Positions 1 to 38,065 of a DNA stretch of 38,065 nucleotides are shown here, one piece after another. The notes beneath the pieces are model-generated. The model searched no databases, was not told where the DNA came from, and saw nothing but the letters and a program-made list of their open reading frames with translations. The position numbers were made by a program, and so were the translations under genes. The DNA comes from an uncultured Lachnospiraceae bacterium (GTDB lineage: Bacteria > Bacillota > Clostridia > Lachnospirales > Lachnospiraceae): positions 1-38,065 of the forward strand of contig CALWMV010000009.1 of NCBI GenBank assembly GCA_944382125.1, in the 5' to 3' direction. Numbering within the stretch: position 1 is the stretch's first letter; each line of letters opens with the position of its first letter.

Positions 1-34
1 TGCATGCTGCAGGCTGTAATTCGTTCCTTATCAT
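1..34 (-). CDS. asrB: Start of next sulfite reductase gene, probably AsrB (partial)
   Basis: An ATG one base beyond the asrA stop opens a frame reading M-I-R-N-E-L-Q-P-A-A-C that runs off the window. Its Shine-Dalgarno sequence (AAAGGAG) is the last two sense codons of asrA, so the two genes are translationally coupled. In known asr operons the gene after asrA is asrB, the FAD/NAD(P)H-binding electron-transfer subunit. The eleven visible residues are too few to prove identity, so the name rests on position alone. Confidence 0.55.
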   Translation of the reverse strand, partial: MIRNELQPAAC

Positions 35-35
35 A

Positions 36-1076
36 TCAGCACTCCTTTCCCTGTTCCTTCATGATCTCTTCAACTGCTTTGGACATCTTGTTTACCGTAG
101 CAGAAAGAGCGATGAACTGAGGGCAATGATCCGTACATCTTCCGCAGCCTACGCACATCGGGCCCTCATGGAACCTTGCATCATATGCATGGAACTTGTG
201 GAGCACTTTATAGCGCATGCGGTCTCCGGCTGTGGGACGCATCTCTCTCTGGCCGGCCATCTGGTCAAATCCTGCTACCTGGCAGGAAGCGGAAACTCTG
301 CGTCTCTCACCGTTTTCAGCATTCTCGGTGTATACAACGTCCCTTGTGGTAAAGCAGGTACATGTCGAGCAGGCCATGGTGCAGGCTCCGCAGGAGATGC
401 ATCTTGCGTCATATTCCTTCCACATGGGATGCTTCTTAAGGGCGTTGAGCACCTCCTTGTCGGGGATGACGGGAGGAGTAACTGTGAGCTGATTCTTCTC
501 AACGAACTTCACCTTGAAGTCTTCCTTCTCGTACTCACTGAAGTAAGGCTCGAACTCAGCATCCTTGGACTCGATCTCAAGGCCGTTCTCTGAGAACTTG
601 AGACCGAATACATAATCATCTGTCTTGTTTGCGTTCATGGATACGCAGAAGCAGGTATCCGTGCCGCCCTCACACTCCATGAGAACGAACTTGGCCATGT
701 CATGACGTCTCTGATAATAAGCGTCTGCATGGGGGCCGTTGCCGAGGAATATCCTCTCCTGGATCTTCTGCGCATTGATGTCGCAGGGACGGCCGATGAT
801 GAGCATGGGCCTGAGGTTCTTCACCGCCTCATGGTAATCCTCATCATTGAAATAAAACAGTGTCTGATGAACGGGGTTCAGGACCTCCTTCATCGGATAA
901 GTAGACTTCTCAGCATACTCCACTTCGTCGAAGGAAGTTACCTTGTCGTACTTTATGACATCGGTGTCCGAATAGCGTCCCTGCTTGGGGAAGCGCTTCG
1001 GAGCGTAAATGTCATACTTCTCGCTCAGCTTTGCAAAGAGCGCATTTGACTGTTCTTTGTTCAGTCTGTATCCCAT
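36..1076 (-). CDS. asrA: Anaerobic sulfite reductase subunit A
   Basis: 346 residues, close to the length known for AsrA. This is the ferredoxin-like iron-sulfur subunit that passes electrons to the siroheme subunit AsrC in dissimilatory reduction of sulfite to sulfide in the cytoplasm. Two [4Fe-4S] motifs are visible in the C-terminal half: C226-x2-C229-x2-C232-x3-C236 (with extra cysteines at 239 and 241), and C308-x2-C311-x2-C314-x3-C318-P. The N-terminal half resembles the 4Fe-4S dicluster AsrA/hydrogenase-beta type domain. The ATG follows AGGAGG at good spacing. It is the last complete gene of the trxB-trxA-assT-asrA cluster, and the next gene begins 1 nt after its stop. The family assignment is firm. 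The physiological electron donor cannot be read from the sequence. Confidence 0.93.
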   Translation of the reverse strand: MGYRLNKEQSNALFAKLSEKYDIYAPKRFPKQGRYSDTDVIKYDKVTSFDEVEYAEKSTYPMKEVLNPVHQTLFYFNDEDYHEAVKNLRPMLIIGRPCDINAQKIQERIFLGNGPHADAYYQRRHDMAKFVLMECEGGTDTCFCVSMNANKTDDYVFGLKFSENGLEIESKDAEFEPYFSEYEKEDFKVKFVEKNQLTVTPPVIPDKEVLNALKKHPMWKEYDARCISCGACTMACSTCTCFTTRDVVYTENAENGERRRVSASCQVAGFDQMAGQREMRPTAGDRMRYKVLHKFHAYDARFHEGPMCVGCGRCTDHCPQFIALSATVNKMSKAVEEIMKEQGKEC

Positions 1077-1097
1077 TACGTATCCTCCTGAAAATGC

Positions 1098-1126
1098 GGC
1101 TTTGCGGGGATGTGGCCCGCAAAGCC
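1098..1126 (-). terminator. Intercistronic hairpin between assT and asrA
   Basis: Perfect 11-bp arms (GGCTTTGCGGG at 1098-1108, CCCGCAAAGCC at 1116-1126) with a 7-nt loop lie in the 60-bp gap. On the minus strand the stem is followed by GCATTTTC and then the asrA Shine-Dalgarno sequence. The weak U tract suggests partial termination or an mRNA processing/stability element rather than a full stop. Confidence 0.5.
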
Positions 1127-1136
1127 ATGAGTTTAT

Positions 1137-3008
1137 TTAGCAGGTAACCTGTACTCCGGTCTCATATTCCTTGTCATCTATGATAACACGAAGATCATAG
1201 GTGCCCTTGAGGCCTTCCTTGTTTACGAAGGTCCTGGTCTGTCGTGCATCAGGTGACATGAAGGTAGCTACGCACATAGCCTTGAGCTGCATAGCAGTTG
1301 TGGAGATGAAGTATCTGTGGATCTCCTCACCCTGGCAGAGAAGGAGCTGTACCATCTGGCCCTTCTCAAAGGTTGCGTTGAAGGTGAAGCGATCGGGCTC
1401 CTCGATGACCTCTCCCTCGTGCTTGTCGGGAAGGATCTCTCCTGTCTTCTCTGCGGGAACCTCGATATCAAACTCCTTGGTAACTCCCATCTCTCCGAGC
1501 TCCTCGCCCTTGCCAAGCTCAAGATTGATGCCGTCTGAGTAGAGCTTAAGCTTCTCTGCACGGTAGAAGTTGCCGTGTACCTTGAGCTCCAGCTGCTTAA
1601 CATCGTTGTCGATCTCAACGGTGGTAGCATAGAGATGTCCGCCCTGGTTACGGAATGCGGGAGGAAGTCCCTCGCAGGGAGTAACATTGTCGGGCATGTA
1701 TCCGATACCGCCGGAGTGAACAAGATAATGTCCCTCGTTGTAGTACTCTACGTTACAGATATAAGGGCTGAAGAACTCTGCTCCGCGGTCCTTGCCGTAC
1801 TCCCATACCTGCTCGATGGTCATATCCTTGGTATTGATGTGATAACGAACGCCTCTTGAGTAGTTGTCCTTTGCGGGAAGGAACTTCTCAGGATCCTTGC
1901 TTCCATAGTGATGGTTATCGAAGCACATTACGTCTCCGTTGGGAGTGATGACGCAGGCATGCTGCTCATACTGCCATCCGAAGTTAGTGCCTACGGGTGT
2001 GAAGAAATACTTCTTTACGAAGTCCTCGGGCCAGCCGTGAGGATCGCCGATGATCCAGTTCAGCTCACCGCTGTCGAAGTCGATGTTGATCATTGCATCG
2101 ATGTGGCGTCCGGAAAGGGTAACGCTGTTGGTGTTGGGATCATACCAGCATGCATTGTTGTGGAACCAGTCCTCATCTGACCAGCTGCCTGATCTTCCGC
2201 ACTCCTTCTCGGGAAGGATCTTCCTGTAGTCGTAGGTGCGGAGGACCTTACCGGTCTTCCTGTCAACGAGGGCAAGCTTATCCTCTACGGTATCGGACTG
2301 AAGATCATCAGTCAGAACGAGAAGGTTGCCGTCGGGAAGCTCGAACTCATCATGATGATATCCGCCGGGAAGTCTGTACTCCTTGTAGATCTTTCCTACG
2401 GGGCTGATCTCATAAACACCGCTCATGTAGTAGGGAAGCCTCAGTATCCTGTTTGTTCCCATGAGCAGGTTGCCGTTCTTTGCGCGCTTTACGTCGAATA
2501 CGCAGGGGATGGTCATATGGAACCTTGCATCTCCGTTGTAGTCATAAGCAACTGTCAGGTCCTCACCTGCAGGTGAAACCATGATGACATTGTCCTGAAG
2601 GTACTCAGGAGTGGTATGCATGGAGATGATGGGATCTGCGCCATCAAATACATCCGGGGTAGTGATGGTGATGGTATTCTTCTTGCCCCTGTACTCCTCC
2701 AGTACTACTTTGTTCTCATAGTTGGAATAAAGTCCAACGATGGGAAGTACGTGCTCCTTGGCCTTGGGGAAGGTATGATACATATCTCCCTGGGGGCCCT
2801 TCTTTCCGAGCACTCTTACGGAAACTGCCACCTCTTCCTCAGTAGTGAAGCAAACCACTGCTGAAAGAGGGTTGATCATGTAAAGGTTATACTTTACGAG
2901 AGGATTCTCGATCGTATAATTTCCCTCATGGAACTCCTTCAGCATTGCCTGCTCGGCTTCATACTGCTCGTCGATAAGGTAGCTCTTGAACGTATGCTTT
3001 ACTGCCAT
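1137..3008 (-). CDS. Aryl-sulfate sulfotransferase family protein, no signal peptide
   Basis: 623 residues of the ASST (AssT) beta-propeller family, which moves a sulfo group from an aryl sulfate to an acceptor through a sulfo-histidine without PAPS. Candidate active-site residues are His218/219 (GGYHHD), His283 (WFHNNA), Arg301 (SGRHID) and His350 (YEQHACVITPNGD, then CFDN). The His283-to-Arg301 spacing of 18 equals the His356-to-Arg374 spacing I recall for E. coli AssT, and His350 aligns with its catalytic His436. Unlike E. coli AssT there is no signal peptide: the N-terminus (MAVKHTFKSYLIDEQ) is charged, so the enzyme should be cytoplasmic. The start follows AAGGAG. The gene lies between trxA and asrA, 37 and 60 bp away, which links it to thioredoxin and sulfite reduction. 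The acceptor is unknown, and a non-transferase role is possible. Confidence 0.85.
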   Translation of the reverse strand: MAVKHTFKSYLIDEQYEAEQAMLKEFHEGNYTIENPLVKYNLYMINPLSAVVCFTTEEEVAVSVRVLGKKGPQGDMYHTFPKAKEHVLPIVGLYSNYENKVVLEEYRGKKNTITITTPDVFDGADPIISMHTTPEYLQDNVIMVSPAGEDLTVAYDYNGDARFHMTIPCVFDVKRAKNGNLLMGTNRILRLPYYMSGVYEISPVGKIYKEYRLPGGYHHDEFELPDGNLLVLTDDLQSDTVEDKLALVDRKTGKVLRTYDYRKILPEKECGRSGSWSDEDWFHNNACWYDPNTNSVTLSGRHIDAMINIDFDSGELNWIIGDPHGWPEDFVKKYFFTPVGTNFGWQYEQHACVITPNGDVMCFDNHHYGSKDPEKFLPAKDNYSRGVRYHINTKDMTIEQVWEYGKDRGAEFFSPYICNVEYYNEGHYLVHSGGIGYMPDNVTPCEGLPPAFRNQGGHLYATTVEIDNDVKQLELKVHGNFYRAEKLKLYSDGINLELGKGEELGEMGVTKEFDIEVPAEKTGEILPDKHEGEVIEEPDRFTFNATFEKGQMVQLLLCQGEEIHRYFISTTAMQLKAMCVATFMSPDARQTRTFVNKEGLKGTYDLRVIIDDKEYETGVQVTC

Positions 3009-3045
3009 GTTTCTCTTCTCCTTAAATTGTTTGATAAAAAAAGAT

Positions 3046-3357
3046 TTACAGGTTTTCCTCGATCATCTTTATAACGACGGGCTTCTGCTGAAGACCCCCG
3101 AGGCGTTTTACTTCCTCCCCGTCCTTAAAAAGCACCAGTGTGGGGTAGCCGGTAACACCCTTTTCAGCTACCAGTTCCTTGTTCTCGTCAAAGTTGACCT
3201 TGAGGATCTTTACCTTGTCGCCAAGCTGCTGATCCACGTCTCTCAGGACGAAGGCCATCATCTTGCAGGGGCCGCAGGTGCTTGAGTAGAAATCTACCAG
3301 CACAAGTCCGCTCATGTCCTCTGCCTTGTACTCTTCGGTATTAACTTCCTTGATCAT
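3046..3357 (-). CDS. trxA: Thioredoxin
   Basis: 103 residues, full thioredoxin length. The active site is C28-G-P-C31, and the cis-proline region reads GYPTLVLF near residue 75. The residue before the first cysteine is Thr (S-S-T-C-G-P-C) instead of the usual Trp, which may shift partner choice. The ATG follows AAGGAG with 6-nt spacing. It lies 41 bp after trxB and 37 bp before the AssT-like gene, so the pair looks dedicated to this sulfur cluster rather than being the cell's only thioredoxin system. This last point is inference. Confidence 0.93.
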   Translation of the reverse strand: MIKEVNTEEYKAEDMSGLVLVDFYSSTCGPCKMMAFVLRDVDQQLGDKVKILKVNFDENKELVAEKGVTGYPTLVLFKDGEEVKRLGGLQQKPVVIKMIEENL

Positions 3358-3398
3358 GTCATGCTCCTTTTTCTAAAACCTTTAACACCGCCTGCCGG

Positions 3399-4322
3399 TC
3401 AGTCAGCAAGCTTCTGTACGTAGTGTGATGCCTCCTCAGCGGCGATGGCTCCGTCGCTGCAGGCCGTGATGACCTGACGAAGGCCCTTGACGATGCAGTC
3501 TCCTGCTCCGTAGATACCGGGAACGGAGGTCTCCATCCTGTTGTTGACCGTGATGTATCCGCGGTCGAGTATGCCCAGATCCTCAGCAAACTCTGTGGTG
3601 GGCTCAAGTCCTATATACTCGAATACTCCGTCACACTTGACTGTATTCTCCTCGCCGGTCTTCGTGCTCTTGAAATGAACTCCGGTGAGCTTGTCCTCTC
3701 CGGTGAAATCAAGCACGTCCTGATATGCATATATCTTGACCTTGGGATTGGCACGGAGCTTGTCGCATACCATGGGATCTGCGGTAAGGTCGAACATGGT
3801 AACGATGGTAAGGCTGTTAACTATGCCTACCAGATAGAGGGACTCCTCAACTGCGGAATTGCCGCCTCCGATAACTACCACATCCTTGCCGCGGTACTGC
3901 TCTCCGTCGCAGATGGCGCACCAGCTGATGCCGTTGCCCTTCCACCTGTCCTCAGTGGGGATGCCCAGAGTACGATGTCTTGTACCTGTGGCTATGATGA
4001 CTGACTTTGTCTCATAGACCATGTCATCCTCTGCACAGTGTACCTTCTTTATCTTGCCGCAGTCCTCGATCCTTGTGACCGTGCGGTAATCAAAACCTAC
4101 TCCCAGAGCCTGGGTATGCTCGAACATCTGCATGGCCAGCTCGGCACCGTTTATGCTCTGGATACCGGTGTAGTTGTTGATCTCGTTGGTATTTATGATC
4201 TGTCCGCCGGGAGCCAGCTTGTCCAGCATCATGACCTTCATGTCCGCTCTTGCGGCATATACGGCTGCTGTCATGCCGGCAGGACCGGAGCCCACGATCA
4301 CGACATCATATATCTCGCTCAT
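3399..4322 (-). CDS. trxB: Thioredoxin reductase-like flavoprotein
   Basis: 307 residues from the ATG at 4322, chosen because GGAG lies 7 nt upstream. A longer frame to 4358 has no ribosome site. The FAD-binding GSGPAG is at 11-16, the redox pair C135-A-I-C138 is present, the second Rossmann motif GGGNSA is at 152-157, and the FAD-binding C-terminal YGAGD is at 271-275. The stretch after the second Rossmann fold reads VTMFDLTADPMVCDKL (174-189). Canonical NADPH enzymes have H-R-R-D-x-F-R-A there, so the arginines that hold the 2'-phosphate of NADPH are absent. The donor may be NADH, ferredoxin or something else. First gene of the trxB-trxA-assT-asrA cluster. Confidence 0.88.
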   Translation of the reverse strand: MSEIYDVVIVGSGPAGMTAAVYAARADMKVMMLDKLAPGGQIINTNEINNYTGIQSINGAELAMQMFEHTQALGVGFDYRTVTRIEDCGKIKKVHCAEDDMVYETKSVIIATGTRHRTLGIPTEDRWKGNGISWCAICDGEQYRGKDVVVIGGGNSAVEESLYLVGIVNSLTIVTMFDLTADPMVCDKLRANPKVKIYAYQDVLDFTGEDKLTGVHFKSTKTGEENTVKCDGVFEYIGLEPTTEFAEDLGILDRGYITVNNRMETSVPGIYGAGDCIVKGLRQVITACSDGAIAAEEASHYVQKLAD

Positions 4323-4338
4323 AATACATCTCCATTCC

Positions 4339-4356
4339 GCCGCCCACGATGGCGGC
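4339..4356 (-). promoter_or_regulatory. Leader hairpin just upstream of the trxB ribosome site
   Basis: GCCGCC (4339-4344) and GGCGGC (4351-4356) form a 6-bp GC stem with a 6-nt loop, ending about 5 nt before the GGAG of trxB. It could tune translation of the first gene of the operon. No known riboswitch is recognised. Confidence 0.35.
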
Positions 4357-4383
4357 AATTTATTATCCCTTTTTCAAGGTTTT

Positions 4384-4436
4384 ACGGGAAATCTGCCTAA
4401 TACTTATATTATGGCAAATTTCCCGTTTTTTTTAAA
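4384..4436 (-). promoter_or_regulatory. Candidate trxB operon promoter inside a large dyad
   Basis: Arms of 14 bp (4384-4397 and 4413-4426, 13 of 14 matching, core CGGGAAAT/ATTTCCCG) flank a 15-bp AT-rich centre. Read on the minus strand, TTTAAA (4431-4436), a 17-bp spacer and CATAAT (4408-4413) make a plausible sigma-A promoter, with the dyad covering the spacer, the -10 and the start region. On the plus strand the same stem is followed by eight T, so it also has the form of an intrinsic terminator facing antisense transcription. Operator and antisense terminator are both open. Confidence 0.45.
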
Positions 4437-4475
4437 TAGCCTTCGTTAAATTTTGTTTAAATTAGACGAATTTTA

Positions 4476-5936
4476 TCAGCCCATGAAGAGGTTCATCATA
4501 GGTATGCCGATAACCAGCACCAGCGCAAGCTCAAGCAGTATGATCATTCCGCAGTACTTATAGATATCCTTTGCCTCAAGCCACTCCTTGTTTCCGAAGA
4601 GCATTGCTGCGAAGGGTGAAGCTGCAGGGGTCTCCATCGCGCAGGAAAGCACGAAGAAGATAGAGAGTGATACGATAGGTGCTGCATTGATGCCCGTAGT
4701 CGTGCAGTAGGAAAGTATTACGGGCTGCAGGATCATACCGATAACCAGTGAGTTGCAGACATTGGTCAGTACCATAAGCACGATCATCAGGAATATGATG
4801 AAGGTAACGGTGCTCATGCCTGTAAACAGAGGTGAAAGAAGCTGGTTGAGGAAAGGAGTGATTCCTGTATTCTCAGCTGTCAGCACGCTTCCGATAAGGA
4901 TGGCTGAGGTGCAGAGGAAGAAGGAGCTCCATGCCACATTGGTCTTCATTGTTCCCTGGATATCCACAACAGGCTTTCCTGCTATCTGGATGGCTGCAAG
5001 CACTGCCACGAAGGTTGCTGCCATACCCGTTGAGTTAGCCTTGAGGAAGGCCATGCCGGGCAGTGTCGGGAACCAGCTGGGAAGCAGCATGCAGAGCACG
5101 TATACCACGTAAGCGATGGCAAGTATCTTCTGATGTATGGACATCGGAGGAAGAGGGTTCTTCTTAAGATCGTCGATCTTAAGGCTCTTAAGCTTGCTTA
5201 CATCGGGATGTATAACGTACTTAAGGAAGATGATGGTTATCGCAAGGAACAGGATACCCATGATGAGGGTACATGCAAAGTACATACCATCGTTAAGCTC
5301 TACCGTGTTGTTGGAAATGGTGCGGTAGTTGGTAAGCAGTGCCAGGGGATTTCCTGCATAGGGGGGCACGGGGAATCCGAGCATGGAACCGAATACTACC
5401 ATGATGACCGCAAGCTTGGGATAGGTCTCCTTGTTGGTATATCCGAGCTGCTGGAAAATGTCATACATAACCGGCCAGAACAGGAATATCGGGGCGAAGG
5501 GTCCTCCAAGGAATACTGCCATCAGAAGGCATCCCAGGGAGATGACGAAGGTAAGGAGCCAGGGCTTTCCCTCGCTGACCTTACGGGTCAGGAACCAGCG
5601 TCCGATATAAGGTGTGATCTTCTCACGTACCAGAGCGCCTGAGAATACCATCATGAACAGCATCTGCACTACGGTAGGGTTACCGAAGGCTTCCTTGATA
5701 ACGCCGCCCATGTTGGAATAGCTGCTGAAGCCTATCATGAAGATAGAAAAAATACTTGCCCAGGTAGGGTCAACTGTGGTCCAGAGATAAAGGGTACCGA
5801 TGAAGATACCAAGGACCTCCATACCAGTCTCTGTTATCGGTGCCATAGGAGGGAACATCCTTATGATGAACATAATGGCAATACCGATGATGGAATTGAT
5901 CATGGTAGCGGAAATGCCGCCTTTACTTTTAGACAT
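4476..5936 (-). CDS. DASS/SLC13-type anion permease
   Basis: 486 residues, strongly hydrophobic, with roughly 11-12 membrane segments. The fold and motifs fit the divalent anion:Na+ symporter / ion transporter superfamily: paired re-entrant regions near GFPVPPYAGNPLALLTN (about 190-206) and TNVCNSLVIGM (about 390-400), and a conserved GGPFAPIF. The family imports sulfate, dicarboxylates or citrate; the substrate here is not readable. It sits immediately upstream of trxB (about 150 bp) and diverges from the Crp/Fnr regulator, so it may bring in the sulfated or sulfonated substrate of this cluster. Its GAGG lies 13 nt before the ATG, longer than usual, so the exact start is somewhat uncertain. 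Confidence 0.8.
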   Translation of the reverse strand: MSKSKGGISATMINSIIGIAIMFIIRMFPPMAPITETGMEVLGIFIGTLYLWTTVDPTWASIFSIFMIGFSSYSNMGGVIKEAFGNPTVVQMLFMMVFSGALVREKITPYIGRWFLTRKVSEGKPWLLTFVISLGCLLMAVFLGGPFAPIFLFWPVMYDIFQQLGYTNKETYPKLAVIMVVFGSMLGFPVPPYAGNPLALLTNYRTISNNTVELNDGMYFACTLIMGILFLAITIIFLKYVIHPDVSKLKSLKIDDLKKNPLPPMSIHQKILAIAYVVYVLCMLLPSWFPTLPGMAFLKANSTGMAATFVAVLAAIQIAGKPVVDIQGTMKTNVAWSSFFLCTSAILIGSVLTAENTGITPFLNQLLSPLFTGMSTVTFIIFLMIVLMVLTNVCNSLVIGMILQPVILSYCTTTGINAAPIVSLSIFFVLSCAMETPAASPFAAMLFGNKEWLEAKDIYKYCGMIILLELALVLVIGIPMMNLFMG

Positions 5937-6011
5937 AGCTTTTTACATACCTCATTTCTTGATTTTGCAGGGATCAAAAATGCAGGCGTCAGGGACTGCC
6001 CCGGTCCCATT

Positions 6012-6029
6012 TCGTTACATTTTTAACGA
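6012..6029. promoter_or_regulatory. Candidate Crp/Fnr-type operator (TCGTTA-N6-TAACGA)
   Basis: Perfect 6-bp arms separated by 6 bp, the geometry used by Crp/Fnr-family dimers (TGTGA-N6-TCACA in Crp). It lies between the divergent permease and Crp/Fnr genes, about 75 bp before the permease ATG. Binding by the neighbouring regulator is inferred. Confidence 0.45.
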
Positions 6030-6091
6030 TCCCGGGTTTTATTTTACCTACATCTATTGACATTATTTTAACGGGGCTTTCGTTCCTTTAA

Positions 6092-6131
6092 AATAACTTA
6101 GGTTAACTTATCTCAGTTTTTCTGCTATACT
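6092..6131 (+). promoter_or_regulatory. Promoter of the Crp/Fnr gene with overlapping dyad
   Basis: TTAACT (6103-6108), a 17-bp spacer and TATACT (6126-6131) preceded by TGC (extended -10) form a good plus-strand promoter. A dyad TAAC-TTAG-GTTA (6094-6105) overlaps the -35, which fits autoregulation by the encoded regulator. The 10-mer TAGGTTAACT inside it recurs at 7689-7698. Confidence 0.55.
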
Positions 6132-6173
6132 ATAGGGCAGATAAAGAAATCCAGATCTATCGGGGGATTTTTC

Positions 6174-6851
6174 ATGCAGATAAAAGATCTATACAGATAC
6201 GGGCAGAAGGTGACCGTAAGGCGGTGTGAGATCATAACCGATGCCGTGGCGGGCTCTGATGAGGCCAGCGTATATATACTGGATAAGGGGCTTGCGGCCC
6301 TTACCTCCACCAACAAAAAGGGAGATGAATTCATCTACCTCTTTTTCCGCGGACCCAGATGCATGGGCTTCGCCCCTGCAGTCACCCAGATGCTGAACCT
6401 CCGGCCCTTCCCCATGTCGATGCATCAGCCCACCATGTTCACCATACTGGCAAAGAGCGACTGCAGCCTTTACCGCATAAGCAGGGCAAATTTCCAGGCC
6501 CTCATGGAGGATCCGGATTTTTCAAAGCTGCTGATAAATATCATCTTTTCGACCTATATGGACGTGCTCTACCATTACTATACCAGCAGGGAGAGCTCCG
6601 CTGCCGGCAGGCTCTGCGGCCTTCTGCTTGAGCAGAGCGAAAAGGATGCTGACGGAGAGCTGGTTCTGGACTCCCTTTTTACCTACGATGAGCTCAGCCA
6701 TTATCTCGGAGTGCACAATATAACCGTGGCCAGGATCATGAGCGCCCTGAAGAAGGAGGGCGTCATAAGAAAGCTCGGAAGGAAGACCCTGATCTCCGAC
6801 ATGACAAAGCTCAGATCCATCATAGATGAGGATCTGATCCTGGAGTACTGA
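6174..6851 (+). CDS. Crp/Fnr-family transcription regulator
   Basis: 225 residues, with an N-terminal cyclic-nucleotide-binding-like beta domain (about 10-120), a dimer helix (about 125-150) and a C-terminal winged helix-turn-helix (about 160-215). The HTH reads FTYDELSHYLGVHNITVAR. In Crp the recognition helix has R-E-T-V-G-R; here the aligned residues are N-I-T-V-A-R, so the glutamate that reads the TGTGA/TTGAT half-site is missing and a different operator is expected. There is no N-terminal FNR-type cysteine cluster. The start follows GGGGGA at 6 nt. It is the only clear plus-strand gene here and is divergent from the permease and trx-assT-asr cluster, which it probably controls. Effector unknown. 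Confidence 0.85.
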   Translation: MQIKDLYRYGQKVTVRRCEIITDAVAGSDEASVYILDKGLAALTSTNKKGDEFIYLFFRGPRCMGFAPAVTQMLNLRPFPMSMHQPTMFTILAKSDCSLYRISRANFQALMEDPDFSKLLINIIFSTYMDVLYHYYTSRESSAAGRLCGLLLEQSEKDADGELVLDSLFTYDELSHYLGVHNITVARIMSALKKEGVIRKLGRKTLISDMTKLRSIIDEDLILEY

Positions 6852-6903
6852 TGTTTCTCCATAAGGCCTTCACTGACACCGGATGATCTCTTAAGAAAGA
6901 AGC

Positions 6904-6939
6904 AAAAGAGACAGCTGCTTTTTCGCAGCTGTCTCTTTT
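6904..6939. terminator. Bidirectional intrinsic terminator
   Basis: Perfect 15-bp arms (6904-6918 and 6925-6939) with a 6-nt loop have A-rich and T-rich ends. It sits between the convergent Crp/Fnr gene and the phosphoribosyltransferase-like gene and can serve both. Confidence 0.85.
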
Positions 6940-6963
6940 AAAAATCCATCTTAAAATCTGTAA

Positions 6964-7668
6964 TCAGACCTTCCTGAGACCGTAGCGCGTGATTATGCCG
7001 TCGATGGGCACCTTCTTTGCGCAGAGGTCGCAGTTCTTATCCTCGTCAAGGGTGAAATCAGGGAGATCACCCTTTGAGAATACGGCATTGACCGGATATC
7101 CGTCCAGGTTGTCTACCATGGCGAAGATAACGGAGATGCCTATGATGCGTCCGCCGAACTCGGTAACCGTGGAAAGTACCCTTCCAAGGGTCTTGCCCTG
7201 CATGGCTGTAGCCAGAAGTATGAGGATGTTCTTGCCCTTGAGCATCTTCTGGATGTCATCGGTAACTATCATGGCTCCGGAATCATCAAAGTCAGGAGTG
7301 ATGATGTTGTAGGTACCGAACTCATTGTTGGTGGAAACTCCGTATCCGGAAAGCTTGTCAGCAACGTAAGCACCCAGAGCCTCACAGCCGTCCATGCAGA
7401 TGATGGTGTCTATGGGAGCAGCGGTAGCCAGGTCAGAGGACATGCCTGCCATGTACTCCATGCCGAGGCGTGAGCCCTTGGTCTTAACTCTGTGAACATA
7501 CCTGTCGGCCATGGCCTCTGCGGTCATCTTGGCCTTTGCAAGCTGTACCTTCATCGGAGTCAGATCTATGTAATAATTGGAATGGAATCTGTCCGAAGCA
7601 AAGTGTCCCTTGAATACCTCAAGCTTGAGGTCAGGATTTGATGTGCACGGGATCAAAAGTTTTTCCAT
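6964..7668 (-). CDS. Orotate phosphoribosyltransferase-like protein, degenerate PRPP loop
   Basis: 234 residues with a type I phosphoribosyltransferase-like layout. An N-terminal hood region is followed by a segment IDTIICMDGCEALGAYVAD (about 86-104) and by ILILLATAMQGKTLGRV (about 149-165) where the PRPP loop normally reads D-D-x-x-T-T-G-G-T. The two acidic residues of that loop are absent. The C-terminus has a C-D-L-C pair in KNCDLCAKKVPIDGI. A Shine-Dalgarno GGAGGG precedes the ATG. No pyrimidine genes are nearby; it stands alone between two terminators. True OPRTase activity is doubtful, and a nucleotide-sensing or salvage role is equally possible. Confidence 0.6.
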   Translation of the reverse strand: MEKLLIPCTSNPDLKLEVFKGHFASDRFHSNYYIDLTPMKVQLAKAKMTAEAMADRYVHRVKTKGSRLGMEYMAGMSSDLATAAPIDTIICMDGCEALGAYVADKLSGYGVSTNNEFGTYNIITPDFDDSGAMIVTDDIQKMLKGKNILILLATAMQGKTLGRVLSTVTEFGGRIIGISVIFAMVDNLDGYPVNAVFSKGDLPDFTLDEDKNCDLCAKKVPIDGIITRYGLRKV

Positions 7669-7771
7669 AAGTTAATACCCTCCTTCTATAGGTTAACTAC
7701 AGCATACCCCAATTAAAGCCCGGAGTAAATAATCCATGTTATCTTAGGTCCCCTTTGAACGGTCTTAACAG

Positions 7772-7795
7772 AAAAAACACAGGGCTTACGCCCTG
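7772..7795 (-). terminator. Terminator after the CBS-pair gene
   Basis: On the minus strand CAGGGC, GTAA and GCCCTG form a tight stem-loop followed by TGTTTTTT. It begins 10 bp beyond the CBS gene stop. Confidence 0.8.
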
Positions 7796-7804
7796 CCAGA
7801 AAGG

Positions 7805-8242
7805 CTATGCGAGCTGATACTCAGTATCGGCCTTCACAGCCTCCTCTATCTTTTCCGAAAAATACTTGATTATGTCCTTTCTGGTGACTATGCCTATAAA
7901 CTTGCCGTCATCATCCATGACAGGGACAAAGTTCTGGTTCATGGCCACCTTTATAAGATCCTCCATGGAGGATCGGACTGAGACCTGGGCATAATCCCTT
8001 CTGCGGTTTATGTCTGTGATGGGTACGTTTTCCGCTTCCTTGAGATCCAGATCATACTTGTTCTTGATGCCCCACAGCAGGTCTCCCTCAGTAAGGACCC
8101 CCACATAGGATCCTTCGTCATCAAGTATGGGTATGGAAGAATACTTATGGTACTCCATCTTTTCCATGGCCTGTCTCAGGGTATCACTGGTCTCTATATA
8201 TGCACAGTCACACTTGGGTGTGAGGTAAAACAAAATATTCAT
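7805..8242 (-). CDS. CBS-domain pair protein
   Basis: 145 residues consisting almost only of two CBS motifs: residues about 10-60 (SSIPILDDEGSYVGVLTEGD) and about 75-135 (FVPVMDDDGKFIGIVTRKD). Stand-alone CBS pairs bind adenine nucleotides or S-adenosylmethionine and act as energy or metabolite sensors, or bind DNA or partner enzymes. The gene is monocistronic, with its own terminator and a structured leader. The partner is unknown. Confidence 0.85.
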   Translation of the reverse strand: MNILFYLTPKCDCAYIETSDTLRQAMEKMEYHKYSSIPILDDEGSYVGVLTEGDLLWGIKNKYDLDLKEAENVPITDINRRRDYAQVSVRSSMEDLIKVAMNQNFVPVMDDDGKFIGIVTRKDIIKYFSEKIEEAVKADTEYQLA

Positions 8243-8250
8243 AACAAAGC

Positions 8251-8302
8251 CCCATTCAAAATACTTTCTACTGTAGTATTTTAGACATGCTTTTTGAATG
8301 GG
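8251..8302 (-). promoter_or_regulatory. Structured leader upstream of the CBS-pair gene
   Basis: Perfect 11-bp arms (CCCATTCAAAA at 8251-8261, TTTTGAATGGG at 8292-8302) enclose a second stem (AAAATACT 8258-8265 with AGTATTTT 8275-8282). The two stems share the AAAA and are partly alternative. On the mRNA the 3' arm ends in GAAUGGGG, the only Shine-Dalgarno-like sequence before the ATG at 8242, so the fold would hide it. No known riboswitch class is recognised. Confidence 0.45.
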
Positions 8303-8351
8303 ATGTGAACGCTTTGATAAAAAAACAGCGATCTTTCTAAAAACTTTATAA

Positions 8352-8373
8352 ACTTCAGGGCTCAGCCCTAAGT
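8352..8373 (-). terminator. Weak terminator after the cvfB-like gene
   Basis: On the minus strand ACTTAGGGC, TGA and GCCCTGAAGT form a short bulged hairpin 8 bp past the stop, followed after TTATAAAG by TTTTT. Confidence 0.45.
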
Positions 8374-8380
8374 CCGCAGA

Positions 8381-9571
8381 TCAGAGGAGCCTTACCCTGT
8401 CATTTTCCCTGTCTATCTCTACCTTTCTTTCTCTGTAGAGATGTCCGAGGGCTCTCTTGAACTGATTCTTGCTCATGCCGTAGATATCCTCTATCATGGC
8501 CGCATCAGCCCGGTCTGCATAAGGCAGCTCTCCCCCGTTTCTCTTTATCTCCTCCAGCACCTTCTCCGCATCCTCATTGATGGAGATATAGGATTTTTCC
8601 CGGAGGCTCAGGTCCAGCTTACCATCGGGCCTCACCTTCGTTATCCTGACGTTCACCCTGTCGCCATAGCTCAGCTTTCTGTATATCTCCGAGGGAGGGA
8701 TCAGGCCGAAGTATTTATTGTCCACGGCCACGAATATGCCAAGCTTCTGATTTATCTCGTAGACAAAGGCCTCTGCCCGGTCTCCCTCCTTATAACCCTT
8801 TGCAGGGCTCAGGTATTTGTAGACCCTCATGGTGGCAGCAGTCCTTCCGCTCTTATCCTTATATATGTGTACCAGGACCTCCTGACCGACCCTGGGAGAC
8901 TCTATCTGTTCAGAGAAGGGGAGCAGCACATCCTTCGGCACCCCGTTATCCAGGAATACTCCTATCCTGGTCACATCCGTCACCCTGAGTACTCCAGTCT
9001 CTCCCACTGAAAGGAAGGGCTTTCTCATGGTGGCTGTGACCCTGTCTCCCTTATCCAGGAAGAGTCTGACTGTTACCAGGCTGCCTTCCTCCGGTCTTTC
9101 CGTCTGTTCTGAAAAAGGCAGCAGTACCTTTTCTCCCTCTCTTAGCTCAAGAAAACAGCCTATCTCGGTATTCTGAAGGACCTTAAGCTTCATGGGCTCA
9201 GAGAAATCCCCGCTGAAGCTCTCCGTTCTGCGGTACTTTTCCCCTGATCTTCCTCCGAAGGCCTGCTCCCTTCCCGGTCTTCCGAAGGTCCCGGATCCGC
9301 TCCTCCTTCCGGCGTTATCTGAGGTCCTGCCGGATCTTCTCTGAGGCGCAGACTTTCCGGAATGTCTCACTATTGAAAGAGAGGAATTGCCTCCCCTTCT
9401 TCCCTTGCCCCTGGGAGCTCCGGACTTTTCATCTCCGTCTTTGATCCCGGACTCATTTTTTCTTTCAAAGGGATAGAGCCTTCTCTCCTGCTTATGCTCA
9501 AAGGGATAGCTCCTTCTTTCACGGCCCTCTCCTTCCGGCCTCATGCTTGTATTGTCTGTATTTCCGTTCAT
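8381..9571 (-). CDS. cvfB: CvfB-like S1-domain RNA-binding protein with long N-terminal extension
   Basis: 396 residues from the ATG at 9571, 2 nt past the hflX stop. A longer frame would need a GTG inside hflX, so I prefer 9571. From about residue 125 on there are three S1-like OB modules (starting near MKLKVLQNTEIGCFLE, GVLRVTDVTRIGVFLD and AEAFVYEINQKLGIFV), then a C-terminal winged helix (AAMIEDIYGMSKNQFKRAL). This is the CvfB/YitL layout, whose known members are about 280-300 residues and affect virulence gene expression and RNA handling. The extra first ~120 residues are Arg/Gly/Ser-rich and probably disordered. They include two tandem copies of R-R-x-Y-P-F-E-x-K-x-E. Confidence 0.8.
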   Translation of the reverse strand: MNGNTDNTSMRPEGEGRERRSYPFEHKQERRLYPFERKNESGIKDGDEKSGAPRGKGRRGGNSSLSIVRHSGKSAPQRRSGRTSDNAGRRSGSGTFGRPGREQAFGGRSGEKYRRTESFSGDFSEPMKLKVLQNTEIGCFLELREGEKVLLPFSEQTERPEEGSLVTVRLFLDKGDRVTATMRKPFLSVGETGVLRVTDVTRIGVFLDNGVPKDVLLPFSEQIESPRVGQEVLVHIYKDKSGRTAATMRVYKYLSPAKGYKEGDRAEAFVYEINQKLGIFVAVDNKYFGLIPPSEIYRKLSYGDRVNVRITKVRPDGKLDLSLREKSYISINEDAEKVLEEIKRNGGELPYADRADAAMIEDIYGMSKNQFKRALGHLYRERKVEIDRENDRVRLL

Positions 9572-9573
9572 AT

Positions 9574-10857
9574 TCAAAGCCTTATATACTCCTTGATGTC
9601 CTTTATGTATCTCCTTCCGATAAGACACAAAAGCTCTATGCCCTTATCGGTATATTCCTTCTCAAGTATCTCACCCTTTGCGGATATCAGAAATTCCTTT
9701 CCCGCATCCTGATAGGGTATCAGAAGGGACAGCCGCAGCGTGTCCTCCTCTAACCTTGAGGATATCATATCGCAAAGCTCTTCTATGCCTGTTCCTTCCC
9801 TGGCAGACATATATATCCTGTCACCATTTATGATCGGGAGCTCCTCCAGGGGATAAAGCCGGTCAGCCTTGTTCATGACATATATCACTGGTATATCCGA
9901 GGCCTCAAGCTCCCTGAGCGTGGCTCCCGTGACCTCCATGTGGCGAAGATGCTCCTCATCCGAACAGTCCACCACCTCCAGTATCAGATCCGAACCGGCT
10001 ATCTCCGACAGAGTGGACCTGAAGGCCTTTATAAGATCATGGGGCAGATCGTCTATGAAGCCCACCGTGTCGGAAAGGAGGAAATCCCGATGCATCCTGG
10101 GGCTTATGCGCCTTGTGGCCGTATCCAGGGTCACAAAAAGCATATCCTTTTCCTCTACCCTCTTGTCCTCCTCGGAGCCGAAATACTCCACCATACGGTT
10201 AAGGAGGGTAGATTTGCCCGCATTGGTGTAGCCTGCCAGGGATACCAGAGGAAGTCCTGATCCCTCGCGGCGTTTTCTCTGGGTCTTCCTTCCGCTTTCC
10301 AGCTGCTCCAGGCGCTTTCTGAGCTCCGACATCCTCTTTTCTATCACTCTTCGGTCCAGCTCGATCTGCTTTTCGCCGGAGCCCTTATTGGACATGGAGC
10401 CTCCGGTGCCTCCCTGCCTCGACAGGTTCTTTCTGAGTCCCCTGAGCCTCGGGAGCATATAGCCCAGTCTGGCATACTCCACCTGCATCTTGGCCTCTGC
10501 ACTCCTGGCCCTCTCCCCGAAGATCTCCAATATGAGATCGGTCTTATCCAGCACCCTCACCTCCAGCTGGTCCGTAAGGTTGCTAAGCTGGGAGGGGCTC
10601 AGGGAATTGAGGAATATGACCGCCTCTGCCTCCGTCTCCGAGACAAGCTCCCTTATCTCCGCAAGCTTTCCGGAACCGATATAGGTGGCATTGTCAAAGC
10701 TGTCCAGTTTCTGAGTGACTATATCAGCGCAGCTGTAGCCGCAGGCTTCTGCAAGGCCCCGAAGTTCCTCCATCCTGCTTTCAAAATCCCTGTCCCTGCC
10801 CCGTGCCACTCCGCACAGCAGGGCTGTTTTTACTTCTTCTATATAATTATCCGTCAT
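9574..10857 (-). CDS. hflX: Ribosome-associated GTPase HflX
   Basis: 427 residues. The N-terminal HflX domain includes the linker NLSRQGGTGGSMSNKGSGE (about 144-162), which is typical of the family. A coiled-coil leads into the GTPase: Walker A GYTNAGKST (209-217), switch II DTVGFIDDLPHDL, and NKAD for guanine recognition. HflX binds stalled or hibernating 50S/70S ribosomes and splits them. The ATG directly abuts AAGGG with no spacer, and a stop lies two codons upstream, so this start is forced but its ribosome site is poor. It lies between argS and the cvfB-like gene. Confidence 0.93.
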   Translation of the reverse strand: MTDNYIEEVKTALLCGVARGRDRDFESRMEELRGLAEACGYSCADIVTQKLDSFDNATYIGSGKLAEIRELVSETEAEAVIFLNSLSPSQLSNLTDQLEVRVLDKTDLILEIFGERARSAEAKMQVEYARLGYMLPRLRGLRKNLSRQGGTGGSMSNKGSGEKQIELDRRVIEKRMSELRKRLEQLESGRKTQRKRREGSGLPLVSLAGYTNAGKSTLLNRMVEYFGSEEDKRVEEKDMLFVTLDTATRRISPRMHRDFLLSDTVGFIDDLPHDLIKAFRSTLSEIAGSDLILEVVDCSDEEHLRHMEVTGATLRELEASDIPVIYVMNKADRLYPLEELPIINGDRIYMSAREGTGIEELCDMISSRLEEDTLRLSLLIPYQDAGKEFLISAKGEILEKEYTDKGIELLCLIGRRYIKDIKEYIRL

Positions 10858-10874
10858 CCCTTAAAGAAAGATAA

Positions 10875-10903
10875 CTCTGCGTCCCTTCAGGCGGGATGCA
10901 GAG
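10875..10903 (-). terminator. Hairpin between argS and hflX
   Basis: CTCTGC-x-TCCC pairs with GGGA-x-GCAGAG (10875-10885 with 10893-10903), 10 of 11 pairs, followed on the minus strand by TTATCTTTCTTT. It could stop part of the argS transcript before hflX. Confidence 0.6.
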
Positions 10904-10920
10904 CATCATAATAACACTTA

Positions 10921-12693
10921 TCACATCTTATCCGGTGCCTTGAAGCCCAGCATGTCTATGCAGCGGAGCAGAAGCTCCCTGGTCAGGGAAAGCAGTGCTA
11001 TATAGCTCTGTCTCTTTGCCTCATCGGGCTCGGAAAGCACCTTTACATCATGATAGAAGGAGTTGAATTCATCAGATATCTCATAGATGTACTGGCATAT
11101 CTTATGGGGGGCGGTCTCCTCCCAGGCCGAGGCTATGACCTCGCTGTATCTGGAGATGCAGAGGGCCAGCTTCTTTCCTGCCGGGGACGCCTCCTCGGCC
11201 GCTGCATATATGCTGCTTTCCTTTGCAGGCTCTGCTGCGGCAGTCTCCCTGTACTTCTCAAGTATGCTGCCTATCCTTACTATCGTATAAAGTATATAGG
11301 GCCCGGTATTGCCCTCGAAGCTCGTAAAGCGATCTATATCAAAGATATAGTCCTTTGAGGCCTGATTTGAAAGATCGCCGTACTTAAGGGCTGCAAGGCC
11401 CACTGTCTTTGCGATCTCCCTTGCCTCCGCATCGGGGATCTCCTCAGCGCTTCTGGTCTCCCTTATCTTCTCAAAGACCTTTTCATTTATCTCGCCTATG
11501 AGGTCTGAAAGCCTCATGACTCCGCCCTCTCTGGTCTTGAAGGGCTTTCCGTCCTTTCCGTTCATGGTGCCGAAGCCAAGGAAGCTGAGCTTTTCCTCAG
11601 GCCTTACTATGCCTGCCTTCCTTGCCACGCGGAAAAAGCTGAGATAATGAAGGCTCTGGCGCTGATCCGCTATATAGATGTATGAATCCGGATGATACAG
11701 AAGCTCCCTTTCCACCATGGTGGCCAGGTCGGTGGTCGCATAAAGGGATGCTCCGTCCGACTTCCTTATAAGGCAGGGAGGATACTCCTTGGTATCTCCC
11801 TCCTCGGCTATATCCACCACCAGAGCTCCCTGGGATTCGTGGGCTATGCCCCTTTCCTCCATATCCCTGAGCATGTCCGGGATATACTTCTGGGCATCGG
11901 ATTCACCCTTCCAGAGCTCAAAGCTGACATTGAGGGCATCATAGTTGCGTCTCAGGTCCGCAAGGGAAAGCTCCATGATATGCTCCCAGACCTTCCTGCA
12001 CTCCGGATCTCCGTCCTGGAGCCTGGCAGTGGCCGCAAGGGCGCGCTTTCTGAAATCTTCCGCATCCGGAGTGAGCTCACCGCTCTCATCCTTTGCCTTT
12101 GATCTTGCAGAAGCTGCAGGATATATCTCCTCCAGATCAGAAAGGGAGAAGTCACTCATCCCTCTGTCCCTGAGCTCCTCTATGATAAGTCCCATCTGAA
12201 GGCCCCAGTCCCCGAGATGCACGTCTCCAATCATCTCATGGCCCATGGCCCTTCCTATGCGCTTCACGGACTCGCCTATTATCGCCGAACGCAGATGGCC
12301 TATATGGAGGGGCTTAGCCACATTGGCTCCGCCGTAATCCACTATGACCGTCTCCTTCCTTTCGGGAAGAGGCAGTCCCAGTCTCTCATCTGCCGCCATG
12401 TCAGAAAGCACGGAGGAAACAAAGTCCTTATCCAGGTCCATGTTTATAAAGCCGGGGCGTACTGCCTCGACTTTACTGAACTGCGGATATGCTTTTAGTT
12501 TTTCCGTGATCTCTGCCGCTATATCAAAGGGAGCCCTGCGGGCCGCCTTTGCAAGAGCCATGGCACCGTTGCACTGATATTCGCAGAGGTCCGGCCTGTT
12601 GCTCAGGCCGACCTTGCCGTAGGCAGGATCATATCCCGCCTCTGAAAATGCCCTGCGGCACAAATCATTAAGTATATCTGCGATCTTTTCCAT
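10921..12693 (-). CDS. argS: Arginyl-tRNA synthetase
   Basis: 590 residues, the usual class Ia length. The N-terminal Arg-N domain (to about 85) is followed by the catalytic core with HIGH at 130-133 (AKPLHIGHLRSA). The KMSKS-like position reads KPFKTREGG, as is common for ArgRS, which often lacks a canonical KMSKS. The C-terminal DALR anticodon domain ends the protein. The ATG overlaps the efp stop by one base (TAATG), so translation is coupled. There is no T-box leader, because the gene is internal to an operon. Confidence 0.97.
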   Translation of the reverse strand: MEKIADILNDLCRRAFSEAGYDPAYGKVGLSNRPDLCEYQCNGAMALAKAARRAPFDIAAEITEKLKAYPQFSKVEAVRPGFINMDLDKDFVSSVLSDMAADERLGLPLPERKETVIVDYGGANVAKPLHIGHLRSAIIGESVKRIGRAMGHEMIGDVHLGDWGLQMGLIIEELRDRGMSDFSLSDLEEIYPAASARSKAKDESGELTPDAEDFRKRALAATARLQDGDPECRKVWEHIMELSLADLRRNYDALNVSFELWKGESDAQKYIPDMLRDMEERGIAHESQGALVVDIAEEGDTKEYPPCLIRKSDGASLYATTDLATMVERELLYHPDSYIYIADQRQSLHYLSFFRVARKAGIVRPEEKLSFLGFGTMNGKDGKPFKTREGGVMRLSDLIGEINEKVFEKIRETRSAEEIPDAEAREIAKTVGLAALKYGDLSNQASKDYIFDIDRFTSFEGNTGPYILYTIVRIGSILEKYRETAAAEPAKESSIYAAAEEASPAGKKLALCISRYSEVIASAWEETAPHKICQYIYEISDEFNSFYHDVKVLSEPDEAKRQSYIALLSLTRELLLRCIDMLGFKAPDKM

Positions 12694-13250
12694 TATACCC
12701 TCGACAGATACTCTCCCGTACGTGTATCGATCTTGATCTTGTCACCGATGTTGACGAAGAGGGGAACGCTCACCTGAGCTCCGGTCTCCACGATGGCGGG
12801 CTTGGATGCGCCTGTAGCAGTATCACCCTTGAAGCCGGGCTCTGTCTCGGTGACCTCGAGCTCCACGAACATGGGCGGCTCAACTGAAAATACGGAGCCG
12901 TTGTATGAGCAGATCTTGCAGGTATCGTTTTCCTTTACGAACTTCATGGCATCTCCGCAGAGATCCTCTGCAAGAGACATCTGATCATAGGTCTCCATAT
13001 TCATGAAGTTGTACTGATCTCCATCCTTGTAAAGGTACTGCATATCCACCCTGTCGATACGGGCTGAGGGGAACTTCTCGGTAGGCCTGAAGGAAGTCTC
13101 GATAACTCCTCCGTTGATGACGTTCCTGAGCTTGGTCCTTACGAATGCAGCTCCCTTTCCGGGCTTTACGTGCTGGAACTCAACGACCTGCATTACCTGT
13201 CCGTCGATCTCGACGGTAACACCATTTCTGAAATCTCCTGCTGAAACCAT
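12693..13250 (-). CDS. efp: Translation elongation factor P
   Basis: 185 residues with the KOW-like N-terminal domain and two OB domains. EF-P binds between the ribosomal P and E sites and relieves stalling at polyproline. The tip loop reads [12 protein letters not shown] with the modifiable lysine at 32. No lysine-modifying genes of the EpmAB type are seen in the window. The C-terminal signature with [17 protein letters not shown] is present. GGAGG precedes the ATG at 13250. The gene overlaps argS by one base. Confidence 0.97.
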
Positions 13251-13337
13251 ATAGATCCTCCAAATCCTTATTGAACTCTTTATATATTGCTTTTATACCG
13301 CGCTTTTCCTTATACTGCGCAAAAAATCATTATAATC

Positions 13338-13844
13338 TTAGCGGAAAATGCCCTTTTTGTAAAGATAGAGTATGGGCTTTTCCAGATACCTTTTAAATCT
13401 TATCCTGGGGATATCCGAACTTTTATCGATGGGTTTTACCAGCACGCTCTCTATACCCGCCCTGTTGGCTCCCCAGATATCCGTGAAGAGCTGATCACCG
13501 AAGAAGATGACCTCCTTCTCTGAAAGTCCCAGCTTCGCACAGAGCTTCCTGTAGCCCTCAGGACTGGGCTTTCCCGCAAGGAACACATAATCCAGGCCTC
13601 CGCAGGCCTCTGCAAAGGCTTTGACCCTGGGCTCCCTGTTATTTGAAACTATACCGAGGCGGAGGCCCTTTGCTGAAAGGGCCGCAAGGAAGCCCCTGCT
13701 CCTCTCATCCGCCGGTGCATCGTGGGGCACCAGGGTATTGTCTATATCAAAAATGGCTCCTTTAAGCCCCTTCTTCATCTCCCCGTCAAAATCAAAGCCG
13801 TAAACGCTTTCTATATATCTTGCCGGGCACATGGGAGGCCGCAT
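13338..13844 (-). CDS. yqeG: YqeG-family HAD phosphatase
   Basis: 168 residues from the ATG at 13844, which overlaps the nrdR stop (TGATG); a GTG one codon earlier is also open. HAD motif I is DIDNTL, motif II is in GIVSNN, the motif III lysine is in AGKPSPEGY, and motif IV is GDQLFTDIWGANR. This is the HAD-IIIA YqeG/YqeG-like family, which in Bacillus lies beside the ribosome-assembly GTPase gene yqeH. The substrate is not known; phosphatidylglycerophosphate phosphatase activity is known for related eukaryotic proteins. It lies between nrdR and efp. Confidence 0.88.
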   Translation of the reverse strand: MRPPMCPARYIESVYGFDFDGEMKKGLKGAIFDIDNTLVPHDAPADERSRGFLAALSAKGLRLGIVSNNREPRVKAFAEACGGLDYVFLAGKPSPEGYRKLCAKLGLSEKEVIFFGDQLFTDIWGANRAGIESVLVKPIDKSSDIPRIRFKRYLEKPILYLYKKGIFR

Positions 13845-14335
13845 CACGCCTCACCGCCGTTTTTTCCCTGATCCTTCTGGACCTGAGGGCTCAGGAGCTT
13901 TCCGATCTCCTCTATGAAGGTGTTGACATCCTTGAACTCCCTGTATACGGAAGCAAAGCGCACATAGGCCACCTCATCCAGATCCTTGAGCCTCTTCATG
14001 ACCTTTTCGCCTATGACATGGGTGGGGATCTCCTTTTCCTCCATGGCAAAGAGCTCATTTTCGATCTCATCTATCATCCTGGATATCTGCTTCGTCGAAA
14101 CAGGGCGCTTGTGACAGGAGCAGATGATGCCGGCCTCTATCTTGGAACGGTTATAGGGCTCTCTGGAATCATCCTTCTTGATCACCATGAGCGGCATGGT
14201 CTCCAGTTTCTCATAGGTCGTGAACCTCTTGCCGCAGGTCTCGCACTGTCTCCTCCTCCTGATGGAAGAATTGTCGTCTGCAGGTCTGGAATCTATGACC
14301 TTGGTATTTTCAGCATTGCAATACGGGCACTTCAT
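13844..14335 (-). CDS. nrdR: Transcriptional repressor NrdR
   Basis: 163 residues. The N-terminal zinc ribbon has CPYC (3-6) and CETC (31-34), with the RRRRQCETCGKRF signature, followed by an ATP-cone domain (about 49-139). NrdR senses dATP/ATP and represses ribonucleotide reductase genes through tandem NrdR boxes. Candidate boxes lie before nrdD in this window (24325-24372). The gene overlaps the upstream membrane-protein gene by 4 bases and yqeG by about a codon, so all three are coupled. Confidence 0.97.
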   Translation of the reverse strand: MKCPYCNAENTKVIDSRPADDNSSIRRRRQCETCGKRFTTYEKLETMPLMVIKKDDSREPYNRSKIEAGIICSCHKRPVSTKQISRMIDEIENELFAMEEKEIPTHVIGEKVMKRLKDLDEVAYVRFASVYREFKDVNTFIEEIGKLLSPQVQKDQGKNGGEA

Positions 14336-15555
14336 GCCTTCACCTCCCCCTCATCATCCCGGGATATGTTTTCTTCTTTGTCCTCCCCGGCAGCGTCCGG
14401 GGCACCTTCTGAGGCTATATCCGTTCCAGCCGTTCCGGGATCTGCCTCCGAGCCTGTCTTAGTTCCTGTTTCCTGATCTGCTTCGGCTCCTGCCTCTGTT
14501 CCATCTCCCGTGTCCGGGCCTGTCCCGGAACCATCCTGTATCTCTGTTCTGTCCGAAGGCTCCGGCTCCCTGATCTCCGCTTCGTGCTGTTCTCCTATCC
14601 CGAAGGATCTCATGGCCTCCTCGTATCCGGTCCTGGGGCTTTCCGGAGCTTCGGCCCTGTCATCTGACATTCCCACAGCTCCGTTCCCATGTCCGGCGGG
14701 CTCCGGTGTTCCATGTCCTCTGGAGACATCCTCCGTGCTGGCCTCACCGTAGCTTTCCTCAGGGAAATGCTCCTCCTCGGCCCTGAGGTATACCAGGTAT
14801 ACGGTCACGCTGATATAGGGTGCGATCCAGAGGGCGGCCACGCCCAGGGTCATCATTATGAGCAGGGCCCAGGGCAGGAAGCTGAAGGTGAAAAGCCAGA
14901 GCAGCTTTAGCTTCTTTTTTTTCGTCAGCCTTGATGAACGCCTGAGGGCTGCAAATATGCCTGTCCCCGGCTTGTCTATAAGTATGATTGGGGCAAAAGC
15001 AAACTTAAGGCTGAGATAGAGCACTATCAGTATGTAGGCTGCATATATGAAAACTGATGCCCACATGATCACCGTCAGGCTGCTGTCCGCATCTATCGGT
15101 CCCCTCATGGCAAAGAAATTAAGCACTCCTCCTCCGCCTATCAGGGCCACTATCAGTACCAGGGCTATGCCTATCAGAAGATATATCAGGCACATCAGTA
15201 TAAAGAGTCCCACATACCTGAAGGGATGGGATCCCCTCCTGAAGGCATAAAAGATATCTGAAAACTGTGCATTTCCTCTTCTGCACAGATTGAGATACTG
15301 CTTTATGATCCCAAGGCTCAGAAACAGCATGCCTATAAGGACTGCTGCAATGACTGCGGCAGTGATGACCGCCGCTGCCGACGTGGCTGCCACATTGCCC
15401 GAGATTGCAAGGGCAGTGCTGCCTCCAACCATGAGGGCTGCAGCAAATGTCATCCCATAGGTCAGCATATAGATGATGAACTGCGAGGCTATCAATATGC
15501 CGTAATTTCCCAGCAGGAGCTTTCTTGCCTCTGCCTTATAATCTTTGATCTTCAC
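14332..15555 (-). CDS. DUF975-type membrane protein with acidic C-terminal tail
   Basis: 407 residues. The N-terminus MKIKDYKAEARKLLLGNYG and about six membrane segments up to residue 265 fit the DUF975 family of uncharacterised Firmicutes membrane proteins. The remaining ~140 residues are hydrophilic, rich in Glu, Gly, Asp, Thr and Ala (for example GTGPDTGDGTEAGAEADQ), and look disordered. The function is unknown. It overlaps nrdR by 4 bases and follows a small membrane protein by 29 bp. Confidence 0.72.
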   Translation of the reverse strand: MKIKDYKAEARKLLLGNYGILIASQFIIYMLTYGMTFAAALMVGGSTALAISGNVAATSAAAVITAAVIAAVLIGMLFLSLGIIKQYLNLCRRGNAQFSDIFYAFRRGSHPFRYVGLFILMCLIYLLIGIALVLIVALIGGGGVLNFFAMRGPIDADSSLTVIMWASVFIYAAYILIVLYLSLKFAFAPIILIDKPGTGIFAALRRSSRLTKKKKLKLLWLFTFSFLPWALLIMMTLGVAALWIAPYISVTVYLVYLRAEEEHFPEESYGEASTEDVSRGHGTPEPAGHGNGAVGMSDDRAEAPESPRTGYEEAMRSFGIGEQHEAEIREPEPSDRTEIQDGSGTGPDTGDGTEAGAEADQETGTKTGSEADPGTAGTDIASEGAPDAAGEDKEENISRDDEGEVKA

Positions 15556-15584
15556 TTATCTGTTACCTCCGGCAGCGTAAGGCC

Positions 15585-15893
15585 TCAATACAGCTGCTGC
15601 TGTCTGAGCGCATCCTCAAACATATGGATATAGTATTCCATGGCTCCCGATCTCACCATGGCCGTCATCATATAGGCTGTAATGATGATGGAAGCGATAA
15701 TGCCCACTATACAGACGATGAGTGCCACCTTTGATGATACGCTCATCCTCCGGTCTCCCCTTGAGAGGAGGGCAAAGGTGATGCCGAGTCCTCCTGCCAT
15801 AAGAGCAAATATAAGATTGCTTCCAAGTATCACGGTAAGCCCGCTCATCACCAGAGCGGCCACGGACATACCGTTTGTTTTTGCCCTGTCCAT
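15585..15893 (-). CDS. Small membrane protein (DUF4190-like)
   Basis: 102 residues with a short charged start (MDRAKTNGMSVAA) and three hydrophobic stretches: about 10-25, 28-43 and 54-78. The G-x-x-F/x-L-L-S-R-G-D motif between the helices recalls DUF4190-type proteins. The function is unknown. It precedes the DUF975-type gene by 29 bp and is probably co-transcribed. Confidence 0.6.
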   Translation of the reverse strand: MDRAKTNGMSVAALVMSGLTVILGSNLIFALMAGGLGITFALLSRGDRRMSVSSKVALIVCIVGIIASIIITAYMMTAMVRSGAMEYYIHMFEDALRQQQLY

Positions 15894-15915
15894 AGGATCC
15901 CTTTCTTTTTAAAGC

Positions 15916-17319
15916 TTACCTGCAGAGCTCGCTTATGGAGAGAGCATAGATGACAGCCGCCTCCTTGAGCTCCTTTATTATCATGAATTCATCCGCACCG
16001 TGCATATTGGTGTCGGTGCCGTCTCCGACTGCGCCGAAGGCTACTCCGTTCTTGAGGTCATGGACATAGGTGCCTCCGCCCGTGGATATCAGGCGTCCCT
16101 CCATGCCCTTTACATCCTCGTAGCATCTGAGCAGGGTCTTTACGAAATCACTGTTTCCGTCCACCACATGAGGTCCGCGAAGCCTGTGTCTGCATTCAAA
16201 GCCTGCAGCCTTGATCCTCTTTACCGCAGGCTCAACTGTATTCTGCTCCGTGGCAGCAGCAGCGGTCCTGGAATCCACATCCAGCTCTATGGAGGATTCG
16301 CTTACCTTCAATATATCTGCGGACATGGTGGTAGGTCCTGAAAGCTCATCCTCAAGAGCTACTCCCAGAGCCTTTCCATAGCAGTCTCCGTAAGGGAACA
16401 GCTTTTCAAGCTCTTTAAGGAGCCTTACCTGGGTGCAGTCAGAAAGGGGAAGTCTGTTTACGAGGTGAAGGAGAGCCAGGGCTGCATTTTTTCCTTCATG
16501 GGGATGAGCCGCATGGGCTCCTGCTCCCTCTGCATCTATGCGAAGTCCTCCGACCACTGCGGATATGGAGAGCTTTACTCCCGTCTCCTTCCAAACGGCC
16601 TCTGCCTCCGGCTTTATGACCTCATCCGTAAGTCCCTTCAAAGTGGCAAAGGCCCTTCCGGGAACTATATTGATGGTATCTCCTCCGCAGAGCTCCGTAA
16701 GGACTGCTTCGCCCTCTTCCTTTTCAAAATCCGCCCTGATGCTGAGCCTGAACTGTCCCTTTTCAACATTGGTCACCGGGAATTCAGAGTCGGGGCTGAA
16801 AGTCATGGGAGCCTCTTCTTCGACCGCATAATAATGAGGTATGTCGGACATACCGCTCTCCTCATCAGATCCCAGTATGAGTCTGCAGTTCTTGGACACG
16901 GGTATGCCGAGCTCCTTTACTGCCCTCATGGCATAGAGAGCTGCCACTGCAGGCCCCTTGTCATCGGAGGTTCCCCTTCCATATATCTTTCCGTCCTTTA
17001 CTATTGGATTGAAGGGCTCCGTTACCGTCCAGCCCTCTCCCGGTGCCACCACATCCATGTGGGCCAGTATGTCAAGGGCCTTCTCCTTTTCATTCATATC
17101 TGCCGCTATGGCATAATCATCATAATTGGCGGTAGCAAAGCCATATCTCTCGCACATGCTCATGGCAGTCATGAGGGCATTATAGGGGCCCTCTCCGAAG
17201 GGCTTTCCCACCTCATAGGCTCCCTTCACGGAGTTGATACGGCAGAGTCTCTTGACATCCTCTACCATCTCCTCCTCATGCTCATCGATATAATTTGTAA
17301 ATAGATCCTTTAATTCCAT
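15916..17319 (-). CDS. pepV: M20 family dipeptidase (PepV-like)
   Basis: 467 residues from the ATG at 17319, which GGAGG precedes by 8 nt; a TTG at 17334 would contain the ribosome site itself. Metal-site motifs include AHMDVV (zinc His-x-Asp), GRGTSDDKGP (bridging Asp) and SDEESGM (catalytic Glu pair), with a late H in GGTYVHDL. The layout matches the PepV/Sapep dipeptidases of Firmicutes, which are cytoplasmic and act on peptides, including beta-Ala dipeptides. It lies between prfC and the small membrane protein gene. Confidence 0.9.
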   Translation of the reverse strand: MELKDLFTNYIDEHEEEMVEDVKRLCRINSVKGAYEVGKPFGEGPYNALMTAMSMCERYGFATANYDDYAIAADMNEKEKALDILAHMDVVAPGEGWTVTEPFNPIVKDGKIYGRGTSDDKGPAVAALYAMRAVKELGIPVSKNCRLILGSDEESGMSDIPHYYAVEEEAPMTFSPDSEFPVTNVEKGQFRLSIRADFEKEEGEAVLTELCGGDTINIVPGRAFATLKGLTDEVIKPEAEAVWKETGVKLSISAVVGGLRIDAEGAGAHAAHPHEGKNAALALLHLVNRLPLSDCTQVRLLKELEKLFPYGDCYGKALGVALEDELSGPTTMSADILKVSESSIELDVDSRTAAAATEQNTVEPAVKRIKAAGFECRHRLRGPHVVDGNSDFVKTLLRCYEDVKGMEGRLISTGGGTYVHDLKNGVAFGAVGDGTDTNMHGADEFMIIKELKEAAVIYALSISELCR

Positions 17320-17366
17320 GATCCTGTCCTCCAAAATGCCGTTATATTTCTGTCTGCAGGTTTCAC

Positions 17367-18971
17367 TTATTCATTCTTTCCGAATTCGGAAAGTCTGAGT
17401 CCCTCGTTGCGGTCCAGTACCATCTTGACGCTCCACTCATGGGCGAAAAGCAGGAGAGGATTGCCCTTAAGGTCCTTGACCTTCTTCATGTCGCTGGTGC
17501 CTGAAAGCCTGTCTATGTCTACCTCCTCAGGGTTCTCTATCCACCTGATATAGCCATAGGGCAGCTGCTCCAGGCCCACCTCCACATTATATTCATTTTT
17601 CAGTCTGAAGGTCAGCACCTCAAACTGGAGTACACCCACGACTCCCACGATGATCTCCTCCATACCGGAGTTGAACTCCTGGAATATCTGTATGGCTCCC
17701 TCCTGGGCGATCTGCATGACTCCCTTCAGGAACTGCTTGCGCTTCATGGTATCTATCTGCCTTACCCTGGCGAAATGCTCCGGAGCAAAGGTCGGTATGC
17801 CCTCATACCTGAACTTTGTATCCGAAAGGCAGATGGTATCTCCTATGCTGTATATGCCGGGATCGAACACGCCTATAATATCTCCCGCATAGGCCTTGTT
17901 TATGATCTGGCGTTCATCGGCCATCATCTGGGTCGGCATGGAAAGTCTTATCTTCCTGCCTCCCTGCACATGGTTGACCTCCATGCCCGCTTCAAATTCT
18001 CCTGAGCAGATACGCATGAAGGCTATCCTGTCGCGATGGGCCTTGTTCATATTGGCCTGTATCTTGAATACAAAGGCTGAAAAGCCCTCCTCCACCGGGT
18101 CTATGAGTCCCCTGTCGCTCTTTCTCGGAAGGGGAGCCGTAGTCATCTCAAGGAAATGCCGAAGGAAGGGCTCTACTCCGAAGTTCGTAAGGGCCGAGCC
18201 GAAAAATACCGGGGAAAGCTTTCCCGCCCTGACTTTTTCCAGATCAAACTCATCGGCTGCACCGTCCAGAAGCTCCAGATCCTCCCTGAGCTTATCATAA
18301 TTCTGGAAGCCTATGACGTCCGAGAGCTCCGGTGCCTCCAGATCATAGCTGTGGGTCTCAAGCTCCTTTGCACCGCCCTGCTCGGCCTTGAAGGTTATGA
18401 CCTTCTTTTCATCCCTTTCATAGACTCCCTTGAAATTCTTGCCGCAGCCTATGGGCCAGTTGACGGGGCAGGTATGTATGCCCAGCACCTCTTCTATATC
18501 TGAAAGCAGGTCAAAGGGATCCCTTGCCTCTCTGTCAAATTTGTTTATAAATGTAAATATGGGAATGCCCCTCATGACGCAGACTTTGAACAGCTTTATG
18601 GTCTGGGCCTCAACACCCTTGGAGCCGTCTATGACCATGACTGCGGAATCTGCAGCCATCAGGGTCCTGTAGGTGTCCTCGGAGAAATCCTGGTGTCCCG
18701 GGGTATCCAGTATGTTGATGACCTTTCCGTCATATACGAACTGCATGGCTGAGGAGGTAACGGATATACCCCTCTCCTTCTCTATCTCCATCCAGTCCGA
18801 CACCGCATGCTTCTGGGCCTTCCTTCCCTTTACCGTACCTGCCAGGTTGATGGCTCCTCCATAAAGCAGGAACTTCTCTGTCAGAGTGGTCTTTCCGGCG
18901 TCCGGGTGGGAAATGATGGCAAAGGTCCTTCTCCTGTTTATCTCTTCTTTAAGCTTATCCTTCTGATCCAT
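17367..18971 (-). CDS. prfC: Peptide chain release factor 3
   Basis: 534 residues, normal for RF3. The GTPase signatures are SHPDAGKTTL (G1), DTPGHQDFSEDTYRTL (G3) and NKFDREARDP (G4, with the RF3-specific continuation). Domains II and III follow, with the C-terminal LVGxLQFEV-like segment as GVVGVLQFEVLTFRL. RF3 removes RF1 and RF2 from the ribosome after termination. It is followed by the dipeptidase gene with a 47-bp gap. Confidence 0.97.
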   Translation of the reverse strand: MDQKDKLKEEINRRRTFAIISHPDAGKTTLTEKFLLYGGAINLAGTVKGRKAQKHAVSDWMEIEKERGISVTSSAMQFVYDGKVINILDTPGHQDFSEDTYRTLMAADSAVMVIDGSKGVEAQTIKLFKVCVMRGIPIFTFINKFDREARDPFDLLSDIEEVLGIHTCPVNWPIGCGKNFKGVYERDEKKVITFKAEQGGAKELETHSYDLEAPELSDVIGFQNYDKLREDLELLDGAADEFDLEKVRAGKLSPVFFGSALTNFGVEPFLRHFLEMTTAPLPRKSDRGLIDPVEEGFSAFVFKIQANMNKAHRDRIAFMRICSGEFEAGMEVNHVQGGRKIRLSMPTQMMADERQIINKAYAGDIIGVFDPGIYSIGDTICLSDTKFRYEGIPTFAPEHFARVRQIDTMKRKQFLKGVMQIAQEGAIQIFQEFNSGMEEIIVGVVGVLQFEVLTFRLKNEYNVEVGLEQLPYGYIRWIENPEEVDIDRLSGTSDMKKVKDLKGNPLLLFAHEWSVKMVLDRNEGLRLSEFGKNE

Positions 18972-19025
18972 GTCAACTCCTGAAAAATCGCAATGGGTAA
19001 AGTTTATCAGAAAATACCCGGCTTA

Positions 19026-19805
19026 TCAAGCAGTCTTATTTTCATTGTACAGCATGAGAAGTCCCTTCATCAAAAGCTTTTCGTCCATCTGGACCGGATG
19101 GGAGCAGTAGGGTATCACAAATCTCGCAAGGCCTCCCGTGGCCACCACGGTGCAGGTCTCTCCAAGCTCAGCCTCCATCCTCTTTATTAGTCCGTCCAGC
19201 TGGGAAGCGCTTCCATAGATGATACCGCTGCGCATGCTTTCCATCGTATCCACTGTTATGACTGACCCTGGTCTGCTCAAGTCTATCTCCGGCAGCTGCG
19301 CTGTCCCTGAGGCCAGGGCACTTATGCTGGTCTTAAGTCCGGGAAGTATCAGTCCTCCCTCAAAACGGCCGTCCTTTCCCACAAGGCTGAGGGTGGTGGC
19401 CGTACCCATGCTTATGATTATCACGGGAGGCTTATAGAGCCTGAAGCCGGCCTCAGCTCCTATGATCAGGTCCGCACCCAGTATCTTGGGTATCGGGAAC
19501 TTATCCAGGCTTATACTCATCTTCATGCCTCCGTTTACGATGACCGGAGAAAGGCCAAGGGCCTTTTTTACCGCAGTCTCTATCACGCCCGTAAGGGGAG
19601 GCACCACGGAGGACAGCACCGCACCGTCAAAGTCCTCCTTCTTTACTCCATAATAATCCATTATGGACATCATCATAAGGGCATATTCCATACTGGTCTT
19701 ATTATAATCCGTCATCAATCTTTCTTCATTGATCTTTTCGCCGTCTTTATCCCATACCAGGCCCACCTTTATGTTGGTATTGCCCATATCTATCGCAAGT
19801 ATCAT
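19026..19805 (-). CDS. coaX: Type III pantothenate kinase
   Basis: 259 residues from the ATG at 19805, placed by GGAGG at 7 nt; an upstream frame to 19859 lacks a ribosome site. ASKHA-fold motifs are DMGNTNIKVGL (5-15), the pantothenate-binding region with GADL, and the ATP loop MGTATTLSLV. It phosphorylates pantothenate, the first step of CoA synthesis, and type III enzymes resist CoA feedback. Many homologues have GADR where GADL is seen here. Confidence 0.93.
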   Translation of the reverse strand: MILAIDMGNTNIKVGLVWDKDGEKINEERLMTDYNKTSMEYALMMMSIMDYYGVKKEDFDGAVLSSVVPPLTGVIETAVKKALGLSPVIVNGGMKMSISLDKFPIPKILGADLIIGAEAGFRLYKPPVIIISMGTATTLSLVGKDGRFEGGLILPGLKTSISALASGTAQLPEIDLSRPGSVITVDTMESMRSGIIYGSASQLDGLIKRMEAELGETCTVVATGGLARFVIPYCSHPVQMDEKLLMKGLLMLYNENKTA

Positions 19806-19891
19806 GTCATTTCCTCCCTCAAAGCTCCTGTTCAAGCTGATTATACACCATACTGCCATGACTCCGACAGCGGAAAATCAAAGTCCTTCAA

Positions 19892-19927
19892 TAAAAAGGC
19901 GTATGCACGGTTTCATGCATACGTCTT
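19892..19927 (-). terminator. Intrinsic terminator after the PfkB kinase region
   Basis: CGTATGCA (19900-19907) pairs with TGCATACG (19916-19923). On the minus strand the stem is followed by CCTTTTTATT. It lies 120 bp past the kinase stop and closes the nrdD-led operon. Confidence 0.75.
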
Positions 19928-19960
19928 TATCGTTCCGGGAATGCTTTAAATATATAAGTA

Positions 19961-20022
19961 TCTGAAAAACCTCTGCTGGCCGGCTGCCGCCTTGCAATGT
20001 CTGCCGGCAGAGACTTTTCAGA
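19961..20022 (-). repeat. Long imperfect inverted repeat after the kinase gene
   Basis: TCTGAAAA (19961-19968) pairs with TTTTCAGA (20015-20022). Inside it CTCTGC pairs with GCAGAG and GCCGGC-type arms continue the stem. It may be a second terminator or an mRNA 3' stabiliser, and it fills most of the gene-free stretch between coaX and the kinase gene. Confidence 0.5.
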
Positions 20023-20044
20023 CATTTTATCAGCTTTGGTTTTT

Positions 20045-21058
20045 TTATATTGCCTGGATCCCTGCGGAAAGAAGCTCCGTAAGTCCCTGCTCCCTGGCAA
20101 AGCCCCTCAGCTCCTCCATATCGGGAGTCTGCCTCGCTCCTCCGCGGGATATCTTATATCCTGCCACGGCATGGGCCATGACCACGGCCTGATCCGTCCT
20201 GAGGCCCCTCAGCTTTCCCGCTATGAATCCGGCATTGAAGGCATCTCCGGCTCCGGTGGTATTTACGACCGGTATCCTGAGAGCAGGCTCTTCCGTCTCC
20301 CTGCCATCCTCTATCATCAAAGAGCCCTCACCTCCGAGTCTTGCTATCACAGTTCTTCCCGGGGCTGCAAAGCTCCTTACACTGTCCCTCCAGTCATCCT
20401 TCGGACAGAAGCTGTAAAACTCATCTCTGGCGGATCCCAGCAGATAGCTTACATAGGGTATGGTCTCCAGTATGGAGCTTCGTATGCCCTCATCCAGTTC
20501 TGCAGGATCCTGTACCCTGGTATTGAGATCAAAGGAGGTAGGCACGCCTGCCTCATGGGCAGTCCTGAATATCAGCGGAAGATCCCTTCGCAGGCTGCCG
20601 TCAAACATGATAGTCATCCCTGAGGCATGGACCCAGGAGGCAGTCCTTATGAGTTCCATATCTATCCTGGACAGATCATAGTTGATATAGGACATCTCCG
20701 TCCTGGGAAAGGCCCAGAGCTTCCGCTCTCCGCTCTTATCTATGAATGCAAATACATAGACCGTATTGCTCGTATCATCAGTCAGGGTCATGCTCGTATC
20801 GATGCCAAGCTCCTCGAATTCCTTCCGGATATATCTGCCTCCGAAATCCGCTCCCAGGGTCCCCATGAATGAGGTACCCACGCCGAGCTTTGCAAGGGCC
20901 GCTGCGGTATTGGCACTGGTGCCTCCTCCGCCAAGCCCGGGCATCAGGGCACTGTCCTCCGGCGGCCTGTCCGTATCCGCCAGGATAGCCGTAAGGGGCA
21001 CGGTCACATCCACACAGGCATCGCCTATGATTATGGCTTTTCCAAATCTATCATGCAT
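20045..21058 (-). CDS. PfkB-family carbohydrate/nucleoside kinase
   Basis: 337 residues of the ribokinase family. The N-terminal signature is GLGGGGTSANTAAALAKLG (about 42-60), and the catalytic loop is NTTGAGDAFNAGF with the base Asp in GAGD. The family phosphorylates sugars or nucleosides with ATP. The start overlaps the 3' end of the PRAI-like gene by 8 bases (ATGCATGA), so the two are translationally coupled and probably act in one pathway. The substrate cannot be assigned by eye; ribokinase, fructokinase or a nucleoside kinase are possible. Confidence 0.85.
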   Translation of the reverse strand: MHDRFGKAIIIGDACVDVTVPLTAILADTDRPPEDSALMPGLGGGGTSANTAAALAKLGVGTSFMGTLGADFGGRYIRKEFEELGIDTSMTLTDDTSNTVYVFAFIDKSGERKLWAFPRTEMSYINYDLSRIDMELIRTASWVHASGMTIMFDGSLRRDLPLIFRTAHEAGVPTSFDLNTRVQDPAELDEGIRSSILETIPYVSYLLGSARDEFYSFCPKDDWRDSVRSFAAPGRTVIARLGGEGSLMIEDGRETEEPALRIPVVNTTGAGDAFNAGFIAGKLRGLRTDQAVVMAHAVAGYKISRGGARQTPDMEELRGFAREQGLTELLSAGIQAI

Positions 21059-21767
21059 TATGAGCTGCCTCTACGAAGGCCTTTACCTTTTCAGGATCCT
21101 TTCCGTTGCCGAGGGAGTCTGTCTCCGCACTGCTGAGGTTGGTCCTGGTACAGCTGTCCACACCATAAGGGTGGGTCATGTGTATGGCCTCTGCCACGTT
21201 GGAGGCATCCAGGCCTCCCGCCACTATGCACTTTACGTCCGTGGCTTCCACTATGGCCCGGTCTATGCTCCTGTCATGCTCAGCTCCCGTGGCTCCTATG
21301 CCTATGGTGCTGGTGGGCTCCTTGGTGTCTATAAGGAAGAAATCCGTTACCGGCTCATATCTCCTGATGAGCTCCTCTATCTTCGGCCACTGCTCCTCAT
21401 AGGGGACCCCTGCGTAAACAGGCAGTGCCTGCATGATCTTAAGTCCGGGATAGGCAGCCCTGATCCTCTGTATGTCCTCAGGACTTATGTCCTCTATATC
21501 TCCGGAAAGATGATACACATCCGGAGTATAAAGGGACAGGTCATGAAGTATCTCATCCACGTCACTGGCTATGGTAAGGCCAACCCTTACCACCCTTTCG
21601 GGCAGCTGATCAAATATGGCCTTGGCCTGGGCACAGCTCTTCTGCTCGGGCCCCAGGTGCTTGACCTCTCCGTAGGCCATGCCTATATGATCCACCCCGA
21701 GTTCTGCGCACATGAGCGCATCCTCAAGATTCCTTATGCCGTATATCTGTGTGATAACATCTGCCAT
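21051..21767 (-). CDS. PRAI-like TIM-barrel protein lacking the catalytic Cys
   Basis: 238 residues resembling phosphoribosylanthranilate isomerase (TrpF). The first strand reads ITQIYGIRNLEDALMCAELG where TrpF has K-I-C-G-x-T, so the catalytic cysteine is Tyr9. The second catalytic residue, Asp, is kept in FFLIDTKEP (about 145). The phosphate-binding AGGL and GVDSCTRTN near the end are recognisable. No trp genes are nearby; the gene starts 1 nt after nrdD and overlaps a PfkB kinase. It is probably an isomerase, epimerase or lyase acting on a different phosphosugar, not tryptophan synthesis. That is inference. Confidence 0.65.
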   Translation of the reverse strand: MADVITQIYGIRNLEDALMCAELGVDHIGMAYGEVKHLGPEQKSCAQAKAIFDQLPERVVRVGLTIASDVDEILHDLSLYTPDVYHLSGDIEDISPEDIQRIRAAYPGLKIMQALPVYAGVPYEEQWPKIEELIRRYEPVTDFFLIDTKEPTSTIGIGATGAEHDRSIDRAIVEATDVKCIVAGGLDASNVAEAIHMTHPYGVDSCTRTNLSSAETDSLGNGKDPEKVKAFVEAAHNA

Positions 21768-21768
21768 C

Positions 21769-24171
21769 TTATCTCACCCTGGACTCCGCAAATCTGATGA
21801 TCTCTGAAAGTCCTGCAAATTTCTCTGTCCTGCCGTCCCTTACGCTTACAAGGGTAGGAGCCTGCATGATGCGGAGGGCCCTTGCGGCATCAGCATTTTC
21901 CTCTGCATTCACCACCTGGTACTGGATACCTGAAGCATTAAGCTGCTCCTTGGCAGCCTTGCAGTTGGGGCAGGTGCTGGTAGTGAAGAGATAAACTCCG
22001 TCATGGAGCACTCCGCTCCTCATTGCCTCCGCATCCTTCTCCCTGGCAGATGCCACGATCTCCTCGGCCTCCTTATGGAGCTTATGCCTGTGCTCGTAGG
22101 AAGCAGTCACGTCATATTCCTTCCTGTCCTTGTACTCCTGGGTCTTTCCGTCATTCCAGTTCTGTACCGGCCTGTAATATCCGGTGATACGGCTGTAGAC
22201 CTCTGACTTCTTTCCGCACTTGGGGCAGGTGAAATGCTCTCCGGCGATGTATCCGTGGTCAGCACATACCGAGTAGGTAGGGCTGATGGTGTAATAAGGC
22301 AGTCTGTAATTTTCTGCTATGGTCTTTACAAGCTTTGCCGCAGCCTTCCAGTCAGGAAGCTTCTCTCCAAGGAAGGCGTGGAATACGGTGCCTGAGGTGT
22401 AAAGGGTCTGAAGCTCATCCTGTACGTCCAGGGCATCGAATATATCAGCGGTGTATCCCACGGGCAGGTGTGAGGAGTTGGTATAGTAGGGAACTCCGCT
22501 TGCCTCATTGGCCGTGATGATATCCGGATAATGCTTCTTGTCATGCTTTGCAAGTCTGTAGGAAGTGGACTCTGCAGGAGTAGCCTCCAGATTGTAGAGG
22601 TCTCCGTACATCTCCTGATAGTCGGAGAGCTTTTCTCTCATGTGGTTAAGCACATCCTTCGCAAACTTCTGGGTCTCGGGATGGGTAAGATCCTTCCTGA
22701 GCCAGCTGGCATTGAGTCCGGCCTCGTTCATGCCCACGATACCGATGGTGGAGAAGTGGTTGTTGAAGGTTCCCAGGTATCTCTTGGTATAAGGATAGAG
22801 CCCTCTCTCAAGCAGCCTGGTGATGACCTCCCTCTTCACCTTGAGGGAACGGGCCGATATGTCCATCATGTGGTCAAGTCTCTTGTAGAAGTCTGCCTCA
22901 TCCTTGGCAAGGTATGCTATACGGGGCAGGTTGATGGTAACGACGCCCACGGAGCCTGTGCTCTCTCCTGATCCGAAGTATCCGCCTGACTTCTTCCTGA
23001 GCTCACGAAGATCCAGTCTCAGTCTGCAGCACATGGAACGGACATCTGAGGGCTCCATGTCTGAATTGATATAATTTGAGAAATAAGGAGTTCCGTACTT
23101 TGCGGTCATCTCGAAAAGCAGCTTGTTATTCTCGGTCTCTGACCAGTCGAAATCCTTGGTTATGCTGTATGTGGGGATGGGATACTGGAAGCCTCTGCCG
23201 TTGGCATCGCCCTCTATCATGATCTCGATGAAGGCTTTGTTGACCATATCCATCTCCTTCTTGCAGTCCTTGTACTTGAAGTCAACGGTCTCTCCGCCGA
23301 TGATGCAGTACTGCTCAGCAAGGTCTGCAGGCACGGTCCAGTCCAGGGTCACATTGGTGAAGGGAGCCTGGGTGCCCCATCTTGAAGGGGTATTGACTCC
23401 GTAAACGAAGGACTGTATGCACTGCTTTACCTCCTTGTAGCTGAGGTTATCTATCTTTACAAAGGGTGCAAGATAAGTATCAAAGGATGAAAATGCCTGT
23501 GCTCCTGCCCACTCATTCTGCATGATGCCGAGGAAGTTGACCATCTGGTTGCAGAGGGTGGAAAGGTGCTTTGCAGGGGAGGAGGTTATCTTGCCGGGGA
23601 TACCTCCCAGACCCTCCTGGATAAGCTGCTTCAGTGACCAGCCTGCGCAGTAGCCTGTCAGCATGCTCAGGTCATGAAGGTGGATATCCGCATTCCTGTG
23701 GGCATCCGCGATCTCCTTGTCATATACCTCGGAGAGCCAGTAGTTGGCAGTCACTGCTCCGGAGTTTGAAAGGATGAGGCCTCCCACGGAATAGGTAACT
23801 GTTGAGTTCTCCTTTACTCTCCAGTCATTGACCTTAAGATAATTATCTATGACGTCCTTATAGTCAAGTACGGTCTGGGATACGTTTCTGATGGACTCAT
23901 GCTGCTTACGATAAAGGATGTAGGCCTTTGCCACGTCGGTATAGCCGGCCTGCTCCAGCACATGCTCAACTGAATCCTGTATATCCTCGACTCCGATCTT
24001 TCCCTCGGACATCTTATTCTGGAAATCCGCCGTCACTCTGAGGGCCAGAAGCTCCATGATATCATTGTTATATTCCTTTCCCGTGGCCTTGAAGGCCTTC
24101 TTCATGGCGTCGCTTATCTTCGCCAGATTGAAATCCACGACGCTTCCGTCTCTCTTTATGACCTGCATCAT
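21769..24171 (-). CDS. nrdD: Anaerobic ribonucleoside-triphosphate reductase with fused thioredoxin-like domain
   Basis: 800 residues. The N-terminal ATP-cone (about 1-95) is followed by the ten-stranded barrel. A C-terminal zinc site lies around CADHG and CPKC, and the glycyl-radical loop reads RITGYYRPVQNWNDGK (about 670). After about residue 720 there is an ~80-residue thioredoxin/glutaredoxin-like domain with the redox pair C-P-N-C (YLFTTSTCPNCKAA) and a cis-Pro in MQAPTL. The enzyme makes dNTPs without oxygen, and the fused domain could supply its electrons in place of formate. No nrdG activase gene is seen nearby. It heads an operon with the PRAI-like and PfkB genes. Confidence 0.93.
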   Translation of the reverse strand: MMQVIKRDGSVVDFNLAKISDAMKKAFKATGKEYNNDIMELLALRVTADFQNKMSEGKIGVEDIQDSVEHVLEQAGYTDVAKAYILYRKQHESIRNVSQTVLDYKDVIDNYLKVNDWRVKENSTVTYSVGGLILSNSGAVTANYWLSEVYDKEIADAHRNADIHLHDLSMLTGYCAGWSLKQLIQEGLGGIPGKITSSPAKHLSTLCNQMVNFLGIMQNEWAGAQAFSSFDTYLAPFVKIDNLSYKEVKQCIQSFVYGVNTPSRWGTQAPFTNVTLDWTVPADLAEQYCIIGGETVDFKYKDCKKEMDMVNKAFIEIMIEGDANGRGFQYPIPTYSITKDFDWSETENNKLLFEMTAKYGTPYFSNYINSDMEPSDVRSMCCRLRLDLRELRKKSGGYFGSGESTGSVGVVTINLPRIAYLAKDEADFYKRLDHMMDISARSLKVKREVITRLLERGLYPYTKRYLGTFNNHFSTIGIVGMNEAGLNASWLRKDLTHPETQKFAKDVLNHMREKLSDYQEMYGDLYNLEATPAESTSYRLAKHDKKHYPDIITANEASGVPYYTNSSHLPVGYTADIFDALDVQDELQTLYTSGTVFHAFLGEKLPDWKAAAKLVKTIAENYRLPYYTISPTYSVCADHGYIAGEHFTCPKCGKKSEVYSRITGYYRPVQNWNDGKTQEYKDRKEYDVTASYEHRHKLHKEAEEIVASAREKDAEAMRSGVLHDGVYLFTTSTCPNCKAAKEQLNASGIQYQVVNAEENADAARALRIMQAPTLVSVRDGRTEKFAGLSEIIRFAESRVR

Positions 24172-24279
24172 ACTCCGTCTCTCCTTACTTTATTTCTTAA
24201 AATTACTTCCGCATATATGTATGTATTCACGGCGGTCAGGTCACCGTCATGTCTGCTCACAAATATCGGTGCAGGAAAT

Positions 24280-24308
24280 ATTATATATAAACTGTTATCG
24301 GAATTCAA
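24280..24308 (-). promoter_or_regulatory. nrdD promoter
   Basis: On the minus strand TTGAAT (-35, 24303-24308), a 17-bp spacer and a perfect TATAAT (-10, 24280-24285) lie about 110 bp before the nrdD ATG. Confidence 0.7.
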
Positions 24309-24318
24309 GCCAAAATAC

Positions 24319-24349
24319 AAAAAAGCACAATATATATTGTGCTTTTTTT
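24319..24349. terminator. Near-perfect palindrome with A/T tails, bidirectional terminator form
   Basis: GCACAATAT/ATATTGTGC (24325-24342) is flanked by six A and seven T. It can end the lipoprotein-gene transcript on the minus strand. The same bases also match an NrdR box (next entry), so the two readings compete or coexist. Confidence 0.6.
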
Positions 24350-24372
24350 GTATTCTTTACAAGATATAGTAT
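24325..24372 (-). promoter_or_regulatory. Candidate tandem NrdR boxes upstream of nrdD
   Basis: Compared with the published NrdR-box consensus acaCwAtATaTwGtgt, 24325-24340 matches 14 of 16 and 24357-24372 matches 12 of 16 (core CAAGATATAG, 9 of 10). They are separated by exactly 16 bp, the usual tandem spacing. They lie just upstream of the -35 of the visible nrdD promoter, and nrdR is encoded in the window. Confidence 0.5.
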
Positions 24373-24444
24373 TTACGTTTATATCCTAAAAACTTGGCGG
24401 AGGCCCCAAAAAAGGGCCTGAAATGGGCCTTCCTGCCTTTTCTC

Positions 24445-25044
24445 TTACCTTGTCTTCAGGAATTCCAGTTCCTTTTCTGCATCCGCATCGTCAGGGTATA
24501 CCTTGAGGTATTCATTGAAAAGGGCATAGGCCTCTTCATAATTCCCAAGATACTCCGCGCACACGGCTTTGTTGAACCAGCTCAGTCTTCCTGCCGCCGT
24601 CCCCTCCATGGAGGCATACTGGGAAGCCAAGTCATAAGCTTTCTGGTATTCGCCGGCCTCTATATCGCTCACCATGGTACTGAGGGCATCAAGGCTCCCG
24701 AGCTCCTCAAGGATATCCTCATAAAAGCCCTGGCCCTCCTCATCACTGTCCACATTGAGAAGTGCCTCATAGGTGGTCCTGGCCTCGTCGAATTTGCCCT
24801 GCTGAAGCTCACACTCTGCCCTGTACCTGAGTATATCCGTCTGCAGGTCAGACACCCTGCCCCACTGGGCCTCAAGGGCCTCATCAAAGAGCCTTTCGGC
24901 TCCCGCATAATCTCCTGAGTCAAAGGCTGCGATAGCCTCGGCACGGAGCTCATGTATGTCCCTTCCTCCATTGCAGCCTGAAAGCAGCAGTGTCATACAG
25001 GCTGCGGACAATATGATCCTTTTTATCAAAAATCCGTATCTCAT
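24445..25044 (-). CDS. TPR-repeat lipoprotein
   Basis: 199 residues. The signal sequence has a lipobox (LLLSGC, lipidated Cys24), followed by helical tetratricopeptide-like repeats, for example AIAAFDSGDYAGAERLFDEA and the repeated A-x-x-x-x-x-x-G-x-x-x-E/K-A pattern to the end. It is anchored on the outer face of the membrane and probably scaffolds protein contacts. It overlaps the dut-like gene by 4 bases, the last gene of the metallophosphoesterase-scpAB-dut block. Function unknown. Confidence 0.8.
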   Translation of the reverse strand: MRYGFLIKRIILSAACMTLLLSGCNGGRDIHELRAEAIAAFDSGDYAGAERLFDEALEAQWGRVSDLQTDILRYRAECELQQGKFDEARTTYEALLNVDSDEEGQGFYEDILEELGSLDALSTMVSDIEAGEYQKAYDLASQYASMEGTAAGRLSWFNKAVCAEYLGNYEEAYALFNEYLKVYPDDADAEKELEFLKTR

Positions 25045-25592
25045 AATTCCGGCATTATCTCAGAGGGTGACTTTGCAGCAGCTCCCTCATCAGTGCTTCC
25101 TATACCTCCGTTCCTCAGCTCCTCGGTATCATCATCCTCCGTGATACCGTAGCGCACGAAGATGCCCTGGGCCAGAGCCTGTCCCTTTGATATGCTGAGT
25201 ACGGCTCCGCTCTTGCTGTCATTGGTAAAGCGTATGAAGATATGTCCCTCATTATCGCTGTAATAATAATCGCTGTCTATGACTCCCACCGTATTGTTCA
25301 GCTGAAAGCGGTACTTGAAGCCCAGGGAGCTCCTGGGAACTATGAGGAGCACCGCATCCTCATCCATACGGCAGCGCATGCCGGTGGCTATCTTGATCTC
25401 CTCTCCCGGACCGAGTTCGAAATCCACCGGCGAAAAGATATCATAGCCGGCTGACCCCCTGGTTGCCCTCCTGGGGAGCTTAAGCTCTTCATATACCGAT
25501 CCGGCCTCCTCTGAGGATACCCCGCAGAGGGCGGTAAAATCAGAGATCCATCTCTCTTTGCTTACCTTGAAAAATCTTGCAACTCTCTCCAT
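25041..25592 (-). CDS. dut: dUTPase-family protein
   Basis: 183 residues. dUTPase motifs are in order: I RGSAGYDIFS (about 43-52), II PRSSLGFK (about 86-93), III GVIDSDYY with the catalytic Asp, IV GQALAQGIF, and V RNGGIGSTDEG, close to the usual R-G-x-G-G-F-G-S-T-G. It hydrolyses dUTP to dUMP and keeps uracil out of DNA. A ~35-residue N-terminal extension (FFKVSKERWISDFTALCG) is unlike the short bacterial enzymes. It lies 5 bp after scpB. Confidence 0.87.
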   Translation of the reverse strand: MERVARFFKVSKERWISDFTALCGVSSEEAGSVYEELKLPRRATRGSAGYDIFSPVDFELGPGEEIKIATGMRCRMDEDAVLLIVPRSSLGFKYRFQLNNTVGVIDSDYYYSDNEGHIFIRFTNDSKSGAVLSISKGQALAQGIFVRYGITEDDDTEELRNGGIGSTDEGAAAKSPSEIMPEL

Positions 25593-25597
25593 AATTT

Positions 25598-26245
25598 TCA
25601 GGTCTCCATCTCTATGGTCTCAGCACTTTTTTCAGACTCCTCAAAGCTCTGAAGTTCAGCCTTTACTTCCTCATCTATCTCCGCTTCAAGCTCGGGGCCC
25701 GGCTTGGGGAGCGAATCTTTGTCCTTAAGGTCAAAGCGGCTGTAAAATTCATCCGTGGGCGCAAAAAGCGCCGGTCTTCCCGGAGCATTGAGCCTTCCCG
25801 TCTCCTCCACCAGTCCGAAGTCTATCAGCTTATTGACCGCATGATCTGACTTGACTCCCCTGATGCTCTCTATCTCGGCCTTCGTCACCGGATGCTTATA
25901 GGCTATGATTGCCAGGGTCTCCATGACCACCTCGCTCAGCACCGGCTTACGCTCAAGCTTCAGCACATTCACAAGGCCGGGGTAATATTCCTTCCTCGTG
26001 CACAGCCTGTACTTGCCGTTCAGTTCCTTTACGCAAAGTCCGGAGTCCATGCTTTCATATCTTTCAATAAGCAGCTCCGCCGCATGCTTTGCCGTCTTCT
26101 GATCACAGCCGCAGGCCTTTCCTATCTCCTGAAGGCTCACGGCCCGTCCGAAGGCAAAAAGCAGTGCCTCAGCCGTATTGATATATCGCCTGAGGTCCTT
26201 ATCCTCCTGGTCCTCAGTCATGCTTATCTGTCCGTATATCTCCAT
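25598..26245 (-). CDS. scpB: Segregation and condensation protein B
   Basis: 215 residues from the ATG at 26245, preceded by GGGAA. A TTG at 26272 that overlaps the scpA stop is an alternative start. Two winged-helix domains are visible, with INTAEALLFAFGRAVSLQEI near the start and the signature ETLAIIAYKHPVTKAEIESIRG in the middle. ScpB dimers bind ScpA and the SMC ATPase for chromosome condensation and segregation. It directly follows scpA. The acidic C-terminus is usual for clostridial ScpB. Confidence 0.93.
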   Translation of the reverse strand: MEIYGQISMTEDQEDKDLRRYINTAEALLFAFGRAVSLQEIGKACGCDQKTAKHAAELLIERYESMDSGLCVKELNGKYRLCTRKEYYPGLVNVLKLERKPVLSEVVMETLAIIAYKHPVTKAEIESIRGVKSDHAVNKLIDFGLVEETGRLNAPGRPALFAPTDEFYSRFDLKDKDSLPKPGPELEAEIDEEVKAELQSFEESEKSAETIEMET

Positions 26246-26268
26246 TGCGCTGCATTCCCATCCGGATA

Positions 26269-27084
26269 TCAATCGTCCTCTATATCCTCAAGATCTATGG
26301 AGGTCCTGTCTATATCCTCAGAGGCCTCCACCTCTATGTCTCCGCAGGTATCCTGCTGCTCCACCCTTATGGCTCCCACCTTCATGAGCTCAAGCATGGC
26401 AAGGAAGGTGACTACCACGGCTTCCCGGTCAGGTTCTCCCGAAAGCAGGCTCCTGAAGGAAAATCTCCTGTTCTTCCTGGCATATCGTATCAGTGAGCTT
26501 ATCCTGGTGCCTATGGGCATGCGCTCCCTTCTTATGACTCCGAAGTTTTCTCTCCTTACGTCCCTGCGGTATTCCTTCCTGCGCATGACCTCCAGGAACA
26601 GCTTTCTCAAGCTCTCCGTATCCACTCCGCAGAGCAGCTCATCTAGATCCACCGGAGGCACATAATCCGATACCTCCTTCGGAATATCTTCCTCATCCCT
26701 GTAAAGAAAGGCTGAGGCCTCGTCCTCCAGCTCCTCCAGCTCTGAAGCGATATATTTGAAACGTCTGTACTGTATGAGCCTGCGGACCAGTTCCTCCCTG
26801 GGGTCCTCCTCTTCCTCTTCTTCACCGCTCTCCTCCGAGGGAAGCAGCATCCTGGCCTTGATATCAAGAAGGGTCGCAGCCATCACAAGGAAATCCGACA
26901 TCACATCCAGGTCCTCGGCCTGCATCATATCCAGATACTCAAGATACTGCCTGGTGATCTCTGCTATGGGGATATCATAGATATCTATCTTATCCTTCTC
27001 TATCAGCTTCAGCAGCAGATCCAGGGGACCGTCAAAATTCAGTTTTTCAAGCGTATAGCTCGGTTCTCTGTCTTCAGACCTCAT
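26269..27084 (-). CDS. scpA: Segregation and condensation protein A
   Basis: 271 residues. The kleisin N-terminus reads LNFDGPLDLLLKLIEKDKIDIYDIPI (about 14-39), followed by the conserved FLVMAATLLDIKARMLLP. An acidic linker (EESGEEEEEEDPRE) and a C-terminal winged helix follow. It bridges the SMC heads and binds ScpB. It overlaps the metallophosphoesterase gene by 4 bases (ATGA) and is adjacent to scpB. Confidence 0.95.
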   Translation of the reverse strand: MRSEDREPSYTLEKLNFDGPLDLLLKLIEKDKIDIYDIPIAEITRQYLEYLDMMQAEDLDVMSDFLVMAATLLDIKARMLLPSEESGEEEEEEDPREELVRRLIQYRRFKYIASELEELEDEASAFLYRDEEDIPKEVSDYVPPVDLDELLCGVDTESLRKLFLEVMRRKEYRRDVRRENFGVIRRERMPIGTRISSLIRYARKNRRFSFRSLLSGEPDREAVVVTFLAMLELMKVGAIRVEQQDTCGDIEVEASEDIDRTSIDLEDIEDD

Positions 27085-28049
27085 AACTCATCATAATCAG
27101 GGGCTGATCCTCCGCCCATCGGAAGGATATCTATCACACTTATCTCCGGCCGATCGAGGAGCCTTATCTTCACGCTATGGGTACCAAGGCCGCGGCTCAC
27201 CACCATCCTGGTCCCATCCTCCTCAAACTCTCCGGCACATTCCTTTACAAAGAACTGAAGCTGAGGAGTCATAAGCCCTCCGGCTCCGGGGATCCTTATG
27301 GTGCCTCCATGGAAATGTCCTGAAAGCACCAGATCCATATGAAGGCGTGAAGCTTCCTTAAGATAAAGGGGACTGTGCATCAGCAGGATGGAGAAGCGTC
27401 TTCCCGAAAGCTCCTCCGCCTCCCTCATGGCCTGTCCCAGCTTATTTTCAAGATATCCTTCAGGCATGGTTTTTTTATTGCCAAATCCCGGCTTCTGCCT
27501 CATATAATAGTCCATCTCCAGCCCGACGCCGTATATGTCGAACTCATCCACTTCCTCGGTGATCCTGCTTTCCTTGAAAAAGCTCACCATATCATCGCAG
27601 ATGTACTCAAGATTGGGATTCTGGAGCAGATGCTCCATGAATATCTGATAGTCTTCAGGAAACCTGTTCCTGAACCTCAGCTCATGATTGCCTTCAGCGT
27701 ATATGACCTTATATCTTTTTGCGAGCTCTTCACAGAGATGTATGCAGGCTGAGGTCCTGGGCGGATCCTCATGTATCTTCCCGCAGGTTATCATATCTCC
27801 GCCGATCAGTATGCAGTCAGGTTCAAGGCTGTCTATCTCCGATATGAGCTCTTCATTTTCCTCTCCGAACTCATGGCTGTGCATATCGCTCAGAAAGATG
27901 AACCTCGCTCCTATCAGTGCCTTATCACTTTTGATGCTGTAAAACTCAGTCCTGAAATGCCTCTTCTCCCATTCACTCCTGAGATACAGGATAAAAAGGA
28001 TGCAGAGCATCAGGATGATGATGCCGATCAACGGCCCCGCTGGGTGCAT
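27081..28049 (-). CDS. Membrane-anchored metallophosphoesterase
   Basis: 322 residues from the ATG at 28049, chosen for GGGAGG 4 nt upstream; a frame to 28088 lacks a ribosome site. One N-terminal membrane segment (about 6-24) is followed by a calcineurin-like domain: FLSDMHSHEFG (metal Asp and His), IGGDM, EGNHELR and LVLSGHFHGG. This resembles the YkuE/YaeI type, some of which act on lipid-linked UDP-sugars; the real substrate is unknown. The catalytic domain could face either side of the membrane. It is the first gene of the scpA-scpB-dut block. Confidence 0.85.
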   Translation of the reverse strand: MHPAGPLIGIIILMLCILFILYLRSEWEKRHFRTEFYSIKSDKALIGARFIFLSDMHSHEFGEENEELISEIDSLEPDCILIGGDMITCGKIHEDPPRTSACIHLCEELAKRYKVIYAEGNHELRFRNRFPEDYQIFMEHLLQNPNLEYICDDMVSFFKESRITEEVDEFDIYGVGLEMDYYMRQKPGFGNKKTMPEGYLENKLGQAMREAEELSGRRFSILLMHSPLYLKEASRLHMDLVLSGHFHGGTIRIPGAGGLMTPQLQFFVKECAGEFEEDGTRMVVSRGLGTHSVKIRLLDRPEISVIDILPMGGGSAPDYDEL

Positions 28050-28141
28050 ATGTCCTCCCTGGTCCAAAAAATATCGCCGGAACGGCATACAGACCTAAAC
28101 TGCCTTTCCGGCTCTCAGCTTCCGGGGTTTATCCCCTTTCA

Positions 28142-28213
28142 TGCTCCCAAGCGGAATCGAACCGCTATCTACGGCTCCGGAGGCCATCGTTCTATCCATT
28201 ATACTATGAGAGC
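28142..28213 (-). tRNA. tRNA-Arg (anticodon CCG)
   Basis: A 72-nt cloverleaf. The acceptor stem GCTCTCA/TGGGAGC includes one G-U pair and the discriminator is A. The anticodon stem ATGGC/GCCGT holds loop CTCCGGA, giving anticodon CCG (codon CGG). The T arm is AGCGG-TTCGATT-CCGCT. The D stem (GTAT/GAAC) is weak, with one mismatch. The 3' CCA is not encoded. It lies alone between the metallophosphoesterase gene and a pseudogene. Confidence 0.93.
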
Positions 28214-28275
28214 CCGAAGTCCCGGTCCTCCCGGAACATCTTATGGATTTTATCATATTTTCAGTTCTTAGTAAA

Positions 28276-28299
28276 GGAGCGGTCCTAAAATGCCGCTCC
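28276..28299 (-). terminator. Hairpin after the DUF853 relic
   Basis: GGAGCGG (28276-28282) pairs with CCGCTCC (28293-28299), followed on the minus strand by TTTACT. It is a probable terminator of the decayed gene and lies before the tRNA. Confidence 0.5.
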
Positions 28300-28320
28300 C
28301 ATGATACTGCAGTATATCTA

Positions 28321-28642
28321 TCAATGCTTGAAGAATGTCCCCAGTATATTCCTTCCGAGGCTCGCTCCCAGATTGCCGCCGAGCTTCTTTCCGAACTTTC
28401 CTCCGAAGGTGCTGCTTCTCCGCAGCCTTCTCAGCCTTTTCCTTTTCTTTCTCGGCCTTCTCCTGGGCCTCAAGCTCCTCTTCCTTAAATGATTCAGCCA
28501 GGACCTTCAGGGTTATGGTCTTACCTGTACCTGTGGCTCCGCAGATAAAGCCATGCCTGTTGGCCATCTCCGGCCTCAGGTATACCTTCTCGGAAAGGTC
28601 CTCTCCCTTTTTGACAAAATATATCTTTCCGTCGCTAAACAT
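28321..28642 (-). pseudogene. Decayed DUF853/HerA-like ATPase (internal deletion and frameshift)
   Basis: The first ~52 residues match the start of DUF853 (YjgR-type, HerA/FtsK-like) ATPases, including Walker A in [19 protein letters not shown]. The frame then jumps at once to a Lys/Glu-rich stretch of the kind found near the C-terminus, so about 400 residues with Walker B and the rest of the ATPase are missing. In the next frame the same strand reads [18 protein letters not shown] and ends ILGTFFKH-stop at 28321, the real family C-terminus, so a 1-nt shift near 28418 also broke the tail. Without the shift the frame runs to 28268 (124 residues). It is not a working ATPase. Confidence 0.75.
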
Positions 28643-28709
28643 AAAAACTCCTTAAAACTTAAATCACATTAACGCCGACTATAAGATTTTAAGATACTTT
28701 ATGCTTGAC

Positions 28710-29003
28710 TTAAACTTTTTTCTTCGAAATATGTCTATCCATACGCTCTATCTTCAATGTATATCCCATCGGAACAAGTATCCTCAGCAATGTATTAAGC
28801 TGAGGGGAATGCTCCGCCTTCTCTATCCGAGCGACTGCAGGCTGCTTCAGGCGGCAGAGCTCTGCCAGCTGCGCCTGTGAAAGCTCCTTTTCTTCTCTTA
28901 TCCTGACCATGGTCCTTATGATCTCTTTCTCCATGGATATCATAAGTTCATCTTCATCATTAAGCTTAAGTTCTTTCCTGAACTCATCCCATGTCCTCGT
29001 CAT
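28710..29003 (-). CDS. XRE-family antitoxin (HigA-like)
   Basis: 97 residues with a Cro/C1-type helix-turn-helix: LSQAQLAELCRLKQPAVARIE (about 41-61), then SPQLNTLLRILVPMGYTLKI. This is the usual layout of HigA-type antitoxins encoded after a HigB/Gp49-type toxin. A stub of such a toxin lies directly upstream (29024-29116), so this antitoxin seems to have outlived its partner. It could now be a simple regulator or buffer a toxin encoded elsewhere. GGAGAG precedes the ATG. Confidence 0.82.
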   Translation of the reverse strand: MTRTWDEFRKELKLNDEDELMISMEKEIIRTMVRIREEKELSQAQLAELCRLKQPAVARIEKAEHSPQLNTLLRILVPMGYTLKIERMDRHISKKKV

Positions 29004-29023
29004 TGTTCTCTCCTTTTCTTTCC

Positions 29024-29116
29024 TTATACTCCTTCAGCCTTCTTTTTTAAATCGAGGATATAATCCTCAACTTCCCTTACGCCGGATGCGCTTTCATAGA
29101 AAATGATCCTATACAA
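29024..29116 (-). pseudogene. Truncated HigB/Gp49-like toxin
   Basis: From a TTG start with GGAG at 7 nt, the frame reads (M)YRIIFYESASGVREVEDYI and LDLKKKAEGV, then stops after 30 residues. This matches the N-terminus of RelE/HigB Gp49-type toxins, normally about 100-115 residues. The catalytic core is missing, and the antitoxin starts 20 bp later, so an internal deletion is likely. Confidence 0.6.
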
Positions 29117-29127
29117 TGATCTACTCC

Positions 29128-29156
29128 TTTATAGCATAATATGAGTCAGTATTCAA
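29128..29156 (-). promoter_or_regulatory. Promoter of the toxin-antitoxin remnant
   Basis: TTGAAT (29151-29156), a 17-bp spacer and TATAAA (29128-29133) lie directly before the toxin stub's GGAG on the minus strand. Confidence 0.5.
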
Positions 29157-29437
29157 TATCAAATTTGTTATTGACCACTGATATACCTGTTTTAAAGGAC
29201 ATCACCCCAAAGACCCTATTGCATTCACAAAAATCCTGGAGAACCAGACCCGAAGATTTTCAGATGCCTGAGCTTAGAAAGAGATCAAGGCAGCGGATGA
29301 TATCAGATATGAAAAGTAAAAGATAAGATACCGTGCAGAAAAAATTTTGGATGATGTCCTAAGGACTAAAAGTTATTTATATTTAGATTAAGTGAATTTC
29401 TTGTCCTGATCAGGACCTGAAAAGAAATTTAGAAATC
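29157..29437. other. Gene-free spacer with small palindromes
   Basis: About 280 bp, AT-rich compared with its neighbours. Short open frames on the plus strand have no ribosome site or family resemblance. GTCCTAAGGAC (29356-29366) and the perfect 14-bp palindrome GTCCTGATCAGGAC (29403-29416) share the GTCCT half. It may be scar sequence from the deletion events on its left; no gene is supported. Confidence 0.5.
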
Positions 29438-29461
29438 AGAGCGGCCAAGAAAGGCCGCTCT
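29438..29461 (-). terminator. Terminator after tpiA
   Basis: AGAGCGGCC pairs perfectly with GGCCGCTCT across a 6-nt loop, 15 bp past the tpiA stop, followed on the minus strand by GATTTCTAAATTTCTTTT. Confidence 0.75.
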
Positions 29462-29476
29462 GCAAACGATCAGCTA

Positions 29477-30220
29477 TCAATAATTTACTATCTTACCGAA
29501 GTCTGCCTTGAGGGAAGCTCCTCCGACCAGTCCTCCATCTATGTCGGGCTGTGCAAAGAGCTCCGAAGCATTGCCGGCATTGACTGATCCGCCATACTGT
29601 ATGCGGATAGCCTCGGCAGTTGCCTCATCATAGATCTCGGCTATGCACTCTCTGATGGCCCTGCAGACCTCCTCAGCCTGCTCAGTGGTAGCGGTCTTGC
29701 CTGTGCCTATGGCCCAGATAGGCTCATAAGCGATGACAGTCTTTGCTGCATCTGCTGCAGTTATGTCCTGGTAACCAACCTTTACCTGCTGACGGATCCA
29801 GTCAAGGGTGATGCCCTGCTCCCTCTGCTCAAGGCTCTCGCCGCAGCACATTATGGGAGTAAGTCCATGCTCTATGGCCTTCTTCATCTTCTTATTGACA
29901 TCCTCAGAGGTCTCCTTGAAATAATCTCTTCTCTCAGAATGTCCAAGGATGACATACTTAACGCCTGCATCTACCAGCATTGCAGGGGAGATCTCACCTG
30001 TATAGGCTCCGCTCTCCTCAAAATACATGTTCTCGGCACCGACCTCAATGTTGGTACCCTCGCAGGCCTTTACTACAGGAACAATGTCTATGGCGGGAAC
30101 ACAGAAGACTACGTCAACAGCCTCATTCTTTACGAGGGGCTTGAGCTCCTCCACAAGCTTTACCGCTTCGGAGGGAGTCTTGTTCATCTTCCAGTTACCG
30201 GCTATGATCTTCTTTCTCAT
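29477..30220 (-). CDS. tpiA: Triose-phosphate isomerase
   Basis: 247 residues. Active-site residues are GNWKMNK (Asn and Lys near the start), the electrophile His in LGHSERR, and the catalytic Glu in [11 protein letters not shown]. The flexible loop 6 follows as TGKTAT, and the phosphate-binding GGSV is near the end. It interconverts DHAP and glyceraldehyde-3-phosphate in the cytoplasm. Last gene of the gap-pgk-tpi glycolytic series. Confidence 0.98.
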
Positions 30221-30250
30221 ATCAAAAACCTTCCTTCTGAAGATATCCGT

Positions 30251-30296
30251 GATATCTGCCCTTTTTCTTCCCTTTAATACAGGCCGGGCAGATATC
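30251..30296 (-). repeat. Inverted repeat in the pgk-tpiA gap
   Basis: Perfect 11-bp arms GATATCTGCCC (30251-30261) and GGGCAGATATC (30286-30296) enclose a 24-nt loop. There is no U tract, so it is probably an mRNA processing or stability element, or an operator, rather than a terminator. Confidence 0.5.
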
Positions 30297-30333
30297 GGGA
30301 TACTGTTTTAACTGCTATCCTTCGTTATGAAGC

Positions 30334-31545
30334 TTACTTATCCTGAACTGCAGCTACGCCGGGCATCTCCTTGCCCTCAAGGAACTCAAGGGAAGCTCCG
30401 CCGCCGGTGGATATGTGAGTCATCTTATCTCCGAAGCCAAGGGTATTGACTGCTGCTGCAGAATCACCGCCGCCGATGATGGTGGTGGCATCTGTCTCTG
30501 CAAGAGCCTTTGCAACTGCAATGGTTCCCTTTGCAAGCTGAGGATTCTCAAACACACCCATGGGTCCGTTCCATACTACGGTCTTGGCGTCCTTTACGGC
30601 TGCCTCATAAAGCTCCACGGTCTTGGGTCCGATATCCAGTCCCATCTGATCTTCGGGCATCTTATCTATGTCCACATAGTCTACCTTGATCTCTGCATCT
30701 ATGGGATCAGGGAAGGAAGCTGCGATGGCTGTATCAACAGGAAGGAGGAGCTTCTTGCCAAGCTTCTCAGCCTTCTCTACCATCTCCTTGCAGTAGTCGA
30801 GCTTGGTGTCATCCACAAGGGACTTTCCAACGCTGTATCCCTTTGCCTTTATGAAGGTATAGGCCATGCCGCCGCCGATGATGAGGGTATCACACTTCTC
30901 AAGAAGGTTGGAGATAACGTTGAGCTTGTCAGCTACCTTTGCTCCGCCAAGGATAGCCACGAAGGGCCTCTTGGGATCCTCAACGGCATTGCCGAGGAAG
31001 CGGATCTCCTTCTCCATCAGATATCCTACTGCTGAAACGGGCGCATACTTTGCAACTCCCACATTGGAGCAGTGAGCCCTGTGAGCTGTTCCGAAGGCGT
31101 CATCCACATATACATCACAGAGGGAAGCCAGCTCCTTGGAGAAGTTGTCCTCACACTTTGTCTCTTCCTTCCTGAAACGGGTGTTCTCAAGGAGCACTAT
31201 GTCTCCGTCCTTCATAGCCTCAACAGCTGCCCTGGCATTGGGTCCTACTACCTCGGGATCTGCTGCAAACTTTACCTCGCAGCCCAGGAGCTCTGAAAGC
31301 CTCTTTGCCACGGGAGCCAGAGAGAACTTATCCTCGGGACCGTTCTTCGGCTTTCCGAGATGTGAGCAGAGGATGATCTTTCCTCCCTCAGACTGAAGCT
31401 TCTTGATGGTGGGAAGAGAAGCAACGAGTCTGTTCTCATCAGTGATCACGCCCTCCTTCAGGGGCACGTTGAAATCGCATCTTACAAGGACTCTCTTGCC
31501 CTTTACGTCGATGTCATCTACTGTCTTTTTATTTAATGTAGCCAT
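30334..31545 (-). CDS. pgk: Phosphoglycerate kinase
   Basis: 403 residues. N-terminal signature [12 protein letters not shown] (substrate-binding Asp and Asn), basic patch [16 protein letters not shown], and C-terminal nucleotide-binding [13 protein letters not shown] followed by [16 protein letters not shown]. It makes ATP from 1,3-bisphosphoglycerate. It lies between gap and tpiA, separated from gap by a strong hairpin, so expression of gap can exceed that of pgk and tpi. Confidence 0.98.
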
Positions 31546-31570
31546 GTCCTTATCCTTTCTGATGTCTTAT

Positions 31571-31606
31571 AAAAAAGGCCCGGCCCTACAAGGGCAGAGC
31601 CTTTTT
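31571..31606 (-). terminator. Terminator between gap and pgk
   Basis: On the minus strand AAAAAGGC...GCCC, TTGTA and GGGC...GCCTTTTTT form a long stem with small internal mismatches and a strong U tract. Read-through would supply pgk and tpiA. Confidence 0.8.
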
Positions 31607-31624
31607 GTCATCAAATATCAGATT

Positions 31625-32653
31625 TTACTTTACGAACTTCTCGAAGTACTTGATGGTCCTTACCATCTGAGATGTGTAGGAGTTCTCGTTGTCATACCAT
31701 GAAACTACCTGTACCTCATAGGTATCGTCATCGATCTTTGTAACCATGGTCTGGGTAGCATCGAAGAGTGATCCGTAGGTCATGCCGATAACGTCGGAGG
31801 AAACGATGGGATCCTCGTTGTATCCGTAGGTCTCAGGGATCTTCTCGGAAGCTGCCTTCATGGCTGCATTGATGCCCTCTACAGTGATGTCCTTGCCCTT
31901 AACTACTGCGAAGAGAAGGGTGGTGGAGCCTGTAGGAACGGGAACACGCTGTGCAGCACCGATAAGCTTGCCGTTCAGCTCAGGGATAACAAGGCCGATA
32001 GCCTTTGCTGCTCCTGTTGAGTTGGGAACGATATTAACTGCTGCTGCCCTTGCACGGCGAAGGTCGCCCTTCCTGTGAGGTCCGTCAAGAACCATCTGGT
32101 CTCCTGTGTAAGCATGGATGGTTGCCATGATACCGGACTGGATGGGAGCATAGTCATTAAGAGCCTTTGCCATAGGAGCAAGGCAGTTGGTGGTGCAGGA
32201 TGCAGCGGAGATGATGTTATCCTCAGCTGTAAGGGTCTCATGGTTTACATTGTAAACGATGGTAGGCAGATCGTTGCCTGCGGGTGCGGAGATAACTACC
32301 TTCTTAGCGCCTGCATCGATATGAGCCTGAGCCTTTGACTTCTTTGTGTAGAAGCCTGTGCACTCAAGAACTACGTCTACTCCGAGCTCGCCCCAAGGAA
32401 GCTTGGAAGCATCGGGCTCCTTGTAGATCTTTATGGTCTTGCCGTCTACTGTGATGCTGTCCTCGCCTGCGCTTACCTTGTCAGCCAGAGCGTAACGGCC
32501 CTGTGAAGAGTCATACTTAAGTAAGTTTGCAAGCATCTTGGGATCGGTAAGATCGTTGATAGCTACGATCTCAGTCTCCTTGTCCTCGAACATCTGACGG
32601 AAAGCCAGACGGCCTATACGACCGAATCCGTTGATAGCTACTTTAACTGCCAT
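31625..32653 (-). CDS. gap: Glyceraldehyde-3-phosphate dehydrogenase
   Basis: 342 residues from the ATG at 32653, with AGGAGG at 9 nt; an upstream frame to 32674 is not needed. The NAD-binding start is [14 protein letters not shown], the catalytic cysteine lies in [12 protein letters not shown], and the C-terminal [14 protein letters not shown] is typical. The adenine-ribose Asp in AINDLTDP favours NAD+. It converts glyceraldehyde-3-phosphate to 1,3-bisphosphoglycerate. First gene of gap-pgk-tpi. Confidence 0.98.
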
Positions 32654-32733
32654 GTCTTTAATCCTCCTATACATGAACTGTTTGATTTAGCCTTGAGCAT
32701 AAACTATTTTAAAAAAGTTTTGCAACACAAATA

Positions 32734-32762
32734 ATCATAACCTCAGAGCGGTTTTTTTTCAA
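32734..32762 (-). promoter_or_regulatory. gap promoter
   Basis: TTGAAA (32757-32762), a 17-bp spacer starting with an A tract, and TATGAT (32734-32739) on the minus strand, about 80 bp before the gap ATG. Confidence 0.6.
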
Positions 32763-32799
32763 GTAAATTGTTGTTAAGGAAATGTCAGCTTTGTACTTT

Positions 32800-34488
32800 T
32801 TATGTATTTTCGTCCCTGACATAACCCGCAACATTGGTAGCATGGTCACTTACCCTCTCAAGATTGGTAAGTATATCCAGGAATACCACGCCGGCCTGAG
32901 GATTGCACTCGCCCTTGCTGAGCCTCTCTATATGCTTCTCCCTGAGCTCATCAGTGATGTTGTCCACATTTTCCTCTTCGCTGCGGCACTGCTTCACAAG
33001 CTCCAGATCTCCGGTCTTCTTGGACTCGACTGCCAGATCAAAGGCCCTGATGGCCGCATCATTGGCAAGCATTATATCCTGTACTCCGGTCTTGGAGAAG
33101 GTGATGCCCTTGTCTACCACATAATCCGCAAACTCGGCCAGATTGTTGGCATGATCGCCCACACGCTCGAAGTCGCTGATGGTATAGAACAGGTTATTGA
33201 CATGCTGCTTCTGCTTTTCCGTAAGCTGCAGCTTATTGACCTCTATAAGGTAATCCGTGAGGATGCCGGCCATCTGGTCCATGGTCTCCTCCTCGTACTC
33301 GACCTCTGCCGCCTTATCCTTGTCAGATTCAAGGATGGCCTGCATGGCCTTTCCGATCTGGGTCCTGGCCTTCTCGCCCATGTTGATGACCTCATCATCA
33401 GCTGACTGGATGGCTATGGCAGGCGTGGTGCCAAGTATACGGAGATCCAGTCTCTTCTTCATGTCCCTGGCCTCGCCCTGATAATTTTCAAGGGTCTCCA
33501 CGGAAGCGGCCTTTTCTCTGATCATCATTCCGGAAAGCTTGACAAGCTGATTGGCCATGGGATACATGATGATGGTGCAGAGCACATTGTAAACCGTATG
33601 GAAGATGGATATATCCACTACAGTCATCGGGGAATTTGCAAACTCCGGCACCAGAAGCTGGATTATAAACATCACGATACCGAAAACAACTGCACCTATC
33701 ACATTGAAAAGTATGTGTATGTTGGCCGCCCTCTTTGCCGTGGTGTTGGTTCCGGCAGAGGATATGAGGGCCGTCGCACAGGTACCTATGTTCTGTCCGA
33801 GGGTGATATATACTGCTGCTGCCTTGGTCACCATGCCGCCCATGGCAAGGGACTGAAGTATGGTGACTGAAGCAGTGGATGACTGGATGATGGCGGTAAC
33901 GACGGTACCTGCCAGTATGCCGAAGATGGGGTTGCTTCCAAGGACCCTAAAGATCTCTCCGAAGATGGGGAGCTCGGTATAGGGCTCTACTCCGGCAAAC
34001 ATCATATTAAGGCCTACGAACAGCATACCGATACCGGTAAGGACCTCTCCCAGCAGATTATCCTTCTTGCTCTGGAACAGCAGCATATATGCGCCGACGC
34101 CAAGGAGCAGGGGTGCAAAGAAGCTGGGGCTGAATATCTCCATGACTCCGCCCACATCTACCTGTATGAGGGAAACGAACCAGGAGGTGACTGTGGTACC
34201 GATGTTGGCACCCATGATAACGCCGGTGGCCTGCATCAGGTTCATAATGCCGGCATTGACAAGACCTACCACCATGACAGTGGTAGCTGAGGATGAATGG
34301 ATGATGGCTGTGATAAGAGCACCGACGATGACGCCCATCAGCCTGTTGTCCGTAGCTTTTCCAAGATAATAGCTGAGCTTTGAACCCGTCGCCTTCTGAA
34401 GTCCCTCAGACATGATGTGTATGCCGTAAAGGAACAGGCCGAGTCCTCCTACAAGGTAAAAAATATTACCAACGACTGTCAGATCCAT
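32800..34488 (-). CDS. Na+/phosphate cotransporter with PhoU-like domain
   Basis: 562 residues. The N-terminal ~310 residues hold two inverted NaPi-II repeats, with the paired motifs TAIIHSSSATTVMVVGLVNAG and TAIIQSSTASVTILQSLAMGG, plus GANIGTT and GQNIGTC. From about 340 on lies a helical PhoU-like domain in two halves (the second near HVNNLFYTISDFERVGDHANN, ending NLERVSDHATN). It is the NptA/YjbB type that moves phosphate with sodium across the membrane; direction varies in the family. AGGAG precedes the ATG. No pst or pho genes lie beside it. Confidence 0.93.
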   Translation of the reverse strand: MDLTVVGNIFYLVGGLGLFLYGIHIMSEGLQKATGSKLSYYLGKATDNRLMGVIVGALITAIIHSSSATTVMVVGLVNAGIMNLMQATGVIMGANIGTTVTSWFVSLIQVDVGGVMEIFSPSFFAPLLLGVGAYMLLFQSKKDNLLGEVLTGIGMLFVGLNMMFAGVEPYTELPIFGEIFRVLGSNPIFGILAGTVVTAIIQSSTASVTILQSLAMGGMVTKAAAVYITLGQNIGTCATALISSAGTNTTAKRAANIHILFNVIGAVVFGIVMFIIQLLVPEFANSPMTVVDISIFHTVYNVLCTIIMYPMANQLVKLSGMMIREKAASVETLENYQGEARDMKKRLDLRILGTTPAIAIQSADDEVINMGEKARTQIGKAMQAILESDKDKAAEVEYEEETMDQMAGILTDYLIEVNKLQLTEKQKQHVNNLFYTISDFERVGDHANNLAEFADYVVDKGITFSKTGVQDIMLANDAAIRAFDLAVESKKTGDLELVKQCRSEEENVDNITDELREKHIERLSKGECNPQAGVVFLDILTNLERVSDHATNVAGYVRDENT

Positions 34489-34551
34489 ATTTACTCCTAA
34501 AGCTTTTCCATATTTTACAAAAACTATACGCAGTTTTTACCAATATAACAC

Positions 34552-34580
34552 AAAAAGGGACAGGCTCACAAGCCTGTCCC
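34552..34580 (-). terminator. Terminator after the secreted-protein gene
   Basis: Perfect 10-bp arms GGGACAGGCT (34557-34566) and AGCCTGTCCC (34571-34580) with a 4-nt loop are followed on the minus strand by TTTTTG. Confidence 0.9.
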
Positions 34581-34651
34581 GGGATGTTTTTCCAAAAATG
34601 GCATTAAGATTTCGTAAAGATTCAGGATGTCTGAAGCTCCTCTTGAAGATA

Positions 34652-35215
34652 TCAGCCGATCAGCTCTGCAAGGTCCTCAGGACTGTGTATCTGCAGGTAG
34701 AAGGTCTTCTCCATATCGGAATTGCGGAGGCCCTGGTATCTCATCTCTATCTCTATGGATGAAAGGGAATCACTGTAAAGCCTGTCCCTCTCCTCCAGGT
34801 TCTCCACATTGGTCTCATTGAGTATGGGATACCAGGTATCCATATCCGTAATATCGCCCTCATCATACTCCATAATGGTCTCCCTCATGGATGAAGTGTT
34901 GTCTTCATTTTCATATATAAGGGCAACTGTCATGGAGAGATCCTCCATGGATACTCCTGCCTCAGCACCGCTCCTTATGGATATGCGGAAGGAGGAATCC
35001 GGTGTCACTGCATAGCCCGGCACATAGCTGATACCCGAAGAGGGATGTCCCGCATAGCAGAGCCTCTCGCAGCTCTGGGTATCCAGCTCTATCTCAAAGG
35101 GGAACTCCCCCGAGGCCTTGTCATAGGGTGCCGCAAAGGCACTCAGGCTCAGCATGAGACAAAACACCAATATAAATACCGGCATAAGGCCGATTGTATG
35201 ATGATACTTCTTCAC
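34652..35215 (-). CDS. Secreted protein of unknown function
   Basis: 187 residues from a GTG start with AAGAGG at 8 nt. A signal peptide is clear: MKKYHHTIG, a hydrophobic core (LMPVFILVFCLMLSLS) and cleavage after AFA. The mature part is acidic and beta-rich, with two cysteines (C-E-R-L-C) close together, and resembles no family I know. It is monocistronic with its own strong terminator. It may be exported or wall-associated. Confidence 0.7.
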   Translation of the reverse strand: MKKYHHTIGLMPVFILVFCLMLSLSAFAAPYDKASGEFPFEIELDTQSCERLCYAGHPSSGISYVPGYAVTPDSSFRISIRSGAEAGVSMEDLSMTVALIYENEDNTSSMRETIMEYDEGDITDMDTWYPILNETNVENLEERDRLYSDSLSSIEIEMRYQGLRNSDMEKTFYLQIHSPEDLAELIG

Positions 35216-35365
35216 AGATAAAACCTCTTAAATCAGTATAAAGACCATCTCCGGGAAAATGCCGCAGTAAACACGGGGATCTTCCCTGTCTGTTTAATCA
35301 GTCTATCATATAAAAATAAACATAATTACTGAAAAAACCTTACAAAATCCTTACGAAGAAAATAT

Positions 35366-35415
35366 CCGCCGGAGGGTCTCCCGATGGCATTTCCCGTCAT
35401 CGTCCTCTCCGGCGG
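35366..35415 (-). terminator. Long hairpin after tyrS
   Basis: CCGCCGGAG (35366-35374) pairs with CTCCGGCGG (35407-35415), with further CGATG/CATCG pairing inside. On the minus strand it is followed by ATATTTTCTT. The rest of the gap up to 35215 holds AT-rich sequence with no gene. Confidence 0.7.
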
Positions 35416-35451
35416 CATATCATACGATCCGTTCTGCTGTCTGATTCAGGC

Positions 35452-36678
35452 TCAGTCAGCTATCACCTTTATGAAATTCTTCTTTCCTCTCCTGAGCACC
35501 AGTCCCTTTGAGAGCTCTTCCTTTTTATACTCCTTCTTGGGATCGGTGACCTTCTCATCTCCTGCGGTCACTCCGCCCTGCTCCACATTCCTTCTGGCAT
35601 CTCCCCTTGAGGAGCAGAGGCCTGAAGCCACAAGCAGGGTGACTATGTCCACGGAGCCCTCCTTCATGTCCTCATCGCTGAGCCTGAGGGTAGGCATATG
35701 CTCTGAGTCTCCGCCGGAAAATACCGCCCTGGCTGCGGACTGGGCCTTCTCTGCCTCTTCCTCTCCATGGACCAGCTTGGTAAGCTCATAAGCAAGGATC
35801 TCCTTGGCCTCATTGAGCTTTGCTCCCTCCCAGGACTCCATGCTCTTTATCTCTTCCAGAGGAAGGAAGGTCAGCATCTTGATGCACTTGATCACATCCG
35901 CATCATCCACATTCCTCCAGTACTGGTAGAAATCGTAGGGTGAGGTCTTGTTGGGATCCAGCCATACGGCGCCTGAAGCAGTCTTGCCCATCTTCTTGCC
36001 CTCGGAATTGAGGAGCAGGGTGATGGTCATGGCGTGGGCGTCCTTGCCAAGCTTCTTCCTGATAAGGTCAGTTCCTGCCAGCATATTGGACCACTGGTCA
36101 TCTCCTCCGAACTGCATATTGCAGCCATAGTCCTGATAAAGCCTGTAGAAGTCATAGGCCTGCATGATCATATAGTTGAACTCAAAGAAAGTGAGGCCCT
36201 TCTCCATACGCTGCTCATAGCATCTGGCTGCCAGCATATGATTTACCGAGAAGCAGGCTCCTATATCCCTGAGGAACTCTATATAGTTGAGGTCCAGGAG
36301 CCAGTCTCCGTTGTTGACCATGATGGCATCATCCTTGCCGTCGCCGAAATGTATGAACCTTTCCATCTGATGCCTGAAGCACTCACAGTTATGGGCTATG
36401 GTCTCCTTGGTCATCATCTGGCGCATGTCAGTACGTCCCGAAGGATCTCCTATCATGCCGGTGCCGCCGCCCACCAGGGCTATGGGCTTGTTGCCCGCCA
36501 TCTGCAGCCGCTTCATCAGGCAGAGCGCCATAAAGTGGCCTACGTGCAGGCTGTCCGCCGTAGGATCGAATCCGATGTAAAAGGTGGCCTTGCCCGCATT
36601 GACCATGTCCCTGACCTCTTTTTCGTCAGTGACCTGGGCAAGGAGGCCTCTCTCTATAAGTTCCTCATATACTCCCAT
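35452..36678 (-). CDS. tyrS: Tyrosyl-tRNA synthetase
   Basis: 408 residues, class Ic. HIGH-like HVGH lies in DPTADSLHVGHFMAL (about 38-52). The tyrosine-binding region is GGDDQWSNMLAG, and the KMSKS-like motif is KMGKT in SEGKKMGKTASGAV. A C-terminal S4 RNA-binding domain (about 340-408) is present. No T-box leader is visible in the 120 bp upstream. Translation starts after AAGGGGAA. Confidence 0.97.
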   Translation of the reverse strand: MGVYEELIERGLLAQVTDEKEVRDMVNAGKATFYIGFDPTADSLHVGHFMALCLMKRLQMAGNKPIALVGGGTGMIGDPSGRTDMRQMMTKETIAHNCECFRHQMERFIHFGDGKDDAIMVNNGDWLLDLNYIEFLRDIGACFSVNHMLAARCYEQRMEKGLTFFEFNYMIMQAYDFYRLYQDYGCNMQFGGDDQWSNMLAGTDLIRKKLGKDAHAMTITLLLNSEGKKMGKTASGAVWLDPNKTSPYDFYQYWRNVDDADVIKCIKMLTFLPLEEIKSMESWEGAKLNEAKEILAYELTKLVHGEEEAEKAQSAARAVFSGGDSEHMPTLRLSDEDMKEGSVDIVTLLVASGLCSSRGDARRNVEQGGVTAGDEKVTDPKKEYKKEELSKGLVLRRGKKNFIKVIAD

Positions 36679-36746
36679 TATCTGTTCCCCTTGCTGATTT
36701 ACTTTAAGACGTTAACGCGTCTGCTTATGGTTCCATATCTTAACCC

Positions 36747-36800
36747 AAAAAGGCCGTAAGTGCAAGCATATATCTTCCCCCGGGCCCCGGATATGGCCTT
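36747..36800 (-). terminator. Probable terminator after the PucR/CdaR-type gene
   Basis: On the minus strand AAGGCC-ATATC pairs over a distance with GATAT and GGCCTT, followed by TTTGG. The first arm overlaps the stop codon of the gene. Confidence 0.5.
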
Positions 36801-37890
36801 ATCTCACATGATTCTTCTCGATATAGTTCATGTAGGTATCTACCATAAGGGCTATCTTGAGGGTCATCGCATCATCAAAATTCCTTATATTGAGTCCCAG
36901 GGTCTTTTCCAGCTTATCAAGCCTGTAGACCAGGGTATTCCTGTGTATGTAGAGGTTCCTTGAGGCCTCGGAGATATTGAGGGAATCCGCAAAGAACTGA
37001 TCTATGGTCTGTATGGTCTCCTCATCCAGATCTTCGGGATCATGATCGCCGAAGACCTCATTGATGAACATCCGGCAGAGGGTTATGGGCAGCTGATAGA
37101 TCAGCCTTCCTATGCCAAGCCTGGAGTAGGACATGATCCTGAGGCTGCTGTAGAATATCCTTCCCACGTCCATGGCCAGTCCTGCCTCCTTATAGGAGCG
37201 GGAAAGATCCTTGAGCTCCGGTGCAGGATTGCCGTAGGATATGCAGGCATTCTGCATGCCCTCGGTATTTATGACATCAAGTATGTTGGCTGCTATCGCA
37301 TTGAAATCGGTCTCATCCTCTCCCTCTGCGATATTCCTTATATAGATCACGTGCTGCTCATCCACCTTGAATACATAGCCTCCGGCATTTTCCCCATAAA
37401 GAGGCCTCAGTATGTCAAGTATGGTATTGTCGCTGTCATCCTCCACGTTGATGATATATACGAGGCGCGGAGCCTCATTGTCCACATGGAACTTCTTTGA
37501 ACGCTCAAAGATATCTATCTGGAGCAGGTTATCCAGGATCACATTCTTGAGGAAATTGTCCTTGTCGAACCTGTCCTTGTCTGAATTGACCATGCTCTGG
37601 AGCTGGAAGGCAGCCAGCTTCAGGAAGACCATGGTCTCATCACCGGCTCCGGTCCCCGCAAGCACATATGCTGCGGCTCCCTTGTTCTTTATCTTGACAA
37701 AATGGATGCCGGACATGCTCTGGGTATCCGCTTCCGACTCTGCAAACTCCCTGGACCAGGCCTCGCAGCGCTCATCAGGCTGTTCAGTAAAGCATACCAG
37801 CTTTCCGTCAGGCTCAAACAGATAGAGGTCTATCTTGGCGATGGCCTTGATACCCTCCAAGGTACTCTTAAGTATAGTATTTGATATCAT
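36799..37890 (-). CDS. PucR/CdaR-family transcription regulator
   Basis: 363 residues. The last ~60 hold the PucR-type HTH (LNISEASRNLYIHRNTLVYRLDKLE, then a second helix pair with NFDDAMTLKIALMV), shared with sugar-diacid regulators (CdaR) and purine regulators (PucR). The first ~120 residues look like a GAF/diacid-recognition-type sensor, joined by a GGDEF-like middle domain common in the family. The ligand is unknown, since no target operon is visible on this side. No good Shine-Dalgarno sequence is seen apart from GGGG before the ATG. Confidence 0.8.
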   Translation of the reverse strand: MISNTILKSTLEGIKAIAKIDLYLFEPDGKLVCFTEQPDERCEAWSREFAESEADTQSMSGIHFVKIKNKGAAAYVLAGTGAGDETMVFLKLAAFQLQSMVNSDKDRFDKDNFLKNVILDNLLQIDIFERSKKFHVDNEAPRLVYIINVEDDSDNTILDILRPLYGENAGGYVFKVDEQHVIYIRNIAEGEDETDFNAIAANILDVINTEGMQNACISYGNPAPELKDLSRSYKEAGLAMDVGRIFYSSLRIMSYSRLGIGRLIYQLPITLCRMFINEVFGDHDPEDLDEETIQTIDQFFADSLNISEASRNLYIHRNTLVYRLDKLEKTLGLNIRNFDDAMTLKIALMVDTYMNYIEKNHVR

Positions 37891-38040
37891 CTTACACCCC
37901 TGTTCTCATGTGCAGATCCCTCCACTGACCCCTGAGGGACATGCGCAAAATCATCATGTATATGATACGCCAAAATATCTTCTTAGTAAATATAACACAA
38001 AACCTGAAAGTCTTCTACAAAAAGAGGGGATAAGATTTAT
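37891..38040. other. Upstream region of the PucR/CdaR-type gene
   Basis: It contains the 14-bp dyad ATCAT-GTAT-ATGAT (37953-37966), a possible autoregulatory operator, and CCCTC/GAGGG arms nearer the gene. No gene is seen in it. Confidence 0.4.
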
Positions 38041-38065
38041 ATGACTTTCACAAATAAGCAGTATC
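38041..38065 (+). CDS. Possible start of a divergent gene (partial)
   Basis: ATG followed by T-F-T-N-K-Q-Y runs off the window, with GAGGGG 11-15 nt upstream. Only eight codons are visible, so this is a weak call based on position opposite a regulator gene. Confidence 0.25.

Follow-up and report, generated by a model that had tools for sequence, protein, structure and literature searches.

A candidate thioredoxin-dependent organosulfate reduction cluster in Lachnospiraceae

What might a cytoplasmic arylsulfate sulfotransferase do when it is encoded between a thioredoxin pair and an anaerobic sulfite reductase? This question is raised by a gene cluster on contig C9 (by the contig numbering of a 1.56 Mb MAG) of an uncultured Lachnospiraceae bacterium from the gut. 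The entire contig, 38,065 nucleotides, is the stretch of DNA that was analyzed and is referred to here as the window. We consider it rather probable that the cluster encodes a cytoplasmic module for reductive desulfation, in which an imported ester would give up its sulfo group through AssT to the thiol of TrxA, yielding sulfite and in turn sulfide.

Organization and conservation of the locus

As the original prediction had proposed, permease, trxB, trxA, assT and asrA follow each other in this order on the minus strand. The CitMHS/DASS-type anion permease (4476..5936, minus strand) scores 48 bits against CitMHS (cut-off 31.9) and 52.2 bits against the DASS model TIGR00785, below the cut-off of 198.6 for that model; it is the probable importer of the sulfate ester. 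Next come TrxB, a thioredoxin reductase-like flavoprotein (3399..4322, minus strand; PF07992, 155.9 bits; TIGR01292, 320.7 bits, below the cut-off of 343.45), and TrxA, from an AssT-linked thioredoxin clade (3046..3357, minus strand; PF00085, 86.3 bits). The start of TrxB is the ATG at 4322; the list of open reading frames had a TTG at 4358. AssT is a leaderless PAPS-independent arylsulfate sulfotransferase of the Firmicutes type (1137..3008, minus strand; PF05935, 333.2 bits, and PF17425, 65.7 bits, with a Pfam cut-off of 24.2 each), followed by AsrA, anaerobic sulfite reductase subunit A (36..1076, minus strand; TIGR02910, 392.4 bits, cut-off 323.15). The intergenic gap between permease and trxB is 150 bp and the next three are 41, 37 and 60 bp, within the predicted range of 37–60 bp from trxB on. 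A Crp/Fnr-family regulator (HTH_Crp_2 and cNMP_binding) is encoded divergently from the permease (6174..6851, plus strand).

The first codons of asrB occupy positions 1..34 (minus strand, start at base 34). Bases 1–77 of the window match exactly the end of a stretch of contig C62 (L002), a 77 bp overlap, and asrB and asrC continue on C62, which besides asrC and the remainder of asrB carries a partial BioY-like gene. AsrB on C62 scores 330.3 bits against TIGR02911 (cut-off 288.6); AsrC is called through its 98% identity to AsrC of a related locus (L034), and the model score of 366 (cut-off 324.1) is that of the L034 protein. By these three equivalog models the enzyme is assigned to AsrABC. At L034 siroheme genes come after asrC and BioY, and asrC occurs together with a siroheme gene in 15 of the 73 related loci.

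The gene order is identical in Hungatella hathewayi (L037), H. effluvii (L035) and Diplocloster agilis (L055), which excludes an assembly accident as the origin of the cluster. The arrangement also exceeds chance, since 47/73 related loci repeat trxB and trxA next to assT; trxB is found in every one of the 47 loci that hold trxA. asrABC is present in 20/73 loci, with trxA every time, the related permease together with trxA in 39/73, and a related Crp/Fnr gene in 29/73, all counts that are inflated by shared descent. The same inflation affects the distance correlations, which were calculated only for loci with both genes near full length.

The AssT protein and its thioredoxin

The N-terminus of AssT is not hydrophobic, with a peak 15-residue mean hydropathy over the first 45 residues of 0.49 for 48 Trx-linked AssTs versus 2.13 by the same measure for a single lipoprotein control, which bears out the prediction that the enzyme is leaderless. 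For the AlphaFold model (pLDDT 91.6), the top nine matches in the PDB are bacterial AssT chains (E ≤6.4e-25; TM approximately 0.58 for the query and 0.64 for the target). The sulfo-binding residues given for E. coli AssT in part of a review, His252, His356, Asn358, Arg374 and His436 (PMC13426309), correspond to H219, H283, N285, R301 and H350 as counted on a sequence alignment, and these are invariant in the 69 sequences aligned from the 95 listed AssTs. On this alignment, His350 is predicted to be the sulfo-accepting residue. An equivalent of E. coli Thr501 is absent by the same count (the position is I417, adjoined by C418), and this residue alone was not taken as family-defining.

Two further positions are cysteines in almost all Trx-linked and close AssTs (C418 in 95/96, C579 in 96/96; 4 of 108 AssT matches, shorter than 500 aa, were removed before the count) and are missing from 8 distant homologues, which have a serine at 418 and a gap at 579. 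A third, C362, is found in 48/48 Trx-linked versus 34/48 other close AssTs. Such conservation would suit a relay in which a small thiol, or a cysteine of AssT itself such as C418, is the initial recipient of the sulfo group and the resulting S-sulfo compound is reduced to sulfite by TrxAB; the net pathway would be unchanged, with TrxA no longer the direct acceptor. We regard this as unlikely, although it is the best of the alternatives: C418 and C579 are kept also in AssTs away from trxA, and a specialized TrxA would better suit a direct protein partner.

Judged by sequence, the TrxA of AssT loci forms a distinct, dedicated clade. The window's TrxA exceeds the cut-off for PF00085 and falls below that of the general TrxA equivalog TIGR01068 (91.6 bits, cut-off 96.8). 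The usual thioredoxin active site is WCGPC. In the AssT-linked proteins it reads TCGPC in 30/30 aligned sequences (of 48 TrxA), and T27, C28, C31, L89, Q90 and K92 are invariant, including an LQxK stretch close to the C-terminus; 8 other thioredoxins, from 14 other matches, have WCGPC or WCMPC. With a clade profile built in part from the very sequences it scores, the TrxA beside AssT reaches 173–186 bits and is present in single copy in 6/6 genomes, and other thioredoxins reach at most 87 bits. The tree comprised 28 AssT-linked thioredoxins (26 of the 48 plus L134 and L135), 8 others and 2 of a CHVC type. The latter active site marks a different thioredoxin that adjoins AssT, together with a TrxB-like gene, in L084 (Desulfosporosinus) and L109. 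At L113 the genes are arranged as perm-assT-trxB-trxA.

Association with sulfite handling

Among 200 family genomes, AsrA over the cut-off was found in 6/6 genomes with a close AssT, on the same contig, versus 41/200 overall (Fisher p 5e-5, or 3e-4 omitting the window's own genome, values inflated by shared descent). Conservation of the AssT gene beside asr and trx in relatives, on which the original prediction had staked itself, is therefore borne out by these genomes and by the 47/73 and 20/73 loci. Genomes with distant AssT homologues only have AsrA in 4/17 (p 0.76), which excludes that Asr accompanies any AssT homologue. The sample includes one further member of the window's genus (G117), and both AssT and AsrA are missing from it.

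Within 24 Trx-linked genomes, AsrC exceeds the cut-off in 20, and in 18 of these asr lies apart from AssT or past the fetched flank; for the 27 Trx-linked loci without asr in their stretch, the AsrC test covered 22 genomes, those of L047, L048, L050, L060 and L073 being left out. Each of the four AsrC-less genomes (G216, G218, G219, G220) has a PF03601/YeiH gene. In L078 and L081 this gene directly succeeds AssT; in L082 it is located 6.4 kb downstream, with a NIR_SIR gene in between. The coordinates obtained for G227 and G015 are identical, and the two are probably one assembly. In Salmonella, YeiH is reported to be what chiefly drives resistance to sulfite (PMC12880088). DsrA exceeded the cut-off in 11/11 distant-AssT genomes tested, a count whose weight depends on the phylum-wide frequency of Dsr. 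The NIR_SIR test covered 12 of the 15 AssT-positive genomes of the phylum sample (G542, G269 and G380 left out). In this sample a trxA match lies within approximately 1.5 kb of AssT in only 3/14 other genomes' best loci, a search that divergent thioredoxins may escape. Among the related loci, the seven from Peptococcaceae (L087, L091, L092, L094, L096, L101, L103) gave no TrxA match. Given the association with AsrABC, YeiH at loci lacking AsrC and DsrA in the distant-AssT genomes, AssT accompanies sulfite handling.

In the MAG (90% complete) no match was found for ATP sulfurylase (PF01747), PAPS/APS reductase (PF01507) or sulfatase (PF00884), and its sole NIR_SIR match is asrC on C62. PF01747 is likewise found in 0/6 AssT genomes, which by this marker do not qualify for dissimilatory sulfate respiration. 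Sulfate activation was rejected as the feed for Asr in this organism on the missing PF01747 and PF01507, an absence that, because of the 90% completeness, is not proof. YeiH or Dsr without Asr, the dedicated TrxA clade and the missing PF01747 and PF01507 point to sulfite as the product.

The AssT could instead perform ordinary transsulfation between phenols and alcohols, with TrxAB and AsrABC as neighbors serving an unrelated redox or sulfite defense. According to passages in two papers, the close homologue from H. effluvii can use phenols, alcohols, amines and GlcNAc in vitro to accept the sulfo group (PMC11576661, PMC13426309), so a thiol is not needed for AssT turnover. We find this alternative improbable, slightly more so than the relay, in view of the recurrent linkage to Asr, Dsr, YeiH and two types of thioredoxin, and of the p-value in the family sample.

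A reductive desulfation pathway

In the reductive desulfation favored here, a small sulfate ester would enter through the permease and AssT His350 would take the sulfo group, with the alcohol or phenol leaving. TrxA C28 would then attack the sulfo-histidine to give TrxA-S-SO3-, C31 would displace sulfite to leave the TrxA disulfide, and TrxB would re-reduce it. The net reaction would be R-OSO3- + NAD(P)H -> ROH + sulfite. AsrABC would reduce sulfite to sulfide, so that eight electrons would be taken up per ester; in lineages without AsrABC, sulfite may pass to DsrAB or be handled by YeiH. The predicted sulfate-ester-to-sulfide route is partly supported by the conservation of the cluster, the linkage to sulfite handling, the dedicated TrxA clade and the lack of PF01747 and PF01507 matches in the MAG; to call it respiration says more than these results allow. 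Since AsrABC is soluble and no membrane electron carrier is found among the identified conserved neighbors, the pathway is for the present more safely termed an electron sink.

The logic would be that of PAPS/APS reductase, in which a thiol attacks the sulfo donor and thioredoxin then releases sulfite. AssT has no match to PF01507 and is unrelated to that family, although it may work like a member; the donor here would be an organic ester, through a sulfo-histidine and without ATP activation. Family, fold and catalytic histidine are shared with the cluster II PAPS-independent arylsulfate sulfotransferases of D. hafniense and H. effluvii, for which an aryl sulfate is the in vitro donor in passages of PMC11576661 and PMC13426309; an H. 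effluvii homologue, one among several copies, shows sulfuryl transfer (part of PMC11576661, in whose main text a term search gave no accession for the enzyme). Isethionate sulfite-lyase pathways also lead from an organosulfur compound through sulfite to sulfide, but there a glycyl radical enzyme cleaves the C-S bond of a sulfonate (part of PMC8473560), whereas reductive cleavage of a sulfate ester is proposed here.

In E. coli, AssT likewise lies beside a thiol-redox pair, DsbL/DsbI, which is periplasmic and disulfide-forming according to part of PMC13426309, whereas the present pair is cytoplasmic and, by gene type, reducing. TrxAB might, as the inverse of DsbL/DsbI, merely keep AssT or AsrABC reduced, the disulfide of E. 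coli AssT needing its partner redox pair (PMC13426309, in part). This is very unlikely: a private thioredoxin pair would not be expected for a cytoplasmic protein in an anaerobe, and the sulfite partners would be left unexplained. Least probable is a true donor other than an O-sulfate ester (an S-sulfo or N-sulfo compound, with the same downstream steps), for which the general anion-transporter type of the permease leaves room, but against which stand the five retained aryl-sulfate site residues of E. coli.

No description of a pathway with transfer from AssT to thioredoxin was found in the literature searched. The terms "thioredoxin" and "sulfite" are absent from the main texts of PMC13426309 and PMC11576661, and "thiol" from that of PMC11576661; neither "sulfotransferase" nor "arylsulf" occurs in the main text of the paper on the D. 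hafniense genome from 2012, and a term search of two gut-sulfur papers (PMC13232883, PMC9016944) gave no mention of sulfotransferases or sulfate esters. As a lead, desulfation of estrogen sulfates is listed for Peptococcus niger in a table of a review (PMC3508456).

We tentatively propose, at somewhat less than even confidence, that this is the first organosulfate reductase to depend on thioredoxin. The AssT would have the thiol of its own thioredoxin as natural acceptor, and sulfite and sulfide would be made from dietary and host sulfate esters free of ATP cost in numerous bacteria of Lachnospiraceae and Erysipelotrichaceae/Coprobacillaceae type as well as, with different partners, in Desulfosporosinus relatives. 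The natural acceptor is unidentified for most PAPS-independent AssTs according to part of a 2026 review (PMC13426309), and a TrxA thiol in this role, if true, would explain why those of cluster II have not been found. The pathway offers a testable answer to the question of the physiological role and acceptor of the PAPS-independent arylsulfate sulfotransferases. It would further make sulfated steroids, phenols or polyphenols a possible source of hydrogen sulfide in the gut, where desulfation of conjugates could, if the pathway holds, be reductive, with sulfite released, besides hydrolytic, with sulfate released.

Organization and conservation of the AssT operon

The window is contig C9 of a MAG that measures 1.56 Mb and is 90% complete. 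On the minus strand of the window we identified, in this order, a permease, trxB, trxA, assT and asrA, separated by gaps of 150, 41, 37 and 60 bp. AssT and AsrA exceed the Pfam and NCBIfam cut-offs, respectively, and TrxA and TrxB match their Pfam domains with scores slightly below the equivalog cut-offs. The start of asrB is at base 34 (minus strand), where contig C9 ends; a stretch of contig C62 from the same MAG overlaps C9 by exactly 77 bp and carries asrB, asrC and part of a BioY-like gene. The nearest AssT matches, in the relatives' loci L034 and L058, are 95-96% identical to AssT of the window. In L034 the complete unit is followed by a BioY-family gene and then by siroheme genes (a hemC-cobA-hemD-like fusion and a protein with a cysG N-terminal domain), siroheme being the cofactor of such sulfite reductases. 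The BioY-family gene (L034 12977-13591; L002, the C62 stretch, 3-290), which in the nearest relatives separates asrC from the siroheme genes, is an odd partner for sulfite reduction.

A conservation scan with one genome per species yielded 73 loci with an AssT relative. Both trxA and trxB are present in 47 of these and asrABC in 20, all of which also contain trxA (20/20). Fifty loci have a best AssT that shares 55% identity or more with the L034 protein, and trxA is present in 43 of them. Six of the other seven (L061, L062, L063, L064, L067, L072) are extra AssT copies in assemblies that, as assigned from common accession prefixes, also hold a Trx-linked locus (AssT with trxA beside it), leaving L068 as the lone exception. 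A permease and a Crp-type gene adjoin AssT in 5 of these 6 extra-copy loci, as if several AssTs might feed one thioredoxin pair. Distances between AssT proteins correlate with those between TrxA (r 0.93, 48 loci) and AsrA proteins (r 0.85, 21 loci), which shows inheritance as a unit and is no proof of interaction. The operon, the one-strand cluster of the original prediction, is real, conserved and specific.

A 234-aa protein encoded in the window at 6964-7668 (-), without a Pfam or NCBIfam match at E 0.001, resembles a phosphoribosyltransferase by eye; relatives lie directly 3' of the second AssT in L059, L060, L065, L066, L069 and L071, and elsewhere near AssT or Crp-type genes. Distant AssT-like genes occur in tandem in L102 (Robinsoniella peoriensis, 5973-13986), L104 and L105, with no TrxA or Asr match within the stretch. 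At approximately 168134-171496 of G542:C2 (L119, L127), two AssT-like matches fall inside one 1664-codon open frame, possibly a fused double AssT. The sole tRNA found in the window is tRNA-Arg (ccg), at 28142-28213 (-).

AssT and its linked thioredoxin

Alignment with E. coli AssT places, by count, H219, H283, N285, R301 and H350 at His252, His356, Asn358, Arg374 and His436, five residues listed in section 6 of PMC13426309. In structure 4p04, by its title the His436Asn mutant, the Asn aligns at H350. The position of Thr501 is taken by I417, next to C418. The AlphaFold model (pLDDT 91.6) finds bacterial AssT structures as its best matches (TM approximately 0.6). No hydrophobic stretch was found at the N-terminus, and AssT is therefore most likely cytoplasmic, as judged from its sequence.

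The usual thioredoxin active site is WCGPC. All 30 aligned AssT-linked TrxA proteins have TCGPC instead, with L89, Q90 and K92 invariant in a stretch that mostly reads GLQQKP. A TrxA profile, built partly from the sequences it then finds, detected one copy of 173-186 bits per genome, located at AssT, in 6/6 genomes, with the remaining thioredoxins at 87 bits or less; the 8 of 14 other matches that were read are all WCGPC or WCMPC. In a tree, one modestly supported branch (SH-aLRT 80) has all 28 AssT-linked thioredoxins on the same side. The same type lies beside AssT in the distant genomes G454 and G260, with a different gene order in one.

Counting against a general pairing, of the best loci of the 14 other AssT-positive genomes in the phylum sample, only 3 showed a trxA match within approximately 1.5 kb of AssT, and no TrxA match was found in the seven Peptococcaceae loci. 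These counts are too low, as the single TrxA query missed a CHVC thioredoxin in L084 (Desulfosporosinus). There and in L109 (G230) this thioredoxin and a TrxB-like gene adjoin AssT, which indicates that AssT pairs with thioredoxin systems more than once, via different proteins. A TrxB-like gene (approximately 382-404 aa) is next after AssT in 6 of 8 Desulfosporosinus loci. By eye, the AssT locus of L084 (3655-7771) also shows an MFS-type transporter beside the anion permease and a LysR-type regulator upstream.

Association with sulfite reductases

Among 200 family genomes, close AssT occurs in six, each with AsrA over cut-off on the same contig, compared to 41/200 for AsrA overall (Fisher p 5e-5; 3e-4 minus the window's genome, both uncorrected for kinship). 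Genomes holding only distant AssT homologues have AsrA at background level (4/17, p 0.76), and G117, the only other listed genome of the window's genus, has neither AssT nor AsrA. AsrA copies of 371-425 bits in G021, G050, G103, G148, G149, G154 and G159, all without close AssT, are as far from the model as AssT-linked AsrA and may serve another sulfite source. In the phylum sample the AssT profile matched 15 of 398 genomes; a NIR_SIR domain is present in all 12 tested of these, and DsrA over cut-off in all 11 of the tested genomes other than the window's own, a comparison limited to AssT-positive genomes.

AsrC exceeds its cut-off in 21 of 28 genomes searched and in 20 of 24 with Trx-linked AssT, 18 of those 20 having no asr in the fetched stretch. 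Among the Trx-linked genomes it is absent over cut-off from G216, G218, G219 and G220, the last two of which have a NIR_SIR-type match (108-111 bits). All four contain a YeiH (PF03601) gene, which lies directly 3' of AssT in L078 and L081 and 6.4 kb downstream of AssT, beyond a small NIR_SIR protein, in L082. PMC12880088 reports that sulfite resistance in Salmonella is driven mainly by YeiH. As 15 of the 26 other genomes searched likewise contain PF03601, its presence by itself is uninformative, and the argument rests on adjacency to AssT, inspected by hand at few loci. These four genomes are exceptions that fit an association of AssT with sulfite handling. One group near AssT in L082 (8136-12100, -), whose genome has no AsrC over cut-off, comprises the small NIR_SIR protein, YeiH and a flavoprotein resembling CoA-disulfide reductase/rhodanese.

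Proposed route and the alternative

Ordinary transsulfation by AssT is a less likely alternative. According to PMC11576661 and PMC13426309, related enzymes, an H. effluvii one among them, accept phenols, alcohols, amines and GlcNAc in vitro; this range fits a promiscuous sulfo-His and would also suit ordinary transsulfation. The words "thioredoxin" and "sulfite" are absent from the main text of both papers, as are "sulfotransferase" and "sulfate ester" from that of a 2026 gut sulfide review and a 2022 gut sulfur gene survey (PMC13232883, PMC9016944). We found no description of AssT with thioredoxin and sulfite reductase in the open-licence PMC literature, preprints excluded; one may exist elsewhere.

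A pathway with sulfo transfer to TrxA is, on balance, the explanation we favor, and sulfite is probably the product of the operon; that TrxA itself is the direct acceptor we propose tentatively, at a little short of even chances. In the simplest chemistry uniting the observations, the sulfo group would pass from sulfo-His350 of AssT to C28 of TrxA, C31 would then free sulfite, and TrxB with NAD(P)H would close the thioredoxin cycle. Per ester, the thioredoxin step would consume two electrons and AsrABC a further six, and ATP would not be needed. The thioredoxin half of the reaction would be that of PAPS reductase, here joined to a sulfotransferase.

Searches of the window's MAG for PF01747 (ATP sulfurylase), PF01507 (PAPS/APS reductase) and PF00884 (sulfatase) gave zero matches. 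Among six genomes compared, sulfatases occur in five, PF01507 in two and PF01747 in none, so that the absence of PF01507 and PF00884 is not general. The original prediction of sulfate-ester respiration without ATP activation agrees with the lack of PF01747 and PF01507 matches in the MAG as to ATP, and goes too far as to respiration: AsrABC is a soluble enzyme, and pending proof of energy conservation we would call the process an electron sink.
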